From Luteibacter sp. Sphag1AF (lineage in GTDB: Bacteria > Pseudomonadota > Gammaproteobacteria > Xanthomonadales > Rhodanobacteraceae): a stretch of 64,000 bases of DNA. The position numbers and the translations under genes were made by a program. Shown here one piece after another: positions 1 to 64,000 of this stretch (the stretch's first letter is position 1; each line of letters begins with the position of its first letter). Below the pieces are notes generated by a model that saw only the letters and a program-made list of their open reading frames with translations, made no database searches and was not told where the DNA came from. The stretch covers positions 62,001-126,000 of the forward strand of contig NZ_JACHYH010000003.1 in the NCBI RefSeq assembly GCF_014192715.1, written 5' to 3'.

Positions 1-1068
1 CAGCGATTCCACTTCGTCGTGCGCGTCGGCGATGCGAGCCGCAAACTCGTCGTGAAGTTGCTGCCGGGTTGCCGATGCCATCGCGATGGCGTGTTGATTG
101 TGATTGAACACCGGCAGATCGAAGGTCACGGCAGGGCCGCCGTTGCGGACGCGGCTGTTGTCCTGTGAGGCGCTGTAACCCAGCGTGAGCGCGGGAAACT
201 GCGCCAGCACGGCAGCGCGAAGCGTCGCCTCCTGCGCGGCATAGCCCAGCCGGAGCGCCACCAGATCCGGGCGCCGCTGCGCCAGCGTCGCCAGCTGAGT
301 GCGAACGACGCGGTCATCGGAAGGGACCACGGGAGGAAGTGGGGCCAGCGATACGACGGCGTCGTAGCGCAGGCCGAGTAGTGCGGTGAGTTCACGGTGC
401 CGCGCTTGCAGCGTGCGTTGCAGATCATCGTGCGCCGTTCGCGCATCGGCTGCCGCAGCCAGGGCCGGCGCGGCGGCACCCCGCTCTTCGTCACCTGCGG
501 CAATGGCGTGATTCAACCGTGCGGCACGCTCGTCCAGCCAGTCCAATGACCTGCCCTGCACCGCATACAGACGCTCCCCCTCGCTGATATCCACGACCAG
601 CAGCTGCGCCTTTGCCACCGTCTGCCATTCCTGCCACAGCAGCGATGCGTTGATCTGGGCTTCGGTCGCGCGTGCCGCCTCGCGCATCGGTGCCAGGGTG
701 ATCAGCGCCGCCACATCCTGGCCGATGCCCGCTGACCATGCGGTGCTGTCGCCCGCGCCGGACAACAGATATCCCACGCCGAGATTCACGGAGGGATTCG
801 GCAACACACCCGCCTCCAGCATCTGCGCGTGCGCGATGTGTTGCTGTGCGCGAAGCGACACCAGCTCCGGGCTGTGTTCCAGCACCAGCCGATCCACGCC
901 GTCCATGGTCAGCCCGCCAGGCGGGGGCGGCGTGCCCTGCAACTCTTCGATGCTGCTGGCCAGTGCGGGTTGCACCGCCAATGGCAAAGGCCGATACGTG
1001 GCGCATCCCGCGACGCCTGCTGCAATAAGCACAGCCGTGCCGATAGCGGGAAGAACGGAGGAATTCAC
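1..1068 (-). CDS. TolC-family outer-membrane efflux lipoprotein (partial, C-terminus beyond window)
   Basis: The frame is open from a GTG at 1068 to the left edge, about 356 codons. It starts with a lipoprotein signal (hydrophobic stretch, then AGVAGC, so Cys near residue 21 is the likely lipidation site). The rest is the Ala/Leu/Gln-rich helical pattern of outer-membrane factors, with the typical LVLEHSPEL and ALRLGYAAQE helices. Such proteins form the outer-membrane duct of RND or ABC tripartite efflux pumps (NodT/CusC type). The inner-membrane partners would lie to the left, outside the window. It is divergent from the beta-propeller gene at 1212. The substrate cannot be told. The family is clear; the GTG start is inferred from the lipobox position. 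Confidence 0.85.
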   Translation of the reverse strand, partial: MNSSVLPAIGTAVLIAAGVAGCATYRPLPLAVQPALASSIEELQGTPPPPGGLTMDGVDRLVLEHSPELVSLRAQQHIAHAQMLEAGVLPNPSVNLGVGYLLSGAGDSTAWSAGIGQDVAALITLAPMREAARATEAQINASLLWQEWQTVAKAQLLVVDISEGERLYAVQGRSLDWLDERAARLNHAIAAGDEERGAAAPALAAAADARTAHDDLQRTLQARHRELTALLGLRYDAVVSLAPLPPVVPSDDRVVRTQLATLAQRRPDLVALRLGYAAQEATLRAAVLAQFPALTLGYSASQDNSRVRNGGPAVTFDLPVFNHNQHAIAMASATRQQLHDEFAARIADAHDEVESL

Positions 1069-1211
1069 GCAAACCTCGTGGGCATGATCGAATGGGGCCA
1101 CGGTATCGACCTTTGCTTAGCGATCTCTTTGGCCGATGCGCCTGCCGTGTTGTAAGCCGTGAATAAGCCAGCCGGTCCATGCTCGGCGAACCTTCCGCAC
1201 GAGCCACGTCC

Positions 1212-2231
1212 ATGCGCGCACCCTTTCGCTACCTGCTTCCTGTCGGTCTTCTCTGGATGTGTGCCCACGCAGCTGCCGCCGACGCGCCGCTGGGCGTGAC
1301 GTCACGCTGGGCCATCGGGCAGGAAGGTGGCTGGGACTACCTGAACTTCGACGCTGTACAGCATCAGCTTTATGTCAGCCGGGCTGATCGTGTGCTGGTG
1401 CTGGATGTGGATAGCCACACCATCAAGGGCGTGATCGCCGGTACGGCCGGCGTGCATGGCATCGCGTTGTCTGACGACCGCCATGAGGGCTATACCAGCA
1501 ATGGCAAAGCCTCATCGGTAACGGTATTCGACCGCCGTACGCTGAAGACGCTGGCGACCATCGGCGGCACGGGCAAGAACCCCGATGCCATCGTCTACCA
1601 CCCGGCAAGCCACTCGTTGTTTACTTTCAACGGCGCAAGTCACGATGCCAGTGTGATCGACGTGACCGCCCGCAAGGTGGTTGCCACGATTCCGCTGCCG
1701 GGCAAGCCCGAGTTCGCCGTCACCGATGACCATGGGCACCTGTTCGCGAACATCGAAGATAAGGCGCAGCTCGTGGACATCGACATCGCATCCGGAAAGG
1801 TGGCGCACATCTGGTCACTGGCACCGTGCCAATCGCCCAGCGGGTTGGCTATCGACAAGGCGAATGAGCGGCTGTTTTCCGTGTGCGACAACAAAGTCAT
1901 GACGGTACTGGACGGCACGCGCGGCAAGGTGGTTGCGTCAGTGGCGATTGGCGAGGGCCCCGATGCTGTGGCATTTGATGCGGCGACGCGCACTGCGTAC
2001 GTGTCCGATGGTCAAAGTGCCGACCTGACGGTGGTGCAGCAGATGGATGCCGATCACTATGCCGTGCTCCAGACATTGGCCACGCAGACCGGTGCGCGTA
2101 CGCTGGCACTGGATGCGCAGACGCATCGGCTGTTTCTTCCGGCGGCGACGGCGGATGGATCGTTGCCGGTGGGTGGCAAGGTGCGCTGGAAGGACGGGAG
2201 TTTTACGTTGCTAACCATTGGCAGGCCCTGA
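1212..2231 (+). CDS. Secreted YVTN-type beta-propeller protein
   Basis: 339 residues. The ATG at 1212 is preferred to an upstream one because it gives a clean signal peptide (MRAPFRYLLPVGLLWMC, then AHAAAADA). The mature part is made of repeated blades such as VLVLDVDSHTIKGVI, VTVFDRRTLKTLATI and ASVIDVTARKVVATI, the pattern of YVTN/lactonase-like propellers. These act in the periplasm as binding scaffolds or, in some families, as enzymes. No catalytic signature is evident, so the function stays open. The gene sits between a divergent efflux lipoprotein and a convergent response regulator, so a role with the efflux system is possible but unproven. Confidence 0.8.
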   Translation: MRAPFRYLLPVGLLWMCAHAAAADAPLGVTSRWAIGQEGGWDYLNFDAVQHQLYVSRADRVLVLDVDSHTIKGVIAGTAGVHGIALSDDRHEGYTSNGKASSVTVFDRRTLKTLATIGGTGKNPDAIVYHPASHSLFTFNGASHDASVIDVTARKVVATIPLPGKPEFAVTDDHGHLFANIEDKAQLVDIDIASGKVAHIWSLAPCQSPSGLAIDKANERLFSVCDNKVMTVLDGTRGKVVASVAIGEGPDAVAFDAATRTAYVSDGQSADLTVVQQMDADHYAVLQTLATQTGARTLALDAQTHRLFLPAATADGSLPVGGKVRWKDGSFTLLTIGRP

Positions 2232-2250
2232 ACGACCTGGCCAGCGTCAC

Positions 2251-2916
2251 TCAACGCGGATCGCGCGGAATCATGTAGCCAAATCCGCGCACGGTCTGAA
2301 TGGCCTCGAAGCTCAGCTTCCTGCGCAGCGCATGCACCAGCACCTCAAGAGCATTGGCGGTCTGCGCACCGTCAATGCCGTACAGTGAATTCTCCAGCGT
2401 CTGCCGCTGTACGATACGCCCGGCGCGTTCGATCAGAATCTGCAACAACGCAAACTCGCGACGGGTCAGCTCAACGGGCTGACCGCGATATGCCACCTCG
2501 AACGTACTGAGGTTCAGATCAATGGCGCCCACTTCGATGTGGTTATCTGCCAGCCCCTTTGAACGACGCGCCAGCGCACGGATGCGCGCGGCCAGTTCGT
2601 CCAGATGGAACGGCTTCACCAGATAGTCGTCAGCGCCGGCATCCAGTCCACGAATGCGCGCTTCCACCGCATCGCGTGCCGTCATCACGATGACCGGTGT
2701 GCGGATGTGCGCGGCGCGGATCTCTTTGAGAATATCCAGCCCGTCTTTGCCGGGAAGGCCCAGGTCAATCAACACCACATCCGCCGACTGGTCGCGAATC
2801 GCGCGCAGCCCTTCGGTGCCGTGGCGAATCAGGGTCACCGTGTAGGACAGCTGCGTCAGTACCCGCCGGATGGCCGCGCCCAGTTGAGCGTCGTCCTCAA
2901 TGACGATGATGTGCAC
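2251..2916 (-). CDS. OmpR/PhoB-family response regulator (orphan)
   Basis: A two-domain transcription factor of about 221 residues. The GTG at 2916 is chosen because a good Shine-Dalgarno (GAGGAG) lies just upstream and the product then begins MHIIVIEDD, as usual for the family. An in-frame GTG at 2943 would add nine residues. The receiver domain has the acidic pair EDD, the phospho-acceptor Asp51 in LIDLGLPG and Lys101 in VKPF. The C-terminal winged helix has the expected ELTRREFALL and VRGFGY motifs. It resembles QseB/TctD-type regulators. No histidine kinase lies beside it, so its partner must be elsewhere. It may control the efflux genes to its left. Confidence 0.88.
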   Translation of the reverse strand: MHIIVIEDDAQLGAAIRRVLTQLSYTVTLIRHGTEGLRAIRDQSADVVLIDLGLPGKDGLDILKEIRAAHIRTPVIVMTARDAVEARIRGLDAGADDYLVKPFHLDELAARIRALARRSKGLADNHIEVGAIDLNLSTFEVAYRGQPVELTRREFALLQILIERAGRIVQRQTLENSLYGIDGAQTANALEVLVHALRRKLSFEAIQTVRGFGYMIPRDPR

Positions 2917-2982
2917 CAACTGCTCCTCGACTGTCTCGACCACGTTGCGCCCTGCCTTTCTGGCCCGTGTTGTGGCGCCGAT

Positions 2983-3816
2983 TCACGGCCGCGCGCCTCT
3001 GGTAAGCGCAGGATGGTCACGCCCCTGGCTTACGTCTGCCTTAGGGCCGCTGATGGACGTCGCATGACGCGTGACAATGGCGTCCCCGGCACTCAGCGTC
3101 ATGCTGACGCCCGCCGCCACCATCGCGCCGTAACCCATGCGCCGGAACCACAATCCACTGACATGCACGAGCAGCCGCCGGACCATCCACGTACCGGTGA
3201 CCGCAGCGCCACCGACCATCAGGCCCACGATCACTCCCCAGCGGTCAAGAAGGCCAAAACCTGCATAAATCCCGAGCTTCGCCACATGCAGCAGGATGTC
3301 GTTCGCCGCACGTGTCGCCACGACCTGCTGCGCAGTGAGCCCCTGGCGCAGGTAGAAACCGTTGAACAACAGACCGACCGCACCCGTCAGCCCGGATACA
3401 AAGCCCGCCAGCGCACCGATCAGCGGCAGCGTCCACCACGATGAAAGCGATACCCGTGCGGGCGGGACGCCACGCCGGAACAGCATGGGCAGATTACCGA
3501 GCAGAAAGACCCCGAGCACCACCTCCAGATAAACCGGGTCCACGCGACTGAGCACGCATGCGCCCAGCCACGCCGATGGCAGCGCAGCAGGCACGAAGCC
3601 GCGCACGATGCGCCACTGCACATGCCCGAAGAACAGCGCGATCCGCGACATGGAGCTGATGGCCGTGCCCAGCGACAACGCGGCGGGCACCGCCGTGGCG
3701 GGCAGCACCATGCGCAGCACGGGCAGCAGCACCAGGCCGGCGCCACCGCCACTCATGGCGCTGACGGCAAACGCGGCCGCCGCAGAAACAAACACGACAC
3801 ACAGGGAAACGAGCAT
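2983..3816 (-). CDS. TauE/SafE-family membrane permease
   Basis: 277 residues from the ATG at 3816. The family export-type permeases have about eight membrane helices in two repeats, and each repeat start is visible: AVSAMSGGGAGLVLLP near the N-terminus and GFVSGLTGAVGLLF in the middle. Members move sulfite, sulfoacetate or other organosulfur anions; the substrate here is unknown. An in-frame ATG at 3858 would add 14 residues, but these would be encoded by the terminator-like hairpin of the upstream dps gene, so 3816 is preferred. That start has no clear free ribosome-binding site because the hairpin and a T8 run abut it. Confidence 0.82.
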   Translation of the reverse strand: MLVSLCVVFVSAAAAFAVSAMSGGGAGLVLLPVLRMVLPATAVPAALSLGTAISSMSRIALFFGHVQWRIVRGFVPAALPSAWLGACVLSRVDPVYLEVVLGVFLLGNLPMLFRRGVPPARVSLSSWWTLPLIGALAGFVSGLTGAVGLLFNGFYLRQGLTAQQVVATRAANDILLHVAKLGIYAGFGLLDRWGVIVGLMVGGAAVTGTWMVRRLLVHVSGLWFRRMGYGAMVAAGVSMTLSAGDAIVTRHATSISGPKADVSQGRDHPALTRGARP

Positions 3817-3817
3817 G

Positions 3818-3850
3818 AAAAAAAAGTTCCGCGACCAAAGATCGCGGAAC
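3818..3850 (-). terminator. Rho-independent terminator downstream of dps, abutting the tauE start
   Basis: Read on the minus strand, a perfect 9-bp stem (GTTCCGCGA / TCGCGGAAC, 7-nt loop) is followed directly by eight T residues. It lies about 100 nt after the dps stop codon. The T run ends one base before the ATG of the TauE permease gene. The 3' arm contains the only GGAA-like ribosome-binding candidate for that gene. Confidence 0.85.
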
Positions 3851-3948
3851 CAGAGCATCGTTTTCTTAGGCGAACATCAGGTCACCACCTGATGCGCGCT
3901 GGCGCGTTTCGCATGATGCGACAAGGCGCCGATGGCCTACGAAACACC

Positions 3949-4527
3949 TCAGGCGTTGCGGCCGCTCTCAAACAGGAACCACACGCGGCGCTCGGCCTGG
4001 TCGATCCAGTTCTCAAGAAGGCTCGCCGTCGCCACATCACCGTATTCATCGCACAGGCTGTGGGTTTCGCGCATGTAAGCGGCAAGGCGCTTGTTGTCCT
4101 CGCGAAGCTCGGCAAGCATGTCCTGCGGTGTGACGAAATCGGCATCATTGTCCGAGAGACGCTGAAGCCGCTTGGAGTGGCCTACCGAACGCAGTGTCGT
4201 GCCACCGATCTTGCGGACACGCTCGGCCACGTCATCGACGATGGCGTAGATCTGGTCCGACTGATCGTCCAGCAACAGGTGCAGGTCGCGGAAGTTCGGG
4301 CCCGACATGTGCCAGTGGAAATTCTTGGTCTTGAAGTAGATCGCAAATACGTCAGCAAGCAGCGCATTGAGTTCGGCAGAAATATCGCGCGTGGCATCGG
4401 CACCCAGGTCGCTGGGCGTGCGCAGGTCGGCCTTGCGGCGCTCCTTGACATCGGACCTGGTGGCGCTGGCCTGTACCGCTTTCACTTTGGCCTTGTCCTT
4501 CGGCTTGTCTTTGGCTTTCGCTTTCAC
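3949..4527 (-). CDS. dps: Dps family DNA-binding ferritin-like protein
   Basis: 192 residues. Dps dodecamers oxidise and store iron using peroxide and bind DNA in stress or stationary phase. The four-helix ferritin-like core runs from about residue 45. Typical motifs are KTKNFHWHMSGPNF, with the conserved His residues of the ferroxidase site, followed by the acidic DDQSDQIYAIVDDVAER helix. The N-terminus (about residues 1-35) is a Lys/Ala-rich tail (MKAKAKDKPKDKAKVK), longer than in E. coli Dps, and fits a DNA-binding extension. A strong terminator follows about 100 nt after the stop. The 89 nt upstream of the start show no clear regulatory site. Confidence 0.95.
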   Translation of the reverse strand: MKAKAKDKPKDKAKVKAVQASATRSDVKERRKADLRTPSDLGADATRDISAELNALLADVFAIYFKTKNFHWHMSGPNFRDLHLLLDDQSDQIYAIVDDVAERVRKIGGTTLRSVGHSKRLQRLSDNDADFVTPQDMLAELREDNKRLAAYMRETHSLCDEYGDVATASLLENWIDQAERRVWFLFESGRNA

Positions 4528-4616
4528 GTTGAATCCTCATGCGTCACGGAAGGTGCGCCAAGCATGCGCCGGTTTCATGACCCGTGCTTGGCGAAAACAC
4601 TCTCGGGCATACCGCG

Positions 4617-5249
4617 TCATTCCTTTGTAAAACGGTCCAGGTCAACCAGTGCCCGTTGCGCACGGGCCACGGCAGACCGCTCCAGGCCGTCTTTTCCGCC
4701 CGACCGGACATACCGCATCACAAGAACAAACACACCCAGGCAGCCCAGCCCTGCGACAACCTGCCACCCGACGAAAACCGGGTTCTGCGCATAGAGATTC
4801 ACGCCGCCCAGTGCAAAAGCCCAGATCAGCAGGGGCACCCACGCCACCGAGCCGATCACACCGAACCACCAGCCCTCGCGCACCTTCCATGAGCGCAGTG
4901 CGGCCAGCCGGCGCTGTGTGTCCAGCACCGGTGCCGTGCCGTCGACCGTACCGATCAGGTAGAGCGTGCGGGCTGCGGCCAGAATCGTGCTCAAGGCGTA
5001 GGCATGAAGAAAGATGCCCGTCAGCATCAGCGAGACGCTGTCCCGGTGATGGACCCAGAAGCTGCCGAACACGATGGCGAAGAAGATGCCCACGACCAGC
5101 TGTATCCACTGGCCGATTCTGAGTGATCGCAGCGTCGCCCCCAGCACATCCGTCCGGCGATCATCGCGCAGCGCGCGCAGCCATGCGTCCTGCTGATCCA
5201 CTCGCCGGTCCATCTCGCTCCAGGCCAGCTTCCAGTCTTCATGCGACAT
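4617..5249 (-). CDS. Four-helix membrane protein coupled to an ECF sigma factor
   Basis: About 210 residues from the ATG at 5249, which has a GGAG site at good spacing and overlaps the end of the sigma-factor gene by 11 bp. The N-terminal 45 residues are charged and cytoplasmic-looking (MSHEDWKLAWSEMDRRVDQQ). They are followed by four hydrophobic segments, around IQLVVGIFFAIVFGSF, MLTGIFLHAYALSTIL, FGVIGSVAWVPLLIWAF and GWQVVAGLGCLGVFVLV, and a short charged tail. I do not recognise the family. The coupling to the sigma factor suggests an anti-sigma or sensor role, but no known anti-sigma domain is visible. Confidence 0.7.
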   Translation of the reverse strand: MSHEDWKLAWSEMDRRVDQQDAWLRALRDDRRTDVLGATLRSLRIGQWIQLVVGIFFAIVFGSFWVHHRDSVSLMLTGIFLHAYALSTILAAARTLYLIGTVDGTAPVLDTQRRLAALRSWKVREGWWFGVIGSVAWVPLLIWAFALGGVNLYAQNPVFVGWQVVAGLGCLGVFVLVMRYVRSGGKDGLERSAVARAQRALVDLDRFTKE

Positions 5250-5769
5250 GATCGTTTCTCCGGTGGTTAACAGGCGCATCGGTCATTTCCCGACGCAGGC
5301 GTTCTTTCAATCGGCCGATTTTCGTGCCGACATGACTGACCGTCAGGCCAAGCACATCCGCCATGTCGGCATGCGGGCGGTCGTCCAGGTACAGCAGCAA
5401 CAGGGCGCGATCCAGCGGCTCGAACCGGCCGATGGCCTGATAGAGCTGGGCCACCCGCTCATCCGGCTCGCTGATCGGTGTGCCGCCGGGCAGTTGGTCG
5501 TCCAGCTCCTGGCTGGACGCGGGGCGCACCGCATCGCGACGTACCCCGGACAGCGCCACATTCAGGGCAATGCGATACATCCACGTGGAAAACCGGCGCG
5601 TGTCGTCGTAGCGGGGAAACGCCCGCCACAGCTGAAGCACGATGTCCTGCTCAAGGTCACGGCGATCCTCTTCGCCCCGGGCGTACACCCGGGCTACCTT
5701 GAACACGATCCGGCGATGCTCGGTCAGCAGCCCGGCGAATCGTCGCTGTCGTTCCTCGTTTTGCCGCAT
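5239..5769 (-). CDS. RNA polymerase sigma factor, sigma-70 family (ECF type)
   Basis: 176 residues from the ATG at 5769, supported by a strong GGGAGGG site. Region 2 is visible (DLEQDIVLQLWRAFPRYD, then FSTWMYRIALNVAL), as is region 4 with a helix-turn-helix (MADVLGLTVSHVGTKIGRLK). An acidic linker separates them. The family directs RNA polymerase to a small regulon in response to a signal, usually under control of a co-transcribed anti-sigma factor. The next gene overlaps by 11 bp and encodes a membrane protein. The start lies near the divergent DUF502 gene, so the two promoters share about 97 bp. Confidence 0.88.
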   Translation of the reverse strand: MRQNEERQRRFAGLLTEHRRIVFKVARVYARGEEDRRDLEQDIVLQLWRAFPRYDDTRRFSTWMYRIALNVALSGVRRDAVRPASSQELDDQLPGGTPISEPDERVAQLYQAIGRFEPLDRALLLLYLDDRPHADMADVLGLTVSHVGTKIGRLKERLRREMTDAPVNHRRNDHVA

Positions 5770-5866
5770 ATGCCCTCCCTTTCCACCATGATTCGCGGCA
5801 CGGGAAAAAAAATCACACCGTTCCCTACAATGGCCATCCGCATCCTCCTCTCCCCGGACCTGCATC

Positions 5867-6502
5867 ATGGCTTCGCTGCGCATCAAACGTTACCTCTTCA
5901 CCGGCTTGCTGACGGTGCTTCCCCTGTGGGTCACCTGGCTGGTTTTCAGCTTTGTGCTCAGCCTGCTGGCCGGCATTGGCGCGCCCCTGGTCGAACTGGT
6001 GCTGAGCATCGACACCACGGCCGCCGCCCGGACACCCTCCTGGGTCGTGTTCCTGCTGGCGCTGGCGCTGACGCTCGGCGTGCTCTACGCCGTGGGTTTT
6101 CTTGCGAACCGCGTGCTGGGCGCGCGCATGCTGTCCGGCTTTGATGGCCTGCTGGCGCGCATTCCCGTCGTACACACGATCTATGGCGGCACCAAGAAGC
6201 TGATGGCCGTGCTGCAAAACAAGCCCTCGGGCGTGCAGCGTGTGGTGCTGGTGGAGTTTCCGCGCCCGGGCATGAAGGTGGTGGGCTTTGTCACGCGCAC
6301 CATGATCGAGGACGACACCGGCCGCGAAATGGCGGCTGTGTTCATCCCCACCACCCCCAACCCGACCGGCGGCTATCTGGAAATCGTGCCGCTGGAAGAA
6401 CTGACCCCTACCGACTGGACCATGGATCAGGCGATGGCCTTCATCATCTCCGGCGGCGCGGTTGCGCCGGACAGCCTGCCCGCTTCCCGTCCCGCCCCCT
6501 GA
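5867..6502 (+). CDS. DUF502 family membrane protein
   Basis: 211 residues. The N-terminus YLFTGLLTVLPLWVTWLVF and a second hydrophobic segment (WVVFLLALALTLGVLYAVGFLAN) are followed by the family signature IPVVHTIYGGTKKLM and a soluble beta-rich domain (VVLVEFPRPGMKVVGFVT, FIPTTPNPTGGYLEIVP). This matches DUF502 proteins, which are widespread inner-membrane proteins of unknown function. The stop is only 12 nt from the M14 peptidase start, so the two are probably co-transcribed. Confidence 0.88.
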   Translation: MASLRIKRYLFTGLLTVLPLWVTWLVFSFVLSLLAGIGAPLVELVLSIDTTAAARTPSWVVFLLALALTLGVLYAVGFLANRVLGARMLSGFDGLLARIPVVHTIYGGTKKLMAVLQNKPSGVQRVVLVEFPRPGMKVVGFVTRTMIEDDTGREMAAVFIPTTPNPTGGYLEIVPLEELTPTDWTMDQAMAFIISGGAVAPDSLPASRPAP

Positions 6503-6514
6503 CCGGATTGATCC

Positions 6515-8287
6515 ATGCGCCGTTTCGTCGTCTTTTCCCTGCTCACGGTTATATCCATGACCCTGAACGCCAAAGAAAACTGGACCACCCCGGCCGAAGC
6601 GGCCGCCTTCCGCACCACGCCCTCATACGCAGACACGCTGGCGTACCTTCAGCGCCTGGCCGCCGCCGCGCCTTCGCGACTGCGCGTGGAGACCTTCGGC
6701 ACGACGCCTGAAGGCCGCCCGATGACGGTGGTGATTGCCGGCGAAAATGGTGATCTCACCCCCGACGCGGCGCGCGCCGCCCATAAGCCGGTCGTACTGC
6801 TGCAAGCTGGCATCCATCCTGGCGAGATCGAGGGCAAGGATGCCGGCCTGATGCTGCTGCGCGACTACGCGGTGACCGGCAAGCTGCCGCACATGCTCGA
6901 TCACGCAGTGCTGGTGTTCATCCCGGTTTTCAGTGTGGATGGTCATGAAAACAGCAGCCCCTACCACCGCATCAACCAGGACGGCCCTGAAAGCATGGGC
7001 TTTCGCGGCCAGTCGCAGTACCTCAACCTCAACCGCGACTACGTCAAGGCGGATGCGCCGGAAATGCGCGCATGGCTGAAGCTGTGGAACACGTGGAAGC
7101 CTGATCTTCTGATCGACATCCACACCACCGACGGTGCGGACTACCAGTACGACCTCACCTGGTACGCCGAAGATCCGCACAAACTGCCGCCGTCGATCGC
7201 GCAGTGGCAGACGGCCGCGTACGAAGGTTACGTGATGCCCCACTACGAAAAACTGGGCCATCTTGCCGCGCCGTATCTGGAATTCCGGGATGGCCGCGAC
7301 ATCACCAAGGGCATCCAGAATTTCGGGTCGGGCCCGCGCTTCTCCACCGGCTATGCCGCCATCCGCAATCGCGCCGGCCTGCTGATCGAAACGCACATGC
7401 TCAAGCCGTACAAGGTACGCGTGGACGCCACGTACGACGTGGTGCGCACCGTGCTGGACTACGTCAGCGCGCAACCGGATGCGCTTCTTCAGGCATCCCG
7501 TCTGGCTGACGACTGGGCAGCGACACTCACCACCGTGCCCGTCACGTACAAGGCATCGCCGGAGGCGACCCCGTTCGTGCTCAAAGGCGTTGCCTTCACG
7601 CAGGAACACAGCGACATTTCGGGCGACACGTGGGTGCGCTACGACCCGAAGATCAAGAAGGACTATCCGATCCAGAGCTTCAACGCACTGTTGCCGGATC
7701 AATCCATCAACGTGCCCGCCGCTTACGTGATTCCCGCGCAGTGGACCGAGATCATCGAACGGCTGGATGCCCACGGTGTGCCATACATCCGCACGCCCGG
7801 CCCCGCCACTGTCACGGTGACCCGCTACCAGCTGGACGATCCGTCCTGGGCAACGAAGCCTTTCGAGCGGCACCTGATGCTTCGGGATGTCAAAGTCCAC
7901 GAAATCCGCACGACGGTCACACTGCCCAAGGGCTCCGTAGTGGTGGCCACAGACAATCCCTGGGCCAATATTGCCGTGAACCTGCTGGAGCCGCAGGCGC
8001 CCGACTCCCTGCTGCGCTGGGGCTACTTCAACGCCATTTTCGAGCCGAAGGAATACGGTGAGCCGCGCGTCGTGGAAGCGCTGGCACGCGACATGATCGC
8101 GAAAGATCCTGCCCTGAAGCAGGAATTTGATGCGCGCGTCCAGTCCGACCCGGCCTTCGCGGCCAGCCCCTCGGCAAGGTTGATGTTCTTCTTCCAGCGA
8201 TCCCCCTGGTACACCGCACAGAACGTAGGCGCGTACCCGGTACACAAGATCGACAACCGGGCGCTGGAGATTCTTGCGCACCCATGA
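6515..8287 (+). CDS. M14-family zinc carboxypeptidase-like protein, secreted
   Basis: 590 residues. The hydrophobic N-terminus (MRRFVVFSLLTVISMTLNA) looks like a signal peptide. The catalytic domain holds the M14 zinc ligands His101 and Glu104 in GIHPGEIEGKDAG and His203 in LLIDIHTTDGADYQYD, plus the substrate-site pattern YLNLNRDYVK. A C-terminal region of about 250 residues of unknown fold follows. M14 enzymes remove C-terminal residues from peptides or cleave peptidoglycan stems; the substrate here is not known. It follows the DUF502 gene closely. Confidence 0.88.
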   Translation: MRRFVVFSLLTVISMTLNAKENWTTPAEAAAFRTTPSYADTLAYLQRLAAAAPSRLRVETFGTTPEGRPMTVVIAGENGDLTPDAARAAHKPVVLLQAGIHPGEIEGKDAGLMLLRDYAVTGKLPHMLDHAVLVFIPVFSVDGHENSSPYHRINQDGPESMGFRGQSQYLNLNRDYVKADAPEMRAWLKLWNTWKPDLLIDIHTTDGADYQYDLTWYAEDPHKLPPSIAQWQTAAYEGYVMPHYEKLGHLAAPYLEFRDGRDITKGIQNFGSGPRFSTGYAAIRNRAGLLIETHMLKPYKVRVDATYDVVRTVLDYVSAQPDALLQASRLADDWAATLTTVPVTYKASPEATPFVLKGVAFTQEHSDISGDTWVRYDPKIKKDYPIQSFNALLPDQSINVPAAYVIPAQWTEIIERLDAHGVPYIRTPGPATVTVTRYQLDDPSWATKPFERHLMLRDVKVHEIRTTVTLPKGSVVVATDNPWANIAVNLLEPQAPDSLLRWGYFNAIFEPKEYGEPRVVEALARDMIAKDPALKQEFDARVQSDPAFAASPSARLMFFFQRSPWYTAQNVGAYPVHKIDNRALEILAHP

Positions 8288-8386
8288 CTTTCCTCACCCC
8301 CCGCCCCTTCCACCCACCCACTCACGTTATCCTCGGGTAGTTACCGAACTCGCCTTCGGGGCGATGCCACCAACAGAGGGACATTC

Positions 8387-10534
8387 ATGACCAAGCAGTT
8401 TCTGAAGCCGCTCGCATTCGCGGTCGGCCTGGCGCTCACCGCCAGCGCATGCAGCAAGCACAACGACGCGGACTCCGCCGTCCCGGGTGGCAACCAGCCC
8501 GCCCCGAGCGCCACCGCTCCGGCAGCCGCCTCCACCGTTGCGGCTGCGAGCACCGCCGCCAAGGCCCCGACGTTCGACGTTGCCGACATCGACACCAGTA
8601 TTGATGCCTGCGGCGACTTCAACGGCTTCGTCAACTCCAAGTGGGTTGCCGCCAACCCGATCCCGGAAGACCGCACCCGTTGGGGAGCCTTCGACAAGCT
8701 GGCTGAAAACAGCCTCAACACCCAGCACGACATTGTCGATGAAATGAACAAGGGCGCCGACAACGCCAAGGCCGGCTCCATCGAGCAGAAGATCGGCCTG
8801 CTGTACCGCTCGGGCATGGACGAGGCTGCCATCGAGGCCGCCGGTGCCAACCCGATCAAGCCGGAACTGGACAAGATCGCCGCACTGAAAACCAGCGCCG
8901 ACGTGGTCGACTTCCTCGACTCCAGCTTTGCCGACGGCAACGGCTACGTGTTCGGCTTCGGCTCGGGCGCGGACTTCCAGAACGCCAAGATCCAGATCGG
9001 TTACGCGCAGCAGGACGGCCTCGGCCTCCCGACCCGCGACTACTACACCGACCCGAAGAATGCGGACATCCGCAAGTCCTACGTCGAATACATCGCCAAG
9101 ACCCTGACGCTCGCTGGCGTTCCGGAGGCCGATGCCAAGACCCAGGCTGACGAAGTGATGAAGTTTGAAACCGCGCTGGCAGCCTCGTCGCTGGCACCGG
9201 TTGAACTGCGCGCTCCGGAAAACCAGTACCACTTCGTGACCGTGGCTCAGGCCGACAAGATCACCCCGCACTTCAACTGGGAAAAGTTCTTCGCCGCCCA
9301 GAACGTGACGATCGACAAGGGCTTCTCGCTGTCGCAGCCGAAGTTCTTCACCCAGTTCGACAAGATGCTGGCGTCCACGCCCGTGTCGCAGTGGCAGGCG
9401 TATCTGCGCTTCCATGCCATCGACAGCTCGTCGCCGTACCTGTCCAAGGCTTTCCAGGACAACAAGTTCGACTTCTACGGCAAGACCCTCGCCGGTCAGC
9501 CGCAGCAGAAGCCGCGCTGGAAGCGCGTGCTCGGCACCGTCAACAGCAGCATGGGTGAAGCCCTCGGCCAGCTGTACGTGGCCCGCGTGTTCAAGCCCGA
9601 AGCCAAGCAGCGCGCCAACGAGCTGGTGGACAACGTCCGCAACGCGCTCAAGACGCGCATCGAAAACCTCGACTGGATGAGCCCGGAAACCAAGGAAAAG
9701 GCCATCGCGAAGTGGAACACCTTCCTGCCCAAGATCGGTTACCCCGACAAGTGGCGCGACTGGTCCGGCCTGGAGGTGAAGGGTGACAACTACTTCGGCA
9801 ACGTGCAGGCCGCGTTCAAGTTCAACTACCAGTACGACCTGGCCAAGATCGGCAAGCCGACCGACCGCCTGGACTGGGGCATGACCCCGCAGACCGTCAA
9901 CGCCTACTACAACCCGACCGACAACACGATCAACTTCCCGGCCGCGATCCTGCAGCCGCCGTTCTTCGATGCCAACGGTGACGATGCCATCAACTACGGT
10001 GGCATCGGTGCGGTCATCGGCCACGAAGCCAGCCACGGCTTCGACGACGAAGGCAGCCAGTTCGACGGCGAAGGCAACAACAAGAACTGGTGGACCAAGG
10101 CGGATCGCACCAAGTTTGACGAGCGCACCGCGCGTCTGGTCAACCAGTTCAACGAATACGCCCCGATCAAGGACAAGCCGGACCTCCACGTCAACGGCAA
10201 GCTCACCCTCGGCGAGAACATCGCTGACCTGGGTGGCCTGAACGTGGCGTACGACGCCCTGCAGGAAGCGCTCAAGAAGAACCCGAGCGAAGCCCAGGCC
10301 AAGATCGACGGTTACACCCAGGACCAGCGCTTCTTCCTGAACTGGGCCCGCGTGTGGCGCGGCAGCGTGCGTGAGAAGCAGGCCATCCTGTACCTCAACA
10401 CCGACCCGCACGCACCGGCCTCGCTGCGCGCCATCGGCGCACCGTCCAACATGGAAGCCTTTGCAACGGCGTTCCAGTGCAAGCCGGGCAGCAGCATGAT
10501 CCGCACCGGCGACAAGCAGGTGAAGATCTGGTAA
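8387..10534 (+). CDS. M13-family zinc endopeptidase (PepO/neprilysin-like) lipoprotein
   Basis: 715 residues with a good AGAGGG site before the ATG. The signal peptide ends in a lipobox (ALTASAC), so the protein is probably membrane-anchored, followed by an Ala/Ser/Pro linker to about residue 62. Catalytic motifs are all present: NAYYN for substrate binding, the zinc motif HEASH at His546-His550, and the third ligand Glu610 in GENIADLGG. The C-terminus has the usual CKPG. M13 enzymes cleave small peptides on the amino side of hydrophobic residues. A strong terminator follows. Confidence 0.95.
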   Translation: MTKQFLKPLAFAVGLALTASACSKHNDADSAVPGGNQPAPSATAPAAASTVAAASTAAKAPTFDVADIDTSIDACGDFNGFVNSKWVAANPIPEDRTRWGAFDKLAENSLNTQHDIVDEMNKGADNAKAGSIEQKIGLLYRSGMDEAAIEAAGANPIKPELDKIAALKTSADVVDFLDSSFADGNGYVFGFGSGADFQNAKIQIGYAQQDGLGLPTRDYYTDPKNADIRKSYVEYIAKTLTLAGVPEADAKTQADEVMKFETALAASSLAPVELRAPENQYHFVTVAQADKITPHFNWEKFFAAQNVTIDKGFSLSQPKFFTQFDKMLASTPVSQWQAYLRFHAIDSSSPYLSKAFQDNKFDFYGKTLAGQPQQKPRWKRVLGTVNSSMGEALGQLYVARVFKPEAKQRANELVDNVRNALKTRIENLDWMSPETKEKAIAKWNTFLPKIGYPDKWRDWSGLEVKGDNYFGNVQAAFKFNYQYDLAKIGKPTDRLDWGMTPQTVNAYYNPTDNTINFPAAILQPPFFDANGDDAINYGGIGAVIGHEASHGFDDEGSQFDGEGNNKNWWTKADRTKFDERTARLVNQFNEYAPIKDKPDLHVNGKLTLGENIADLGGLNVAYDALQEALKKNPSEAQAKIDGYTQDQRFFLNWARVWRGSVREKQAILYLNTDPHAPASLRAIGAPSNMEAFATAFQCKPGSSMIRTGDKQVKIW

Positions 10535-10538
10535 TCCC

Positions 10539-10589
10539 CATTCCCCACGGGGAATGAAAAACGCCACGCGAAAGCGTGGCGTTTTTTTT
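10539..10589 (+). terminator. Rho-independent terminator after the M13 peptidase gene
   Basis: A 7-bp palindrome (ATTCCCC-AC-GGGGAAT) is followed by a perfect 9-bp stem ACGCCACGC-GAAA-GCGTGGCGT at 10561-10582 and eight T residues. The second hairpin has a stable GAAA tetraloop. Confidence 0.93.
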
Positions 10590-10677
10590 GGCCTGCGCCT
10601 CGCGGCAATGCGCCTCGCTACAGCAACCCAAACACCCGCAAGAACCGGCCGTCATGCCGCAAAATCCCCATGCAACA

Positions 10678-10696
10678 GATTGCGAATCATTCTCAC
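10678..10696 (+). promoter_or_regulatory. Candidate Fur box upstream of the siderophore receptor gene
   Basis: The segment reads GATTGCGAATCATTCTCAC. Its right half (ATCATTCTC) matches eight of nine positions of the 3' half of the classic Fur consensus; the left half is weaker. A second site with the same core in the opposite orientation (AATGATTCGCAT) lies at 10803-10814, just before the gene start. Iron-responsive control would suit the receptor-PiuC cluster. No binding data are available. Confidence 0.55.
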
Positions 10697-10845
10697 TTAA
10701 TGTAACCTTCACGAAATACCCGCCCCCGGGCGGGCCTCAGGGTCACCCACATCTCCCCTGCTTCCGGCCTCACCGCCGGGACGATCACGTGCGGCCCGAA
10801 GAAATGATTCGCATGACCCGTTCTGAAATACATAAGGAAAGCCTG

Positions 10846-13122
10846 ATGTCTTCCAACGCGTTCGTTACATCGACGGCAGCCACGCCCCGCCGCCTCGTCG
10901 CCAGTGCGCTCGGCCTCGTTCTCGCTACCTCCGCCGCGCATGCCGCCGACGTGACCGAGCCGCAGCAGAAAACCGACAAGGATGCCAACGGTCAGAGCGC
11001 CGCCACGCTGGAAGGCGTCAAGGTCCAGTCCACCGTCGTCAACGCGACCTCGCCCAAGTTCACCGCCCCGCTGCTGGATACCCCGCGCGCCGTGACCGTG
11101 GTGCCGCAGATCGTGTTGCAGACCACCGCATCGACCACGCTGGCCGAAGCCCTGCGCACCGTGCCGGGCATCACCTTCGGTGCAGGCGAAGGCGGCAACG
11201 CCATCGGCGACCGTCCTTTCATCCGCGGCTTCGACGCAGGCTCGGACATCTTCATCGACGGCATCCGCGACACTGGCACTCAGAGCCGCGAAACCTTCGA
11301 CATCGAACAGATCGACGTCATCAAGGGCCCGTCGTCGGCCTATACCGGTCGCGGTTCCGCGGGCGGCAGCGTCAACATCGTGTCCAAGGCGCCCAAGGCT
11401 GCCAACTTCACCGACGTCAGCGTTGGCGTGGGCACCGACAACTACAAGCGCGGCACGTTTGACGGCAATTACATGCTGAACGACAACACCGCTGCCCGCC
11501 TGAACGTGATGGCGCACAAAAACGACGCTCCGGGCCGCGACGCCGTCAACGGCAAGCGCTTCGGCATCGCCCCGTCGATCACCTTCGGCCTGAAGACCGA
11601 CACGCGCGTCACGCTGGACTACTACCACCTCAACACCAATGAACTGCCCGACAGCGGCATTCCCATTGATGGCCCGTACACCACTGGGCCGTTCGCCGGC
11701 ACCGGTACCGGCCGCCCGGTCAACGTCAACCGCAACAACTACTACGGCCTGGTGAATCGCGACTTCCGCAAGACGAAGGCAGACATCGGCACCGTGCGTT
11801 TCGAGCACGACTTCGCCAACGAGTGGACGATCCGCAACACCTCCCGTTACGGCAAGACCTCCAACAACTACATCTGGTCGAACCCGGATGACAGCTCGGG
11901 CAACGTGCCGTACGGCTACGTGTACCGCTCGTCGAAGAACCGCATTGCCGACACCCGCACGGCGGTCAACCAGACCGACCTGACCGGCGAGTTCATGACC
12001 GGTTCGATCAAGCACAACTTCTCCACCGGCCTGGAATTCAGCCTTGAGAAGACGGCTGTGGACGGCTACAACGTGGTGCAGCCGCCCGGCCCGGGCATCG
12101 CTGGCCGCAACTGCCTCGCCAGCCCGCTGTTCCTCAGCGACTACGCCTGCACCTCGCTGTACAACCCGAACCCGAACGATCCGTGGCTCGGCACGTACAC
12201 CCGCCGCAACACGCCGACGCAGAACCGCACGTCCACCCGCTCGTTCTGGGCCTTTGACACCATCACGTTCAACGACCAGTGGCTGGCCAACCTCGGCGCG
12301 CGTTACGACGACTACCTGACCAAGGTGTACGTCCCCACCGCCGTCGCCAACGCACAGCACCTGCGCAACCAGTCCGACTTCTGGACCTGGCAGGCAGGCG
12401 TGGTGTTCAAGCCGGTGTCCAACGGCAGCATCTATGCCTCGTGGGGCACCTCGGCCAACCCGTCGGGCGTGTCCAACGGTGAAGGCATCGGCGACAACGC
12501 CAACCTGTCGGTGGCCACCCAGGATCTCGCTCCGCAGAAGAGCAAGAACCTCGAAGTGGGCACCAAGTGGGACGTGATGGACAACCGCCTGAGCCTGACG
12601 GCCGCCGTCTTCCAGTCCAAGATCACCAATGCCCGCGTGTCGATCGACGCCACCACCACCGCACTGGCCGGCACCAAGAAGGTCAACGGTATCGAAATCG
12701 GCGCCACCGGCAACATCACCGACAAGTGGATGGTGTTCGGCGGTTACACGCACCTTGATCCGAAGCTGACCGACAACGGCCCGCTGGCTGCCAACGCGGC
12801 ATACAACGGCAACCAGTTCCCGAACACGGCCAAGAACAGCGCCAGCCTGTGGACCACCTACGCCATCCTTCCGGAACTCACGGTCGGCGGCGGCGCGTTC
12901 TACATGGACAAGGTGTTTGGCAACGTGCAGAACACGAAGTACGTGCCCGGTTACACCCGCTTCGACCTGATGGCTTCCTGGCAGGTCAGCAAGGAGCTCA
13001 ACCTCCAGCTGAACGTGCAGAACCTGACGAACAAGACGTACTACGACAAGATCTTCACCACGCACTACGCCAGCATCGCTCCGGGTCGTTCGGCACTGAT
13101 TTCCGCCAACTTCCACTTCTGA
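10846..13122 (+). CDS. TonB-dependent siderophore receptor, PiuA/Fiu-like
   Basis: 758 residues from the ATG at 10846, which has an AAGGAAA site about 6 nt upstream; longer in-frame starts are unlikely. A signal peptide ends near SAAHAAD. The plug domain has DTPRAVTVVP, a start typical of the siderophore-receptor subfamily, and the signature VIKGPSSAYTGRGSAGGSV. The 22-strand barrel ends in aromatic SANFHF, as needed for assembly. It should take up ferric catecholate-type siderophores with energy from TonB-ExbB-ExbD. The next two genes encode a PiuC-type dioxygenase and a sel1 protein, the same order as the piu locus of Pseudomonas aeruginosa. Confidence 0.9.
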   Translation: MSSNAFVTSTAATPRRLVASALGLVLATSAAHAADVTEPQQKTDKDANGQSAATLEGVKVQSTVVNATSPKFTAPLLDTPRAVTVVPQIVLQTTASTTLAEALRTVPGITFGAGEGGNAIGDRPFIRGFDAGSDIFIDGIRDTGTQSRETFDIEQIDVIKGPSSAYTGRGSAGGSVNIVSKAPKAANFTDVSVGVGTDNYKRGTFDGNYMLNDNTAARLNVMAHKNDAPGRDAVNGKRFGIAPSITFGLKTDTRVTLDYYHLNTNELPDSGIPIDGPYTTGPFAGTGTGRPVNVNRNNYYGLVNRDFRKTKADIGTVRFEHDFANEWTIRNTSRYGKTSNNYIWSNPDDSSGNVPYGYVYRSSKNRIADTRTAVNQTDLTGEFMTGSIKHNFSTGLEFSLEKTAVDGYNVVQPPGPGIAGRNCLASPLFLSDYACTSLYNPNPNDPWLGTYTRRNTPTQNRTSTRSFWAFDTITFNDQWLANLGARYDDYLTKVYVPTAVANAQHLRNQSDFWTWQAGVVFKPVSNGSIYASWGTSANPSGVSNGEGIGDNANLSVATQDLAPQKSKNLEVGTKWDVMDNRLSLTAAVFQSKITNARVSIDATTTALAGTKKVNGIEIGATGNITDKWMVFGGYTHLDPKLTDNGPLAANAAYNGNQFPNTAKNSASLWTTYAILPELTVGGGAFYMDKVFGNVQNTKYVPGYTRFDLMASWQVSKELNLQLNVQNLTNKTYYDKIFTTHYASIAPGRSALISANFHF

Positions 13123-13130
13123 TGCATGAT

Positions 13131-13158
13131 GCGAACCCCGCCCTGTGGCGGGGTTCGC
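13131..13158 (+). terminator. Intergenic hairpin between receptor and piuC genes
   Basis: A perfect 12-bp stem GCGAACCCCGCC / GGCGGGGTTCGC with a CTGT loop sits 8 nt after the receptor stop codon. Only a weak T-containing stretch follows (TCATTTGC), so it may act as a partial terminator or an mRNA-stabilising 3' end that lowers expression of the downstream genes. Confidence 0.6.
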
Positions 13159-13176
13159 TCATTTGCAGGGCCCATC

Positions 13177-13863
13177 ATGCTGTTGCACATTCCCGATGTC
13201 CTGACCGCCGACGAAGTCACCGCAGTCCGCCGTCACCTCGATCACGCCGACTGGGCGGATGGCCGCATCACGGCTGGTTACCAGTCCGCGGCCGCGAAAG
13301 ACAACGCGCAGCTTCCGGAAAATGATCCGGTCGCCATCGAGATGGGAAACGTTGTTCTTCAGGCGCTTTCGGCCAACACCACATTTTTTGCGGCCGCGCT
13401 GCCCAGGCGCATTTATCCGCCACTCTTCAATCGCTACGGCGGTGGCCAGTCATTCGGCTTCCACGTAGACAACGCCGTGCGCTACGACCGCCGGGTCTCA
13501 CCCCCCGAAGCCGTGCGCACCGATCTTTCCGCCACGCTGTTTCTCGCAGATCCTGAGTCCTACGACGGCGGTGAGTTGGTCATCGAAGACACCTTCGGCA
13601 CCCATTCGGTGAAGCTGCCGGCGGGGCACATGGTGCTTTACCCGGGCAGCAGCCTGCACAAGGTCCTGCAGGTCACGCGCGGTGCGCGCGTCGCCTCGTT
13701 TTTCTGGATTCAGAGCATGGTGCGCGACGACGCGCAACGCCGGCTGCTGTTTGATCTGGACGTGTCGATTCAGACCCTGACCGCGTCCAGCGCCGACGAA
13801 AATGCCCTGCTGCAACTGACCGGCGTGTATCACAACCTCCTGCGCCAGTGGGCCGAGACGTGA
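13177..13863 (+). CDS. piuC: PKHD-type Fe(II)/2-oxoglutarate dioxygenase
   Basis: 228 residues from the ATG at 13177 ([14 protein letters not shown], the usual start of the family). The iron ligands are His96 and Asp98 in GFHVDNAV and His161 in SSLHKV; Arg171 (RGARVASFF) probably binds 2-oxoglutarate. PiuC/YbiX proteins are found beside catecholate siderophore receptors and are iron-regulated, but their exact substrate is not established. The stop codon overlaps the next start by one base (TGATG), so the two are translationally linked. Confidence 0.9.
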
Positions 13864-14555
13864 TGGCATTCGACCCGGCTGAACTCAAAGCCTGCTTCGA
13901 GGCATCCGACGAGCAGGCGCGGGCATACGTTACCGAACACGCCCGCACCGGCGACGTCACGGCGCAGACCGTGCTCGGCCAGATGTGCCTCGATGGCACC
14001 GGTGGCGCCGTAGCGCCGACCGAAGGTCTCTACTGGTTCCAGCAGGCCGCGCACCAGCATTCGCCGATGGCCATGAACATGGTGGGCCGCTGCTACGAAA
14101 ACGGCTGGGGCGCACCCATCGACTACGAACTGGCCGCCGTCTGGTTCCGCCGGGCCGCCGAAGCGAACCTCGACTGGGGCGTATACAACTACGCCCACCT
14201 GCTGGCCAACGGCCGCGGCATGCCTCAGGACCGCGCCGCCGCCTTCACGTGGTTCGGCCGCGCCGCCGCCATGGGCCACGCCCGCACCAAGAATTTTCTG
14301 GCCCAGTACCACGAGAACGGCTGGGAAACGCCGGTCGATCCGGACAAGGCACGTGAGCTTTATCGCCAATCGGCCGAAGCCGGGGACTACCGCGGCGAAT
14401 GCAGCTGGGCCTCCGTCCTGGCGGGCGAAGGACGCCTCAATGAGGCGGAAACCTTCCTGAAGCGCGCCATCGCCAAGGCACCGCCCCACTTCCTGGAAGC
14501 TCTGGCCGACACACTGGCTCGATCGCCTCACGAGCGGTTTCGAAAACTCCTGTAA
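13863..14555 (+). CDS. Sel1-repeat protein linked to piuC
   Basis: 230 residues. Several Sel1 repeats of about 36 residues are visible, for example AQTVLGQMCLDGTGGAVAPTEGLYWFQQAA, shown here only by its parts: AMNMVGRCYENGWG, GVYNYAHLLANGRG and ARTKNFLAQYHENGW. These pack as alpha-alpha hairpins and serve in protein-protein contacts. No signal peptide is seen, so a cytoplasmic location is likely. A sel1 gene after piuC is a conserved arrangement in pseudomonads. The function in iron uptake is unknown. Confidence 0.85.
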   Translation: MAFDPAELKACFEASDEQARAYVTEHARTGDVTAQTVLGQMCLDGTGGAVAPTEGLYWFQQAAHQHSPMAMNMVGRCYENGWGAPIDYELAAVWFRRAAEANLDWGVYNYAHLLANGRGMPQDRAAAFTWFGRAAAMGHARTKNFLAQYHENGWETPVDPDKARELYRQSAEAGDYRGECSWASVLAGEGRLNEAETFLKRAIAKAPPHFLEALADTLARSPHERFRKLL

Positions 14556-14625
14556 GTCAACGGTAGGCATGGGCGGCCCCAGGGCGGATAATTCCCGACC
14601 CCTGCCTGCATGACTGCCCTACCTG

Positions 14626-17466
14626 ATGTTCCAACCCGGACAACGCTGGATCTCCACCGCCGAACCTGAGCTGGGTCTCGGCACCGTATTGCGCGTCGAA
14701 GGACGCGGCGTACAGGTTCTTTTCGCCAAAGCTGGCGTACTTCGCCCCTATGCCACCGAAAGTGCCCCGCTGGTGCGCGCCGAGTTCCGCGCCGGCCAGC
14801 GCGTGGCTGGCAAGGGCATCGCCTTCCTGGTCGAACGCGTGGAAGAACGCGAAGGATTGTTCGTGTATCGCGGTGAAGGCCGCGAACTGGAAGAAGGCCA
14901 GCTGGACGACGAGCAGAGCGTGTCCCAGGCCGACGACCGCCTGGTAGGCGGCCGCACCGACCCGGCCGACCGTTTCGACCTGCGTCTGGAAGCCCTCCAG
15001 CGCCGCGCCCAGGCCCGGCGCTCGCCCACATGGGGCCTGGAATCGGCCCGCATCGGGCTGGTGCCACACCAGCTGCGCGTCGCCGGTATCGCCTCGGCCC
15101 GCCGCCCGCCACGCGTGCTGCTGGCCGATGAAGTGGGCCTGGGCAAGACCATCGAAGCGGGCATGATCCTGGCCCGCCAGCTGGCCGCCGGCCGCGCCAA
15201 CCGCGTGCTGCTGTTGCTGCCCGAAACGCTGGTCTACCAGTGGTTCGTGGAGCTGCTGCGCCGATTCAACCTCAGTTTCTCGATCTTCGACGAAGAGCGC
15301 TGCGAGGCCATCGAACAGGCTTCCGACGGCCGCAACCCGTTTGAGGACGAACAGCTCGTCATCGCCGACTTCGCCTTCCTCAGCCAGTCGCCCAAGCGCG
15401 CCCGCCAGCTGGTGGATGCCGGCTGGGACCTCCTGGTGGTGGACGAAGCCCATCACCTTGAGTGGAGCCCCGAAGCTGCCAGCCCACGTTATGCGCTGGT
15501 GGAAGAGCTGGCTGCCGCCACGCCGGGCGTGATCCTGCTGACCGCCACGCCCGAACAGCTTGGCCGCGCGGGCCACTTTGCCCGCCTGCGCCTGCTTGAT
15601 CCGCAGCGCTACGGTGACCTGGACACCTACCTGGCGGAGGCCGATTCGTTCGGCGAGCTGTCGGACGTGGCCAGCGTGCTCTCCGAGGGCGGCGCCCTCA
15701 CGGCGGATCAGCGCACCGCGCTGACGCGCCGTTTCACGGGCGACCGGGAAATGATCGCCCTGCTCAACAAGGCCGAAGACCCGAAGATCGCGCGCGACCT
15801 GCTCGCTGCACTGATCGACCGTCACGGCACCGGCCGCGCCATGTTCCGCAACCGTCGCGCAGGCATCGGCGGGTTCCCGCGCCGCGTGCCCGACATCATC
15901 CTGCTCGACCCGCTGGACCTCGATCCGGCGCGTCGCGACACGATGCTTGCCGAGTTCCGCGCCGACTGCCAGCAGCCGCCCGCGCTCATCGAGCCGGACT
16001 ACGCGGACGATCCGCGCCTGGAGGCGCTGATCAATCTGCTGGACGAGCACCCGGCTGACAAATTCCTGCTTATCTGCCGCACGCAGGCCAAGGTCCTTGC
16101 CATCGAAGAAGCCCTGCGCACGCGCAGTGGCGTGGGCGTGGCCCGCTTCCATGAAGGCCTGGGCATCGTGCAGCGCGACCGCAACGCCGCTTTCTTCGCA
16201 CAACCTGATGGTGCACGCCTGCTGCTGTGTTCGGAGATCGGCTCCGAAGGCCGCAACTTCCAGTTTGCGCATCGCCTCATCATGTGGGACATGCCGCTCG
16301 ACCCGGATCTGGTGGAGCAGCGCATCGGTCGCCTGGACCGCATTGGCCAGAAGCACGACATCGTGATCCACGTGCCCGTGATCGACCAGAGCGCACAGCA
16401 CGTGCTTGCCCGCTGGTTTGACGAAGGCCTGGACGCGTTCCGCCACAGCCCGGCAGATGGACGCGAACTGCTGCGCCGGTTCGGCCCGCTGCTGGCGAAT
16501 CTCGCTGACGAACACGCACGCGGCGACGACGACCGCGATCAGGAACTGGACGCCCTCATCGCCGAGACGCGCGCCGCTCACGAAGAGCTTTCTGCACTGA
16601 TTCACGCAGGCCGCGATCATCTGCTGGAACTGGCCGCCACGCGTGATCCGCACGCTGACGACCTGACCCGCGCCTTTGCCGTGGACGACGTAGACCCGGG
16701 CCGTGATGCCTTCCTCCAGCGCCTGTTCGAGAACTACGGCGTGCACGCCGAAGAACTCGCACGCGACATCGTGCTGCTTGATCCGCAATACCTGTCCACC
16801 GATGGCCTGGAAGGTTTTGGCGACGGCCCCGTGTCGGTCACGTTCTCGCGTGACGTTGCGCTGTCGCGTGAAGACCTGCCGTTGCTGCGCATGGACCATC
16901 CGATGGTGCATGCCGCCGTTGATCTGCTGGTCTCCAGCGAACAGGGCAACGCCGCCTTCATGGTGGACGACACCCTGCCCGTGCGCACGGCGCTGCTTCA
17001 GGCCGTGTTCGTGCTGGAATGCGTGGCGGATCGCACGCTGGACGCCGAGCGCTTCATCCCGCCGACGCCGATGGTGGTCTCCGTGGACACGCGCCTGACC
17101 GAGCGCGCCCACTTCGTTCCCAGCGAAGTCGCCATGCGCCGCGCCCCGGATCGCAACATCGAAGTCGCCCGCTACCGGAAATTCCTTTCCAAGCTGGTGC
17201 CGCCGATGCTGGAACGCGCCGAAGATCTCGCCGATGCGCGTGGCGAAGTGCTGAAATACGAAGCCATCGAAGCGGCTCAGCTGGAAATGGATGCCGAGTA
17301 CTCGCGCCTCATCGCGCTGCGCGCGGTGAACCCGTCGATCTCGGAAGCCGAAGTTACCCGTGTGGCCGCCGAGCGCGCTGCCATTCTGGCGGCACTTCCC
17401 GAAGCACGCATGCGTCTTGATGCCGTGCGCTTCGTGGTCAGCCCGGACTTCCTCGCCCTGAGGTAA
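14626..17466 (+). CDS. rapA: RNA polymerase-associated SWI2/SNF2 ATPase RapA
   Basis: 946 residues, close to the 968 of E. coli RapA. The N-terminus MFQPGQRWISTAEPELGLG is diagnostic (tandem Tudor-like domains). The helicase core has Walker A in LADEVGLGKTIEAGM, the DEAH box in VVDEAHHLEW, LTATPEQ (motif III) and a C-terminal lobe with EGRNFQFAHRLIMWD and QRIGRLDRIGQ. RapA binds RNA polymerase and promotes recycling after transcription, especially at high salt. It has its own gap on both sides and ends with a dyad at 17474-17500. Confidence 0.95.
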   Translation: MFQPGQRWISTAEPELGLGTVLRVEGRGVQVLFAKAGVLRPYATESAPLVRAEFRAGQRVAGKGIAFLVERVEEREGLFVYRGEGRELEEGQLDDEQSVSQADDRLVGGRTDPADRFDLRLEALQRRAQARRSPTWGLESARIGLVPHQLRVAGIASARRPPRVLLADEVGLGKTIEAGMILARQLAAGRANRVLLLLPETLVYQWFVELLRRFNLSFSIFDEERCEAIEQASDGRNPFEDEQLVIADFAFLSQSPKRARQLVDAGWDLLVVDEAHHLEWSPEAASPRYALVEELAAATPGVILLTATPEQLGRAGHFARLRLLDPQRYGDLDTYLAEADSFGELSDVASVLSEGGALTADQRTALTRRFTGDREMIALLNKAEDPKIARDLLAALIDRHGTGRAMFRNRRAGIGGFPRRVPDIILLDPLDLDPARRDTMLAEFRADCQQPPALIEPDYADDPRLEALINLLDEHPADKFLLICRTQAKVLAIEEALRTRSGVGVARFHEGLGIVQRDRNAAFFAQPDGARLLLCSEIGSEGRNFQFAHRLIMWDMPLDPDLVEQRIGRLDRIGQKHDIVIHVPVIDQSAQHVLARWFDEGLDAFRHSPADGRELLRRFGPLLANLADEHARGDDDRDQELDALIAETRAAHEELSALIHAGRDHLLELAATRDPHADDLTRAFAVDDVDPGRDAFLQRLFENYGVHAEELARDIVLLDPQYLSTDGLEGFGDGPVSVTFSRDVALSREDLPLLRMDHPMVHAAVDLLVSSEQGNAAFMVDDTLPVRTALLQAVFVLECVADRTLDAERFIPPTPMVVSVDTRLTERAHFVPSEVAMRRAPDRNIEVARYRKFLSKLVPPMLERAEDLADARGEVLKYEAIEAAQLEMDAEYSRLIALRAVNPSISEAEVTRVAAERAAILAALPEARMRLDAVRFVVSPDFLALR

Positions 17467-17473
17467 GTGATGT

Positions 17474-17500
17474 CCCAGCCGCAGTCATGCTGCGGCTGGG
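17474..17500 (+). terminator. Dyad after rapA
   Basis: An 11-bp perfect stem CCCAGCCGCAG / CTGCGGCTGGG with a 5-nt loop lies 8 nt after the rapA stop. There is no T run, so termination would be weak or Rho-assisted. Confidence 0.5.
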
Positions 17501-17718
17501 TCGCGAACACACCATGCAAAATGATTCGGCCAGCATCCGAGGCCGAAGCATCACAGTGGGAGCGATCCTCTGAGCGATGGATGTCCGTCGCACTATCAAA
17601 TAATTCCGATGACTTTTTCGGAATAATCGGATAGTTCCGCCTTGCGTGAATCGGGATGCTCTTCGCGTCGCCGACTTCTTCGGCGACCGGGCGTAGAAAC
17701 CCGATTCAAAAAACGTCG

Positions 17719-17855
17719 CACAGGCGGTTCGCCGCCTGTGTCTTATGCACTCGCCTTATGGCGGACGTGTCGGGCAGGCTCGCGCCTGGCCGGGTTTTGG
17801 CGATTTTTGACCGGTTTTCTACCCCGACACGTCCGCCACCCTGCGAAGCAGGGCG
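17719..17855 (+). ncRNA. Candidate structured leader RNA upstream of a broken small gene
   Basis: Three dyads lie close together: a perfect 9-bp stem CACAGGCGG-TTCG-CCGCCTGTG (17719-17740), a perfect 15-bp inverted repeat GGCGGACGTGTCGGG (17760-17774) with CCCGACACGTCCGCC (17823-17837), enclosing a 48-nt G/T-rich stretch, and a small CCCTG-CGAAG-CAGGG hairpin at about 17840-17855. No gene is recognisable between 17501 and 17880, apart from an imperfect ATTCCGA/TCGGAAT dyad near 17604-17625. The structure may be an RNA leader or a repeat-family remnant. I cannot assign it to a known class. Confidence 0.4.
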
Positions 17856-17879
17856 CGGACCTCCGGCCAGGGAACCACC

Positions 17880-18224
17880 ATGCACACGCCCGACCAGACC
17901 ATCACCTGCCCCACCTGCCAGAGCCAAGTCACCCTCACCATCGACCAGCTCCGCGAAGTCGCCGTCATGTGACTCGCTGAGGCGCAGGCTATCGTTGATA
18001 TCTCGTCACATGCGGTTGAAGCCGACGTAGACCCGGCGACCTCCGCGCAACTCAGCATCATGCTGCGCCGACTGCTGGCTGAAGCCATGCCGCCGATTAC
18101 CGGGCTCTGGCGTAGCCGGGTAAGGCTCATGCCCGTTGAGGCCATCGACATGTTGAAGGCCGGGCCGTTCGGGCAGAGCCCCGCTTCTACCGAATTGCCC
18201 GCAAATCCGCTCTCGCAAACGTGA
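17880..18224 (+). pseudogene. Small CxxC protein gene broken by an in-frame TGA
   Basis: From the ATG at 17880 the frame encodes a 30-residue peptide with a CPTC pair (MHTPDQTITCPTCQSQ...). It stops at a TGA (17970-17972) and continues in the same frame, open to 18224, as a helix-rich stretch (LAEAQAIVDISSHAVEADVD, later IMLRRLLAEAM). The second part reads like a genuine protein, which suggests one gene with a nonsense mutation. The alternative is a true 30-residue peptide followed by unrelated sequence. It sits directly behind the dyadic leader. I do not recognise the family. Confidence 0.4.
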
Positions 18225-18241
18225 GGCGGATCGCGCCTGTT

Positions 18242-18904
18242 TCAGGCACCACGGCGCCATCTTGGCGGCAGTTTGTCACGCCACAGGCGCATCAATACGA
18301 TGCCGCCTGCAAGGCCGCCCAGGTGAGCGAAATGCGCCACGCCCGCCACGGTGCCAGTGACGCCGAATACCAGTTCGATCACACCGTAAGCGGTGACAAA
18401 GAGCCACGCTGGAATGCCGATGGGAATCGGAATGATCATCAGCTTTTCGCGTGGGAAGCGCATCGCGAACGCGCCCAGCAAACCAAAAATCGCACCCGAT
18501 GCGCCCACTGTCGGGAACATGCGTGACGGCTCGAAGAAATACAGCACGCCCAGCTGCGCCACGCCCGCCACGATCAGGCAGGTGAAGTAGTAGATGAGAA
18601 ACCGGCGCGCGCCCAGTTCGTGCTCTACCGTGCTGCCGAACATGTACAGGCCGAACATGTTGAACAGGATGTGCTCCAGCCCGCCATGCATGAAGGCATA
18701 GGTCACCACTTGCCACGGCCGGAAACCGGCAGTGAAGACCGAGCCATCATCAAGACGCAACGCCACATCCGGCCCAAGGGGCCACAGGGCGAAATAGCGC
18801 GTGAGGGCGGCCGTCGTATCGTCCTTCAGCAGCAACTGAAGGGCATAAACCAGGATGGTCGCAATCAGCAGATTGCGGGTGACGGGGGCGAGCGTCTGGG
18901 GCAT
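18242..18904 (-). CDS. Rhomboid-family intramembrane serine protease
   Basis: 220 residues with about six membrane helices. The catalytic serine Ser136 lies in GASGAIFGLLGAF and the catalytic histidine His194 in HFAHLGGLAGG, the standard dyad; the HGGLEHILFNMFGLY segment is the conserved loop/helix before it. The protease cleaves membrane-spanning segments of other proteins. Its substrate is unknown. It is preceded by gloA on the same strand with a 65-nt gap that holds a CGGGCGC/GCGCCCG hairpin, so it may have its own promoter. Confidence 0.92.
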   Translation of the reverse strand: MPQTLAPVTRNLLIATILVYALQLLLKDDTTAALTRYFALWPLGPDVALRLDDGSVFTAGFRPWQVVTYAFMHGGLEHILFNMFGLYMFGSTVEHELGARRFLIYYFTCLIVAGVAQLGVLYFFEPSRMFPTVGASGAIFGLLGAFAMRFPREKLMIIPIPIGIPAWLFVTAYGVIELVFGVTGTVAGVAHFAHLGGLAGGIVLMRLWRDKLPPRWRRGA

Positions 18905-18969
18905 GGGGATCTCTTGTAAACCGGGCGCTCCGAAGGCGCCCGCGGGCCGATCATCACACAGCCAGCCTA

Positions 18970-19500
18970 TCAGCCTTCGATGCGGCCAGGCTGAAGGATC
19001 TCGATCCAGTATTGATCCGGGTCACGGATGAACGCGATGTGCTTCATGCGACCGTCTTCCAGACGCTTCTGGAACGGGACGCCCAGTGCCTCGAAACGCT
19101 CACAGGCCGCCTTGACGTCGGGCACCGAAACGCACAGATGGCCGAAGCCGCGCGGCTCACTGTTGCCGTTGTGATACGCGAAGTCCGCGTCCGATTCCGT
19201 GCCATGGTTGTGGGTAAGTTCCAGCACGCCCGGCTGGCGCAGCGCCCACGTCAGGCGCTCGGCATCGTCATCGGGAATGACCGAACGGTCAGACACCAGC
19301 ACCAGATACACGATGGTGAATTTCGCTTCGGCAAAATCCTGGCGATGAACCGGCACAAACCCGAGCACGCGCGTGTAGAAATCAAGCGACACCGCAAGAT
19401 CTTTCACGCGGATCATCGTGTGATTGAACACATAGGACTGCGTCACCGCTTCAGGCTGAGCGGTGACGCCCGGGAGTTTCGTCAGGTCGGCAAGCGACAT
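18970..19500 (-). CDS. gloA: Lactoylglutathione lyase (glyoxalase I)
   Basis: 176 residues. The ATG at 19500 has an AAGGAA site; the in-frame TTG at 19515 is less likely. It converts the hemithioacetal of methylglyoxal and glutathione to S-lactoylglutathione. Family motifs include NHTMIRVKDLAVSLDFY, LELTHNHGTE, GHLCVSVPDV and a C-terminal DPDQYWIEI that contains the metal-ligand glutamate. Length and order fit the longer gammaproteobacterial/eukaryotic-type glyoxalase I with a short N-terminal extension. Confidence 0.95.
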   Translation of the reverse strand: MSLADLTKLPGVTAQPEAVTQSYVFNHTMIRVKDLAVSLDFYTRVLGFVPVHRQDFAEAKFTIVYLVLVSDRSVIPDDDAERLTWALRQPGVLELTHNHGTESDADFAYHNGNSEPRGFGHLCVSVPDVKAACERFEALGVPFQKRLEDGRMKHIAFIRDPDQYWIEILQPGRIEG

Positions 19501-19553
19501 GGGGCATTCCTTCAAGGGACAGCTGTCCGATGTGGCGCCCCAGCCCGTTCAAT

Positions 19554-21131
19554 TCAACCGGGCTGGCGCTGCAACGACAGCAGCCCCAGCACCGCGGCCA
19601 ACGCCGCATAGGCTGCCGTGAACTGCCAGACCAGCGTTTGCGCGGCGGGCGCCAGCTGCCAGGGCAGATAGACGCTGCCGGTGGGGTCCACCGAATGAAT
19701 GATGCCGAACACCGTCAGCAGCGCGCCCACAAGCACGATGCCGGCCGCCTTGCGCATGTGCCCGTCGATCATCGCCACCACGAAACTCGCCCACACCATC
19801 GACGTGATGATGAAGCCATTGCCCAGGATGGTGATGACTGCCAGCGACGAGACGCCGTGATCCGATGCGGCGAACAACGCGGCGAAATGCGCGGGGTCCA
19901 CAATCGACGGATCGCCCAGCTTGATCGCCAGCATCCGGGAAATGGCCGGGAAGAAGCTGAAAACCACAGCGGCCGCGTAACGGATGGGCGTGGCCTCGAA
20001 CGCCTGTGTGGTGATGCCGATGGCTACGAACACCAGAATCGGAGCCAGTACCGCAATGGGCAGCAACTCCACCAGGTTCGACAGATAGCCGAAGATGCCG
20101 CCCAGACCGATCACCAGACCCGTGATCAGCGTATAGCCGCTGCGGGCGCCCATGGCCTTGTAGGCGGGCTGGCCGATATACGGGGTGGTCTGCGCCACGC
20201 CGCCGCACAGGCCGGCCACCAGCGTCGCCAGGGCCTCCACCAGAAGGATGTCGCGCGTGGAGTAGTCGTCACCCGCCGCGCGCGCACTTTCAGTCACGTT
20301 GATGCCGCCCACGACCATCAGCAGGCCGAACGGCAGGATCAGCGGCAGATAGGGCACGGTATAAGGCAATCCGCTCAGGAAGCCCAGCGACGGCAGCGGA
20401 AAGCCGATGCGCCACTGCCACGCGGCAGGTGCGTGATAGCCGGTGCCCAACAGCCCGAGGGGGCCAAGCCCGTAATAAAGCACCACGCCGACGAGGAATG
20501 CGCCGAGCACGCCCGGCAGGCCAAACGGCAGCCGTCGACGGGCCACCAGCGCATAGAGCACCACGCCCAGCCCGGCGAAGCCGACGATGGGCACTCGCAT
20601 GATCTCCACCAGCGGGAGGAAACCCATCAGCACCAGCGCGATGCCGGCAATGGAGCCCAGCAGTCCGGCGCGTGGTACCGATCGCTGCACCCAGGCGCCA
20701 GCGAACGACAACACGAACTTCAGCACGCCCATCACCACCAGTGAGGCCATGCCCAGCTGCCACGTGGCTTCGGCCGCATGATCGGCGTCCATGCCACCCT
20801 GCCGGAACGCCAGGAATGCCGGACCCAGCACCAGCAGCGCCATGCCAATGCTGGTGGGTGCATCCAGCCCCAGCGGCATCGCCGTGACATCCTCACGGCC
20901 GGTACGTGCGGCCAGACGCCGCGCCATCCAGGTATAGGCAAGATTGCCGAGCAAGACGCCCAGCGCCGTGCCCGGGAACATGCGGCGGAACACGATATCG
21001 GCGGGGAACCCGAAAATGCCGATCAGCGCCGTGGCCAGAAAAGCCAGGATGGACAGGTTGTCCACCACCAGGCCAAGGAAGCCGTTAAGGTCACCGCCAC
21101 TCAGGCGCCGGGTGCGCAGTGCCGTTGCCAT
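19554..21131 (-). CDS. NCS2/AzgA-like multi-pass permease
   Basis: 525 residues from the ATG at 21131; a longer frame reaching 21308 overlaps the upstream lipoprotein gene and is rejected. At least twelve hydrophobic segments are visible. The pattern FLGLVVDNLSILAFLATAL, MPLGLDAPTSIGMAL, GGINVTESARAAGDDYS and QTTPYIGQPAYKAMGARSGYT resembles the purine/xanthine permease superfamily, but with diverged substrate motifs. The start overlaps the stop of the DUF3574 gene by one base (TGATG). A CCAGCCCG/CGGGCTGG hairpin spans the stop codon. The substrate is unknown. Confidence 0.75.
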   Translation of the reverse strand: MATALRTRRLSGGDLNGFLGLVVDNLSILAFLATALIGIFGFPADIVFRRMFPGTALGVLLGNLAYTWMARRLAARTGREDVTAMPLGLDAPTSIGMALLVLGPAFLAFRQGGMDADHAAEATWQLGMASLVVMGVLKFVLSFAGAWVQRSVPRAGLLGSIAGIALVLMGFLPLVEIMRVPIVGFAGLGVVLYALVARRRLPFGLPGVLGAFLVGVVLYYGLGPLGLLGTGYHAPAAWQWRIGFPLPSLGFLSGLPYTVPYLPLILPFGLLMVVGGINVTESARAAGDDYSTRDILLVEALATLVAGLCGGVAQTTPYIGQPAYKAMGARSGYTLITGLVIGLGGIFGYLSNLVELLPIAVLAPILVFVAIGITTQAFEATPIRYAAAVVFSFFPAISRMLAIKLGDPSIVDPAHFAALFAASDHGVSSLAVITILGNGFIITSMVWASFVVAMIDGHMRKAAGIVLVGALLTVFGIIHSVDPTGSVYLPWQLAPAAQTLVWQFTAAYAALAAVLGLLSLQRQPG

Positions 21132-21583
21132 CAGAACGACACGTCCGCAGGCTGGGTCACGCGCAATACGGATTGGTCGCCGGTCTGGCGCTTCCAGGCC
21201 GCGCGAATGGCCTCGACGTCGGCGCGCGCTTTGGGGGTGTCCGGATACAGCAACAGCAACTCCTTCGAGCGCAGCCGCTCTGGCGTGTCCTGCCCCTTGC
21301 CGCGCCACTGACCATACACATCACGAACGCTCAGGCCGTCGGGAAAACGCGTACTCACTTCGCGGTCCAGGAAGTTGCGCCACTGGGCTTCGGTCACGCC
21401 CGTGTCGCCATCTGCCAGACCCAGCCCGAAATACAGGCTGGTGGAGACCCAGCCTTTCGTCTGGTCCGGATGGGCCGCATCGCCCTTCAGCGTGGCGGCG
21501 GCACCCGTTTCGTGCTGCGCCGTGGCGCAACCCGTGCCTGCCAGCAATGCCAGTGAAAGAATGGCGCCAGCCCATGTTTTCAT
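21131..21583 (-). CDS. DUF3574 lipoprotein
   Basis: 150 residues. The signal peptide ends with the lipobox LAGTGC, so Cys19 is likely lipidated. The rest matches the DUF3574 pattern (STSLYFGLGLADGDTGVTEAQWRNFLDREVSTRFPDGLSV, seen as SLYFGLGLADG, WRNFLDREV and RFPDGLSV), a small periplasmic domain of unknown function. Translation is probably coupled to the permease that follows. No promoter could be defined upstream. Confidence 0.85.
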   Translation of the reverse strand: MKTWAGAILSLALLAGTGCATAQHETGAAATLKGDAAHPDQTKGWVSTSLYFGLGLADGDTGVTEAQWRNFLDREVSTRFPDGLSVRDVYGQWRGKGQDTPERLRSKELLLLYPDTPKARADVEAIRAAWKRQTGDQSVLRVTQPADVSF

Positions 21584-21898
21584 GATGTTTTTCCCGGTTG
21601 AACGAAGGCTTCCGTACGGACGTCCATACGCCTATCGTTCCGAATGTGTTGACACAGCCTACACTGCAATGCAACAAATGCGCAAAGCGCATCGTGCGCC
21701 CACCGTCTGATCTGCGCCTTGAAGCATTCCATCCACCCAGGTCTTGCCACGAATCGTCCGGTGTCGGCGAGGGGTCGATGTAGGCGCGCGCGCCGTACCT
21801 GACGACGCGCTTTCACGGGTTTGCCATTTCTTCCATGCGGCCGCGACCTTTCAGGACGCGGCACGGCGCCGCACACGCCTTTATCCCAGGGGTTTTCC
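21584..21898. other. Divergent intergenic region (315 bp)
   Basis: Lies between the divergent DUF3574 lipoprotein gene and the TonB receptor gene. It must hold both promoters. A TTGACA hexamer is present at about 21648-21653, but there is no good -10 element at the right distance. I see no convincing gene, operator or terminator. Confidence 0.4.
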
Positions 21899-24340
21899 AT
21901 GTTTTCGCATCACCGAAAGACCGCTCTCACGGGGGCGATCACCCTTGCCCTTTTCGTGCAGGGCGCACATGCGCAGGACGCAAAGCCGGCCAATGCTTCC
22001 ACGCTGGATCAGATCGTGGTCACCGGCACGCATGCAAAGGACCGTACCGTCCTCGACTCGCCCGTACCCATTGACGTACTGACGCCCGAGGACCTGCGCT
22101 CTGCGGGCGCGGTCAATGGCGAACTGGGTTCGGCGCTGGCCACTCTCCTGCCGTCATTCAACTTCCCCCGCCAGTCGAACTCCGGCGGCTCCGATCATGT
22201 GCGCGCGGCGCAGCTTCGTGGCATGAGCCCGGATCAGGTGCTGGTGCTGGTCAACGGCAAGCGCTTCCATACCTCGGCGCTGGTCAACAGCGACACCAAG
22301 ATCGGGCGCGGCACCACGCCTGTGGACTTCAACGCCATTCCCATCAGCGCCATCAAGCGGATTGAAGTGCTGCGCGATGGTGCCGGTGCGCAGTATGGCT
22401 CCGATGCCATTGCCGGCGTGGTGAACATCATCCTGGACGATGCGCCCGAGGGCGGCGAAGTCACCAGCAGCTACGGTGCGTATCACACGAATTTCCGCCC
22501 CACCGGCCGCACCATCACGGACGGCCAAAGCAGCTACGCCAGCGCGAAGTTCGGCACGAAGCTCGGTGCCAGTGGGTTCTTCCGTGCTGGCCTGGAAAGC
22601 AACCAGCACGATGCAACCAACCGCGCCGGTCCCGATCAGATTCCGTCCTGGGAGAACCAGTCACCCGCCAATCTCGCACTTCAGGGCAAGCGCAACTACG
22701 CTGCGGGCGATCCCAAAAACGAGAACTACAGCGGATGGCTGAATGCCGAACTCCCTCTCGGTGACACCGTCACCGCTTACGCGTTCGGCATCTACACGCA
22801 ACGCCATACCATCGGCGACAACTACTTCCGTTATCCGGACAGCGACGCCAATGTTCCGGCCATCTATCCGTCCGGATACCGGCCCGAATCCATCGGCACC
22901 AATCGCGACATCAACCTCACCACAGGCGCGCGCGGCCACTTCGGCGAGTGGGATATCGACAGCAGCCTGACCTGGGGCGGCAACAGCTTCGCGTACAACC
23001 TTCGCGATTCGGTAAACGTGTCACTGGGCGATGAAAGCCCCACCCAGTTCCGGATCGGCAAGTACTCAGGTACGCAGGGAACAGCCAACATCGACCTGAG
23101 CCGTCCGTTTGAATGGGGCTCCACGCTTTACACGCTGGCCACGGGTGCGGAGTATCGGCGCGAGACATTCCGTACCTATGCCGGTGATCCCGCCTCGTAT
23201 GCGGTGGGCCCCATCGTGGGTGCACCGACCGGCGCGCAGGCCGGTGGCGGCCTCACCCCGCAGGACACCGCCAACCTCAGCCGGCATGTGGGTGCGGCCT
23301 ATGTGGATCTTTCCGCCGACCTCACGGAGAAATTCTTCGCCGACGCCGCCGCGCGATACGAGCACTACAACGACTTCGGTGGCGCGTGGACCGGCAAGCT
23401 GAGCGGACGTTATGCGTTCACGCCGGACTACGCGTTGCGCGGCGCCATCTCCAACAACATCCGCGCCCCGTCACTCAGTCAGGTGGGTTTTGAATCCACC
23501 TCCACCGGCTACGGCGCGAACGGCGAACTGGTTCAGGGACGCGTGCTATCGGTGAACAACCCCATCGCCCGCGGGCTGGGCGCTACCGACCTCCAGCCGG
23601 AAAAATCACGCAACATCAGTCTCGGTTTTACTGCTCGCGTGGGCGAGCACTTCGACGCATCGCTGGATATCTTCCGCATCGACGTCGATCACCGCGTGAC
23701 GCTGTCTGAGACCATCGCCACCGATGGCCTTGAGTCGTACATCCTCGCGCATTTTGGCGTGCCCGGTGTTCAGAGCGTGGCGTTCTTCACCAACGCCGTG
23801 GACACCCGCACGCGTGGCGCCGAACTGGTGGCCAATTATCGCAACGCGCTGTATGGCGGCAACTTCACACTGACCGGCACTTACAGCTACAACCGCACCT
23901 CGATCCGCAACGTACGCGACACGCCCACCCAGCTGGCTGCGCTGGGCGCCGATGCGGTGCTGTTCGGGCTGGAAGAACGCAACACGCTCACCGATGCCTC
24001 ACCGCGTCAGCGCGGCGCACTGACCGCGCGTTGGGACTCGACGCATTGGGGCCTGCTGACCCGCCTCACCCGCCAGGGCTCGACCACGCGCGTGTTCGAT
24101 TTCGGCGATGGGTTCGTACCCACGCAGACCTATGCCGCGCGCTGGCAGCTGGACGCGGAAGTGGAATGGCGCGCTACCGAGCGGCTGTCGCTTGCCCTGG
24201 GTGGGCAGAACATCACCGATCAGTACCCGACTCGGTCGATTCCGGACATCGCCTATGCGGGCAATTTTCCGTATGACGTGATTTCGCCCATCGGGGTCAA
24301 TGGGGCGTACTGGTATGGGCGGGTGCGCTACAGCTTCTGA
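21899..24340 (+). CDS. TonB-dependent outer-membrane receptor
   Basis: 813 residues from the ATG at 21899, just after an AGGGG stretch. The signal peptide ends at GAHAQD and is followed by a TonB-box-like STLDQIVVTGT. The plug shows the long form seen in Xanthomonas-type receptors (LRGMSPDQVLVLVNGKRFH, RIEVLRDGAGAQYGSDAIAG). The barrel ends in aromatic GRVRYSF. It lacks the siderophore-receptor start seen in the gene at 10846, so its substrate is open (carbohydrates, peptides or metal chelates are possible). No Fur box is evident. Confidence 0.9.
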   Translation: MFSHHRKTALTGAITLALFVQGAHAQDAKPANASTLDQIVVTGTHAKDRTVLDSPVPIDVLTPEDLRSAGAVNGELGSALATLLPSFNFPRQSNSGGSDHVRAAQLRGMSPDQVLVLVNGKRFHTSALVNSDTKIGRGTTPVDFNAIPISAIKRIEVLRDGAGAQYGSDAIAGVVNIILDDAPEGGEVTSSYGAYHTNFRPTGRTITDGQSSYASAKFGTKLGASGFFRAGLESNQHDATNRAGPDQIPSWENQSPANLALQGKRNYAAGDPKNENYSGWLNAELPLGDTVTAYAFGIYTQRHTIGDNYFRYPDSDANVPAIYPSGYRPESIGTNRDINLTTGARGHFGEWDIDSSLTWGGNSFAYNLRDSVNVSLGDESPTQFRIGKYSGTQGTANIDLSRPFEWGSTLYTLATGAEYRRETFRTYAGDPASYAVGPIVGAPTGAQAGGGLTPQDTANLSRHVGAAYVDLSADLTEKFFADAAARYEHYNDFGGAWTGKLSGRYAFTPDYALRGAISNNIRAPSLSQVGFESTSTGYGANGELVQGRVLSVNNPIARGLGATDLQPEKSRNISLGFTARVGEHFDASLDIFRIDVDHRVTLSETIATDGLESYILAHFGVPGVQSVAFFTNAVDTRTRGAELVANYRNALYGGNFTLTGTYSYNRTSIRNVRDTPTQLAALGADAVLFGLEERNTLTDASPRQRGALTARWDSTHWGLLTRLTRQGSTTRVFDFGDGFVPTQTYAARWQLDAEVEWRATERLSLALGGQNITDQYPTRSIPDIAYAGNFPYDVISPIGVNGAYWYGRVRYSF

Positions 24341-24355
24341 ATGACGTACGACAGG

Positions 24356-24390
24356 CACAAAAAAAGAGCCCGGCTTTCGCCGGGCTCTTT
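24356..24390 (-). terminator. Bidirectional terminator between the TonB receptor and ompA
   Basis: A 12-bp perfect stem AAAGAGCCCGGC / GCCGGGCTCTTT with a TTTC loop. On the minus strand it is followed by a run of T residues, so it is a canonical terminator for the OmpA gene, which ends at 24413. On the plus strand it can end the receptor transcript. Confidence 0.93.
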
Positions 24391-24412
24391 CGTACCTTCC
24401 GATCAAACAACC

Positions 24413-25522
24413 TTACTGCTGAACCTGCAGTTCGGTGCGACGGTTACGAGCGCGGCCTTCGGCCGTGTCGTTCGTGTCGATCGGGTTGTTCTTGCCGTGG
24501 CCGATGGGGCCTTCCAGACGGTCGGCACCAATGCCGTGAGCCGTCAGGTAGTCGAACACGATCTTGGCGCGACGCTCGGACAGACCCTGGTTGTAAGCGT
24601 CCTTACCAACGCTATCCGTGTAACCGGCAACCGTGACCTTGACCGACGGGTAACGCTGCAGCGTGTCGACAGCCTGGTCGAGGACGCCCAGCGATTCGCT
24701 GGTCGGCTCCTGCAGGCTCGGGCCGATGTTCGTCTCACCCTTCTTCGGGCGATCAAACTTGAAGTTGACGCCGCGCAGGTCGATGACGACCTTCTGCGGG
24801 CAACCATCCGGGCCGACGATCGTGCCGGCGGGCGTACCCGGGCACTTGTCGTCGCAATCGTTCACGCCATCGCCATCGCTGTCGAGGGTGGAGCAATCCG
24901 GAGCGGCCGGGACAACCGCAGCAACCGGAGCCGGAGCCGACGGCGGCGCACCGAAGCGCGACACGATGGAGAAGCCGAGGAACCAGTCGCCGTAGCCGTT
25001 CTCGCTCGGACGGGTCTTGTCGTCCCAGTCGTAACGGTAGCCAGCTTCAACGCGGAAGTCCGAGCTGTCGGTGATCGTCTTGGACACGCCAACGCCGAGC
25101 TCGGCAGCCGGGGACCAGCCAGCATCAGCCGGGTTCTTGTGGTAGCTGCCCATCACGCCGGCCAGCAGGTACGGACGCCAGGAGTCCCATGCGCCAGCGT
25201 AGAAACGAGCGGCAACGCCGTAGCTGTTGTTCGCCCAATGGCCGGGGCCATCGTTGTCACGCTTGGTGCGATCGGCAAAGATGTCGATCGACGCATTGTT
25301 CGAGATGAACCGGCCGAAGCCCAGGCCGTAATAGACCTGACGGCTGTTGGTGTTGCGGTCGGTGTCGTTGTAGTAGCCGCCAACGGTCGGCGCGATGTAC
25401 CAGCGGCCGTCGTAGCTCGACGTGCTGCTGCTCGCCGTGTCACCGGCAGTGTCCTGCGCGTGAACGGCACCCACGCCGCCCAGGGCCAGGCCAATCAGCA
25501 AAAACAAGCCCTTACGTTTCAT
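24413..25522 (-). CDS. OmpA/OprF-like outer-membrane porin
   Basis: 369 residues with a GGAG site. A signal peptide (ends AVHAQD) is followed by an eight-stranded barrel domain (to about residue 190), a Pro/Ala hinge, a TSP3-like calcium-binding repeat (LDSDGDGVNDCDDKCPGTPAG) and an OmpA C-terminal peptidoglycan-binding domain (VTVAGYTDSVG, LSERRAKIV, RARNRRTEL). This order is that of OprF-type proteins, which tie the outer membrane to the cell wall. The 226 nt upstream carry the 5' leader and no clear extra gene. Confidence 0.95.
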   Translation of the reverse strand: MKRKGLFLLIGLALGGVGAVHAQDTAGDTASSSTSSYDGRWYIAPTVGGYYNDTDRNTNSRQVYYGLGFGRFISNNASIDIFADRTKRDNDGPGHWANNSYGVAARFYAGAWDSWRPYLLAGVMGSYHKNPADAGWSPAAELGVGVSKTITDSSDFRVEAGYRYDWDDKTRPSENGYGDWFLGFSIVSRFGAPPSAPAPVAAVVPAAPDCSTLDSDGDGVNDCDDKCPGTPAGTIVGPDGCPQKVVIDLRGVNFKFDRPKKGETNIGPSLQEPTSESLGVLDQAVDTLQRYPSVKVTVAGYTDSVGKDAYNQGLSERRAKIVFDYLTAHGIGADRLEGPIGHGKNNPIDTNDTAEGRARNRRTELQVQQ

Positions 25523-25748
25523 CGGTGTCTCCTCATTATTGGTATTCGCGTCCGCGCTCCACCCCAGACGGAAATCGCGCGTAGAACTCTATATCGAATC
25601 CGGGGACTTCGGCCGTCCCTCGCTTTGATACCCCTTCAACGGGCGGCGGCAGTTTAGCAAAAATCAAACAATTGAACACGTGCTAAAAACCGCCGTTCAT
25701 ATTCGAGTCACGGGGCCCCACAACAGCCGGAGGCCCCGCGAACCATTA

Positions 25749-27200
25749 TCAAGCCGTGAAGAGTGTCATGAAATCGTGAATCGGCATGGCATCAAGCTTT
25801 TCCGGCGAACTGGTGACCGCAAGAACCTGCGAAACCCGCTCCGCAGGCCATTCAGCGCGCAGTGCAGCCTCGAATTTCTTGAGAAGTACCGGGATGCCTT
25901 CGGCGCGGCGCTTGCGATGTCCGATCGGATAATCAATCGAAACTTTTTCCGAGCTGGTTCCATCCTTGAAAAACACCTGAACGGAATTGCCGATATAGCG
26001 CTTTTCTGAATCGAAGTAATCGCGGGTGAACTGCGGATTCTCTTTCACCGTCATTTTGTCTCGCAGCGCGTCGATACGCGGATCGGCGGCTACCGAGTCG
26101 TTGTAATCGTCGGCGGTGAGACGGCCGAAGATGAGCGGGACGGCCACCATGTACTGGATGCAGTGGTCACGGTCGGCGTAGTTGGCCAGGGGGCCCGTCT
26201 TGTCGATGATGCGGACGCCGGCTTCCTGAGTCTCGATGACGATCTTCTCGATGTCGTCAATGCGGTCCTTGACCACGTTGTGCAGCTGCATGGCGCATTC
26301 CACCGCAGTCTGGGCGTGGAATTCGGCCGGGAAGCTGATCTTGAAGAGCACGTTTTCCATCACGTAGCTGCCAAACGGACGCTCGAACTCGAACGCGTTG
26401 CCCTTGAAGGCCACGTCGTAGAAGCCCCAGGTCTTGGCCGTGAGGGCCGACGGGTAGCCGACCACGTTGCGGTACACGGCGTTGATCGCGTGGGTGACCG
26501 CGCGACGGCAGGCGTCACCGGCAGCCCAGCTCTTGCGCGGGCCGGTGTTCGGAGCGTGGCGGTACGTGCGCAGGGCGCCGTTGTCGATCCAGCTGTGAGA
26601 GACGGCCGTGGTGATCTCTTCCTTGCCGCCGCCGAGCATCGCGGTGGTAACGGCCGTGGAGGCCAGGCGGACGAGGATCACGTGATCCTGACCCACGCGG
26701 TTGAAGCTGTTCTTCAGCGCGTAGCAGCCCTGGATTTCGTGGGCCTTGATGGCATAGGTGAGCACGTCGCGCACCGTCAGCACCTTGCCACCTTCTTTCT
26801 CGGCCTTGCGGCTGAGGTAGTCGGCCACGGCCAGGATGGAGCCGAGATTGTCCGACGGATGACCCCACTCGGCGGCAAGCCAGGTGTCATTGAAATCGAG
26901 GTAACGGATCTGCGTGCCGATGGCGAACGCGGCCTGCACCGGGTCCAGTTCGTGAGAGGTGAACGGAACGCGGGCGCCGCCAGCCATCGTTGCGCCGGGA
27001 ACCAGCGGCCCCAGGTGCTTGACGCAGTCGGGGAACTTCATCGCGAGAGCCGAGCAGGCCAGCGAGTCCAGAAGCATGTACCGCGCGGTGTCGTATGCCT
27101 CGGTCGAGTCGATTTTGTAATCGGCGACGTAGTTGGCGATGTCGACCATCGGCTGGTCCGGATCAGGACGCGTAGCGGAACGGATGTCGTGTGCACTCAT
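25749..27200 (-). CDS. prpD: 2-methylcitrate dehydratase
   Basis: 483 residues from the ATG at 27200. A longer frame runs on to 28169 but its extra part is antisense to terC. PrpD dehydrates 2-methylcitrate to 2-methyl-cis-aconitate in propionate breakdown. Family motifs include YLDFNDTWLAAEWGHPSDN, GCYALKNSFNR and FKISFPAEFHAQTAVE. prpC and prpB lie more than 8 kb away (35.8-37.9 kb) rather than beside it. A CGGGGCC/GGCCCCG hairpin at 25711-25738 follows the stop. Confidence 0.95.
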   Translation of the reverse strand: MSAHDIRSATRPDPDQPMVDIANYVADYKIDSTEAYDTARYMLLDSLACSALAMKFPDCVKHLGPLVPGATMAGGARVPFTSHELDPVQAAFAIGTQIRYLDFNDTWLAAEWGHPSDNLGSILAVADYLSRKAEKEGGKVLTVRDVLTYAIKAHEIQGCYALKNSFNRVGQDHVILVRLASTAVTTAMLGGGKEEITTAVSHSWIDNGALRTYRHAPNTGPRKSWAAGDACRRAVTHAINAVYRNVVGYPSALTAKTWGFYDVAFKGNAFEFERPFGSYVMENVLFKISFPAEFHAQTAVECAMQLHNVVKDRIDDIEKIVIETQEAGVRIIDKTGPLANYADRDHCIQYMVAVPLIFGRLTADDYNDSVAADPRIDALRDKMTVKENPQFTRDYFDSEKRYIGNSVQVFFKDGTSSEKVSIDYPIGHRKRRAEGIPVLLKKFEAALRAEWPAERVSQVLAVTSSPEKLDAMPIHDFMTLFTA

Positions 27201-27298
27201 GAGGCTGTCTCGCGAGGGGGAAAACGACCATTTTAGCCTGCCGTCCGGCCCTAAGTCCTTGTGCACCGCGGCGTGAACGCCGACAATGGACGTACTAA

Positions 27299-27416
27299 GC
27301 CCAAGAGGGAGTAGTTCCAGCCCGGCATCTGATGCCCTGGCTGTGCGTCGATCGTCATCACGGATGCCCCATGCATCCCGGTCGCCGCTCCGGTTTCCCG
27401 GGAACGAGACTTTTGT
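27299..27416 (+). promoter_or_regulatory. yybP-ykoY (manganese) riboswitch upstream of terC
   Basis: The segment begins with AAGAGGGAGTAG and ends with GGAACGAGACTTTTG, the two conserved flanks of the yybP-ykoY class. Between them are paired stretches such as GGCATCTGATGCC and the GCATCC arms. This class senses Mn2+ and is known to control TerC/Alx and MntP genes. It lies about 70 nt before terC on the same strand, as expected. The assignment is from motif recall, not a covariance search. Confidence 0.85.
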
Positions 27417-27485
27417 GGTGACCACGGAGCGTGCGCTGTCCGTTGTCACTGCATTTGTCCAGCGCACGCCCCGGATATCACCCCC

Positions 27486-28163
27486 ATGGACTTCCTCACC
27501 CCCCAGTTCCTTTCCGGTCTCGGCGCCATCGTGCTGCTGGATCTCGTGCTGGCTGGCGACAACGCCATCGTCATTGCCCTCGCGGCACGCAATCTCCCGC
27601 CCCACCTGCAAAAGAAGGCCATCTTCTGGGGCACGTTCGGCGCGATTGCCCTGCGCATCATCCTTACCTTCGCGGTCATCTGGCTGCTGAAGCTTCCCGG
27701 CCTCATGCTGGTCGGCGGCCTGCTGCTGATGCCCATCGCGTGGAAACTGCTGAAGCCCGAAGAGCACGAGCCGGGCATCAGGCCGGCCGCGAGTTTTGCG
27801 GCGGCGATCCGCACCATCATCGTGGCCGACGCACTGATGGGCCTGGACAACGTGCTGGCCATCGCGGGCGCCGCGAAGGGGCACATGGGCCTGGTGGTGC
27901 TGGGCCTCGCCATCAGCGTGCCGCTGGTCGTGTGGGGCTCCACGCTGATCCTGAAGCTGATCGAGCGCTTCCCTGTCGTCGTGTACATCGGCGCAGCGGC
28001 CATCGCATGGACGGCGGCACGCATGATCGCGCACGATCATCTGATCTCGACATGGTTCGACGTGCGGCCGTGGGCACAGTGGGCGCTGGATGCGCTCTTC
28101 GTGCTGGGCATCTGCGGCGGCGGCTGGCTGATGGCACGACGCAGGCGCACTGCGCTGGCCTGA
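27486..28163 (+). CDS. TerC/Alx-family integral membrane protein, probable manganese exporter
   Basis: 225 residues with about seven membrane helices. The two acidic signatures of the family are present: LDLVLAGDNAIVIALAARNL and ADALMGLDNVLAIAG, with Asp residues likely in the metal path. Family members are linked to Mn2+ export and tellurite resistance. The start has only a weak Shine-Dalgarno, in line with riboswitch control. A strong bidirectional terminator follows. Confidence 0.92.
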   Translation: MDFLTPQFLSGLGAIVLLDLVLAGDNAIVIALAARNLPPHLQKKAIFWGTFGAIALRIILTFAVIWLLKLPGLMLVGGLLLMPIAWKLLKPEEHEPGIRPAASFAAAIRTIIVADALMGLDNVLAIAGAAKGHMGLVVLGLAISVPLVVWGSTLILKLIERFPVVVYIGAAAIAWTAARMIAHDHLISTWFDVRPWAQWALDALFVLGICGGGWLMARRRRTALA

Positions 28164-28183
28164 CCTCACGCACGTGGCGACAC

Positions 28184-28220
28184 AAAAAAGACCGCCCGGC
28201 TCGCGCCGGGCGGTCTTTTT
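28184..28220. terminator. Bidirectional terminator between terC and the outer-membrane barrel gene
   Basis: An 11-bp GC-rich stem GACCGCCCGGC / GCCGGGCGGTC with a TCGC loop, flanked by six A residues on one side and five T residues on the other, so it can stop transcripts from both directions. Confidence 0.93.
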
Positions 28221-28239
28221 ATGCTTGAAGCGAAGTGGA

Positions 28240-29085
28240 TCAGAAGCGCACGCGAACGTACGCCGCCGGGCCGTTGAGCTTCATGTCCAGATCCAGGTCG
28301 TAGTCACGCTTGTCCTGGTGCAGCTTGATCTGGGTGTACGCGTACTCCGCGCCGAAGCCCACGTTCTTCCACGGGAAGTACTCGACACCGAGCGCAGCAT
28401 CCCAGATGTGACCGTTGAGCTTGCCGCCGCTCTTCTTCACGCCCGATGCGTTGAGGTACATGCGCCACTGGTCATTGAACGCGTGACGCCAGCCGAGCTG
28501 AAGATTGGGCGCCCATGCGCTGGCGCTGGTGCTCGCGCTGTCGGATACGGAGTCACCATTGAGGCTGGCCGAACCGGAGATGCTGCCACGCACCTTGTAG
28601 TACGCCGCACCCAGGCCAACGCCGAACACGTCGTCGCCGGTACCAAACCACCATTTGTACGCGGCGCTGCCGAAGTTGAACTTCAGGTCACCCTTGACGC
28701 GCGCGGTGGCGTCAAACGGCTGACCGAGGAAGTTGATGTCTTCGTTGAGCGTCTTGGAGTGGCTGCGGTCCACTTCGTAGTAGTCAAAGCTGAAACCCTG
28801 ATGTTCACCGATCAGGAAATCCAGACGTGCGCGCGGCACGGTCTTGCGCTTTTCGAAATCCAGATCGTGCTCAAGATTCACGCTGCCCTTCGTCGTGCGA
28901 TCAGGCGTGGCTGCACCGATGGTCGTATCGTTGTTGGCGTAGTAACCGCCGAGCCAGATGCTGATGTTGTCGAGTGCGGGCGACTGCGACTTGTTCTGAG
29001 CATGCGCGCCAGTGGCGACCATTGCCAGAGAAAGAACGGCAAGACCTGCGGTGGTCTTGCCCATATGACGGATGCGGCTACGCAT
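28240..29085 (-). CDS. Small outer-membrane beta-barrel protein
   Basis: 281 residues, start supported by AGGGAG. A signal peptide ends at GAHAQN. The mature part has alternating strands such as ISIWLGGYY, RLDFLIGEHQGFSFDYY, FGVGLGAAYYKV, NLQLGWRHAF and GFGAEYAYTQI, and ends in AAYVRVRF, the aromatic C-terminal signature for barrel assembly. It is not OmpA-like at the C-terminus. It lies 165 nt after the fap-like operon and behind its terminator, so it probably has its own promoter. Function unknown. Confidence 0.8.
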   Translation of the reverse strand: MRSRIRHMGKTTAGLAVLSLAMVATGAHAQNKSQSPALDNISIWLGGYYANNDTTIGAATPDRTTKGSVNLEHDLDFEKRKTVPRARLDFLIGEHQGFSFDYYEVDRSHSKTLNEDINFLGQPFDATARVKGDLKFNFGSAAYKWWFGTGDDVFGVGLGAAYYKVRGSISGSASLNGDSVSDSASTSASAWAPNLQLGWRHAFNDQWRMYLNASGVKKSGGKLNGHIWDAALGVEYFPWKNVGFGAEYAYTQIKLHQDKRDYDLDLDMKLNGPAAYVRVRF

Positions 29086-29182
29086 GTGGTGTAACTCCCT
29101 GCTGATGCTGAATACAAAAAAGCGACGATTTCCCCGGGCCGGGATATTAACGACGCGTTATGTGTTCACTCCGTGCACGACA

Positions 29183-29213
29183 AAGACCCGCCGTTTGAAA
29201 CATGGCAGGTCTT
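29183..29213 (-). terminator. Terminator after the fap-like operon
   Basis: On the minus strand AAGACCTGCC pairs with GGCGGGTCTT (one G-T pair, 11-nt loop) and is followed by a short T run. It lies about 40 nt after the stop of the FapF-like gene. Confidence 0.7.
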
Positions 29214-29250
29214 CATCATTTGTTTAACTCAGCATCAGTGGACTGATTTC

Positions 29251-30624
29251 TCACAACGTCATAGGCAGACGCACCGTCACTGTGGTGTCAGGTGTATCGC
29301 GCGTGACGCCAACACCCAACGTGATGTTCAGCGTGCGCTTGTCGCTGAACCGATATGAGCCACCAATCAGAAGTGACCCAAGTACAGAACGCGCGGAACC
29401 CGCAAGCGGTTGTCCGTTCTGCTCCACTCGACCCACAAAACTCTGGTCGTAACCGATGCTGATGGATGCCTTCTCATTGAGCGCCAGGCCCATGCCGACG
29501 CTGACGTCTGCAATATCACCCGCCTTGACCGTGCCCAGATATTGTTTTCCCGCCAGAAGCACATTGCGGCTGACGTTGTATCGCGTGAAGTTGTGCAGAT
29601 AACTGAGGTTGCCAAAGAACACGACAGGGTCAGACGGATAGAGCCAGGTCACACCTGCCTGCGCGGAGTAGAAGCCTGTGCCAGTGGGAAGTTGCAAGGG
29701 CAAGCCGGTGCCGGTGGCGTTCTCGACGCAACGGGTCACGCAGTCAGTCGTGACTTCAAAGGGATCCCTGCCCGTGCGCGACTTGGCGCGGAACCAGCCC
29801 ACGTAATACGGCTTGTCGGCACCGCCGTCGTTGAGCTGGTAGCGCAATGTGGCTTCCACATCGCCGATGCCCTTGCCGCTGGATGTGAAAAGATTGTCCT
29901 GGGCTGTGCCGGTGAAAATTTCGCGACTGATCGTATCGGTATGGCCATCCGCGTAGGGAACGCGCACTTCCAGTTCCATGCGATTGGTCAGGCCATAGCG
30001 GGCGGCAATCGCTGCGGTTTGCGTCGTGGTTTTCACCTGACGGACGTCGATCAGGCCAATGAGGATGGCGGGAATGACGGTGTAGCCGACCAGTGCCACG
30101 CGGTCGCTGGAGGAATAGCCGTACTGATACGAAGGCTCGACGATGAGCTTTCCTTTCGGCGTGAGCACGCCGGGCTGATCGAAGATCGGCGCAACTTCCG
30201 GCGGACGATCTGCGGTGGCCGGCGCTTTGCCCACGGGCCCGGAAGTCTGCGCCACCGTGTCCTGCGTGGGCGCCTGCGGCGCACCGGAAGACGACGACGT
30301 GGGTGCGGCGGACTGGCCTGATGCCGCCAGCGAACCGGCACGGCTGGTATCCAGCGCGCTCAGTCCGACGGCTTTGCGAAGATCATTGAATTCGGCCTCC
30401 TGCTGGGCCAGTGCCCGCTTCATGTCTTCCAGCTGAGCGGCCTGTTCGGCCACCTTGCTGCGCATGGCGTCGAGCTTTTGTGATTGCGCGGCGACGCGAT
30501 CCCGCAATGCCGGATCAACCGGCGTATCGGTGGCCAGCGCGTTTCCTATGCTCCATGGCAGACACGCCATGAGAAGGGACCCCAGAACTTTCGCTGCGTG
30601 CGGATTCCTGCCGATCCGATGCAT
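29251..30624 (-). CDS. FapF-like outer-membrane amyloid secretion channel
   Basis: 457 residues. A signal-like N-terminus (to about residue 31) is followed by a coiled coil at about 40-86 (heptads in VAAQSQKLDAMRSKVAEQ), a Ser/Ala/Pro linker to about 145, then a beta-barrel that starts DQPGVLTPKGKLIVEPS and ends VTVRLPMTL. This architecture (trimerising coiled coil, linker, 12-strand barrel, the VLTPKG...EPS motif, and a following RYGLTNRMELEVRVPY) matches FapF, which exports Fap amyloid subunits. Neighbours include FapD- and FapE-like genes, which supports the call. It is separated by 3 nt from the FapE-like gene. Confidence 0.75.
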   Translation of the reverse strand: MHRIGRNPHAAKVLGSLLMACLPWSIGNALATDTPVDPALRDRVAAQSQKLDAMRSKVAEQAAQLEDMKRALAQQEAEFNDLRKAVGLSALDTSRAGSLAASGQSAAPTSSSSGAPQAPTQDTVAQTSGPVGKAPATADRPPEVAPIFDQPGVLTPKGKLIVEPSYQYGYSSSDRVALVGYTVIPAILIGLIDVRQVKTTTQTAAIAARYGLTNRMELEVRVPYADGHTDTISREIFTGTAQDNLFTSSGKGIGDVEATLRYQLNDGGADKPYYVGWFRAKSRTGRDPFEVTTDCVTRCVENATGTGLPLQLPTGTGFYSAQAGVTWLYPSDPVVFFGNLSYLHNFTRYNVSRNVLLAGKQYLGTVKAGDIADVSVGMGLALNEKASISIGYDQSFVGRVEQNGQPLAGSARSVLGSLLIGGSYRFSDKRTLNITLGVGVTRDTPDTTVTVRLPMTL

Positions 30625-30627
30625 ACG

Positions 30628-31290
30628 TCAATTACCCCTGAAGCGAACGACCGCGTCCTGAATGGTGTTGCTCAGCTGCGTACTGTCCAGTAGTCGCAGA
30701 CTGTTGACCGACGCGTTGATCGTGGTGGTGGCCGAGATGGCCTGATTGTCGAGCGAGTTCTGCACGACGAATGCGGGTACGGTGAGCGACTGCGCAGTCA
30801 ACGCAGGCAGCGAAGCGGTGGGCATGGTCCCGATGGCGGTGGGCACATTGGCCGCGCCGACGGAGGTTGGCGACACACTTGCCGCAGTCTGCACGGCCGA
30901 TGCCGCCGCAGCGGCCTGGGTGATCGCCGCACTGGTGGCCGCCGCAGACTGCGCCGTGTTTTGTGTGAGCACCGGATTGACACTGTTGCCCGCACCATTT
31001 GCAATGACGGTGGGGCCGAATGCCTGCGCGAGCGCGGTCGCCTGCGCGGCGGTGATCTTCGAGACGTCGGGAATGCTTATGCTGTTGCGCACCTGCGTCA
31101 TGCCGTCAACGATGACGGTGCGCTCGATGCCGAAGGATACTTTCAGGCCGTCACCGATATCGAAGCCGCCCCGCTCCGATTCCAGTCGCGCATCGGATAC
31201 AGGCGTCCATTCGTCGGCATGAGCATGGGACGCCAGGGCGCATGCGCCACATCCGGCGACCAGAAGAAACGAAGTGCGCTGAAGTTTCAT
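30628..31290 (-). CDS. FapE-like secreted protein
   Basis: 220 residues. A signal peptide (ends SHAHAD) is followed by LESERGGFDIGDGLKVSFGIER, seen here as ERGGFDIGDGLKVSFGIER, then an Ala/Gln/Ser-rich central region (about 100-170) and a C-terminal block FVVQNSLDNQAISATTTINA with SVNSLRLL. The RGGF-SFGIER start and the C-terminal NTT/IN pattern recall FapE, a minor fibre component. The start overlaps the C39 gene stop by 4 nt (ATGA). Function is inferred from context; the family match is not exact. Confidence 0.65.
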   Translation of the reverse strand: MKLQRTSFLLVAGCGACALASHAHADEWTPVSDARLESERGGFDIGDGLKVSFGIERTVIVDGMTQVRNSISIPDVSKITAAQATALAQAFGPTVIANGAGNSVNPVLTQNTAQSAAATSAAITQAAAAASAVQTAASVSPTSVGAANVPTAIGTMPTASLPALTAQSLTVPAFVVQNSLDNQAISATTTINASVNSLRLLDSTQLSNTIQDAVVRFRGN

Positions 31291-31970
31291 ATGTCACCTG
31301 GTCCCCGCTTGGGCATGACGATCGGAGCCAGTCCGTTGCGCTGGATGCCTTCGGCCAGTGGCGCGGACGGGGCGGCCTGCCAGTCGCGGGGACTGTTGAA
31401 GATCGCTTTGTCGCGCTCGTTATGGATGACGAACACGAGGTGGCTTTTCCACATGGCTTCAAACCGCTCTCGTGACATCGAATGCGTGCCGGTCGCCGGA
31501 TCTCCGACGAGAACGCGTCCGTATTGCATGCCCTTGACCACGACGAAGTGGTGATACCCGCGCTCGTTGATCAGCACGATGGCGGGAAGGCCCTGCTCCC
31601 TGAGCTTGTCCAGCGGCAGATCGAAACCGTCGGCTTCAAAGCCGCGCGTGGCGAGAAAGCGCTTGATGTCCAGCAACGAAAATCCTTCGCGGCGAATCTT
31701 GTCGCGATCGCCTGCGGCATACATCGCATCGAACGCCGTCTGTTCGTTGGTCGGCTCGCCGTACTGGAAGGTAAGCAGCGTGGCTACCGCCGCCGATCCG
31801 CAGCTGAAGTCGTACTTCTGATGGATGGTGTTGCGAAACCGCGCCTCTTTCAGGCTGGTCAGATGGAATGGATAGGAAACACCGGGACTGGTCTGAACTT
31901 CGGCCGTCGCGGCCCACGCGGGGCCGACGACACCGACGCATGCCAGCAGAAGCAGTCCCGCTGCTTTCAT
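31287..31970 (-). CDS. C39-family peptidase, FapD-like
   Basis: 227 residues. A signal peptide (ends PAWAA) is followed by a papain-like C39 domain with Cys57 in YDFSCGSAAVATLL, His141 in GYHHFVVVKG and Asp157 in LVGDPATG. The C39 fold is normally a maturation protease of peptide exporters; the periplasmic stand-alone form beside FapE/FapF genes is FapD, which is needed for Fap amyloid export. The gene overlaps its neighbours by 4 nt on both sides (ATGA), so the three are translated together. Confidence 0.85.
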   Translation of the reverse strand: MKAAGLLLLACVGVVGPAWAATAEVQTSPGVSYPFHLTSLKEARFRNTIHQKYDFSCGSAAVATLLTFQYGEPTNEQTAFDAMYAAGDRDKIRREGFSLLDIKRFLATRGFEADGFDLPLDKLREQGLPAIVLINERGYHHFVVVKGMQYGRVLVGDPATGTHSMSRERFEAMWKSHLVFVIHNERDKAIFNSPRDWQAAPSAPLAEGIQRNGLAPIVMPKRGPGDI

Positions 31971-32317
31971 TGCACAAGTCGCACGTTGATGATGGTGGCG
32001 TTCTGGATCAGGACGTTGTTGCCGGAGTTCTGAATGACGGTGGGCAAGCCTGCCGCCCCCTGGAATGAGTTGGCCTCGATGGCGTTCATGCCGGTGTTCA
32101 CATGACTGGCCTGGGCGTCACTGACGCTGCCGTCTGTGCTGATGCCGTTGGTTGTTGTATCGGTACCGCCTGACATGCTGCCCAGCGTGCTGCTGGCGAC
32201 GGCGGGCCCCAGTTCATTGCCGTCAGGTGGCGGCGTGGCGCAGGCGATGCCTGCGAAGCTGGCGATCCCCAGCGCGAGCAGTGTGGCTTGCAGGCGCGAA
32301 ACGGGTGGCGTGAACAT
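31967..32317 (-). CDS. Small secreted protein of the fap-like operon
   Basis: 116 residues with an AGGGAGAA site. A signal peptide (cleavage near ACATP) is followed by a Ser/Thr/Gly/Asn-rich mature part (LGSMSGGTDTTTNGIS, SVSDAQASHVNTGMNAI) and a C-terminal motif VIQNSGNNVLIQNATIINV. The pattern suggests a minor subunit, nucleator or chaperone comparable to FapA/FapB. It shares its C-terminal motif with the large Gly-rich protein and the FapE-like protein. I cannot assign it to one Fap component. Confidence 0.65.
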   Translation of the reverse strand: MFTPPVSRLQATLLALGIASFAGIACATPPPDGNELGPAVASSTLGSMSGGTDTTTNGISTDGSVSDAQASHVNTGMNAIEANSFQGAAGLPTVIQNSGNNVLIQNATIINVRLVQ

Positions 32318-32344
32318 GACTTTCTCCCTGCGGGATGGAAGAAA

Positions 32345-32374
32345 GTCCGCGGTGCGATGAAGCGCACCGCGGAC
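32345..32374 (-). terminator. Hairpin between the Gly-rich subunit gene and the rest of the fap-like operon
   Basis: A perfect 12-bp GC-rich stem GTCCGCGGTGCG / CGCACCGCGGAC with a 6-nt loop lies 14 nt after the stop of the Gly-rich gene; only TTTC follows on the minus strand. It could partly terminate transcription or protect the 3' end of the upstream message, giving more of the first product. Confidence 0.6.
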
Positions 32375-32387
32375 CTCACGTGCTACC

Positions 32388-33380
32388 TCAGTGACCCACG
32401 TTCAGATTCGCCTGGACGTTTACGCTCTGCTGAAGGAGCGAAGCGCCACCGGTGTTCTGCGCGATCACGAGTACACCCGCCGCCGCCGCGCCAGCGCCTT
32501 CCATGTGGTTGGCCATGTCGAAGCTGCCCGCATCGACACTGTTCGACCCACCTGCGCCGCCCGCGCCACCGGATGCTCCACTTCCGGCACCGCCGGACCC
32601 TGAACCGCCTGCGCCGCCCGCTGCGCCCGCACCCGCTGATGCGGTTGCGTCGCCGCTTGCACCGCCAACACCCATGCCATCACCGCTGGTGCTGGTGGAT
32701 GCACCTGACGTGCCTGCGCCGCCCGTGCTGGCGCTTGCGCCGCCGGTGGACGAGCCACCACCGTTGCGTACGCGAGCCAGGCCGCCATCGCCATCTGCTG
32801 CGCCGCCTGCGGATGAACTGAGCGCGCCAGAATCGCCGCTTGCGCCGCCGCCGTCACCGGCCGCGCCACTATGTGAACGGGAATTGCCGCCAGCGCCGCC
32901 GGAGCCGCCGCGACCACCGCTACCCGTGGCACCGTAGCCCGCACCGCCGGAACCGCCACGGCCACCCGCCGCGCTGCCCGTGTTGCTGGCAATATTGCCG
33001 TTGCTCATCGTGGTGACGCCGGTCACTTCACCGCTGAGGTTGATCTCGGCGATGGCGTTGCTGACATTGAACGAATCGGAGAGCGATGCGCTTGCGGTGC
33101 CGCCATTGTTGGCCGATGCACTGCCCTGGCCCGTGGCATACGCATCACCACTGTTGCCGCGCATGTTGCCGTTGTCCTGATTGGACTGATCGCTGTAGTG
33201 CGTGCTGGAATTGTTGTTCTGATTCGAGTTGTTTGCGTTGTCTGTCGATGTGGTCTGTGTGGCTGTCGAGTGCCGCTGGGCAGACGCACCTGCGCCGCCA
33301 GTGAGCGTGTCGTCGGCCATCGCCGGAAGGGCGAAGCCGATGCCGATGCAGATCGCGGTAGCGAGCAAGGTCTTACGCAT
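32388..33380 (-). CDS. Gly/Ala/Ser-rich secreted protein, candidate amyloid subunit
   Basis: 330 residues with an AGGAGA site. A signal peptide (ends PAMADD), an Asn/Gln/Ser/Thr-rich stretch (about 38-95), a segment SFNVSNAIAEINLSGEV near 103-119, a low-complexity Gly/Ala/Ser region (about 137-280, GGSGG and GGAGG runs), and a conserved-looking tail at 303-330 ending QNTGGASLLQQSVNVQANLN. The tail resembles the Q/N-rich motifs of Fap and curli subunits, but classic 30-40-residue Fap repeats are absent. It is the first gene of the operon, the position of the structural genes. It might instead be a minor adhesin-like partner. Confidence 0.65.
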   Translation of the reverse strand: MRKTLLATAICIGIGFALPAMADDTLTGGAGASAQRHSTATQTTSTDNANNSNQNNNSSTHYSDQSNQDNGNMRGNSGDAYATGQGSASANNGGTASASLSDSFNVSNAIAEINLSGEVTGVTTMSNGNIASNTGSAAGGRGGSGGAGYGATGSGGRGGSGGAGGNSRSHSGAAGDGGGASGDSGALSSSAGGAADGDGGLARVRNGGGSSTGGASASTGGAGTSGASTSTSGDGMGVGGASGDATASAGAGAAGGAGGSGSGGAGSGASGGAGGAGGSNSVDAGSFDMANHMEGAGAAAAGVLVIAQNTGGASLLQQSVNVQANLNVGH

Positions 33381-35761
<2,381 letters not shown>

Positions 35762-35788
35762 CGGGCAGCAGGCTCGCTGCCACACATC

Positions 35789-35817
35789 TGTGCCAGCCCG
35801 GCTTGCGGGCTGGCACA
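35789..35817. terminator. Hairpin between convergent fadH and prpC
   Basis: A perfect 12-bp stem TGTGCCAGCCCG / CGGGCTGGCACA with a GCTTG loop lies between the stop codons of the two convergent genes. No T run follows on either side. Confidence 0.6.
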
Positions 35818-35827
35818 GGCGAATGGA

Positions 35828-36976
35828 TCAACGCTTCTCGATGGGCACGTAGACCTGATCTTCCGGACCCGTGTAGTTCGCACTCGGGCGGATGATCTTT
35901 CCATCTTCGCGCTGCTCGATCACGTGCGCGCTCCAGCCCGACGTGCGGGCCAGCACGAACAGCGGCGTGAACATGGCGGTGGGCACACCCATCATGTGAT
36001 ACGCCGAGGCCGAGTACCAGTCGAGATTGGGGAACATCTTCTTCTGCTCCCACATCAGTTTCTCGATGCGCTCGGACACGTCGAACAGGCGCGGGTTGCC
36101 GCCGTCGGTGCAGAGCTTGCGCGCGATTTCCTTGATGATCTCGTTGCGCGGATCGGACACGGTGTACACCGGATGGCCGAAACCGATGATGATTTCCTTG
36201 CGCTCAACGCGCGCACGGATATCCGCTTCAGCCTCGCTGGCGTTGCGATAGCGCGCGATGATTTCCATCGCCACCTCGTTGGCGCCGCCATGCTTCGGAC
36301 CACGCAGCGCGCCGATGGCACCGGTGATGGCCGAGTAGATGTCCGAACCGGTACCGGCGATGACGCGTGCCGTGAACGTACTGGCATTGAACTCGTGCTC
36401 GGCGTACAGCACCAGCGAACGGTCCAGTGCGTGTGCGTGCAGTTCGCTGGCCTTGCGACCGTGCAGCAGGTGCAGAAAGTGCGCGGCGATGGAGTCATCG
36501 TCCGTCTCGGTTTCGATGCGCTTGCCGTTGTGGCTGAAGTGGTACCAGTACAGCAGCATGGAACCGAAGCTCGCCATCAGGCGATCCGCGATGTCGCGAG
36601 CGCCGGTGACGTTGTGATCTTCCTTCTCCGGAAGCACGGTGCCCAGCACCGATGCACCCGTGCGCAGCACGTCCATCGGATGGGTGGCGGCGGGAAGCAG
36701 CTCCATCGCGCTCTTGACCGGCGCAGGCAGGCCACGCAGGCGCTTCAGCTTGGCGCGATAGGCATTGAGCTCGGTCCAGTTCGGCAGCACGCCGTGAACC
36801 AGCAGGTAAGCCACTTCCTCGAAGCAGCCCTTCGCGGCGAGGTCATGAATGTCGTAGCCGCGGTAATGCAGGTCGTTACCGCTGCGACCCACCGTGCAGA
36901 GCGCGGTGTTGCCAGCGGCGACGCCGGACAGCGCAACGGATTTCTTTGCCTTGGGCAACGTGGATGTATCGCTCAT
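35828..36976 (-). CDS. prpC: 2-methylcitrate synthase
   Basis: 382 residues, the length of the short bacterial citrate-synthase type. It condenses propionyl-CoA with oxaloacetate. Active-site motifs: [20 protein letters not shown] with its conserved His, GPKHGGANE with the catalytic His, and [12 protein letters not shown]. It lies 49 nt after prpB, so the pair is an operon. Some members also accept acetyl-CoA; the methylcitrate assignment relies on the prpB neighbour and prpD in the window. Confidence 0.95.
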
Positions 36977-37025
36977 CAGAACAATCTCCTTGACGCATGA
37001 AACGTGACGTTACGTAGGGAAGCGA

Positions 37026-37913
37026 TCAACCTTTCTTCGAGAACAACTCGTCGAGGCGACGCTCATATTCGTGGTAACCAATGCGGTCGTACAGTTCTTC
37101 GCGCGTCTGCATCGTGTCGATGACATTGCGCTGATGACCATCACGACGAATGGCGGTGTACACATTCTCGGCCGCCTTGTTCATGGCGCGGAATGCGGAA
37201 AGCGGATACAGCACGATGCCGACGCCGACACTGGCCAGTTCTTCCACGCTGAAGAGCGGGGTCTGGCCGAACTCGGTGATGTTGGCCAGCACGGGCACTT
37301 TGACGGCATCGACGAAGCGCTGATACGTGGCAAGGTCGTACGCCGCCTCGGCGAAGATGCCATCAGCCCCTGCTTCCACGCAGGCGATGGCGCGCTCGAT
37401 GGCAGCATCCACGCCCTGGGCAGCGATGGCATCGGTGCGGGCGATGAGGAAGAAGTCGGCATCGGTCTTTGCGTCGGCGGCCGCCTTGACGCGGTCGGCC
37501 ATTTCTTCCGTCGTGACAATTTCCTTGCCCGGACGATGACCGCAGCGCTTCGCTCCCACCTGGTCTTCGATGTGGCAGGCGGCGGCGCCAGACTTGATGA
37601 GGCTCTTGACCGTGCGGGCGATGTTGAATGCGCTGGGACCGAAGCCGGTGTCGATGTCGACCATCAGCGGCAGGTCGCACACGTCGGTGATGCGACGCAC
37701 GTCGGTCAACACGTCGTCCATCGTGTTGATGCCAAGGTCAGGCAGACCCAGTGAACCGGCAGCCACGCCGCCGCCCGACAGGTAGATGGCGCGATAGCCT
37801 GCACGCTTTGCCAGCAGCGCATGGTTCGCGTTGATCGCGCCGATGACCTGCAGCGGATGCTCCGCTGCCAGCGCGGCCCTGAATTGCGCGCCGGGTGATG
37901 CAAGCTGTGCCAT
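37026..37913 (-). CDS. prpB: 2-methylisocitrate lyase
   Basis: 295 residues from the ATG at 37913 with a GGAG-like site; a longer frame to 37988 is not supported. It splits 2-methylisocitrate into pyruvate and succinate. The catalytic cysteine Cys124 lies in KRCGHRPGK, the isocitrate-lyase superfamily motif. MVDIDTGFG provides metal-binding Asp residues. It is the first gene of the prpB-prpC pair and is divergent from the symporter gene. No prpR activator gene is beside it. Confidence 0.96.
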
Positions 37914-38029
37914 GGAACACTCCGCGTAAAACCGGGATTTTAGCGCAGGCATGTGACTTTCCACTCGCTGCAACGCGTCATGCGGCACCTGACCGTGACG
38001 AACCGGTACATCCCGGTTACAGTCGAGAC

Positions 38030-39334
38030 ATGAACAATAACAAGCACTTGGCTACGAAAATTCTCATCGGGTTGGCAGTTGGCATTGTCGCCGCGGTGAT
38101 CACTCTGATAGTCGGACAAGCGGCTCCACGCGTGCTCGATGTCATGCGCAAGGTATCTACCGCCGTGTTCGATCCGGTCGGCCAGGTATTCCTGCGGATG
38201 CTCTTTTTCGTAGTGATTCCGCTGGTCTTCACCTCGCTGGCTTCTGGCGTCGCGCAATTGGGGCAGCTGGATCGCCTGGGACCACTCGCTGGCCGTACCT
38301 TCCTTCTCTTCTTTCTCAACATGGTCATTGCCACGGCCATTGGTCTCGTGGCAATGAACACCTTCCAGCCAGGACATCACCTGGACCCCGACGCCAAAGC
38401 GCAACTGATGACCGAGTTCGGCGGCAATGCCGACAAGGCCATCGCGAAGGAAAGCGAACAGCCTGCCCCGGGGCTCGGCATGCTGGTGGACATGTTCATG
38501 CCGAAGAATCTTCTCGGCGCCTTCGTCGGTTTCGACCGCAATGCACTGGGCGAAGTGCTTCCGCTGATTCTGTTCGCGCTGCTGGTGGGGGCCGCCGGCA
38601 CGCAGCTTCCGGTGGAGCAACGGGCGAAGCTGCTCTCCGGCCTGGACATGGTCACCGACCTCATGACCCGCATTGTGGGATTTGCGCTGCGCATTGCTCC
38701 GTATGCCGTGCCGGCGATGATCTACAGCGTCATCGTGAAGGTGGGCGTGGATGTGCTGATTGCGCTGGCCGTGTTTGTGGTGGTGGTGGCAGGCTGCCTC
38801 GTGCTGCATCTGTTCGGCACGATGTCCCTGTGGCTGAAGTTTCTGGCACGACGCAATCCGCTGGGATTTTTCCGGCAGATCCGGCCCGTGCTGATCACCG
38901 CGTTCTCCACCAGTTCCAGCAGCGCGTCACTGCCCGCGTCGTTGCAGGTGGCGCGTGAGGATCTGAAGCTCAGCCCCAGCACCGCAGGCTTCGTGCTCCC
39001 GCTGGGCGCGACCATGAACATGAGTGGCACTGCGCTGTACGAAGGTTGCGTGGTGCTGTTCGTGGCGCAGGCGTTCGGCGTGGACCTCAGCCTGGCGCAA
39101 CAGGCCATGCTGATGTTCCTTTCGGTGCTGAGCGCGGTCGCAGTGGCAGGTATCCCGGGCGGATCGCTGCCGTTGATTGCCGGACTTCTGGCAACGTTTG
39201 GCGTGCCGCCCGGTGGCATCGCCATCATCTTCGGTGCCGACCGCATCCTGGACATGCTGCGCACCACCACCAACGTGGGCAGCGACATGGTCACCGCTGC
39301 CGTGGTGGACGCCCAGGTGGCACCGCGCGCCTGA
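38030..39334 (+). CDS. Dicarboxylate/amino acid:cation symporter (DAACS family)
   Basis: 434 residues from the ATG at 38030. The family signatures are visible: [17 protein letters not shown], the serine-rich hairpin [24 protein letters not shown] (Na+/substrate site) and [14 protein letters not shown], followed by [16 protein letters not shown] with the substrate-binding Asp and Arg. Transporters of this type (GltP/DctA) take up glutamate, aspartate or C4-dicarboxylates with protons or sodium; Arg in DMLRTTTN fits an acidic substrate. It is divergent from prpB, so the two promoters share about 116 bp. Confidence 0.92.
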
Positions 39335-39338
39335 TGAC

Positions 39339-39370
39339 ACGCCGCCTGCCCGGCAACGGGCAGGCGGCGT
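39339..39370. terminator. Bidirectional hairpin between the symporter and esterase genes
   Basis: A perfect 14-bp stem ACGCCGCCTGCCCG / CGGGCAGGCGGCGT with a GCAA tetraloop. It lies between convergent stop codons. No T run. Confidence 0.65.
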
Positions 39371-39376
39371 AACGCA

Positions 39377-40981
39377 TCACCCCCTGGGCCGGGCGACCTT
39401 GTACATTTCCCAGGAGATCTTCTTCAGCAACGCACTGCGGTCGTCGCCTTCCACGTACAGGTCGAAGTGCGTGCGACCGTCCAGATAGCGGAAATCACTT
39501 TTCGCTCCCACGCCGTCCAGCGCCGCCTGAAGCTTGCGTGCTGCGCCGTCGAGATAGAACGTGTCCGCCGTACCGACGATCAGATGAATTTTTCCATCGA
39601 GGTCCGGCTTCAACGTTGGCCACTGTGACGTCACGCGCGCGGCAATGTCGTAGTGATCGTGCCAATACGCCACGACGGCCGGATTCACGTCGCCCGTGTC
39701 GCGGTCGAACATCGGCACCGGGCGGCCGTCGACATCGCGCGGCGAGAAGACCCACTCGAACGAGGAAAGCTGACCGCCGTAGGGTCCGATCACCCGCTCG
39801 ATTTTCGCGAACGCCTCGAACGTGGCAACGACCTTGCCCTTGTCACGCACGAGCGGAATAGCCGAGCCATCGGCGCGGCGATACACATTGGCGTGCGGTG
39901 CGTACAGATCCACGCCGGTGAAGTCGTGAAAATCGCTCGGATCGGGCGAGGTGGACCACGTTCCACCGAACACGGCCGGATAGCGCGTCTGCAACCACAG
40001 CGTTGCCCAGCCACCTGACGAATGTCCGTTGAGGAAACGTCCGCTGCTCTTGGCGTCCATACGGTAGCGGCTTTCCAGCGACGGAATGAACTCTTCAGTC
40101 AGCGCCTTGCCCCACGGGCCGTTGTTTACCGAGTCGGCAAATTCGTGGGTGCCGGTGGCGCTCGCTTCGTCAAGAAACACCCAGATCATCGGCGGCATCT
40201 CTTTCTTCGCCATGGCCGAGTACACGCCCACCATGCTGGTGGCGAAACGATCGAAGCCACCGCCGAACCCGTGCGTGCTGTACACCACCGGATAGCGGGT
40301 GGATGCCTTTGCGTCGTAACCAGGCGGCGTCACCACCCAGGCGCGCACCGCTATCGGGCGCCCCCAGAAAGCGCTCAGTGCGGGACTGACCATGGTCTCT
40401 GCCGTGGCATGCTGCCGCGCCTCGGGAAGCGCATCACGTACAACCTGAGGCACCGACGGCGGCAAGGTCCACATATCCTTTGCCGGTAGGGCATGCGCCA
40501 GCTTCAGCGTGGGAACCGCCGACCCGGGCGCCACGTGCACCGGCACCACGTCGCTGACCAGATCGCCGGCATGGCGGCCGGTGTAGTTGTAGCTGTGATC
40601 CACATCGAGCACTGCCTGGAACAGATAGTCGCCTTCGGGCAGCGTACTGAAGCCTGCCGGGTAGGCCAGCGTGTCGGTGTCGATATCAATGCTGGCACCC
40701 GGCTCGATCCGGCTCACCTCGCGCGCGGCGATGGACACGGCCTGCGGCTTGAACGGATTGGTGTCCACCTGCTCCACCTTGCCGTCCTTCGCGGATGCCT
40801 TCGCGGTGGAAGCCAGGGTGGCAAACACGAGCAAACGGCCCGAACTTGCCGAACTGGATGCACCATCCAGCGACACACGGACGATGCGATGAGCGACCGC
40901 GGCCTGATCGGCACAGACGGCCGACGTGAACGCAAGCGTGGAAACAAGCGCGAACAACGGCGCGACGTGGCGGATCTTCAT
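39377..40981 (-). CDS. Secreted alpha/beta-hydrolase (esterase-D-like)
   Basis: 534 residues. A signal peptide (ends SAVCAD) precedes a beta-rich domain (about 30-160) and an alpha/beta-hydrolase domain. The nucleophile is Ser321 in NGHSSGGWA. Asp in IVGTADTFYLDG and His in GRTHFDLY probably complete the triad. PVVYSTHGFGGG carries the oxyanion hole. The fold is like the S-formylglutathione hydrolase/feruloyl esterase group (putative esterase family). It is likely periplasmic or secreted. The substrate is not evident. Confidence 0.82.
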   Translation of the reverse strand: MKIRHVAPLFALVSTLAFTSAVCADQAAVAHRIVRVSLDGASSSASSGRLLVFATLASTAKASAKDGKVEQVDTNPFKPQAVSIAAREVSRIEPGASIDIDTDTLAYPAGFSTLPEGDYLFQAVLDVDHSYNYTGRHAGDLVSDVVPVHVAPGSAVPTLKLAHALPAKDMWTLPPSVPQVVRDALPEARQHATAETMVSPALSAFWGRPIAVRAWVVTPPGYDAKASTRYPVVYSTHGFGGGFDRFATSMVGVYSAMAKKEMPPMIWVFLDEASATGTHEFADSVNNGPWGKALTEEFIPSLESRYRMDAKSSGRFLNGHSSGGWATLWLQTRYPAVFGGTWSTSPDPSDFHDFTGVDLYAPHANVYRRADGSAIPLVRDKGKVVATFEAFAKIERVIGPYGGQLSSFEWVFSPRDVDGRPVPMFDRDTGDVNPAVVAYWHDHYDIAARVTSQWPTLKPDLDGKIHLIVGTADTFYLDGAARKLQAALDGVGAKSDFRYLDGRTHFDLYVEGDDRSALLKKISWEMYKVARPRG

Positions 40982-41106
40982 GGTCTCTCCCCGGGGCGAT
41001 GTAAGGTGTCACATCGTGGCAACATGCCGATCCTGCCAAAGTCCGCGTATGCGGGTCGTGTGCCGGATTGCACGTCGCTTCTTTACTTCAGTGCGCCAGG
41101 AAAGTC

Positions 41107-41889
41107 ATGTCGTTCAATGCCCAATGGATCAGCCAGCATGCCCTCACTCTCTGGGCGCTGCTTCTCGCCCTGGTGCTGATCGGTGCCGATGCGGTATGGC
41201 GCCGCGCGGTCAAGCGCCGCGCCGTGGCTGACCCGTCCGCGCAAAGCCTGCTTCGCCCCATCACGGCGGCGGCAGTCATACTGGCCGGCGTGCTGGTATC
41301 GACTGCCATCGCCATGGAAGTGCGCCGCCAGGCCGGCCTCACTGTGTTTGACGCCGCACTGGCCAGTGACCTGCGCGACAACATGCCCCTGCCCGTCCTC
41401 CGCGCCATTTCCTGGATCACCCACATTGGCGACCCCGTTGTGGTGATGATCGAGACAGCCATCGTCACGCTGTGGCTGCTGGTCCGCCGCTACTGGCAAC
41501 TGGCGACCATCTGGGTGGTGGCGCTGGTGGGCACGGGCCTTATCAACCAGACCCTGAAGCAGATCTTCCAGCGCGAACGCCCGCTGCATGACCACGGCTT
41601 CATCGTGGAGCACAGTTTCAGTTTCCCGAGCGGCCATGCCTCCGGGGCCATGGTGTTTTTCGGCATGCTGGCCTACGTGCTGGTCGTGCTTACACCTGCC
41701 CGCCTGCATCGGGCCATCGTGGCCTGCGCGGTCGGACTCATCACGATCATCGGCATCAGCCGGATCATTCTCCAGGTGCACTATTTCAGCGATGTGTTCG
41801 CCGGTTACGGCACCGGCCTGGCCTGGGTCGTGCTGTGCATTGGCAGCGGCGAGTATTTCCGCCTGCGCCGCAAAAGCCCGCTGCCGTAA
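41107..41889 (+). CDS. PAP2-family membrane phosphatase
   Basis: 260 residues from the ATG at 41107, with an AGGAAAG site. Several membrane helices and the three phosphatase motifs are visible: KQIFQRERP, FPSGHASGAM (catalytic His) and SRIILQVHYFSDVFAG. These enzymes remove phosphate from lipids such as phosphatidate or undecaprenyl pyrophosphate, acting on the periplasmic side. It is followed by a lipid kinase and a metallophosphoesterase on the same strand, a set that suggests lipid phosphate turnover. Confidence 0.92.
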   Translation: MSFNAQWISQHALTLWALLLALVLIGADAVWRRAVKRRAVADPSAQSLLRPITAAAVILAGVLVSTAIAMEVRRQAGLTVFDAALASDLRDNMPLPVLRAISWITHIGDPVVVMIETAIVTLWLLVRRYWQLATIWVVALVGTGLINQTLKQIFQRERPLHDHGFIVEHSFSFPSGHASGAMVFFGMLAYVLVVLTPARLHRAIVACAVGLITIIGISRIILQVHYFSDVFAGYGTGLAWVVLCIGSGEYFRLRRKSPLP

Positions 41890-41951
41890 TTTCATGCGGC
41901 AGTGACACCCGTAATGGAAGCATCGAATGCCACAGCCTCCATGAGCATTCC

Positions 41952-42908
41952 ATGTCGACCGAGCAGGCCGAACCTCCTTTCGCCATTGTGATGAATGCTG
42001 GCTCCGGCGCCAGCGACAAGGACAGCACGCGCGCCCAGATTGCCGCCGTGCTTGATGACGCAGGCCGGACGCATCGCTTCTTCCTCGTGGACGATCCCTC
42101 GCGCATGGATGCGGTGGCGCGCGAGGCGGTTGCCTGGGTGCGCGACAACGACGGTGCAGTGGTGGCAGCCGGCGGTGACGGAACGATCAACTGCGTGGCC
42201 AGCGCCGCCTGGGAAGCCGACGTGCCCATGGGCGTGCTGCCGCAGGGCACGTTCAATTTCTTCGGTCGCACGCACAACATTCCGGCCGATGCACGTGCCG
42301 CCACGCAGGCGCTGCTCGCCGCGCACACGCACGATGCACAGATCGGACTGGTGAACGACCGGGTGTTCCTCGTCAATGCCAGCCTCGGGCTGTACCCGGA
42401 AGTGTTGCAGGATCGCGAGCTGTGGAAGCAGCGCTTCGGGCGTCACCGCATCGTGGCGCTATGGTCCGGCCTTGTGACCATGCTGAAGCGACGCCGCTCG
42501 CTGCATGTGGATATCAGTGACGGCGAACGATCCCGCACACTCAAGACGCCCACGCTGGTGGTCGGCAACAATGCGCTGCAACTGGAACTGATCGGCATTC
42601 CCGAAGCCAGTCAGGTGCATCGCAACGAGGGCACCCTGGCGGGCATCATGCTTCGTCCCATCGGTCGGCGCACGATGCTCGGTCTCATCCTGCGCGGCGC
42701 GCTGGGCAAGCTGGGGGATGCGGAGAACGTGGTCACGTTCGCCTTCCGCAACATCACGGTGACGCCCAAACGCAGCAACAAGCCGATCAAGGTCGCCATT
42801 GATGGCGAAATCGTGTGGCTGGCACCGCCCCTCACATTCCGCTGCGCGCCAAGACCGCTGCGCCTGCTTGCAGAGAGCACGCGCCTGCCGGGCGAGGATC
42901 CCGGATGA
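41952..42908 (+). CDS. Diacylglycerol/lipid kinase family protein
   Basis: 318 residues from the ATG at 41952. The catalytic domain has the nucleotide-binding motifs FAIVMNAGSG and AAGGDGTINCVAS, with the GGDGT loop typical of DAGK/YegS/sphingosine kinases, and GVLPQGTFNFFGR, where most relatives have GTxN. It phosphorylates a lipid such as diacylglycerol; the natural substrate is unknown. The stop overlaps the start of the metallophosphoesterase gene (ATGA). Confidence 0.9.
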   Translation: MSTEQAEPPFAIVMNAGSGASDKDSTRAQIAAVLDDAGRTHRFFLVDDPSRMDAVAREAVAWVRDNDGAVVAAGGDGTINCVASAAWEADVPMGVLPQGTFNFFGRTHNIPADARAATQALLAAHTHDAQIGLVNDRVFLVNASLGLYPEVLQDRELWKQRFGRHRIVALWSGLVTMLKRRRSLHVDISDGERSRTLKTPTLVVGNNALQLELIGIPEASQVHRNEGTLAGIMLRPIGRRTMLGLILRGALGKLGDAENVVTFAFRNITVTPKRSNKPIKVAIDGEIVWLAPPLTFRCAPRPLRLLAESTRLPGEDPG

Positions 42909-43717
42909 CCCGGCTGGCTCATCTCTCCGATCCGCACTTCGGCACGGAGCGACCCGAGGTCGTCGCTGCGTTGCGTCGATGGATCGCTCAGCAGGCACCT
43001 GACCGGGTGGTGCTGTCCGGCGATGTGACCCAGCGTGCGCGACGCTCGCAATTTGCGGCGGCGCGTGAATTTGTCGCCTCCCTGGAGCGGCCGACGCTCG
43101 TGCTGCCGGGAAATCATGACGTGCCGCTTTTCAATCTGGTGGCTCGCGCAGCGTGGCCCTTCAGAGGCTATCGCGAAGCCTTTGGCCATGACCTGGAGCC
43201 GACGCACGTCGACGCGCACCTCATGGTGATCGGCGTGAACACGGTTCGCCCGCGCCGACACAAGGATGGCGAGGTCTCCGACCTACAGGTGGAGCGCGTC
43301 TGTGCGGCGCTCGCCCGTGCCACGCCACAGCAGTTGCGCGTGGTGGTTACCCATCAGCCGGTTCACGTGATTCGCGAAAAAGACGTGTCCAATCTGCTGA
43401 TCGGTCACGATGCCGCTGTGCGCGCGTGGTCGGCGGCCGGAGCAGACATCGTGCTTGGCGGGCATATCCACTTGCCGTATGTTCGCCCGCTGTCACGCGA
43501 GGGACGGCGGCTGCCTCGCGAACTCTGGGCCGTACAGGCCGGCACGGCTACCTCCACGCGCCTTCGCGAAGGCATCAGCAATTCGGTGAACCTGATTCAC
43601 TGGAACTACGTGGCCGAACGCCCGACCTGCGATGTCGAGCAGTGGGACTTCGACGAGGCAACGCACGAGTTCATCGCCACGGCACGTACCACGATGCCGC
43701 TGGATCGCACCTCTTAA
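42905..43717 (+). CDS. Calcineurin-like metallophosphoesterase
   Basis: 270 residues from the ATG at 42905, overlapping the lipid kinase by 4 nt. The five metal-binding blocks appear in order: [26 protein letters not shown] and GGHIHLPY. This is the class III/UDP-diacylglucosamine hydrolase-like type of phosphoesterase, acting on a small phosphate ester or nucleotide. No signal peptide. Its 3' end overlaps the convergent SDR gene by 4 nt. The exact substrate is unknown. Confidence 0.92.
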   Translation: MTRLAHLSDPHFGTERPEVVAALRRWIAQQAPDRVVLSGDVTQRARRSQFAAAREFVASLERPTLVLPGNHDVPLFNLVARAAWPFRGYREAFGHDLEPTHVDAHLMVIGVNTVRPRRHKDGEVSDLQVERVCAALARATPQQLRVVVTHQPVHVIREKDVSNLLIGHDAAVRAWSAAGADIVLGGHIHLPYVRPLSREGRRLPRELWAVQAGTATSTRLREGISNSVNLIHWNYVAERPTCDVEQWDFDEATHEFIATARTTMPLDRTS

Positions 43718-44565
43718 ACGTACTGCATCTTCCGGGCTACGCCACCATCCACAGTGAAGTTTTCGCCGGTGATGAAGCCCGCCTGCGACGAAAGAAGAAA
43801 CACAGCCAGCGCGCCGATGTCCGGCGGAATGCCTGCGCGGCCCACGGGATGCTGAGCATGGTCGGCAGGCGACAATGTCGGCTTTCTCCGTGCCGATGGT
43901 TTGCGCCATTCGTCCGTCACTATCCAGCCCGGATTGATGGCATTGACCCGTACCGGTCCCACACTGATGGCCAGCGCGTGAGTCAGTGCGATCACGCCGC
44001 CCTTGCTGGCGGCATAGGCTTCCGTATGCGGTTCGGATTGGTGCGCACGCGACGAGGAAATATTCACGATGGCGCCGTTGGATGCCCTGAGCGCCACAAG
44101 CGCATGCTTTGCGCAAAGGAATACGCCGCCCAGATTCGTATCGATCCGCCGCGACCATTCTTTCCAGGACAGTTTTTCGATGGGACCGGTATGCGCCTCG
44201 GCGATGCCTGCGTTGTTGACCAGCCCATCCAGACGTCCAAACCGCTTCAGCGTGGCGGCAACAAACGAAGCAACCGACGATTCACGCGATACGTCCAGAA
44301 CGCGAAAAGCTGCGCGGTCGCCCACGTCCCACTCATGCAGACACGCCTGCCCGGCCTCCCGGTCCAGATCACCGATCATCACACTTCCACCCGCAGTCAG
44401 CACTGCCTCGGCGATGCCTCGCCCGACGCCCTGCGCGCCACCGGTCACGATCACGACCTTGCCGGCCCACTCGCTCCGTGCTACCGAGGGCAATGGGGAT
44501 GCTTTGTGCTTGCGGGCTGCCAAGGCGGCTCTCCTCGATGGAAGGGTGGAATCGAACGCTGCCAT
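43714..44565 (-). CDS. Short-chain dehydrogenase/reductase
   Basis: 283 residues if started at the ATG at 44565; a GTG at 44583 or an internal TTG would also fit, because about 30 residues precede the Rossmann fold. Motifs: TGGAQGVGRG (cofactor), NNAG, catalytic Ser in VNISSSRA, YAASKGG (Tyr and Lys), and INPGWI. It oxidises or reduces an alcohol/ketone with NAD(P); the substrate is unknown. The gene follows the peptide transporter gene closely on the same strand. Confidence 0.9.
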   Translation of the reverse strand: MAAFDSTLPSRRAALAARKHKASPLPSVARSEWAGKVVIVTGGAQGVGRGIAEAVLTAGGSVMIGDLDREAGQACLHEWDVGDRAAFRVLDVSRESSVASFVAATLKRFGRLDGLVNNAGIAEAHTGPIEKLSWKEWSRRIDTNLGGVFLCAKHALVALRASNGAIVNISSSRAHQSEPHTEAYAASKGGVIALTHALAISVGPVRVNAINPGWIVTDEWRKPSARRKPTLSPADHAQHPVGRAGIPPDIGALAVFLLSSQAGFITGENFTVDGGVARKMQYV

Positions 44566-44589
44566 CCGGTGCGTGGACGGCACGCGAAC

Positions 44590-46146
44590 TCACGCCGCCC
44601 GATAGTTGTCGACCACCCGATACCGGCGTGCGTACCAGCCAAATGCCACGGCCGCCACGCCAGCAAACGCGGCGAAGAAGAACATCTGGAAGGCAGACGT
44701 GCTGATGCCCGTGTTCTGGATGTAACCCAGCACCGTAACGTTGCGCACACCCGCGTTGGCCAGCAGCACCCAGAGGTTGCCGACGGTCACGCTCAGGGTC
44801 CAGAAGCTCATCAAAGTGCCCTTCATGGAGGGCGGGGCCTGACTGTAAGCAAACTCCAGACCTGTGGCCGATACCAGCACTTCGCCCGACGTCAGCAGCA
44901 CGTAAGGCAACAACTGCCAGAAAATGGAAACGGGATCACCGCCATCAATAGCCAGCTGGATCGAACCGACCGCCACCCACGCCAGCGCGGCAAAGCCGAT
45001 GCCCGCCGTCATGCGGCGCAGCGCGGTCGGCTCGTAGCCGAGGCGACGCAGGAAGGGAAAGACCGCCAGGTTGTTGAAGGGAATCAGAAGCAAAACCAGC
45101 GCCGGATTGATCGCCTGCATCTGTGCAGGATGCAGCCACGACGGGAAGTCCATCTCGCCTGCCTGCACGATCCACGTGGAAGCCTTCTGGTCAAACAGCG
45201 ACCAGAACGGCGTGACCAGCGCGAACACCACCAGCATGCGCAACACCACGCGAACGCCTTCGATGGCGCGTTCCGGATGCCCCCCCTGCGCGCGATCCAG
45301 TTGCATCCGCGCGCCGCTGCCCACGCCTGCCAGCGTGGCAACGAACGCCAGACATACGGCGGGCACGACGCCCAACACGGGGATAAGCGCCAGCGATGCC
45401 ACCGCCGCCAGCAAACCCACGAACGCGACCACCAGACCCGGGCGCCCTTCACCCGGAGCACGGGCGGTCAGCGCTGTACGGACCACGCGCGCGAAACTGT
45501 CGGGGTCATGCGCGACGGGCGGTAGCATCACGTACTGATGCCGGCCCATCCAGAACACGATGGTGGCGACGAACATGAGCACTCCGGGGATGCCGAACGC
45601 CACAGCCGCGCCGTAGTGCCGCAGGAACAACGGCATCAGCAACGAGGCGAAGAACGAGCCCACGTTGATGATCCAGTAGAAGGCATCAAACACGATCCTG
45701 GCCAGATGCCGGTTGCGTGCCGTGAACTGGTCTCCCACAAACGAGGCCACGCAGGGTTTGATGCCTCCGGACCCCAGCGCGATCAGCGCCAGGCCCGTGT
45801 AGAAACCGGCCACGCTGCGCTCGAAAATCGCCAGGCAAGCGTGGCCCACGCAATAGATCAGACTCAGCCAGAGCACGGTGCGGTACTTGCCCAGCCAGCG
45901 ATCCGCCAGCCAGCCGCCCAGCAGCGGGAAGAAGTACACGCCGATCACGAAGGTATGGAAGATGTCCTTCGCGGCGCCCGGCCGGTCAGCGGCCGGCAGA
46001 TACATCAGCAGTGACGTGATGAGAAACGGCGTGAGGATGTTGCGCATGCCGTAAAAGCTGAAGCGCTCACACCCCTCATTGCCAATGATGTAGCCGATCT
46101 GCCGCGGCATGCGTTCCGCTGGTGCGGCGGTGTTGAACGTGTTCAA
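44590..46146 (-). CDS. Proton-dependent oligopeptide transporter (POT/PTR family)
   Basis: 518 residues if a TTG at 46146 is used; an ATG at 46110 with a GCGGAA site is an alternative and would remove 12 residues. Fourteen hydrophobic segments are expected. The signature GNEGCERFSFYGMRN near the N-terminus is the ExxER-type motif that couples protons to peptide binding, and GGIKPCVASFVGDQF is the PTR2 signature. It imports di- or tripeptides. The SDR gene follows 7 nt (or 24 nt) after its stop. Confidence 0.92.
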   Translation of the reverse strand: MNTFNTAAPAERMPRQIGYIIGNEGCERFSFYGMRNILTPFLITSLLMYLPAADRPGAAKDIFHTFVIGVYFFPLLGGWLADRWLGKYRTVLWLSLIYCVGHACLAIFERSVAGFYTGLALIALGSGGIKPCVASFVGDQFTARNRHLARIVFDAFYWIINVGSFFASLLMPLFLRHYGAAVAFGIPGVLMFVATIVFWMGRHQYVMLPPVAHDPDSFARVVRTALTARAPGEGRPGLVVAFVGLLAAVASLALIPVLGVVPAVCLAFVATLAGVGSGARMQLDRAQGGHPERAIEGVRVVLRMLVVFALVTPFWSLFDQKASTWIVQAGEMDFPSWLHPAQMQAINPALVLLLIPFNNLAVFPFLRRLGYEPTALRRMTAGIGFAALAWVAVGSIQLAIDGGDPVSIFWQLLPYVLLTSGEVLVSATGLEFAYSQAPPSMKGTLMSFWTLSVTVGNLWVLLANAGVRNVTVLGYIQNTGISTSAFQMFFFAAFAGVAAVAFGWYARRYRVVDNYRAA

Positions 46147-46243
46147 AAGCGGTACTCCGGACCATCCATCCGGCCGATCCTAAACGAATCTGTCAGGTGG
46201 GACGCGATAAGCTGGCTCCTTTCCCCATGTCCACGGAGCCATC

Positions 46244-47275
46244 ATGACCCCTGTTTCCACGGGCCTCATCGGTTACGGGACGGCTGGTGCCGTCTTCCAC
46301 GCCCCGCTCATTGCCGCCGCCAAGGGGCTGCGGCTCAATGCCATCGCCAGCAGCCGAACCGCCCAGATCACCTCAGAATTTCCTGAGGTCCGCGTCTACC
46401 CGAGCCCGGAAGCGCTGATCGCCGACCCGGACATCCGGCTGGTGGTGATTGCCACTCCCAACGACACGCATGCCCCTCTGGCGCGGGCAGCGCTGCAAGC
46501 GGGCAAGGATGTGGTGGTCGACAAGCCGTTCACACTCAATGCTTCGGAAGCCGACGCCCTGCTCGCACTGGCCGAGCGTTCCGGGCGCCTGCTCAGCGTG
46601 TTTCAGAACCGGCGCTGGGACAACGATTTCCTGACCGTACGCCGCCTGATCGAAGATGGCCGCCTCGGCGAGGTAATGTATTACGAGGCGCATTTCGACC
46701 GCTTCCGTCCTGAGATCAAGCAAGGTTGGCGAGAAACGCCGGCGGCAGGTTCCGGTCTGCTGTATGACCTCGGCGCGCACCTGATCGACCAGGCATTGCA
46801 GTTGTTTGGACTTCCCGATGATGTGTCGGCAGACGTGCAGCGCCAGCGTACCGCTGCGCAGACCGACGACTATTTCCACATCGTGCTGCGTTACGCCCGT
46901 CGCCGCGTTGTACTGCACGCTTCCACGCTGGTGCGCGAACCGGGGCCGCGCTTTCTGGTGCATGGCGATGGGGGCAGTTTCAGCAAGTACGGCATTGACG
47001 GTCAGGAAGCGGCATTGCGTGAAGGTGGGCGTCCCGGCAGTGATTACTGGGGCGACGACGATCCGGCACAGTTCGGCACGTTCACCGATATCGACGGTAC
47101 ACGGCAGACCATCGACACCCTGCCCGGTCGCTACACCGCGTTTTACGACGGCATCGCGCAGGCACTGCGGGAAGGTACGCCGCCGCCTGTGCACGCGCGG
47201 GAAGCGCGTGACGTCATTCGGGTCATTGAAGCGGCGCGCATCAGCGCCAGCGAAGGCCGTCGCGTCGCGCTGTAA
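46244..47275 (+). CDS. Gfo/Idh/MocA-family oxidoreductase
   Basis: 343 residues. The N-terminal Rossmann fold (GLIGYGTAGAVFHAPLI) binds NAD(P). The family Lys sits in VDKPFTLNASEAD and a second motif is GSGLLYDLGAHLIDQAL with the conserved Asp/His. Relatives oxidise sugars or sugar derivatives; the substrate here is unknown (YdgJ/MviM-type by general pattern). A dyad GGCGACGCC/GGCGTCGCC at 47283-47306 follows the stop. Confidence 0.9.
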   Translation: MTPVSTGLIGYGTAGAVFHAPLIAAAKGLRLNAIASSRTAQITSEFPEVRVYPSPEALIADPDIRLVVIATPNDTHAPLARAALQAGKDVVVDKPFTLNASEADALLALAERSGRLLSVFQNRRWDNDFLTVRRLIEDGRLGEVMYYEAHFDRFRPEIKQGWRETPAAGSGLLYDLGAHLIDQALQLFGLPDDVSADVQRQRTAAQTDDYFHIVLRYARRRVVLHASTLVREPGPRFLVHGDGGSFSKYGIDGQEAALREGGRPGSDYWGDDDPAQFGTFTDIDGTRQTIDTLPGRYTAFYDGIAQALREGTPPPVHAREARDVIRVIEAARISASEGRRVAL

Positions 47276-47282
47276 AGAGTGC

Positions 47283-47306
47283 GGCGACGCCTGAAGCGGC
47301 GTCGCC
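47283..47306. terminator. Hairpin between the oxidoreductase and sseA genes
   Basis: A 9-bp stem GGCGACGCC / GGCGTCGCC with a TGAAGC loop lies between two convergent stop codons. No T run. Confidence 0.55.
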
Positions 47307-47308
47307 CC

Positions 47309-48181
47309 TCACTCGCCCGTGGCGATGCCGCGTGCCGAGTGGCTGATCCAGCCGCTCCACGACGGCGCGTAGAGACGCGAGCCGGTGAGGCCCGCGTGCT
47401 CCATCGCCAGCAGGTTGTGGCAGGCAGTGACGCCCGAGCCGCACATGTGCACCACGTCGGAGATGTCGCGCGGCCCAATGATCGCGGTGAATGCTTCGCG
47501 CAGGGCGTCGGGCGAACGAAAGCGTCCGTCGTCCTGAAGGTTTTCAGAGAACGGGCGATTGCGCGCGCCCGGCACGTGGCCAGCCACAGGGTCCAGGGGC
47601 TCGACCTCGCCACGGAAACGCGGCGCCGCACGTGCGTCCAGCAACACGAAGCGACCCGACGCCAGACCGTCGGTGAGCTCTTCCGCCGATACCGTCATGG
47701 TGTCGTTGAAAGCAATTTTCACGGACGTGGGTGCGTGACGCGCGTTCTCGCATGACACCGGCAGACCCTCGGCGATCCAGGCCGGATAACCGCCATCCAG
47801 CACAGCGACGTTTTCGATGCCCGCAAGACGCGCAAGCCACCAGAAGCGCGCCGCCGCCAGCGCACCGCCCGCTGCGTCATACGCCACGACCTGAACATCG
47901 GGACGCCACCCCGCGCGGGCCAGCAATGCGGCGAATACTTCCGCCTTCGGCAACGGATGACGCCCGCGACCCGCAGGCGGCGTGGCGAGGTCGGCAAGAT
48001 CGGCGTCAAGGTCGGCACGAATCGCGCCGGGAATGTGACCCTGTGCGAAGTCGCGCTCGGCCTTGCCCGGGGCGGCCAGGCCACCGGCCGCAAATTCAAA
48101 GCGGCAATCAACAAACAGCACGTCGCCCGGCTCCAGCGCGGCAGCCGCCTGGGGAGTGATGATGGTGCGCACGGTATTCAT
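47309..48181 (-). CDS. sseA: 3-mercaptopyruvate sulfurtransferase-like protein (two rhodanese domains)
   Basis: 290 residues with two rhodanese-type domains: an inactive one (about 1-130) and a catalytic one. The active-site loop CGSGVTA (in VHMCGSGVTACHN) is the form typical of mercaptopyruvate sulfurtransferases rather than thiosulfate sulfurtransferases. It moves sulfur to cyanide or thiol acceptors. It overlaps the upstream nudix gene by 4 nt, part of an fkpA-DUF1289-nudix-sseA run on the minus strand. Confidence 0.9.
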   Translation of the reverse strand: MNTVRTIITPQAAAALEPGDVLFVDCRFEFAAGGLAAPGKAERDFAQGHIPGAIRADLDADLADLATPPAGRGRHPLPKAEVFAALLARAGWRPDVQVVAYDAAGGALAAARFWWLARLAGIENVAVLDGGYPAWIAEGLPVSCENARHAPTSVKIAFNDTMTVSAEELTDGLASGRFVLLDARAAPRFRGEVEPLDPVAGHVPGARNRPFSENLQDDGRFRSPDALREAFTAIIGPRDISDVVHMCGSGVTACHNLLAMEHAGLTGSRLYAPSWSGWISHSARGIATGE

Positions 48182-48783
48182 GAGTGACCCATCCTGCGAA
48201 CGAGGTTCTGGAGCATGGCGGCCGTGGCGCCCCAGATGCGGTAACCCGTGTGGAGAAACTCCACCATGTCACGCTGCTGGCCGCGAAACTCCATCGTATA
48301 CCTGCGCAGGTTGGCCGGATCGAGAAAGAACGCAAGCGGCACTTCAAACACCGCCGCTACCTCGCCCGGATCGGGCTTCAACCGAGCCGCCGCCTCCACC
48401 CGCGCCACCACAGGCGTGACGGTGAAGCCGCTGATGGTCTCGAACGATTCGAGGAAACCCAGCGGAGTCACCGCATCGGGCTGCAACCCGATTTCCTCGT
48501 GGCTTTCGCGCAGTGCCGCAGCAACGACGTCGCGGTCGTCCGGCTCAACCCGGCCGCCGGGAAACGCGACCTGTCCGGCGTGCTGTTGCAGGGTGTCGGT
48601 GCGGACAGTCAGCAGCACGTTCTGCTGGCGATCATCGCGAATGCCAACAAGCACGGCAGCCGGCCGGCGCGGCGTATTGCCCAGAAACGGTGCGATGTCG
48701 TCGTGATTCCAGCCGCGCGGGCCCGGCGGCGCTTCCAGCGGAAGCAACGCGCCACGCAATGCGGCGTCCGTGGCGAGAATCAC
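48178..48783 (-). CDS. Nudix hydrolase, CoA pyrophosphatase type
   Basis: 201 residues. The Nudix box is visible (GGRVEPDDRDVVAAALRESH, then EEIG), with the metal-binding Glu residues. Upstream is AVLVGIRDDRQQNVLLTVRT, and the sequence LPFPGGRVE-like block of the CoA pyrophosphatase subgroup is matched by QVAFPGGRVE. It hydrolyses CoA or related nucleotide diphosphates. Overlaps of 4 nt on both sides suggest translational coupling with the DUF1289 gene and sseA. Confidence 0.92.
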   Translation of the reverse strand: MILATDAALRGALLPLEAPPGPRGWNHDDIAPFLGNTPRRPAAVLVGIRDDRQQNVLLTVRTDTLQQHAGQVAFPGGRVEPDDRDVVAAALRESHEEIGLQPDAVTPLGFLESFETISGFTVTPVVARVEAAARLKPDPGEVAAVFEVPLAFFLDPANLRRYTMEFRGQQRDMVEFLHTGYRIWGATAAMLQNLVRRMGHS

Positions 48784-48965
48784 TGGACGTCCCGATGAGG
48801 CAATACCTCAGTCATGAGACGCAGGCGCTCGCGATCTGCCATGCCACCCCATGCGGCGATTTCGTCCCCGGTGCGCCGGCAACCCAGGCACAGCCCGTCA
48901 CTGTCGAGACGACAGACGCCAGTGCACGGCCTGAGAGGAAGGTCAGAAGGTGCGTTCGGAAGCAT
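48780..48965 (-). CDS. DUF1289 protein
   Basis: 61 residues if started at the ATG at 48965; upstream GTG and ATG starts give up to 72. It holds a cysteine cluster PCTGVCRLDSDGLCLGCRRT (CxxxC...CxxC) and the Trp of the AAWGGM block, which define DUF1289, a short presumed metal-binding protein of unknown role. It overlaps the nudix gene by 4 nt and lies shortly after the fkpA-like gene. Confidence 0.85.
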   Translation of the reverse strand: MLPNAPSDLPLRPCTGVCRLDSDGLCLGCRRTGDEIAAWGGMADRERLRLMTEVLPHRDVQ

Positions 48966-49013
48966 ACAACCGAGCATTCTACAGCGACGGGGCGTCACGC
49001 ATTCCGCGACGGG

Positions 49014-49730
49014 TCACTGTTTGATTTCCAGCAACTCGATTTCAAAGACCAGCGCTTCGTTGGGTCCGATACGCGGCAACTCGCCGCGCTCGCCATAGGC
49101 CAGTTGCGGGGGAATGATGACCTTCCACTTATCGCCCACACGCATCCGCGGAATCACATCCTGCCACCCGCGGATAACCCGGTTGACCGTGAAAGTGACC
49201 GGGCGGCCGTGCGCGTAGGAGCTGTCGAATTCGGTGCCGTCCAGCAGCGCACCACGATAATTGACCGTGACCGTACTGGTGACCTGCGGTTGCTGGTTGC
49301 CCGAGCCCCTGGCGAGCACGGAATACTGAATGCCCGACGGCAGTGCAATCACACCCGCGCGGCTGCGGTTCTTTTCCAGGAACTCGGCGCTGCGCTTTGC
49401 GTTGGATTCTGCCACCCGGCGGAACTCCGCCACCGCATCCTGACGGACCTTGGCGTCGAAGCCCAGCAACTGGTCCTGCATCTGGTCGACCGACACGCCG
49501 GGAGCGCGACGGGCGTAGCCATCCTGAAGGGCTTTGACGAGCACGGCGATATCGACCTCAGGCTGAGGACTGTTCGCGAACTGGGTGCCGATCTGATACC
49601 CGATGGCGTAGGACAGCTTGGTTTTGTCGATGACCACCGGGCGCGCCGGCTGCGGGTTGGCCGGTGACTGGGCAACAGCAGACCCCGCGACTATCAGGCT
49701 CGCCAGCAGCAGGAAACGCGTGGATGACAT
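49014..49730 (-). CDS. FKBP-type peptidyl-prolyl isomerase (FkpA/Mip-like)
   Basis: 238 residues from the ATG at 49730 with a GGAGAA site. A signal peptide (ends GSAVAQ) indicates the periplasm. An N-terminal dimerisation region (about 30-125, with KLSYAIGYQIGTQFANSP) is followed by an FKBP domain with VTVNYRGALLDGTEFDSSY, GWQDVIPRMRVGDKW and ending LVFEIELLEI. This is the Mip/FkpA arrangement that assists folding of secreted proteins. It is probably the first gene of the fkpA-DUF1289-nudix-sseA run. Confidence 0.93.
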   Translation of the reverse strand: MSSTRFLLLASLIVAGSAVAQSPANPQPARPVVIDKTKLSYAIGYQIGTQFANSPQPEVDIAVLVKALQDGYARRAPGVSVDQMQDQLLGFDAKVRQDAVAEFRRVAESNAKRSAEFLEKNRSRAGVIALPSGIQYSVLARGSGNQQPQVTSTVTVNYRGALLDGTEFDSSYAHGRPVTFTVNRVIRGWQDVIPRMRVGDKWKVIIPPQLAYGERGELPRIGPNEALVFEIELLEIKQ

Positions 49731-49871
49731 CCCGTTCTCCGTGAACACAACAGAGCGACACCACAGGATAGTCGATCACGACCTGCTGCGCCCTTGGTGC
49801 TAAGAGGGTCGCGGAGGGAAAAGGTTCCCCTGATACCATCGGGTGCTTTGACCCCCGTTGAGGTTTCGACC

Positions 49872-50654
49872 ATGGCCTATCGCACGCTGACCCTCGCCAA
49901 CCGTGGCGCCGTTCGCACTATCACGATCAACCGCCCCGACAAGCTCAATGCACTGAACCGCGAAACGATCAGTGAGCTGACCCTGGCGTTCCGCCAGGCA
50001 GGACAGGACGACGCCGTGCGCGTAGTGGTACTGGCGGGCGCGGGCGAGAAGGCATTTGTGGCCGGTGCCGACATCTCCGAAATGACCGCGTGGTCGCCCG
50101 TCCAGGCACAGGCCGCCTCACGGGCCGGGCAGGATCTGATGCTGGCTGTGGAGCGGCTCGGCAAGCCCGTGATCGCCCGTATCCAGGGTTATGCACTGGG
50201 CGGCGGCATGGAACTGGCGATGGCCTGCCACCTTCGCGTGGCCAGTGAGAAAGCCCGATTCGGCCAGCCGGAAATTGGTCTGGGGCTGATTCCGGGGTTC
50301 GGTGGTACCCAGCGCCTGGCCCGGTTGGCCGGTCGGGGTGTCGCACTGGAGCTGTGCCTGCTGGGCCAGCAGATCGACGCCGCCCGGGCAGAACGCCTCG
50401 GCATCGCCACGCGCGTGGTTGCCGCCGACGAGCTTGACGCCACGGTGGACGCGCTGGCCGATCAGCTTGCCGTGTCGGCACCGCTGGCACTGAAGGGCAT
50501 CCTGGATGCCGTGCTGGACGGCGGCGAATGCGCGCTGGATCAGGGTCTGGCGTACGAAACCCAGGGCTTCGCCATTGCCTTCTCCACACAGGACATGCGC
50601 GAAGGCACGACGGCATTCCTTGAGCGCCGCAAGGCGGCCTTCAAAGGTCAGTAA
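49872..50654 (+). CDS. Enoyl-CoA hydratase/isomerase family protein
   Basis: 260 residues from the ATG at 49872, with a GAGG site. Crotonase fold motifs: NRPDKLNALNRET, the oxyanion-hole loop AFVAGADISEM, GYALGGGMELAMACHLR and GQPEIGLGLIPGFGGTQRLA with the catalytic Glu residues. The C-terminal half is typical of short-chain hydratases (FadB/EchA type). It adds water to enoyl-CoA in fatty-acid or amino-acid breakdown. A dyad with TAAGCCGG/CCGGCTTA arms lies at the stop codon. Confidence 0.92.
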   Translation: MAYRTLTLANRGAVRTITINRPDKLNALNRETISELTLAFRQAGQDDAVRVVVLAGAGEKAFVAGADISEMTAWSPVQAQAASRAGQDLMLAVERLGKPVIARIQGYALGGGMELAMACHLRVASEKARFGQPEIGLGLIPGFGGTQRLARLAGRGVALELCLLGQQIDAARAERLGIATRVVAADELDATVDALADQLAVSAPLALKGILDAVLDGGECALDQGLAYETQGFAIAFSTQDMREGTTAFLERRKAAFKGQ

Positions 50655-50696
50655 GCCGGATGCCGGTGGCGGTGAATGCCTCCACCGGCTTACGCA

Positions 50697-51590
50697 TTAA
50701 TGATGGCTGCCCTTGTACTTCAGCTCGCCGGCCGTCACGCGCACGTCCAGGCGGTTTTCCGGCGGCGCCAGCGGGCAGGTGGCATAGGGCGTGAAAGCGC
50801 ACGGCGGGTTGGTCGCCTTGTTGAAGTCCAGCACCAGCTTGCCGTCCACCGGCATGGTGGTGGTGAGGAAGCGCGCTGCACCGTAGGTTTCCTTGCCACT
50901 GGTGCGGTCGGCGATCACGAAGAACAGTGACGTGGCGTCTTCCTGAATCGGGAACAGCTCGAAGCGATGGCCATTGCGCTCGAACACCGCCTTGCCTGGC
51001 ACGCGCTCTTTGTCGACGGTGCCCAGCACCGAACCGATTTCGAGGAAATGCGGCGTGTCGAACGGCACCCAGTCGGCGACCACGCGCCAGGATGGGTCGA
51101 TGTCGAAGTAATCCAGCCCCTGGAACCCGGTACGCGTCGGTGCGGCGGAGTCCTTGACCCGCAACGCCCGCCGACCGTCACGCACGATGACGTAGAAGCT
51201 GGCGGTACCGAAAGTGACCTGCGAGGGTGAGGCGTTCGCAGCGGCGTCATCCACGAGGGTGGCGCGCGGCACGATTTTCCCATCGACCGCCGCCTCTGCG
51301 TGGTCAGCAAAGACGATCTCGCTTGAGCCGTCCGCATGCAGCGTGATTACGCCAAGGTGCGCGGGGCCCGCTTTCAGCACGATGTCGTTGTCGGCAGCCG
51401 TGCCAATGCTATTGGCACCGGGCTTCAGCCATTCCAGCCCGATCAACGTCAACCAGCCTGACGGGCCGGTCAGCGTTTCAAGGCGCTGCGCGCGGTATTT
51501 CTCGATGGACTGGACATAACCCGCGTCCCCGCCCACAACGCTGGTAGCGGCCATGGCAAGTACCGAAGCAATAGCAATGTTGCGAATCAT
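50697..51590 (-). CDS. DUF1684 protein, secreted
   Basis: 297 residues from the ATG at 51590; a longer frame to 51695 overlaps the mutL end and is rejected. A signal-like N-terminus (MIRNIAIASVLAMAATSVVG) is followed by motifs of DUF1684: LTGPSGWLTLIGLEWLKPG, GYETFG-like block replaced by GKETYGAARFLTTTMP, DFNKATNPPCAFTPYATCPLAPPENRL. Members are thought to be extracellular or periplasmic; no activity is established. Confidence 0.88.
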   Translation of the reverse strand: MIRNIAIASVLAMAATSVVGGDAGYVQSIEKYRAQRLETLTGPSGWLTLIGLEWLKPGANSIGTAADNDIVLKAGPAHLGVITLHADGSSEIVFADHAEAAVDGKIVPRATLVDDAAANASPSQVTFGTASFYVIVRDGRRALRVKDSAAPTRTGFQGLDYFDIDPSWRVVADWVPFDTPHFLEIGSVLGTVDKERVPGKAVFERNGHRFELFPIQEDATSLFFVIADRTSGKETYGAARFLTTTMPVDGKLVLDFNKATNPPCAFTPYATCPLAPPENRLDVRVTAGELKYKGSHH

Positions 51591-51627
51591 GATGGCATTC
51601 CATTTGGCCGTTTGGACGGCCATTCTG

Positions 51628-53454
51628 TCACCTTCCGCGAAGGAAGAGTCGGTCCAGCTCACCCAGTGCCAGCTGCACCCAGGTGGGACGGCCATGGTTG
51701 CACTGCCCCGAACGTTCGGTTGCTTCCATCTCGCGCAGCAGCGCGTTCATTTCAGGCAATCCGAGACGACGTCCCGCGCGCACGGAGCCATGGCAGGCCA
51801 TGGTGGAGAGAAGTTCGTTTTCCAGTTCCTGCAACCTGCGCGAGCTGCCGTGCTGCGCCAACTCGGCCAGCACGTCGCGGGCGAGCTGAGAAACGTCAGC
51901 ACCTTCCAGCAGCGCGGGAATACGTCGCACAACAACGCCCGAAGGACCGCTGCGTGACATCTCCAGACCCCACTCGGCCAGCGGCTCGGCATACTCTTCG
52001 GCCGCCGCTGCCTCTTTGGCACTGACGGCAATGCTGAGCGGAACCAGCAGCATCTGCGAACGGAGGCTGGAAGCGGCGCGACCGTTTTTCAGTTTTTCGT
52101 AAGTGATGCGCTCATGCGCTGCGTGCATGTCCACCAGAATGAGGCCGTGCTCGTTTTCCGCGAGCACGTAGATATTTTTCAGCTGCGCGATGGCATAGCC
52201 CAGTGGCGGAACATCACTGCCCTGCTCCGGCACGCCGTCGGTGGGTGGGGACCACGACACGGGACGCGCCGACGCCTCGCCAAACAACGTGGCGTAGTCG
52301 GCCAGCGGCTCTTCGCGCACGCCCAGGCTCAGCCGTGACTGGCTGTTGGACATCGGCCATGACGCGGCGGCAGCCGCCGGCTGCGGCCGGTGCTCGAAAC
52401 TTCCGCTGCCCGCCATCGGTGCGGCGTGCACGGATTCCGGGACGGCGATGCCCGCGCGCGTCTGCGCCAGTGCTTCGTGCAGCGTGCGGAACAGGAAATC
52501 GTGGACGAGGCGCTGCTCACGGAAGCGCACTTCGTTTTTCGCCGGGTGCACGTTGACGTCCACGCCGGTGGGGTCCAGCTCCAGGAACAGCACAAACGCC
52601 GGATGGCGACCGTGGAACAATACGTCGGCATACGCCTGACGCACCGCATGAGCAACGACGCGGTCGCGCACCAGACGGCCATTCACGTAGAAATACTGCT
52701 GATCGGCCTGCGCGCGCGACGCGGTGGGCAGACCCACCCAGCCAGACAGGCGCAGGCCCGCTGCCGCATGCTCCACGCGCAGACTCTGTGCCGGAAAATC
52801 AGGGCCCAGCACTTCGGCCACACGACCGAGTGCGGCGGCTTCGTCACGCGCCGGTTTCAGCAGGCGCACCGGACGACCGTTGTGGCTGAGCCGGATATCA
52901 ACGCCTTCACGGGCGAGTGCCAGCGACTTCAGCAGATCGTCGATATGGGCGAATTCGGTGCGCTCGGCACGAAGGAATTTCCGGCGGGCGGGCACGTTGT
53001 AAAACAGGTCGCGCACTTCGATGGTGGTGCCGGGCGGATGCTGCGCGGGACGCGCTTCCTGCAACTTGCCACCATCCACTTCGATGCGGAACGCGGCGTC
53101 CTGGCCCTCGTATCGGGAAGTCAGCGAGAAACGCGCCACAGAGGAAACGGACGCCAGCGCTTCGCCACGGAAGCCCATGCTGGCCACGCGCTCCAGATCA
53201 TCGAAGCTGCCAATCTTGCTGGTGGCGTGCGAGGCAACGGCCAGCACGAGTTCGTCGCGGGCAATGCCGCAGCCATCGTCACGCACGCGGATGAGACGCG
53301 AGCCGCCCATTTCGATGTCGACTTCGATACGCCGGGCGCCTGCGTCGATGCTGTTCTCGACAAGCTCTTTCACCACCGAAGCGGGACGCTCGATGACCTC
53401 GCCCGCAGCGATCTGGTTGATCAGCTCAGGCGGCAGAGGACGGATAGACGGCAT
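51628..53454 (-). CDS. mutL: DNA mismatch repair protein MutL
   Basis: 608 residues. The N-terminal GHKL ATPase has [21 protein letters not shown] (N box), [12 protein letters not shown] and [14 protein letters not shown]. The C-terminal dimerisation domain has the endonuclease-like [11 protein letters not shown], close to the usual DQHAxxER but with DM instead of DQ, so nicking activity is uncertain. MutL couples mismatch recognition by MutS to the later repair steps. It is the last gene of the nnr-tsaE-amiC-mutL block; miaA and hfq, which follow mutL in E. coli, are not in this window. Confidence 0.96.
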
Positions 53455-53513
53455 GATTGAAGACCTTCGTACGCAAGGTCCAAGAATAACGGAAAGGCCC
53501 CGGGGGCCGCGAA

Positions 53514-55292
53514 TCAGCCGGACGGGATGGCGAGCACTGCGCCAATGCGCACGGTGTTCTCGCTCATGTTGTTGGCCGTCTTGATCGCATTGACGCTCAC
53601 CCCGTACTGCTGGGCGATGCCGGTCAGCGTCTCGCCGCGGTTGACCCGGTGCAGGTCACGGACGTTTTCATCAGCACGCCCGGCATTTGCCTTGGTCCTG
53701 GGGACGTCCTTCGCCGGCGTCGGAGGCTTATCGACCTTCGCGACCGTGATTTCGCTGGACGCGGGCCGCTTGTTACCGGCTGCGTCAGGGTTGGACGCCG
53801 AGATTTCCCTGACGGCCGGCTTTACCGGTGCCTTGCGCGCAGGCTCAGGCGCCGCATCGTCGTTGTCGGTATCACGCATGGCCAGACGCGTCACCGGCTT
53901 GGGCGGCGGCGTCCTGGAGGCGGCTTTCACGGCATCGGCAGCAATGGCCGTGGCATCCGATGCCACGGCGGGCGCGACCGGCGCAGCGGCGGCCGTCGTG
54001 GCAAGCGCCGTACCGTTGCGGCGCGCGGCCTGCGCGGCAAACCAGGTGCCCGGAGGTGGCATGGATTCAAAGTAGTTGCGGACACCGCCCAGCACCGCAG
54101 AGGCGAGCTGGCGCCGATGCGCATCGTCGCGCAGGCGGCGCTCTTCTGCCGGATTGGTGATGAAGGCGGTTTCGACCAGGATCGACGGGACGTCCGGCGA
54201 GCGCAGCACAACGAAGTTGGCACGCTCTACATAACCGCGATGCGTGGGGCCGAGCACGCCCAACGCTTTCAACACGTTACCAGCGATGGACTCGCTGGCC
54301 TGCATGGCATAGCCCTGCTGGAGGTCCAGCAGCACGGCAGCAAGCGTGTCGTCCTTGTCGTCCAGGGAAACGCCGCCGACCAGATCGGCCCGGTTTTCGC
54401 GATCAGCCAGCCAGCGGGAAGCCTCGCTGGTCTTTCCGCGCGGCGAAAGCACCCATACGGACGATCCCTTTGCGTCGCCGTTCTTGAAGGCGTCGGCGTG
54501 AATCGACACGAACATGTCGGCATTGTGCTCGCGCGCAATCTGATAACGGCGCTTGAGCGGAATGAAGTAATCACCGTTTCGGGTCAGCACGGCCTGCATG
54601 CCCGGCTGGCGGTTGATCTGGTCGGCCAGTTCGCGGGCCACCTGCAAGGTGACGTCCTTTTCGCGCAAACCGGTGGGACCACGCGCACCCGGATCTTCGC
54701 CACCATGACCGGCGTCGATGGCCACCACGACCTTGCGGTCGCCGCCCGGCAACGCTGGCGCTGAAGCTGCCGCGGAGCCACGACGGTTGCGCGAACCACG
54801 GGCAGGCGTGACGACCGCCGCGCTGGCTGTTGCGGACGCCGACGCACCACCGTCGTCGGACGACGCCACTTCATCGCCGGGATCAGCGCCGTTGCCCGGG
54901 TAAAGATCGAGGACCAGGCGATAGCCGTAGTCACCGGCAGGCTTCAGCAGGAAGCTCTTGGGTTTGGCTTTGGCGTCCACGGAAGCAACGATGCGGGCAC
55001 GATCACCCTGCTTCTCGGTACGCATGGACTTGAACAGACCCTGCCCGCCAGGTGCGGCGAAGCCGCCCACCACCACGCTCTTGTCCAGGTCGAGGACTAC
55101 GCTGCCCGGGGTGTCGCCCTGGGACAGCTTGTAGCCCGCCGGGCCGGACAAATCGAATACCACTCGGGTGTACTCGGGGCCGGCCCAGACGCGCGCAGCC
55201 TTGACGTCCGCAGCGCTGGCGAGCGGCGCGCAGAGGCCCGCGGCGGTTGCCGCGAGCGCGAGAAGGCCATGTTTAAAAGAGATTCCCCTCAT
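53514..55292 (-). CDS. amiC: N-acetylmuramoyl-L-alanine amidase (AMIN + amidase_3 + LysM)
   Basis: 592 residues from the ATG at 55292. Domains: signal peptide (about 1-28), AMIN domain (about 30-135), amidase_3 domain (about 180-400) with zinc site [25 protein letters not shown] and [12 protein letters not shown], then a long Ala/Pro-rich linker, and a C-terminal LysM ([20 protein letters not shown]). It cleaves the amide between MurNAc and the stem peptide to separate daughter cells. The AMIN domain targets it to the septum. Confidence 0.95.
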
Positions 55293-55390
55293 AAGGCACG
55301 GATTGAACTGCAATCGCCCCTTGAATGCAAGGCAAATGCCTTGTTAATCCATAACCTGCGAAGACTTCGTCAAGATTCGTACAGGTTTGG

Positions 55391-55885
55391 TCAGCCAGCG
55401 GAGGACGCGTCTGGCACATTGACCGCGCCGCTCAATCCGTCCAGCACACGGCGACCGCGATCGCCATGGGCCTGCCAGGAGGCCGAACGGCCCGATCCCT
55501 CGCGGGTCAGATTCAGCACGAGGTCGGCTGCAGGCAGGGCGCCGGTACCTCGTTCGGGCCACTCCACAAGCACGATGGCGCCCGGCTCGGCCAGCGCGTC
55601 CAGGCCCAGCCATTCCAGCTCGCCGGGGTCAGCGATGCGGTAAAGGTCGAGATGAAACGCCGGACGACCATCCACCTCGTAGCCTTCCACCAGGCTGTAT
55701 GTGGGGCTTTTGATGCGCTCACCGACACCGATGGCCCCAAGGAACGCACGCGCGAACGTGGTCTTCCCCGCACCCAGATCGCCATGCAGATAGAGCACGA
55801 GGCCGCCGGGGACGAGCGTTGCGAGCTGGCGCCCCAGCGCCATGGTGGCCGCTTCGTCGGCCAGTGGAACCGTCAATGTGGTCAT
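55391..55885 (-). CDS. tsaE: tRNA threonylcarbamoyladenosine biosynthesis ATPase TsaE
   Basis: 164 residues from the ATG at 55885, overlapping the nnr stop by 4 nt. The P-loop is GDLGAGKTTFAR, followed by SPTYSLVEGYE and FHLDLYRIADPGELEWLG (typical of TsaE). It acts with TsaB and TsaD in making the t6A base of tRNA. It is the second gene of the nnr-tsaE-amiC-mutL block, the common order in gammaproteobacteria. Confidence 0.95.
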   Translation of the reverse strand: MTTLTVPLADEAATMALGRQLATLVPGGLVLYLHGDLGAGKTTFARAFLGAIGVGERIKSPTYSLVEGYEVDGRPAFHLDLYRIADPGELEWLGLDALAEPGAIVLVEWPERGTGALPAADLVLNLTREGSGRSASWQAHGDRGRRVLDGLSGAVNVPDASSAG

Positions 55886-57363
55886 ACGGGAAGTCCATTG
55901 ATGAGGCGGCGCAACGGCACCAGAAGATCCATGGCGAGCAGGCCGCGCTCCCCATCGCGGGCCGCGACATCGGCCGCACGGGCATGCAGGCCAACGCCGA
56001 GGCAGGCCGCGTCCCATGCGCTCAGCTGCTGAGCCATCAGGCCCGCCAGAATGCCGGTCAAGGTATCGCCCATGCCGCCACTGGCCATGCCCGGATTACC
56101 CCAGGGGCACACCATGACGCAGCCATCCGGTCGTGCAACGAGGCTGCCATTGCCCTTCAGCACCACCACCGACCGGTACTGCCGGGCCAGCGCCCGGGCC
56201 GAATCGAAGCGATCCGCCTGAATATCTGCCGTCGTCACACCAAGCAGTCGAGCGGCCTCACCCGGATGAGGCGTCAGGATGGTCTGGGACGGAAGCTCGC
56301 GCTGCTCCTTCGCGAGCAGGTTCAGGCCATCCGCATCAAGAACCAGGGGAAGGCCAGCGTCCAGAGCCGTGGTCCACAATGCGTGGCCCCAGGCACCCTG
56401 CCCCAGTCCTGGCCCCACGGCAAGAACGCTGGCGCGAGCCAGCAAGGGCTCCAGCGCCTGTGGGCCGTTGACGCCATGCGCCATCAACTCAGGGCGCACG
56501 GTGTTGATGGACGGCACGTTTTCGTCGCGGGTGGCGACACTGACCAGCCCGGCGCCAGTACGCGCCGCCGCCTCGCTGGCCATACAGATCGCCCCGGCCG
56601 TGCCGTGGTCGCCGCCCACGGCCAGCACGTGGCCGTTGTCACCCTTGTACGAGTCACGCGGCCGCGGCGGCAAGGCGGATTCACTGAGCAGGCGAGCATC
56701 CGGCTCCATGGAAGACACCATCGCGTCAGGCAGGCCCAGACGGGCAAGCTCGACGGTGCCGGCCAGCCCGCAGCGCCCCGTGAAAAGGCCGCGCTTGTAC
56801 GCAATGAACGTGACGGTCACTGACGCCTGCACAGCGACGCCCGGCGCCGTACCGTTGTCTGCGGTCAGGCCCGAAGGGATATCCAGCGCGAGCACCGGAC
56901 GTCCTGCCGCATTCAAAAGACGGATGAGTTCGGCCGCCACGCCCTCGGGCGCCCGATTGAGGCCGGTGCCATAGAGCGCATCCACCACGACGTCGGCATC
57001 GTTCCAGGCGTTCTGACCCTGCGACGCATCGCGAACGGGGCCACCGGATGCCTCAAAGTGGCGGCGTGCTGCTCGCGCGTCATCCCCCGCCGGCGGCCCC
57101 AACGCCAGTACATCCACCTGCCAGCCGGCCTCGCGGGCGAGCGCCGCCAGCAGGTAGCCATCGCCACCGTTATTCCCGGTACCGCACAGAACGGCAATGC
57201 GTCGCGCATCGGGCCAATGACGGCCCAGCGTGCTGAAAGCCGCATGCGAGGCGCGCTGCATCAGCTCATAGCCGGACAGACCGCCATCACGACTGGCACG
57301 AACATCAAGTTCGCGCGATTGCGCGGCGGTGAACAGGGCGGTATCGACGAGGGAGGCGGTCAT
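55882..57363 (-). CDS. nnr: Bifunctional NAD(P)H-hydrate repair enzyme (epimerase + dehydratase)
   Basis: 493 residues. The N-terminal NnrE (YjeF_N) domain has VLCGTGNNGGDGYLLA and VDALYGTGL; the C-terminal NnrD domain has VGPGLGQG, LTPHPGEAARLLG and GNPGMASGGMGDTLTG. It repairs damaged NAD(P)HX. The start lies 35 nt from that of the divergent queG gene, so both share a very short promoter region. Confidence 0.95.
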   Translation of the reverse strand: MTASLVDTALFTAAQSRELDVRASRDGGLSGYELMQRASHAAFSTLGRHWPDARRIAVLCGTGNNGGDGYLLAALAREAGWQVDVLALGPPAGDDARAARRHFEASGGPVRDASQGQNAWNDADVVVDALYGTGLNRAPEGVAAELIRLLNAAGRPVLALDIPSGLTADNGTAPGVAVQASVTVTFIAYKRGLFTGRCGLAGTVELARLGLPDAMVSSMEPDARLLSESALPPRPRDSYKGDNGHVLAVGGDHGTAGAICMASEAAARTGAGLVSVATRDENVPSINTVRPELMAHGVNGPQALEPLLARASVLAVGPGLGQGAWGHALWTTALDAGLPLVLDADGLNLLAKEQRELPSQTILTPHPGEAARLLGVTTADIQADRFDSARALARQYRSVVVLKGNGSLVARPDGCVMVCPWGNPGMASGGMGDTLTGILAGLMAQQLSAWDAACLGVGLHARAADVAARDGERGLLAMDLLVPLRRLINGLPV

Positions 57364-57398
57364 CTGCCGATTATAGGAGTCACCCGTAGAATAGAGAC

Positions 57399-58475
57399 AT
57401 GTCCACGCCCCCTTCCCCGCCCATCGACTACGATGCGCTCGCCCTCGACATCAAACGCTGGGGGCGTGAGCTCGGCTTTGCCGACGTCGGCATTTCGGGC
57501 ACGGACCTCGGCAGCGACGAGGCTTACCTGGAACGCTGGCTCGCCGATGGCCATCACGGCGAAATGGACTACATGGCCAGGCATGGCACCCGCCGCAGCC
57601 GCCCTGCCGAACTGGAACCGGGCACGCTGCGCATCGTGTCGGTGCGCATGGATTACATCCCGCCCGGCACGCGCGATGCGTGGGACGTCATCAACGACGG
57701 TGACGCCGCTTATGTGGCGCGGTACGCGCTGGGGCGCGATTACCACAAGGTGATGCGCAACCGCCTTCAGAAATTGGCCGGCCGCATCGCCGAGGTGGTG
57801 GGTGATTTCGGTTATCGCGCGTACGTGGACTCGGCTCCCGTGCTTGAGAAGGCCCTGGCCAGAAACGCCGGACTCGGGTGGATCGGCAAGCATACGGTCG
57901 TCATCAACAAGCGGGCGGGCTCCTATTTCTTTCTTGGCGAGCTCTACACGGATCTGCCGCTGCCTGTGGACACGCCCGCCACCGCGCACTGCGGCAGTTG
58001 CCGGCGATGCATCGACATCTGCCCGACCCAGGCCATTGTGGCGCCGTACCGGCTGGACGCACGTCGCTGCATCTCGTACCTGACGATCGAACTGCGCGGC
58101 AGCATTCCGGAAGAGTTTCGCGCCCCGATGGGCAACCGCATTTTCGGTTGCGACGACTGCCAGCTGATTTGTCCGTGGAACAAGTTTGCCCAGGACGCCA
58201 GCGAGCCGGACTTCGCACCCCGCCACAGCCTGGACGGGCCACGACTGGTGGACCTGTTCGCATGGAGCGAGGAGGAGTTCATGAAGCGGACGGAAGGCAT
58301 GGCCATTCGCCGAACCGGCTACGAGGGCTGGCTGCGCAATCTGGCGGTGGGCCTTGGCAATGCACCGACCTCGGAGGTCGTGATGGCGGCACTGCACGCA
58401 CGCGCGGATTATCCGTCGGAAATTGTCCGCGAGCACGTGGCATGGGCCCTCGGCCAGCATGCCACGCGCGGATGA
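57399..58475 (+). CDS. queG: Epoxyqueuosine reductase QueG
   Basis: 358 residues. It catalyses the last step of queuosine formation in tRNA with cobalamin and two 4Fe-4S clusters. The clusters are held by CGSCRRCIDICPTQAI and CDDCQLICPWN. AYVDSAPVLEKALARNAGLGWIGKH is the family signature. It is divergent from nnr as in E. coli (yjeS/yjeF). The stop is followed by a 43-nt gap to the end of the DAHP synthase gene on the other strand. Confidence 0.96.
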   Translation: MSTPPSPPIDYDALALDIKRWGRELGFADVGISGTDLGSDEAYLERWLADGHHGEMDYMARHGTRRSRPAELEPGTLRIVSVRMDYIPPGTRDAWDVINDGDAAYVARYALGRDYHKVMRNRLQKLAGRIAEVVGDFGYRAYVDSAPVLEKALARNAGLGWIGKHTVVINKRAGSYFFLGELYTDLPLPVDTPATAHCGSCRRCIDICPTQAIVAPYRLDARRCISYLTIELRGSIPEEFRAPMGNRIFGCDDCQLICPWNKFAQDASEPDFAPRHSLDGPRLVDLFAWSEEEFMKRTEGMAIRRTGYEGWLRNLAVGLGNAPTSEVVMAALHARADYPSEIVREHVAWALGQHATRG

Positions 58476-58518
58476 CATGGACGTCCATTCGGCAAACGCG
58501 AATGGACATCCGGATGAT

Positions 58519-59892
58519 TTACACCATGCCGCCCGACTTGCGAACGATGAGCATGGCCAGCTCCAGCGACTGCTCGTAGTTCAGGCGTGGATCGACCATC
58601 GACTTGTACGCACGATTCAGGTCCTGCTCGACCAGATCGCGTGCACCACCGAGGCATTCGGTCACGTCTTCGCCGGTCAGTTCGAGATGCACGCCACCCA
58701 GACGCGTGCCTGCCGCGGCATGAATATCGAATGCCTGGTCCAGCTCGCCTGAGATATTTTCAAAGCGGCGCGTCTTGAAGCCATTGGATGTGCTTTCCGT
58801 GTTGCCGTGCATCGGATCGGCTACCCACAGCACGCGACGACCTTCCCGCTTCACCGCTTCCAGAAGCGGCTGCAACGCGGTGCCGATCTGGCCATTACCC
58901 ATGCGATGAATCAGCGTGAGGCGGCCGGGTTCTTCGTGCGGATTCAGCACGTCGATCAGACGAAGGAGGTCATCGGCCTTTACCGTCGGACCCACCTTCA
59001 CGGCGATGGGATTGCGGATGCCACGGAAATATTCCGTGTGCGCGCCATCCAGCGCGGCCGTGCGCATGCCGATCCACGGGAAGTGGGTAGACAGGTTGAA
59101 CCAGCCATCCTGCCGCGGCACGCGGCGCGTCAGCGCTTCTTCGTAATGAAGCAGCAGCGCTTCGTGCGACGTGTAGAAATCAACGCGCGAATAGCTCGAG
59201 ATCGACTGGCCCGCCAGCGTTTCCATGAAACGCAGCGAATCGCCGATGCTGGCCACCATGCGACGGTATTCGGCGGCGAGCGGGGAGTGCTCCACCCACG
59301 CCAGATCCCAGTATTCCGGGTGATGCAGATCGGCGAAGCCGCCATCGATCAGCGCACGCACGAAGTTCATGGTCATGGCCGACCGGGCGTGCGCCTTGAT
59401 GAGGCGTGCCGGATCGGGACGACGAGCTTCGGGAGTGAATTCCGGGCTGTTGACCAGATCGCCTCGAAACGCCGGCAGCGTGACGTCACCGCGCGTTTCT
59501 GTATCCGCCGAGCGAGGCTTCGCGTACTGGCCGGCAAAGCGGCCCACGCGCAGCACAGGCTTCTTCATGCCGTGCACGAGCACGAGGCTCATCTGCAGAA
59601 GCACCTTGAGGCGGTTGGAGATGATCGGGCTGGTGCAGTCCGCAAAACTCTCTGCGCAATCGCCACCCTGCAACAGGAAGCGCTCACCATTCTGCGCTTC
59701 AGCAATGCGCTCTTTCAGTGCAAGCACTTCCCAGGAGGTCACCAGCGGGGGCAAGGCGCCCAGGCGGTCGAGCGACTCGCGCAGCTCGGCCGCGTCCGTA
59801 TACGTGGGCTGCTGCAAAGCGGTCTTGCCCTGCCACGAACCGGGAGCCCAATCGGAGGCTTCGTGATGTACCGCTTTGAGAGAGTGCTGCAT
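58519..59892 (-). CDS. 3-deoxy-D-arabino-heptulosonate 7-phosphate synthase, class II
   Basis: 457 residues from the ATG at 59892; the frame runs further upstream to 59982 but overlaps dsbB and is rejected. Class II (plant-like) DAHP synthase motifs: FLLQGGDCAESF, RVGRFAGQYAKPR, HEALLLHYEEALTR, GMRTAALDGAHTEYFRGI and PMHGNTESTSNGFKTR. It starts the shikimate pathway from phosphoenolpyruvate and erythrose 4-phosphate. It is distinct from the AroF/G/H type of E. coli. Confidence 0.95.
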   Translation of the reverse strand: MQHSLKAVHHEASDWAPGSWQGKTALQQPTYTDAAELRESLDRLGALPPLVTSWEVLALKERIAEAQNGERFLLQGGDCAESFADCTSPIISNRLKVLLQMSLVLVHGMKKPVLRVGRFAGQYAKPRSADTETRGDVTLPAFRGDLVNSPEFTPEARRPDPARLIKAHARSAMTMNFVRALIDGGFADLHHPEYWDLAWVEHSPLAAEYRRMVASIGDSLRFMETLAGQSISSYSRVDFYTSHEALLLHYEEALTRRVPRQDGWFNLSTHFPWIGMRTAALDGAHTEYFRGIRNPIAVKVGPTVKADDLLRLIDVLNPHEEPGRLTLIHRMGNGQIGTALQPLLEAVKREGRRVLWVADPMHGNTESTSNGFKTRRFENISGELDQAFDIHAAAGTRLGGVHLELTGEDVTECLGGARDLVEQDLNRAYKSMVDPRLNYEQSLELAMLIVRKSGGMV

Positions 59893-59932
59893 GACTTTAC
59901 TTACCTTCGGGAGGCGCCTTCGGCGCGATGAA

Positions 59933-60433
59933 TCAACGAACGGAACGGCGGGCGGCCAGGATGGCCCATATGCCGAGAACAACGAACCAGATCAGCGTCC
60001 ATGCGGGCATGGGAAGACCAAGCACCGGCTCGATCTTTGCGCATTCGCCTGATCCAGTGAATGCGAGCTTCAACATTTTGAGGAACGGGAAGGCATCCCA
60101 CAGATAGTTGAGGCCGGGACCGCAGGCAGGCACCTGGTCGGGCGGCAACGTCTGCAACCACAAATGTCGACCCGCCACGACGATGCCGGCGATGGCACCC
60201 ACGGTGGCGAGCACCGCGCCAGTGATCCGGCCACCGCGCTTGCGAGGCCCGATGAGGCCCACGATGAGAAAAACCAGACCCATGAAACAGACGGCCACAC
60301 GCTGGAAAATGCACAGCGGGCACGGATCGAGATACATCTCGTATTGCGCGTAGAGGGCAAAGCCCATCAGCCCGGCGCATACGAGGAAGCCGGCAAGAAA
60401 ACGCGTACGGAACGACCAGGAGAACGGGTTCAT
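59933..60433 (-). CDS. dsbB: Disulfide bond formation protein DsbB
   Basis: 166 residues from the ATG at 60433; an in-frame TTG at 60448 is possible. Four membrane helices and two cysteine pairs: CPLC (Cys38 and Cys41, in LDPCPLCIFQR) and a second pair in VPACGP and GECAKIEPVLG. DsbB reoxidises DsbA and passes electrons to quinone. It sits between the DAHP synthase gene and the ribosomal operon end. Confidence 0.94.
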   Translation of the reverse strand: MNPFSWSFRTRFLAGFLVCAGLMGFALYAQYEMYLDPCPLCIFQRVAVCFMGLVFLIVGLIGPRKRGGRITGAVLATVGAIAGIVVAGRHLWLQTLPPDQVPACGPGLNYLWDAFPFLKMLKLAFTGSGECAKIEPVLGLPMPAWTLIWFVVLGIWAILAARRSVR

Positions 60434-60580
60434 AGGGCGCTGCTGCAATGCGGGACAACCACGTTAACGCTTTGTGTAACGCGTGTCAGCCTGTAGATCA
60501 GGAAAATCGGCGTTTCCTCACAGGCTCGGGGGGCAACGCCGTAAAGGCCTCCCCTGGATGGGGGAGTTCGTTTGGCCGCC

Positions 60581-60620
60581 AAAACGAGAAAGCCCCGGCC
60601 GGTGAGGGCCAGGGCTTCTC
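60581..60620 (-). terminator. Terminator of the S13-alpha ribosomal operon
   Basis: On the minus strand GAGAAGCCCTGGCC pairs imperfectly with GGCCGGGGCTTTCTC and is followed by GTTTT. It lies about 20 nt after the rplQ stop codon. Confidence 0.85.
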
Positions 60621-60641
60621 GAATCACGCGATGAACTGCGC

Positions 60642-61028
60642 TTATTCGGCGTCGACTGCCGCGGCAGTTGCCGGGCGATCCACCAGTTCGACATACGCCA
60701 TCGGCGCGTTGTCGCCCGGACGGAAGCCGCACTTGAGGATACGCAGGTAACCGCCGGGACGCTCGCGGTAGCGAGGACCCAGCTCGACGAAGAGCTTACC
60801 GACGGCCTGCTTGTCACGCAGACGCGCGAAAGCGAGACGACGATTGGCAACGCCATCGGTCTTGGCGAGCGTGATAAGCGGCTCGGCGACGCGACGCAGT
60901 TCCTTGGCCTTCGGCAGGGTCGTGCGGATCAGCTCGTGCTTCACCAGCGACGATGCCATGTTGCGAAACATAGCTTCGCGATGGCTGCTGGTGCGGTTGA
61001 GTTTGCGTCCGGATTTTTGGTGGCGCAT
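60642..61028 (-). CDS. rplQ: 50S ribosomal protein L17
   Basis: 128 residues. The N-terminal [20 protein letters not shown] is diagnostic. [32 protein letters not shown] continues the family pattern (read as [12 protein letters not shown] and [14 protein letters not shown]). Last gene of the alpha operon, 36 nt after rpoA. Confidence 0.98.
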
Positions 61029-61064
61029 GGTCTTATTCCAGTTCTATAAAGGGCGGAGCGGGGC

Positions 61065-62063
61065 TCAGCCCAGCTGCATGCCGTGCGAAAGGCCCGGCGG
61101 CGGCCAGTTTTCGAGTTTCATGCCGAGTGCGAGACCACGCCCGCCCAGCACATCCTTGATTTCGGTCAGCGACTTCTTGCCAAGGTTAGGCGTCTTCAGC
61201 AGCTCAACTTCGGTTTTCTGAACCAGATCACCGATGTAGTAAATGCTTTCAGCCTTCAGGCAGTTCGCCGAACGCACCGTCAGTTCGAGGTCATCGATCG
61301 GACGAAGCAGAAGCGGATCAAACCCACCCTTCTCAGCCTTGGTCGAATCGCTCTCACGGCGCGAGAAATCGCCGAAGACCGACAGCTGATCGTTGATGAT
61401 CTCAGCGGCTTTGCGGACTGCGTCCTCAGCGCCGATGGTGCCGTTCGTTTCGATGTCGAGCACGAGCTTGTCGAGGTTGGTGCGCTGCTCGACACGAGCT
61501 GCGTCCACTTCGTAAGCCACGCGCAACACCGGCGCGAACGATGCATCCAGCTGCAGACGGCCGATGGGGCGCGTCTCGTCGTCAGGATGCTGGCGCGCGC
61601 TGGCCGGCTGGTAGCCGACACCACGACGCACCTTCAGGCGCATGTTCAGGGCCACATCCTTGGTGAGGTGGCAAATCACATGCTCGGGGTTCACGATTTC
61701 CACGGAGTGATCAACCGCGATATCGCCCGCGGTGACCACGCCTTTACCTTTCTTCGACAGCGTCAGGGTGACTTCGTCACCACTGTGCTGGCGAATGGCC
61801 ACATCTTTCAGGTTCAGCAGGACTTCGATCACGTCCTCCTGCAGACCCTCAAGGGTGGTGTATTCGTGCAGGACACCGTCGATTTCTACTTCGACGATGG
61901 CGCTGCCGGGAATCGACGAGAGCAGCACGCGGCGCAGCGCGTTGCCCAGGGTGTGGCCGAAACCACGCTCGAGCGGCTCGACCACCACCTTCGCGCGGTT
62001 CGATCCAAGCTGCTCGACGCTGAGGCCGCGAGGCCGCAGCACGCTAGTTGACGAAACTGCCAT
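61065..62063 (-). CDS. rpoA: DNA-directed RNA polymerase alpha subunit
   Basis: 332 residues. The N-terminal dimerisation domain has [20 protein letters not shown]; the C-terminal domain binds promoter UP elements and activators and has [22 protein letters not shown]. Length and motifs are typical of gammaproteobacteria. It lies between rpsD and rplQ in the standard alpha operon. Confidence 0.98.
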
Positions 62064-62079
62064 GCAAGGCTCCGATGGA

Positions 62080-62706
<627 letters not shown>

Positions 62707-62716
62707 GGTTAACTCC

Positions 62717-63103
62717 TTAGACTCGACGCTTCTTGGGGGGACGGCAGCCGTTGTGCGGAATCGGCGTGACGTCAATGATGTTGAGCACTTTGTAGCCCAA
62801 CGCATTCAGGGAACGCACGGCCGACTCACGGCCCGGGCCAGGGCCCTTGATGCGAACTTCAACGGTCTTCACACCGTAATCGCCTGCAGCGCGGCCAGCC
62901 TTTTCGGCGGCAACCTGGGCAGCGAACGGCGTCGACTTGCGCGAACCGCGGAAACCCGCGCCGCCAGCCGTCGCCCACGACAGGGCGTTGCCCTGACGGT
63001 CGGTGATCGTAACGATGGTGTTATTGAAAGAAGCCTGCACGTGGGCCACGGCATCCGTGACGACGCGCTTGATCTTCTTCTTAGTCTTAACCGGCTTAGC
63101 CAT
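62717..63103 (-). CDS. rpsK: 30S ribosomal protein S11
   Basis: 128 residues. [21 protein letters not shown] and [20 protein letters not shown] are conserved S11 motifs; the tail [14 protein letters not shown] is characteristic. Between rpsM and rpsD. Confidence 0.98.
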
Positions 63104-63115
63104 AATCGGTATCCG

Positions 63116-63472
63116 TTACTTCTTGATCGGACGACGCGGACCCTTGCGGGTACGGGCGTTGGTACGCGTGCGCTGACCGCGCACCGGCAAGCCACGACGG
63201 TGGCGAAGGCCACGGTAGCAACCGAGATCCATCAGACGCTTGACGGCCATGCCGACTTCGCGGCGGAGGTCGCCTTCCACGGTGTACTTAGCGATTTCGG
63301 CGCGGATTTTCTCCACCTCGCCTTCGCTCAGCGACTTGATGGGAGTGGTCGGAACCACGCCAGCATCGACACAAACCTGCTTCGCCCGCGAACGGCCGAT
63401 ACCGAAAATGCTCTGCAAACCAACCCAGACATGCTTCTGGACCGGCAAATTGACACCCGCGATGCGCGCCAT
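63116..63472 (-). CDS. rpsM: 30S ribosomal protein S13
   Basis: 118 residues. [31 protein letters not shown] and [20 protein letters not shown] are S13 signatures. It is the first ribosomal gene after secY. No rpmJ lies between them. Confidence 0.98.
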
Positions 63473-63595
63473 GATGTACTGTCTCCGATGCGTTTCGTGC
63501 GCGGTAAACGCGCAATTCTAACCTGAATTAACCTAAACGGAAAGCCCTGCGGCGCCAGGCGCCGCGGCCTCCCCTACCTGGGGCATGCGCCGGGG
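63473..63595 (-). promoter_or_regulatory. Gap between secY and rpsM with a possible promoter and hairpin
   Basis: 123 bp with no rpmJ reading frame. On the minus strand there is a TAGAAT hexamer (about 63517-63522) that could serve as a -10 element of an internal rpsM promoter, with a poor -35. A GCGGCG/CGCCGC dyad lies at 63549-63565. Both are weak indications. Confidence 0.3.
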
Positions 63596-64000
63596 TCATC
63601 CCCGACGCAAGTTGGACTTCTTAAGCAGACTCTCGTACTGGTGGCTGACAAGATGGGCCTGGACCTGAGCCGTAAAGTCCATCACCACCACCACCACGAT
63701 CAGCAGCGAAGTGCCGCCGAAATAGAACGGTACGTGCCAAGCGTTCTGCATGAACGACGGGACAAGGCAGACCAGCACGATGTAGAGCGCGCCAACACCG
63801 GTAAGCCGGGTCATTACGCCATCAATGTAGTCTGCGGTAGCCCGACCCGGACGGATGCCCGGAATCAGCGCGCCCGAACGTTTGAGGTTGTCGGCCGTTT
63901 CCTGCGCGTTGAACACGATCGCCGTATAGAAGAAGGCGAACGAGATCACCAGCACTGCGAACACCAGGTCGTACACGGGCTCACCCGGAGTCAACGCCGT
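63596..64000 (-). CDS. secY: Preprotein translocase subunit SecY (partial, N-terminus beyond window)
   Basis: The last about 134 residues of SecY; the frame is open to the right edge. Visible are [34 protein letters not shown] (conserved cytoplasmic loop) and the last membrane helices, ending [16 protein letters not shown]. SecY forms the protein-conducting channel in the inner membrane. It precedes rpsM as usual at the end of the spc operon. Confidence 0.97.

Follow-up and report, generated by a model that had tools for sequence, protein, structure and literature searches.

A probable operon for extracellular-fibre export and assembly, of the FapD-FapF kind, in Luteibacter sp. Sphag1AF

Introduction

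Is the five-gene cluster at positions 29,251 to 33,380 of a 64,000-nucleotide stretch of Luteibacter sp. Sphag1AF a divergent fap operon, or does it belong to a fibre system of its own? The stretch, called the window throughout, spans positions 62,001 to 126,000 of contig NZ_JACHYH010000003.1. A preliminary description of the sequence proposed a Fap-like functional-amyloid operon with a new type of subunit. We present here a computational analysis of the locus, from which it is probably an operon for the export and assembly of an extracellular fibre, itself probably amyloid-like, of the FapD-FapF kind and of a lineage distinct from both Fap and Fil.

Results

The genes are named A to E in the order of transcription.

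32388-33380, minus strand: gene A, ORF of 330 aa, Gly/Ala/Ser-rich secreted protein
31967-32317, minus strand: gene B, ORF of 116 aa, short secreted protein, C39-type leader, single Fap-like repeat
31287-31970, minus strand: gene C, ORF of 227 aa, periplasmic C39 peptidase, FapD/FilB-like
30628-31290, minus strand: gene D, ORF of 220 aa, FapE-like secreted protein with a double-glycine leader
29251-30624, minus strand: gene E, ORF of 457 aa, FapF-like outer-membrane channel

All five ORFs are present with the lengths first given for them, and the tight packing reported for the last four is borne out by their coordinates: B/C and C/D overlap by 4 nt and D and E lie 3 nt apart, with 70 nt between A and B. 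A Sec-type signal sequence was recognized by eye at the start of each protein. All 17 close loci that were fetched share the order A-B-C-D-E (L037 and L038, where the A match is weaker than 1e-6, were counted through a second comparison only), and E is present in 21 of 22 other Luteibacter genomes, which places the operon far above chance. A relative of C is encoded in 561 stretches of GTDB representative genomes; the best 80 of these are the named loci below, and A, B, and D are all present in each. We take nearly all of the best 80 to belong to Xanthomonadales and Burkholderiales, so the lineage may rank among the more widespread fibre systems of these orders. Among 12 deeper-branching loci (L106, with a truncated B, was excluded), eight have no FapF-like gene on the operon strand, and the opposite strand carries one in all eight. 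A literature search conducted largely without subscription papers found no publication naming this lineage, which apparently has had no name so far. Since the available portion of one survey places fapD-fapF pairs in five further phyla (PMC6173800), parts of the lineage may already be on record.

A promoter-like site lies upstream of A:

33465-33480, minus strand: sigma-54 (-24/-12) promoter-like site (AGGCACGCTTATTGCT), one mismatch to TGGCACGN4TTGCW

With one mismatch allowed, the window holds 3 such sites versus 1.13 expected, and 9 of 100 shuffles held as many, which alone is not significant. The weight of the site comes from its conservation: of the 18 close loci, 17 have GGYAYGN4TTGC in the 150 bp upstream of A, and it has one other match in the 360,034 strand-bases of the same 18 loci. 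The site is not general across the named loci, where, on roughly called starts, only 20 of 71 show it, 9 at contig edges having been skipped. The fap operon of Pseudomonas fluorescens PF07 is described, in the text available to us, as controlled by the enhancer-binding protein BrfA (PMC13101488).

The C termini of A, B, and D hold three further features.

31982-32089, minus strand: Fap-repeat-like unit at the end of B, from hhalign against FapB/FapC repeats
32391-32564, minus strand: C-terminal module of A (VIAQNTG..SLLQQSVNVQANL), 75% mean column identity over 11 rows
30703-30789, minus strand: C-terminal module of D (VVQNSLDNQAISATTTINASVN), from hhalign against the B C terminus

No classic FapB/FapC repeats had been seen at this locus, and the motif GX4NX3GX6N indeed matches neither the A nor the B protein of the window. 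A search of both proteins from 18 loci gave a single match (B of L042), and seven true fap loci of relatives carry three such repeats in each of FapB and FapC. The claim of a new type of subunit is only half right. When 110 B C termini were compared with 97 FapB/FapC repeats, hhalign gave 86.68% (E = 4.4e-6) with 36 columns in register, and with the last 50 residues of B none of 400 column shuffles scored as high; the controls, namely, reversed B and the C termini of C and E, gave no signal. The signal depends on using the end of B alone and weakens with longer profiles (leader to end, 76.19%, with 4/100 shuffles as high; whole protein, 10.7%). The C termini of A (94.39%, 0/200 shuffles as high) and D (94.59%, E = 6.9e-8, 0/200) match that of B. 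A direct relation of the A and D ends to Fap repeats was rejected, with no signal (104/200 and 85/200 shuffles as high, respectively), so these ends are linked to Fap repeats solely via B. Judged from the profiles, the subunits are not wholly new: B closes with one degenerate Fap-type repeat, and its C terminus is related to those of A and D.

A model built on the last 46 residues of B finds this protein in all 80 named loci (best 80 of 561), and an A-like ORF (E < 1e-8) is likewise present in 80/80, with two in 7 loci. Gene A has no Pfam or NCBIfam match near cut-off. In A-like ORFs the median Gly content is about 26% (87 ORFs, read stop to stop), complexity is low, and the middle is very variable. 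A is likely the main fibre or matrix subunit and B likely a minor subunit or nucleator. The composition of A would also suit a system that secretes a surface adhesin or matrix gel, in which A would be a glycine-rich polymer without amyloid character, while B and D would serve export or anchoring instead of being fibre subunits; so would the missing direct match of the A C terminus to Fap repeats, as well as the cousin Fil structures of Acinetobacter Tol 5, which the accessible part of one report describes as fimbriae (PMC3498257). We regard this explanation as possible but rather unlikely, as a stacking module common to all three proteins is suggested by the single repeat of B and by the kinship of its C terminus with those of A and D.

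C belongs to peptidase family C39 (Pfam PF03412, E = 5.5e-20, 72 bits, cut-off 22). The preliminary description had given a periplasmic C39 protease with Cys57, His141, and Asp157; these residues are present, and together with Gln51 they are invariant in 20 of 20 aligned relatives. The nearest solved structure by sequence is the double-glycine protease 6mpz (3.8e-7). On its model scores C is homologous to FapD (NCBIfam, 1.2e-39, 135.9 bits, below the curated equivalog cut-off of 330) and matches FilB about as well (5.8e-38, 130.8 bits, below the cut-off of 475). E is clearly homologous to FapF (7.5e-45), yet reaches 153.5 of the 700 bits of the curated equivalog cut-off, and it matches FilC at 5e-10 (39.3 bits, below the cut-off of 630). 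FapF crystal chains match residues 143 to 454 of E by sequence (2e-27). The single-chain AlphaFold2 model of E is of low confidence (mean pLDDT, 64.8); with it, the top 18 Foldseek matches are FapF chains, the best being 5o65 (E = 8.6e-19). An N-terminal coiled coil (residues about 38 to 102) precedes a barrel (about 156 to 457). The lack of a FapF-model match to the 457-residue protein, which the preliminary description would have taken as a refutation, did not arise: the search with Fap models recovered C and E, both under curated cut-offs.

For D, no FapE family model matched or was known in the libraries scanned (Pfam and NCBIfam), and this part of the proposed search was therefore made with a custom profile. 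The D leader region (29 sequences) matches FapE (14 sequences) at 94.55% (E = 7.4e-8, 0/100 shuffles as high), and hhalign of the C termini of the two gives 4%. D is thus a distant FapE homologue at its N-terminal region alone, encoded between the FapD- and FapF-like genes, and C-D-E reproduces the FapD-FapE-FapF order of Pseudomonas fap. These matches and this order uphold the proposed Fap-related secretion system, and they would also be expected of an ordinary divergent fap operon, to be classed simply as Fap. That classification is improbable: FapB/FapC with classic repeats and a FapA-like gene were not recognized, C and E score less than half of the Fap cut-offs, FilB fits C about equally, and the C39 tree sets the C lineage apart as a separate group next to Fap and Fil (support, 98/95). 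In three genomes (G024, G029, and G037) the system coexists with a true fap operon at another place in the genome, which indicates a paralogous system rather than a degraded fap. The equivalence of B to FapA was also considered and is unsupported (hhalign versus four FapA sequences, 10.3%). Several FapA sequences carry a leader-like ELSDxD motif.

The genes and their placement had been described correctly, but the sigma-54 site and two leaders had been overlooked:

32165-32200, minus strand: double-glycine leader of B (P12 Val40, P7 Leu45, P4 Met48, GG 50-51)
31165-31200, minus strand: double-glycine leader of D (P12 Val31, P7 Leu36, P4 Glu39, RGG 40-42)

Cleavage is predicted after Gly51 of B and after Gly42 of D. 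Both proteins show the features of double-glycine substrates (hydrophobic P12, P7, and P4, with GG, GA, or GS at P2-P1), P4 being looser; hhalign of the two leaders against each other gives 52.84% (0/100 shuffles as high). In B proteins of the named loci (best 80 of 561), found by a model excluding the leader, L/I-x3-[RSTC]-GG occurs in 80/80; for a looser pattern, residue shuffles gave an expectation of 15.1/80. P7 is Leu in all 80; at P12, 74 have Val, Ile, Leu, or Met; at P4, 45 have Leu, Met, or Val, and another 26 have His or Tyr. In the 12 deeper loci, B has GG in 8 and GR in 4.

D proteins of the same 80 loci were located with a model that covers only the sequence following the leader, so that the count of RGG, a strict one, is not circular: 79 have RGG and the remaining one RAG. 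P7 is Leu in 80/80, P12 is Val, Ile, Leu, or Met in 77/80, and P4 is Met, Val, or Leu in 59/80. In a 27-sequence alignment (mean column identity, 27%), in which 9 deeper rows were chosen with a pattern holding RGG, R40, G41, and G42 are the sole invariant columns and L36 and F43 are nearly invariant. The D sequences of the deeper loci, first chosen with RGG in the pattern, were reread with a leader-free model from 18 close D proteins, which placed the site in 8 of 12 (L096, L097, L098, L100, L101, L103, L107, and L115); L099, L104, and L105 matched but aligned away from the site, and L102 had no match. The D gene of L101 was overlooked by the gene caller, yet it carries the RGG site. The AlphaFold2 model of D, of low confidence (mean, 65.3), was used only for the helix that it predicts at residues 33 to 39, ahead of GG.

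FapE carries the same site as D with Arg or Lys at P1 (GR/GK). The first 14 FapE sequences were chosen with patterns containing the site, which makes that count circular; a model of the post-site part from five FapE recovered it in 11 further FapE (L050, L051, L086 to L089, two in L090, L091, L093, and L094), and in L092 and L095, where this model did not place it, it was seen through the pattern-based reading alone. With GR also in B of 4 of the 12 deeper loci, P1 is not fixed. As reported in the portion available of a study of LahT, leader positions -4, -7, and -12 occupy a hydrophobic groove of LahT150, and leader variants with an acidic residue at P4 were not processed (PMC6363468). Glu39 at P4 of the window D counts against cleavage of this protein.

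Although double-glycine leaders and a double-glycine protease as nearest solved structure would suit a C39 protein that serves a bacteriocin or RiPP exporter, with its neighbours as the peptides, this is very improbable, as C is the sole Peptidase_C39 match in the whole genome (E <= 0.001) and lacks an ABC domain, the channel is of the FapF type, and not only C but also B and D start with Sec-type signals (by eye).

Discussion

For the preferred reading, a fibre export and assembly operon, we infer promoter use, cleavage, export through E, the parts played by A, B, and D, and the fibre and amyloid nature of the product as follows. Transcription would start at the sigma-54 promoter, and Sec would take all five proteins into the periplasm. 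There C would cut B and D after the double glycine, removing a second leader as bacteriocin-type C39 domains do. Mature B, mature D, and A would then exit through the barrel of E, presumably a trimer by analogy with FapF. B, with its one Fap-type repeat, and the FapE-like D may start or anchor growth, and A, ending in a B-related module, would be the bulk glycine-rich polymer.

The locus bears on the target of FapD. In the accessible text of a 2017 study, FapC secretion requires the active-site Cys of FapD, mass spectrometry detects no peptides from the N-terminal ~70 residues of FapE, and the FapD target is called unclear, the Fap proteins having no canonical C39 sequences; FapE is favoured there and FapF is not excluded (PMC5557850). 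FapD is thought to process FapE and FapF according to the part available of a 2025 review (PMC12822426). A textbook cutting site in two secreted proteins makes the question directly testable here. That a sister lineage encodes two partner proteins with canonical sites, one being the FapE homologue, supports FapE as a substrate and adds a second candidate; FapE was already suspected, and what is new is the exact bond to be tested. B would be a minimal Fap-type unit, with one repeat.

A broader and somewhat doubtful proposal is offered tentatively. All FapD/FilB-type periplasmic C39 peptidases may form one class of second-stage leader peptidases, each acting on a starter subunit exported by Sec and cutting it at a leader in which P12, P7, and P4 are hydrophobic and P2 is Gly, with P1 having drifted (G here, R/K in FapE, and Q in FilA). 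The present, third lineage, probably spread over hundreds of species, would keep the canonical GG and build a so far unnamed class of surface fibre, in which a Fap-like protein with one repeat nucleates a polymer rich in glycine.

Comparison with known systems

Curli (Csg) would be alike in extracellular assembly after a dedicated outer-membrane channel; no Csg family matched any of the proteins in Pfam and NCBIfam up to E = 1. The AMS/PCAT double-glycine leader peptidases (LahT150 and ComA) share with C a C39 domain with Gln/Cys/His/Asp and presumed substrates with hydrophobic P12 and P7 and GG. In contrast to them, C is free-standing with a Sec-type signal, and it would act on substrates that have crossed the inner membrane beforehand.

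Fil (FilB and FilC, NCBIfam "putative pilus system"; FilA in the literature on Acinetobacter Tol 5) is alike in that C scores nearly equally with FilB and FapD and in that the FapF-like gene adjoins the C39 gene in Fil-type loci. It differs in the far weaker FilC match of E and the separate tree group of C, and the present locus has neither a FilA-like gene nor the large neighbour gene (529 to 553 aa) of Fil-type loci. The proteins with a leader-like L..VTGQ motif in those loci are presumably FilA.

From Pseudomonas FapABCDEF the locus differs in that no FapA-like gene was recognized and that a glycine-rich A and a B with one degenerate repeat stand where FapB/FapC with multiple GX4NX3GX6N repeats would be expected; it differs also in the GG leaders of B and D versus GR/GK in FapE and in its own C39-tree group. 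The two are alike in a periplasmic C39 peptidase, a FapE-like partner, a coiled-coil and barrel channel, the D-E-F order, and a secreted partner bearing a Fap-type repeat unit, here B.

The five genes A to E of Luteibacter sp. Sphag1AF represent a widespread lineage, the third, of FapD-FapF-type systems for probable fiber export, set apart from the Pseudomonas amyloid system Fap and its cousin system Fil; homology, operon conservation, and leader conservation were each observed. The preliminary description had placed five minus-strand genes at 29251-33380, and these positions were reproduced exactly. The operon and its surroundings in the window are as follows:

29251-33380, minus strand: A (Gly-rich secreted protein), B (small secreted protein), C (C39 peptidase), D (FapE-like protein), and E (FapF-like channel)
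28240-29085: outer-membrane beta-barrel protein (PF13505, 6.7e-8), directly downstream of E and separate from it
25749-27300 and 35828-37988: genes flanking the operon on both sides that we take, from their translations, to be PrpD-like, citrate-synthase-like (PrpC), and PrpB-like

Because Prp-type genes lie on either side, the fiber operon seems to be placed within a split methylcitrate-cycle cluster. C is the sole Peptidase_C39 match in the whole genome (4,182,146 bases). Searches of the same genome found no second copy of E (E value, ≤0.001) and no further convincing match to A, whose end otherwise matches only B itself (E value, 0.115), or to B, which has one extra match (E value, 0.5) with a stop inside.

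C belongs to peptidase family C39 (PF03412, 5.5e-20). Against NCBIfam models, C scores 135.9 bits with FapD (cutoff, 330) and 130.8 bits with FilB (cutoff, 475), and E scores 153.5 bits with FapF (cutoff, 700) and 39.3 bits with FilC (cutoff, 630). FapF crystal chains match E by sequence over residues 143-454 (2e-27), and the AlphaFold2 model of E (mean pLDDT, 64.8; 22 sequences) gave FapF chains as its best 18 Foldseek matches, followed by a COG4313 channel. The earlier reading of C and E as FapD- and FapF-like stands as homology but not at the curated cutoffs: C is a FapD homolog and E a FapF homolog, and neither crosses the membership line. No Pfam or NCBIfam model came near its cutoff for A, B, or D.

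Among 61 genomes drawn by kinship, the source genome being one of them, 34 encode E (E value, ≤0.001), and these include 21 of the 22 other genomes from the genus. Besides the window, there are 29 close and 7 distant (27-30% identity) E matches, for which 17 and 7 wide neighborhoods, respectively, were examined. The gene order A-B-C-D-E is kept in all 17 close neighborhoods. The seven distant loci, in which just C and E have counterparts, are textbook fap operons with three repeats in each of FapB and FapC. Three genomes (G024, G029, and G037) carry the present type and a fap operon at separate sites. When 398 genomes from the phylum were searched with the FapD model, 93 had matches, with 8 above the cutoff and the weak ones mostly within long ABC-type proteins. 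Thirty neighborhoods from FapD-model matches were classed by eye as Fap (10), present type (12), truncated (1), Fil-type (5), and outliers (2); the truncated locus, L106, was left out of the set of 12 deeper loci. A scan of GTDB representatives returned at least 595 pattern matches, and 561 of those listed encode a relative of C, not necessarily all of the present lineage. The best 80 of these 561 (the named loci) include Luteibacter, Dyella, Rhodanobacter, Lysobacter, Luteimonas, Pseudoxanthomonas, Ralstonia, Burkholderia, Paraburkholderia, Cupriavidus, Massilia, and others, and all 80 encode B and D together with one or more A-like genes. Seven Paraburkholderia loci (L148, L151, L175, L176, L178, L188, and L189) have two A-like open reading frames (ORFs) upstream of B. 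Separately, L097 (genome G195) holds a tandem duplicate of the B-C-D genes at 4924-9370, identical over the parts compared.

In an unrooted tree of 50 C39 proteins (28 present type, 16 Fap, 4 Fil, and 2 outliers), in which some branches are long, the present type, drawn from 9 of 18 close, 12 of 12 deeper, and 7 of 80 named loci, is split off by one branch with support of 98/95; support is 94/71 for Fap and 100/100 for Fil. Eight of the 12 deeper loci lack E on the operon strand, and all 8 have a FapF-like gene on the opposite strand. It lies directly downstream of D and faces it in seven, with a called 74-amino-acid ORF between the two in L104, and lies upstream instead in L107. By eye, the FapF-like proteins of L102, L104, L105, and L115 have a short N terminus, seemingly without the coiled coil of the window's E.

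In 17 of the 18 close loci, the 150 bp upstream of A contain a sigma-54-type site, GGYAYGN4TTGC, which has one other match in 360,034 strand-bases; such a site is not significant in the window alone and occurs in 20 of 71 loci of the wider set. A passage of PMC13101488 puts fapA of Pseudomonas fluorescens PF07 under the c-di-GMP-sensing enhancer-binding protein BrfA, control that, by analogy, would fit the site upstream of A. On the opposite strand of L096, L097, L102, and L105, the FapF-like gene is adjoined by a gene of 441 to 483 amino acids that, judged by eye, resembles one for a sigma-54 enhancer-binding regulator.

By raw count, 101 of 110 B sequences show the spacing GX4.X3GX6N at their end, and 98 of 103 A sequences show a like one there that has Q or N. 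In profile comparisons, B ends match 97 FapB/FapC repeats (86.68%; E value, 4.4e-6; 36 columns in register; 0 of 400 shuffles as high). A ends and D ends match B ends (94.39% and 94.59%, respectively; 0 of 200 shuffles as high for each) and give no signal against the FapB/FapC repeats, to which reversed B, C ends, and E ends also showed no match. From this pattern, a single degenerate Fap-type unit is probably present in B, and A and D are probably linked to it by way of B. Longer B profiles match the repeats less well (76.19%, with 4 of 100 shuffles as high, and 10.7%).

Passages of a 2017 study (PMC5557850) report that FapC secretion requires the active-site Cys of FapD, leave the FapD target unclear, and describe Fap proteins as without canonical C39 sequences; there, FapE is a candidate because of its GG and GA motifs and alone among Fap proteins is completely processed at the N terminus, and the FapF linker is possibly cut too. 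The leader region of D and the part following it match FapE (94.55%; E value, 7.4e-8; 0 of 100 column shuffles as high); the C termini of the two do not match (4%). Counting back from the predicted cut, the FapE site has Leu/Met at P7, Gly at P2, and Arg/Lys at P1, followed by an aromatic residue. It was first read in 14 sequences whose selection patterns contained the site itself and was seen again in 11 further FapE sequences retrieved with a model covering what follows it. Nine of these 11 come from loci already among the 14, or are second copies there; the 11 are thus refindings through an independent search and not entirely new sequences. Given the regional match and this pattern, the predicted D site is the FapE site with Gly replacing Arg/Lys. 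A G/R exchange at one site in one lineage, as in B of the deeper loci, would be what links GG to the GR of FapE. A similar motif, L..VTGQ, occurs in the FilA-like proteins of Fil-type loci; in L109 to L112 it is conserved behind the signal sequence as [LM].D..[LM]..[VA]TGQ.G[IL] and is possibly a leader for FilB.

An alignment of 27 of 29 D proteins (L099 and L100 excluded) has a mean column identity of 27%, with R40, G41, and G42 as the only invariant columns and L36 and F43 nearly invariant; 18 close D proteins were found by similarity alone and 9 deeper ones were picked with a pattern containing RGG. As that pattern would make the D count circular, leaders in the named loci were read after B and D had been found with leader-free models. 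B has L/I-x3-[RSTC]-GG in 80/80 and D has RGG in 79/80 and RAG in the remaining one, counts that reflect conservation and not independent events, since the loci are related; with shuffled residues of the same stretches, looser patterns occur in 15.1/80 (B) and 12.0/80 (D). A has no conserved leader of the double-glycine kind. Two findings count against the leader reading: D of the window itself has Glu at P4, and B has GR, not GG, in 4 of the 12 deeper loci. The mechanism as a whole, in which the predicted leaders would be cleaved and the products exported as a fiber, is fairly likely, slightly less so because the match of B to the repeats depends on profile length. The leaders of B and D resemble, in P4, P7, P12, and GG, the pattern recognized by LahT150, a double-glycine protease; in a passage of PMC6363468, its groove accommodates residues -4, -7, and -12 of a short helix and a narrow pocket holds the GG. 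In the named loci, every B and every D protein (80 each) has Leu at P7, and 74 B and 77 D proteins have Val, Ile, Leu, or Met at P12. At P4, 45 B proteins carry Leu, Met, or Val and 26 carry His or Tyr; 59 D proteins carry Met, Val, or Leu there. A low-confidence AlphaFold2 model of D (65.3) predicts a helix at residues 33-39, P10 to P4, just ahead of GG.
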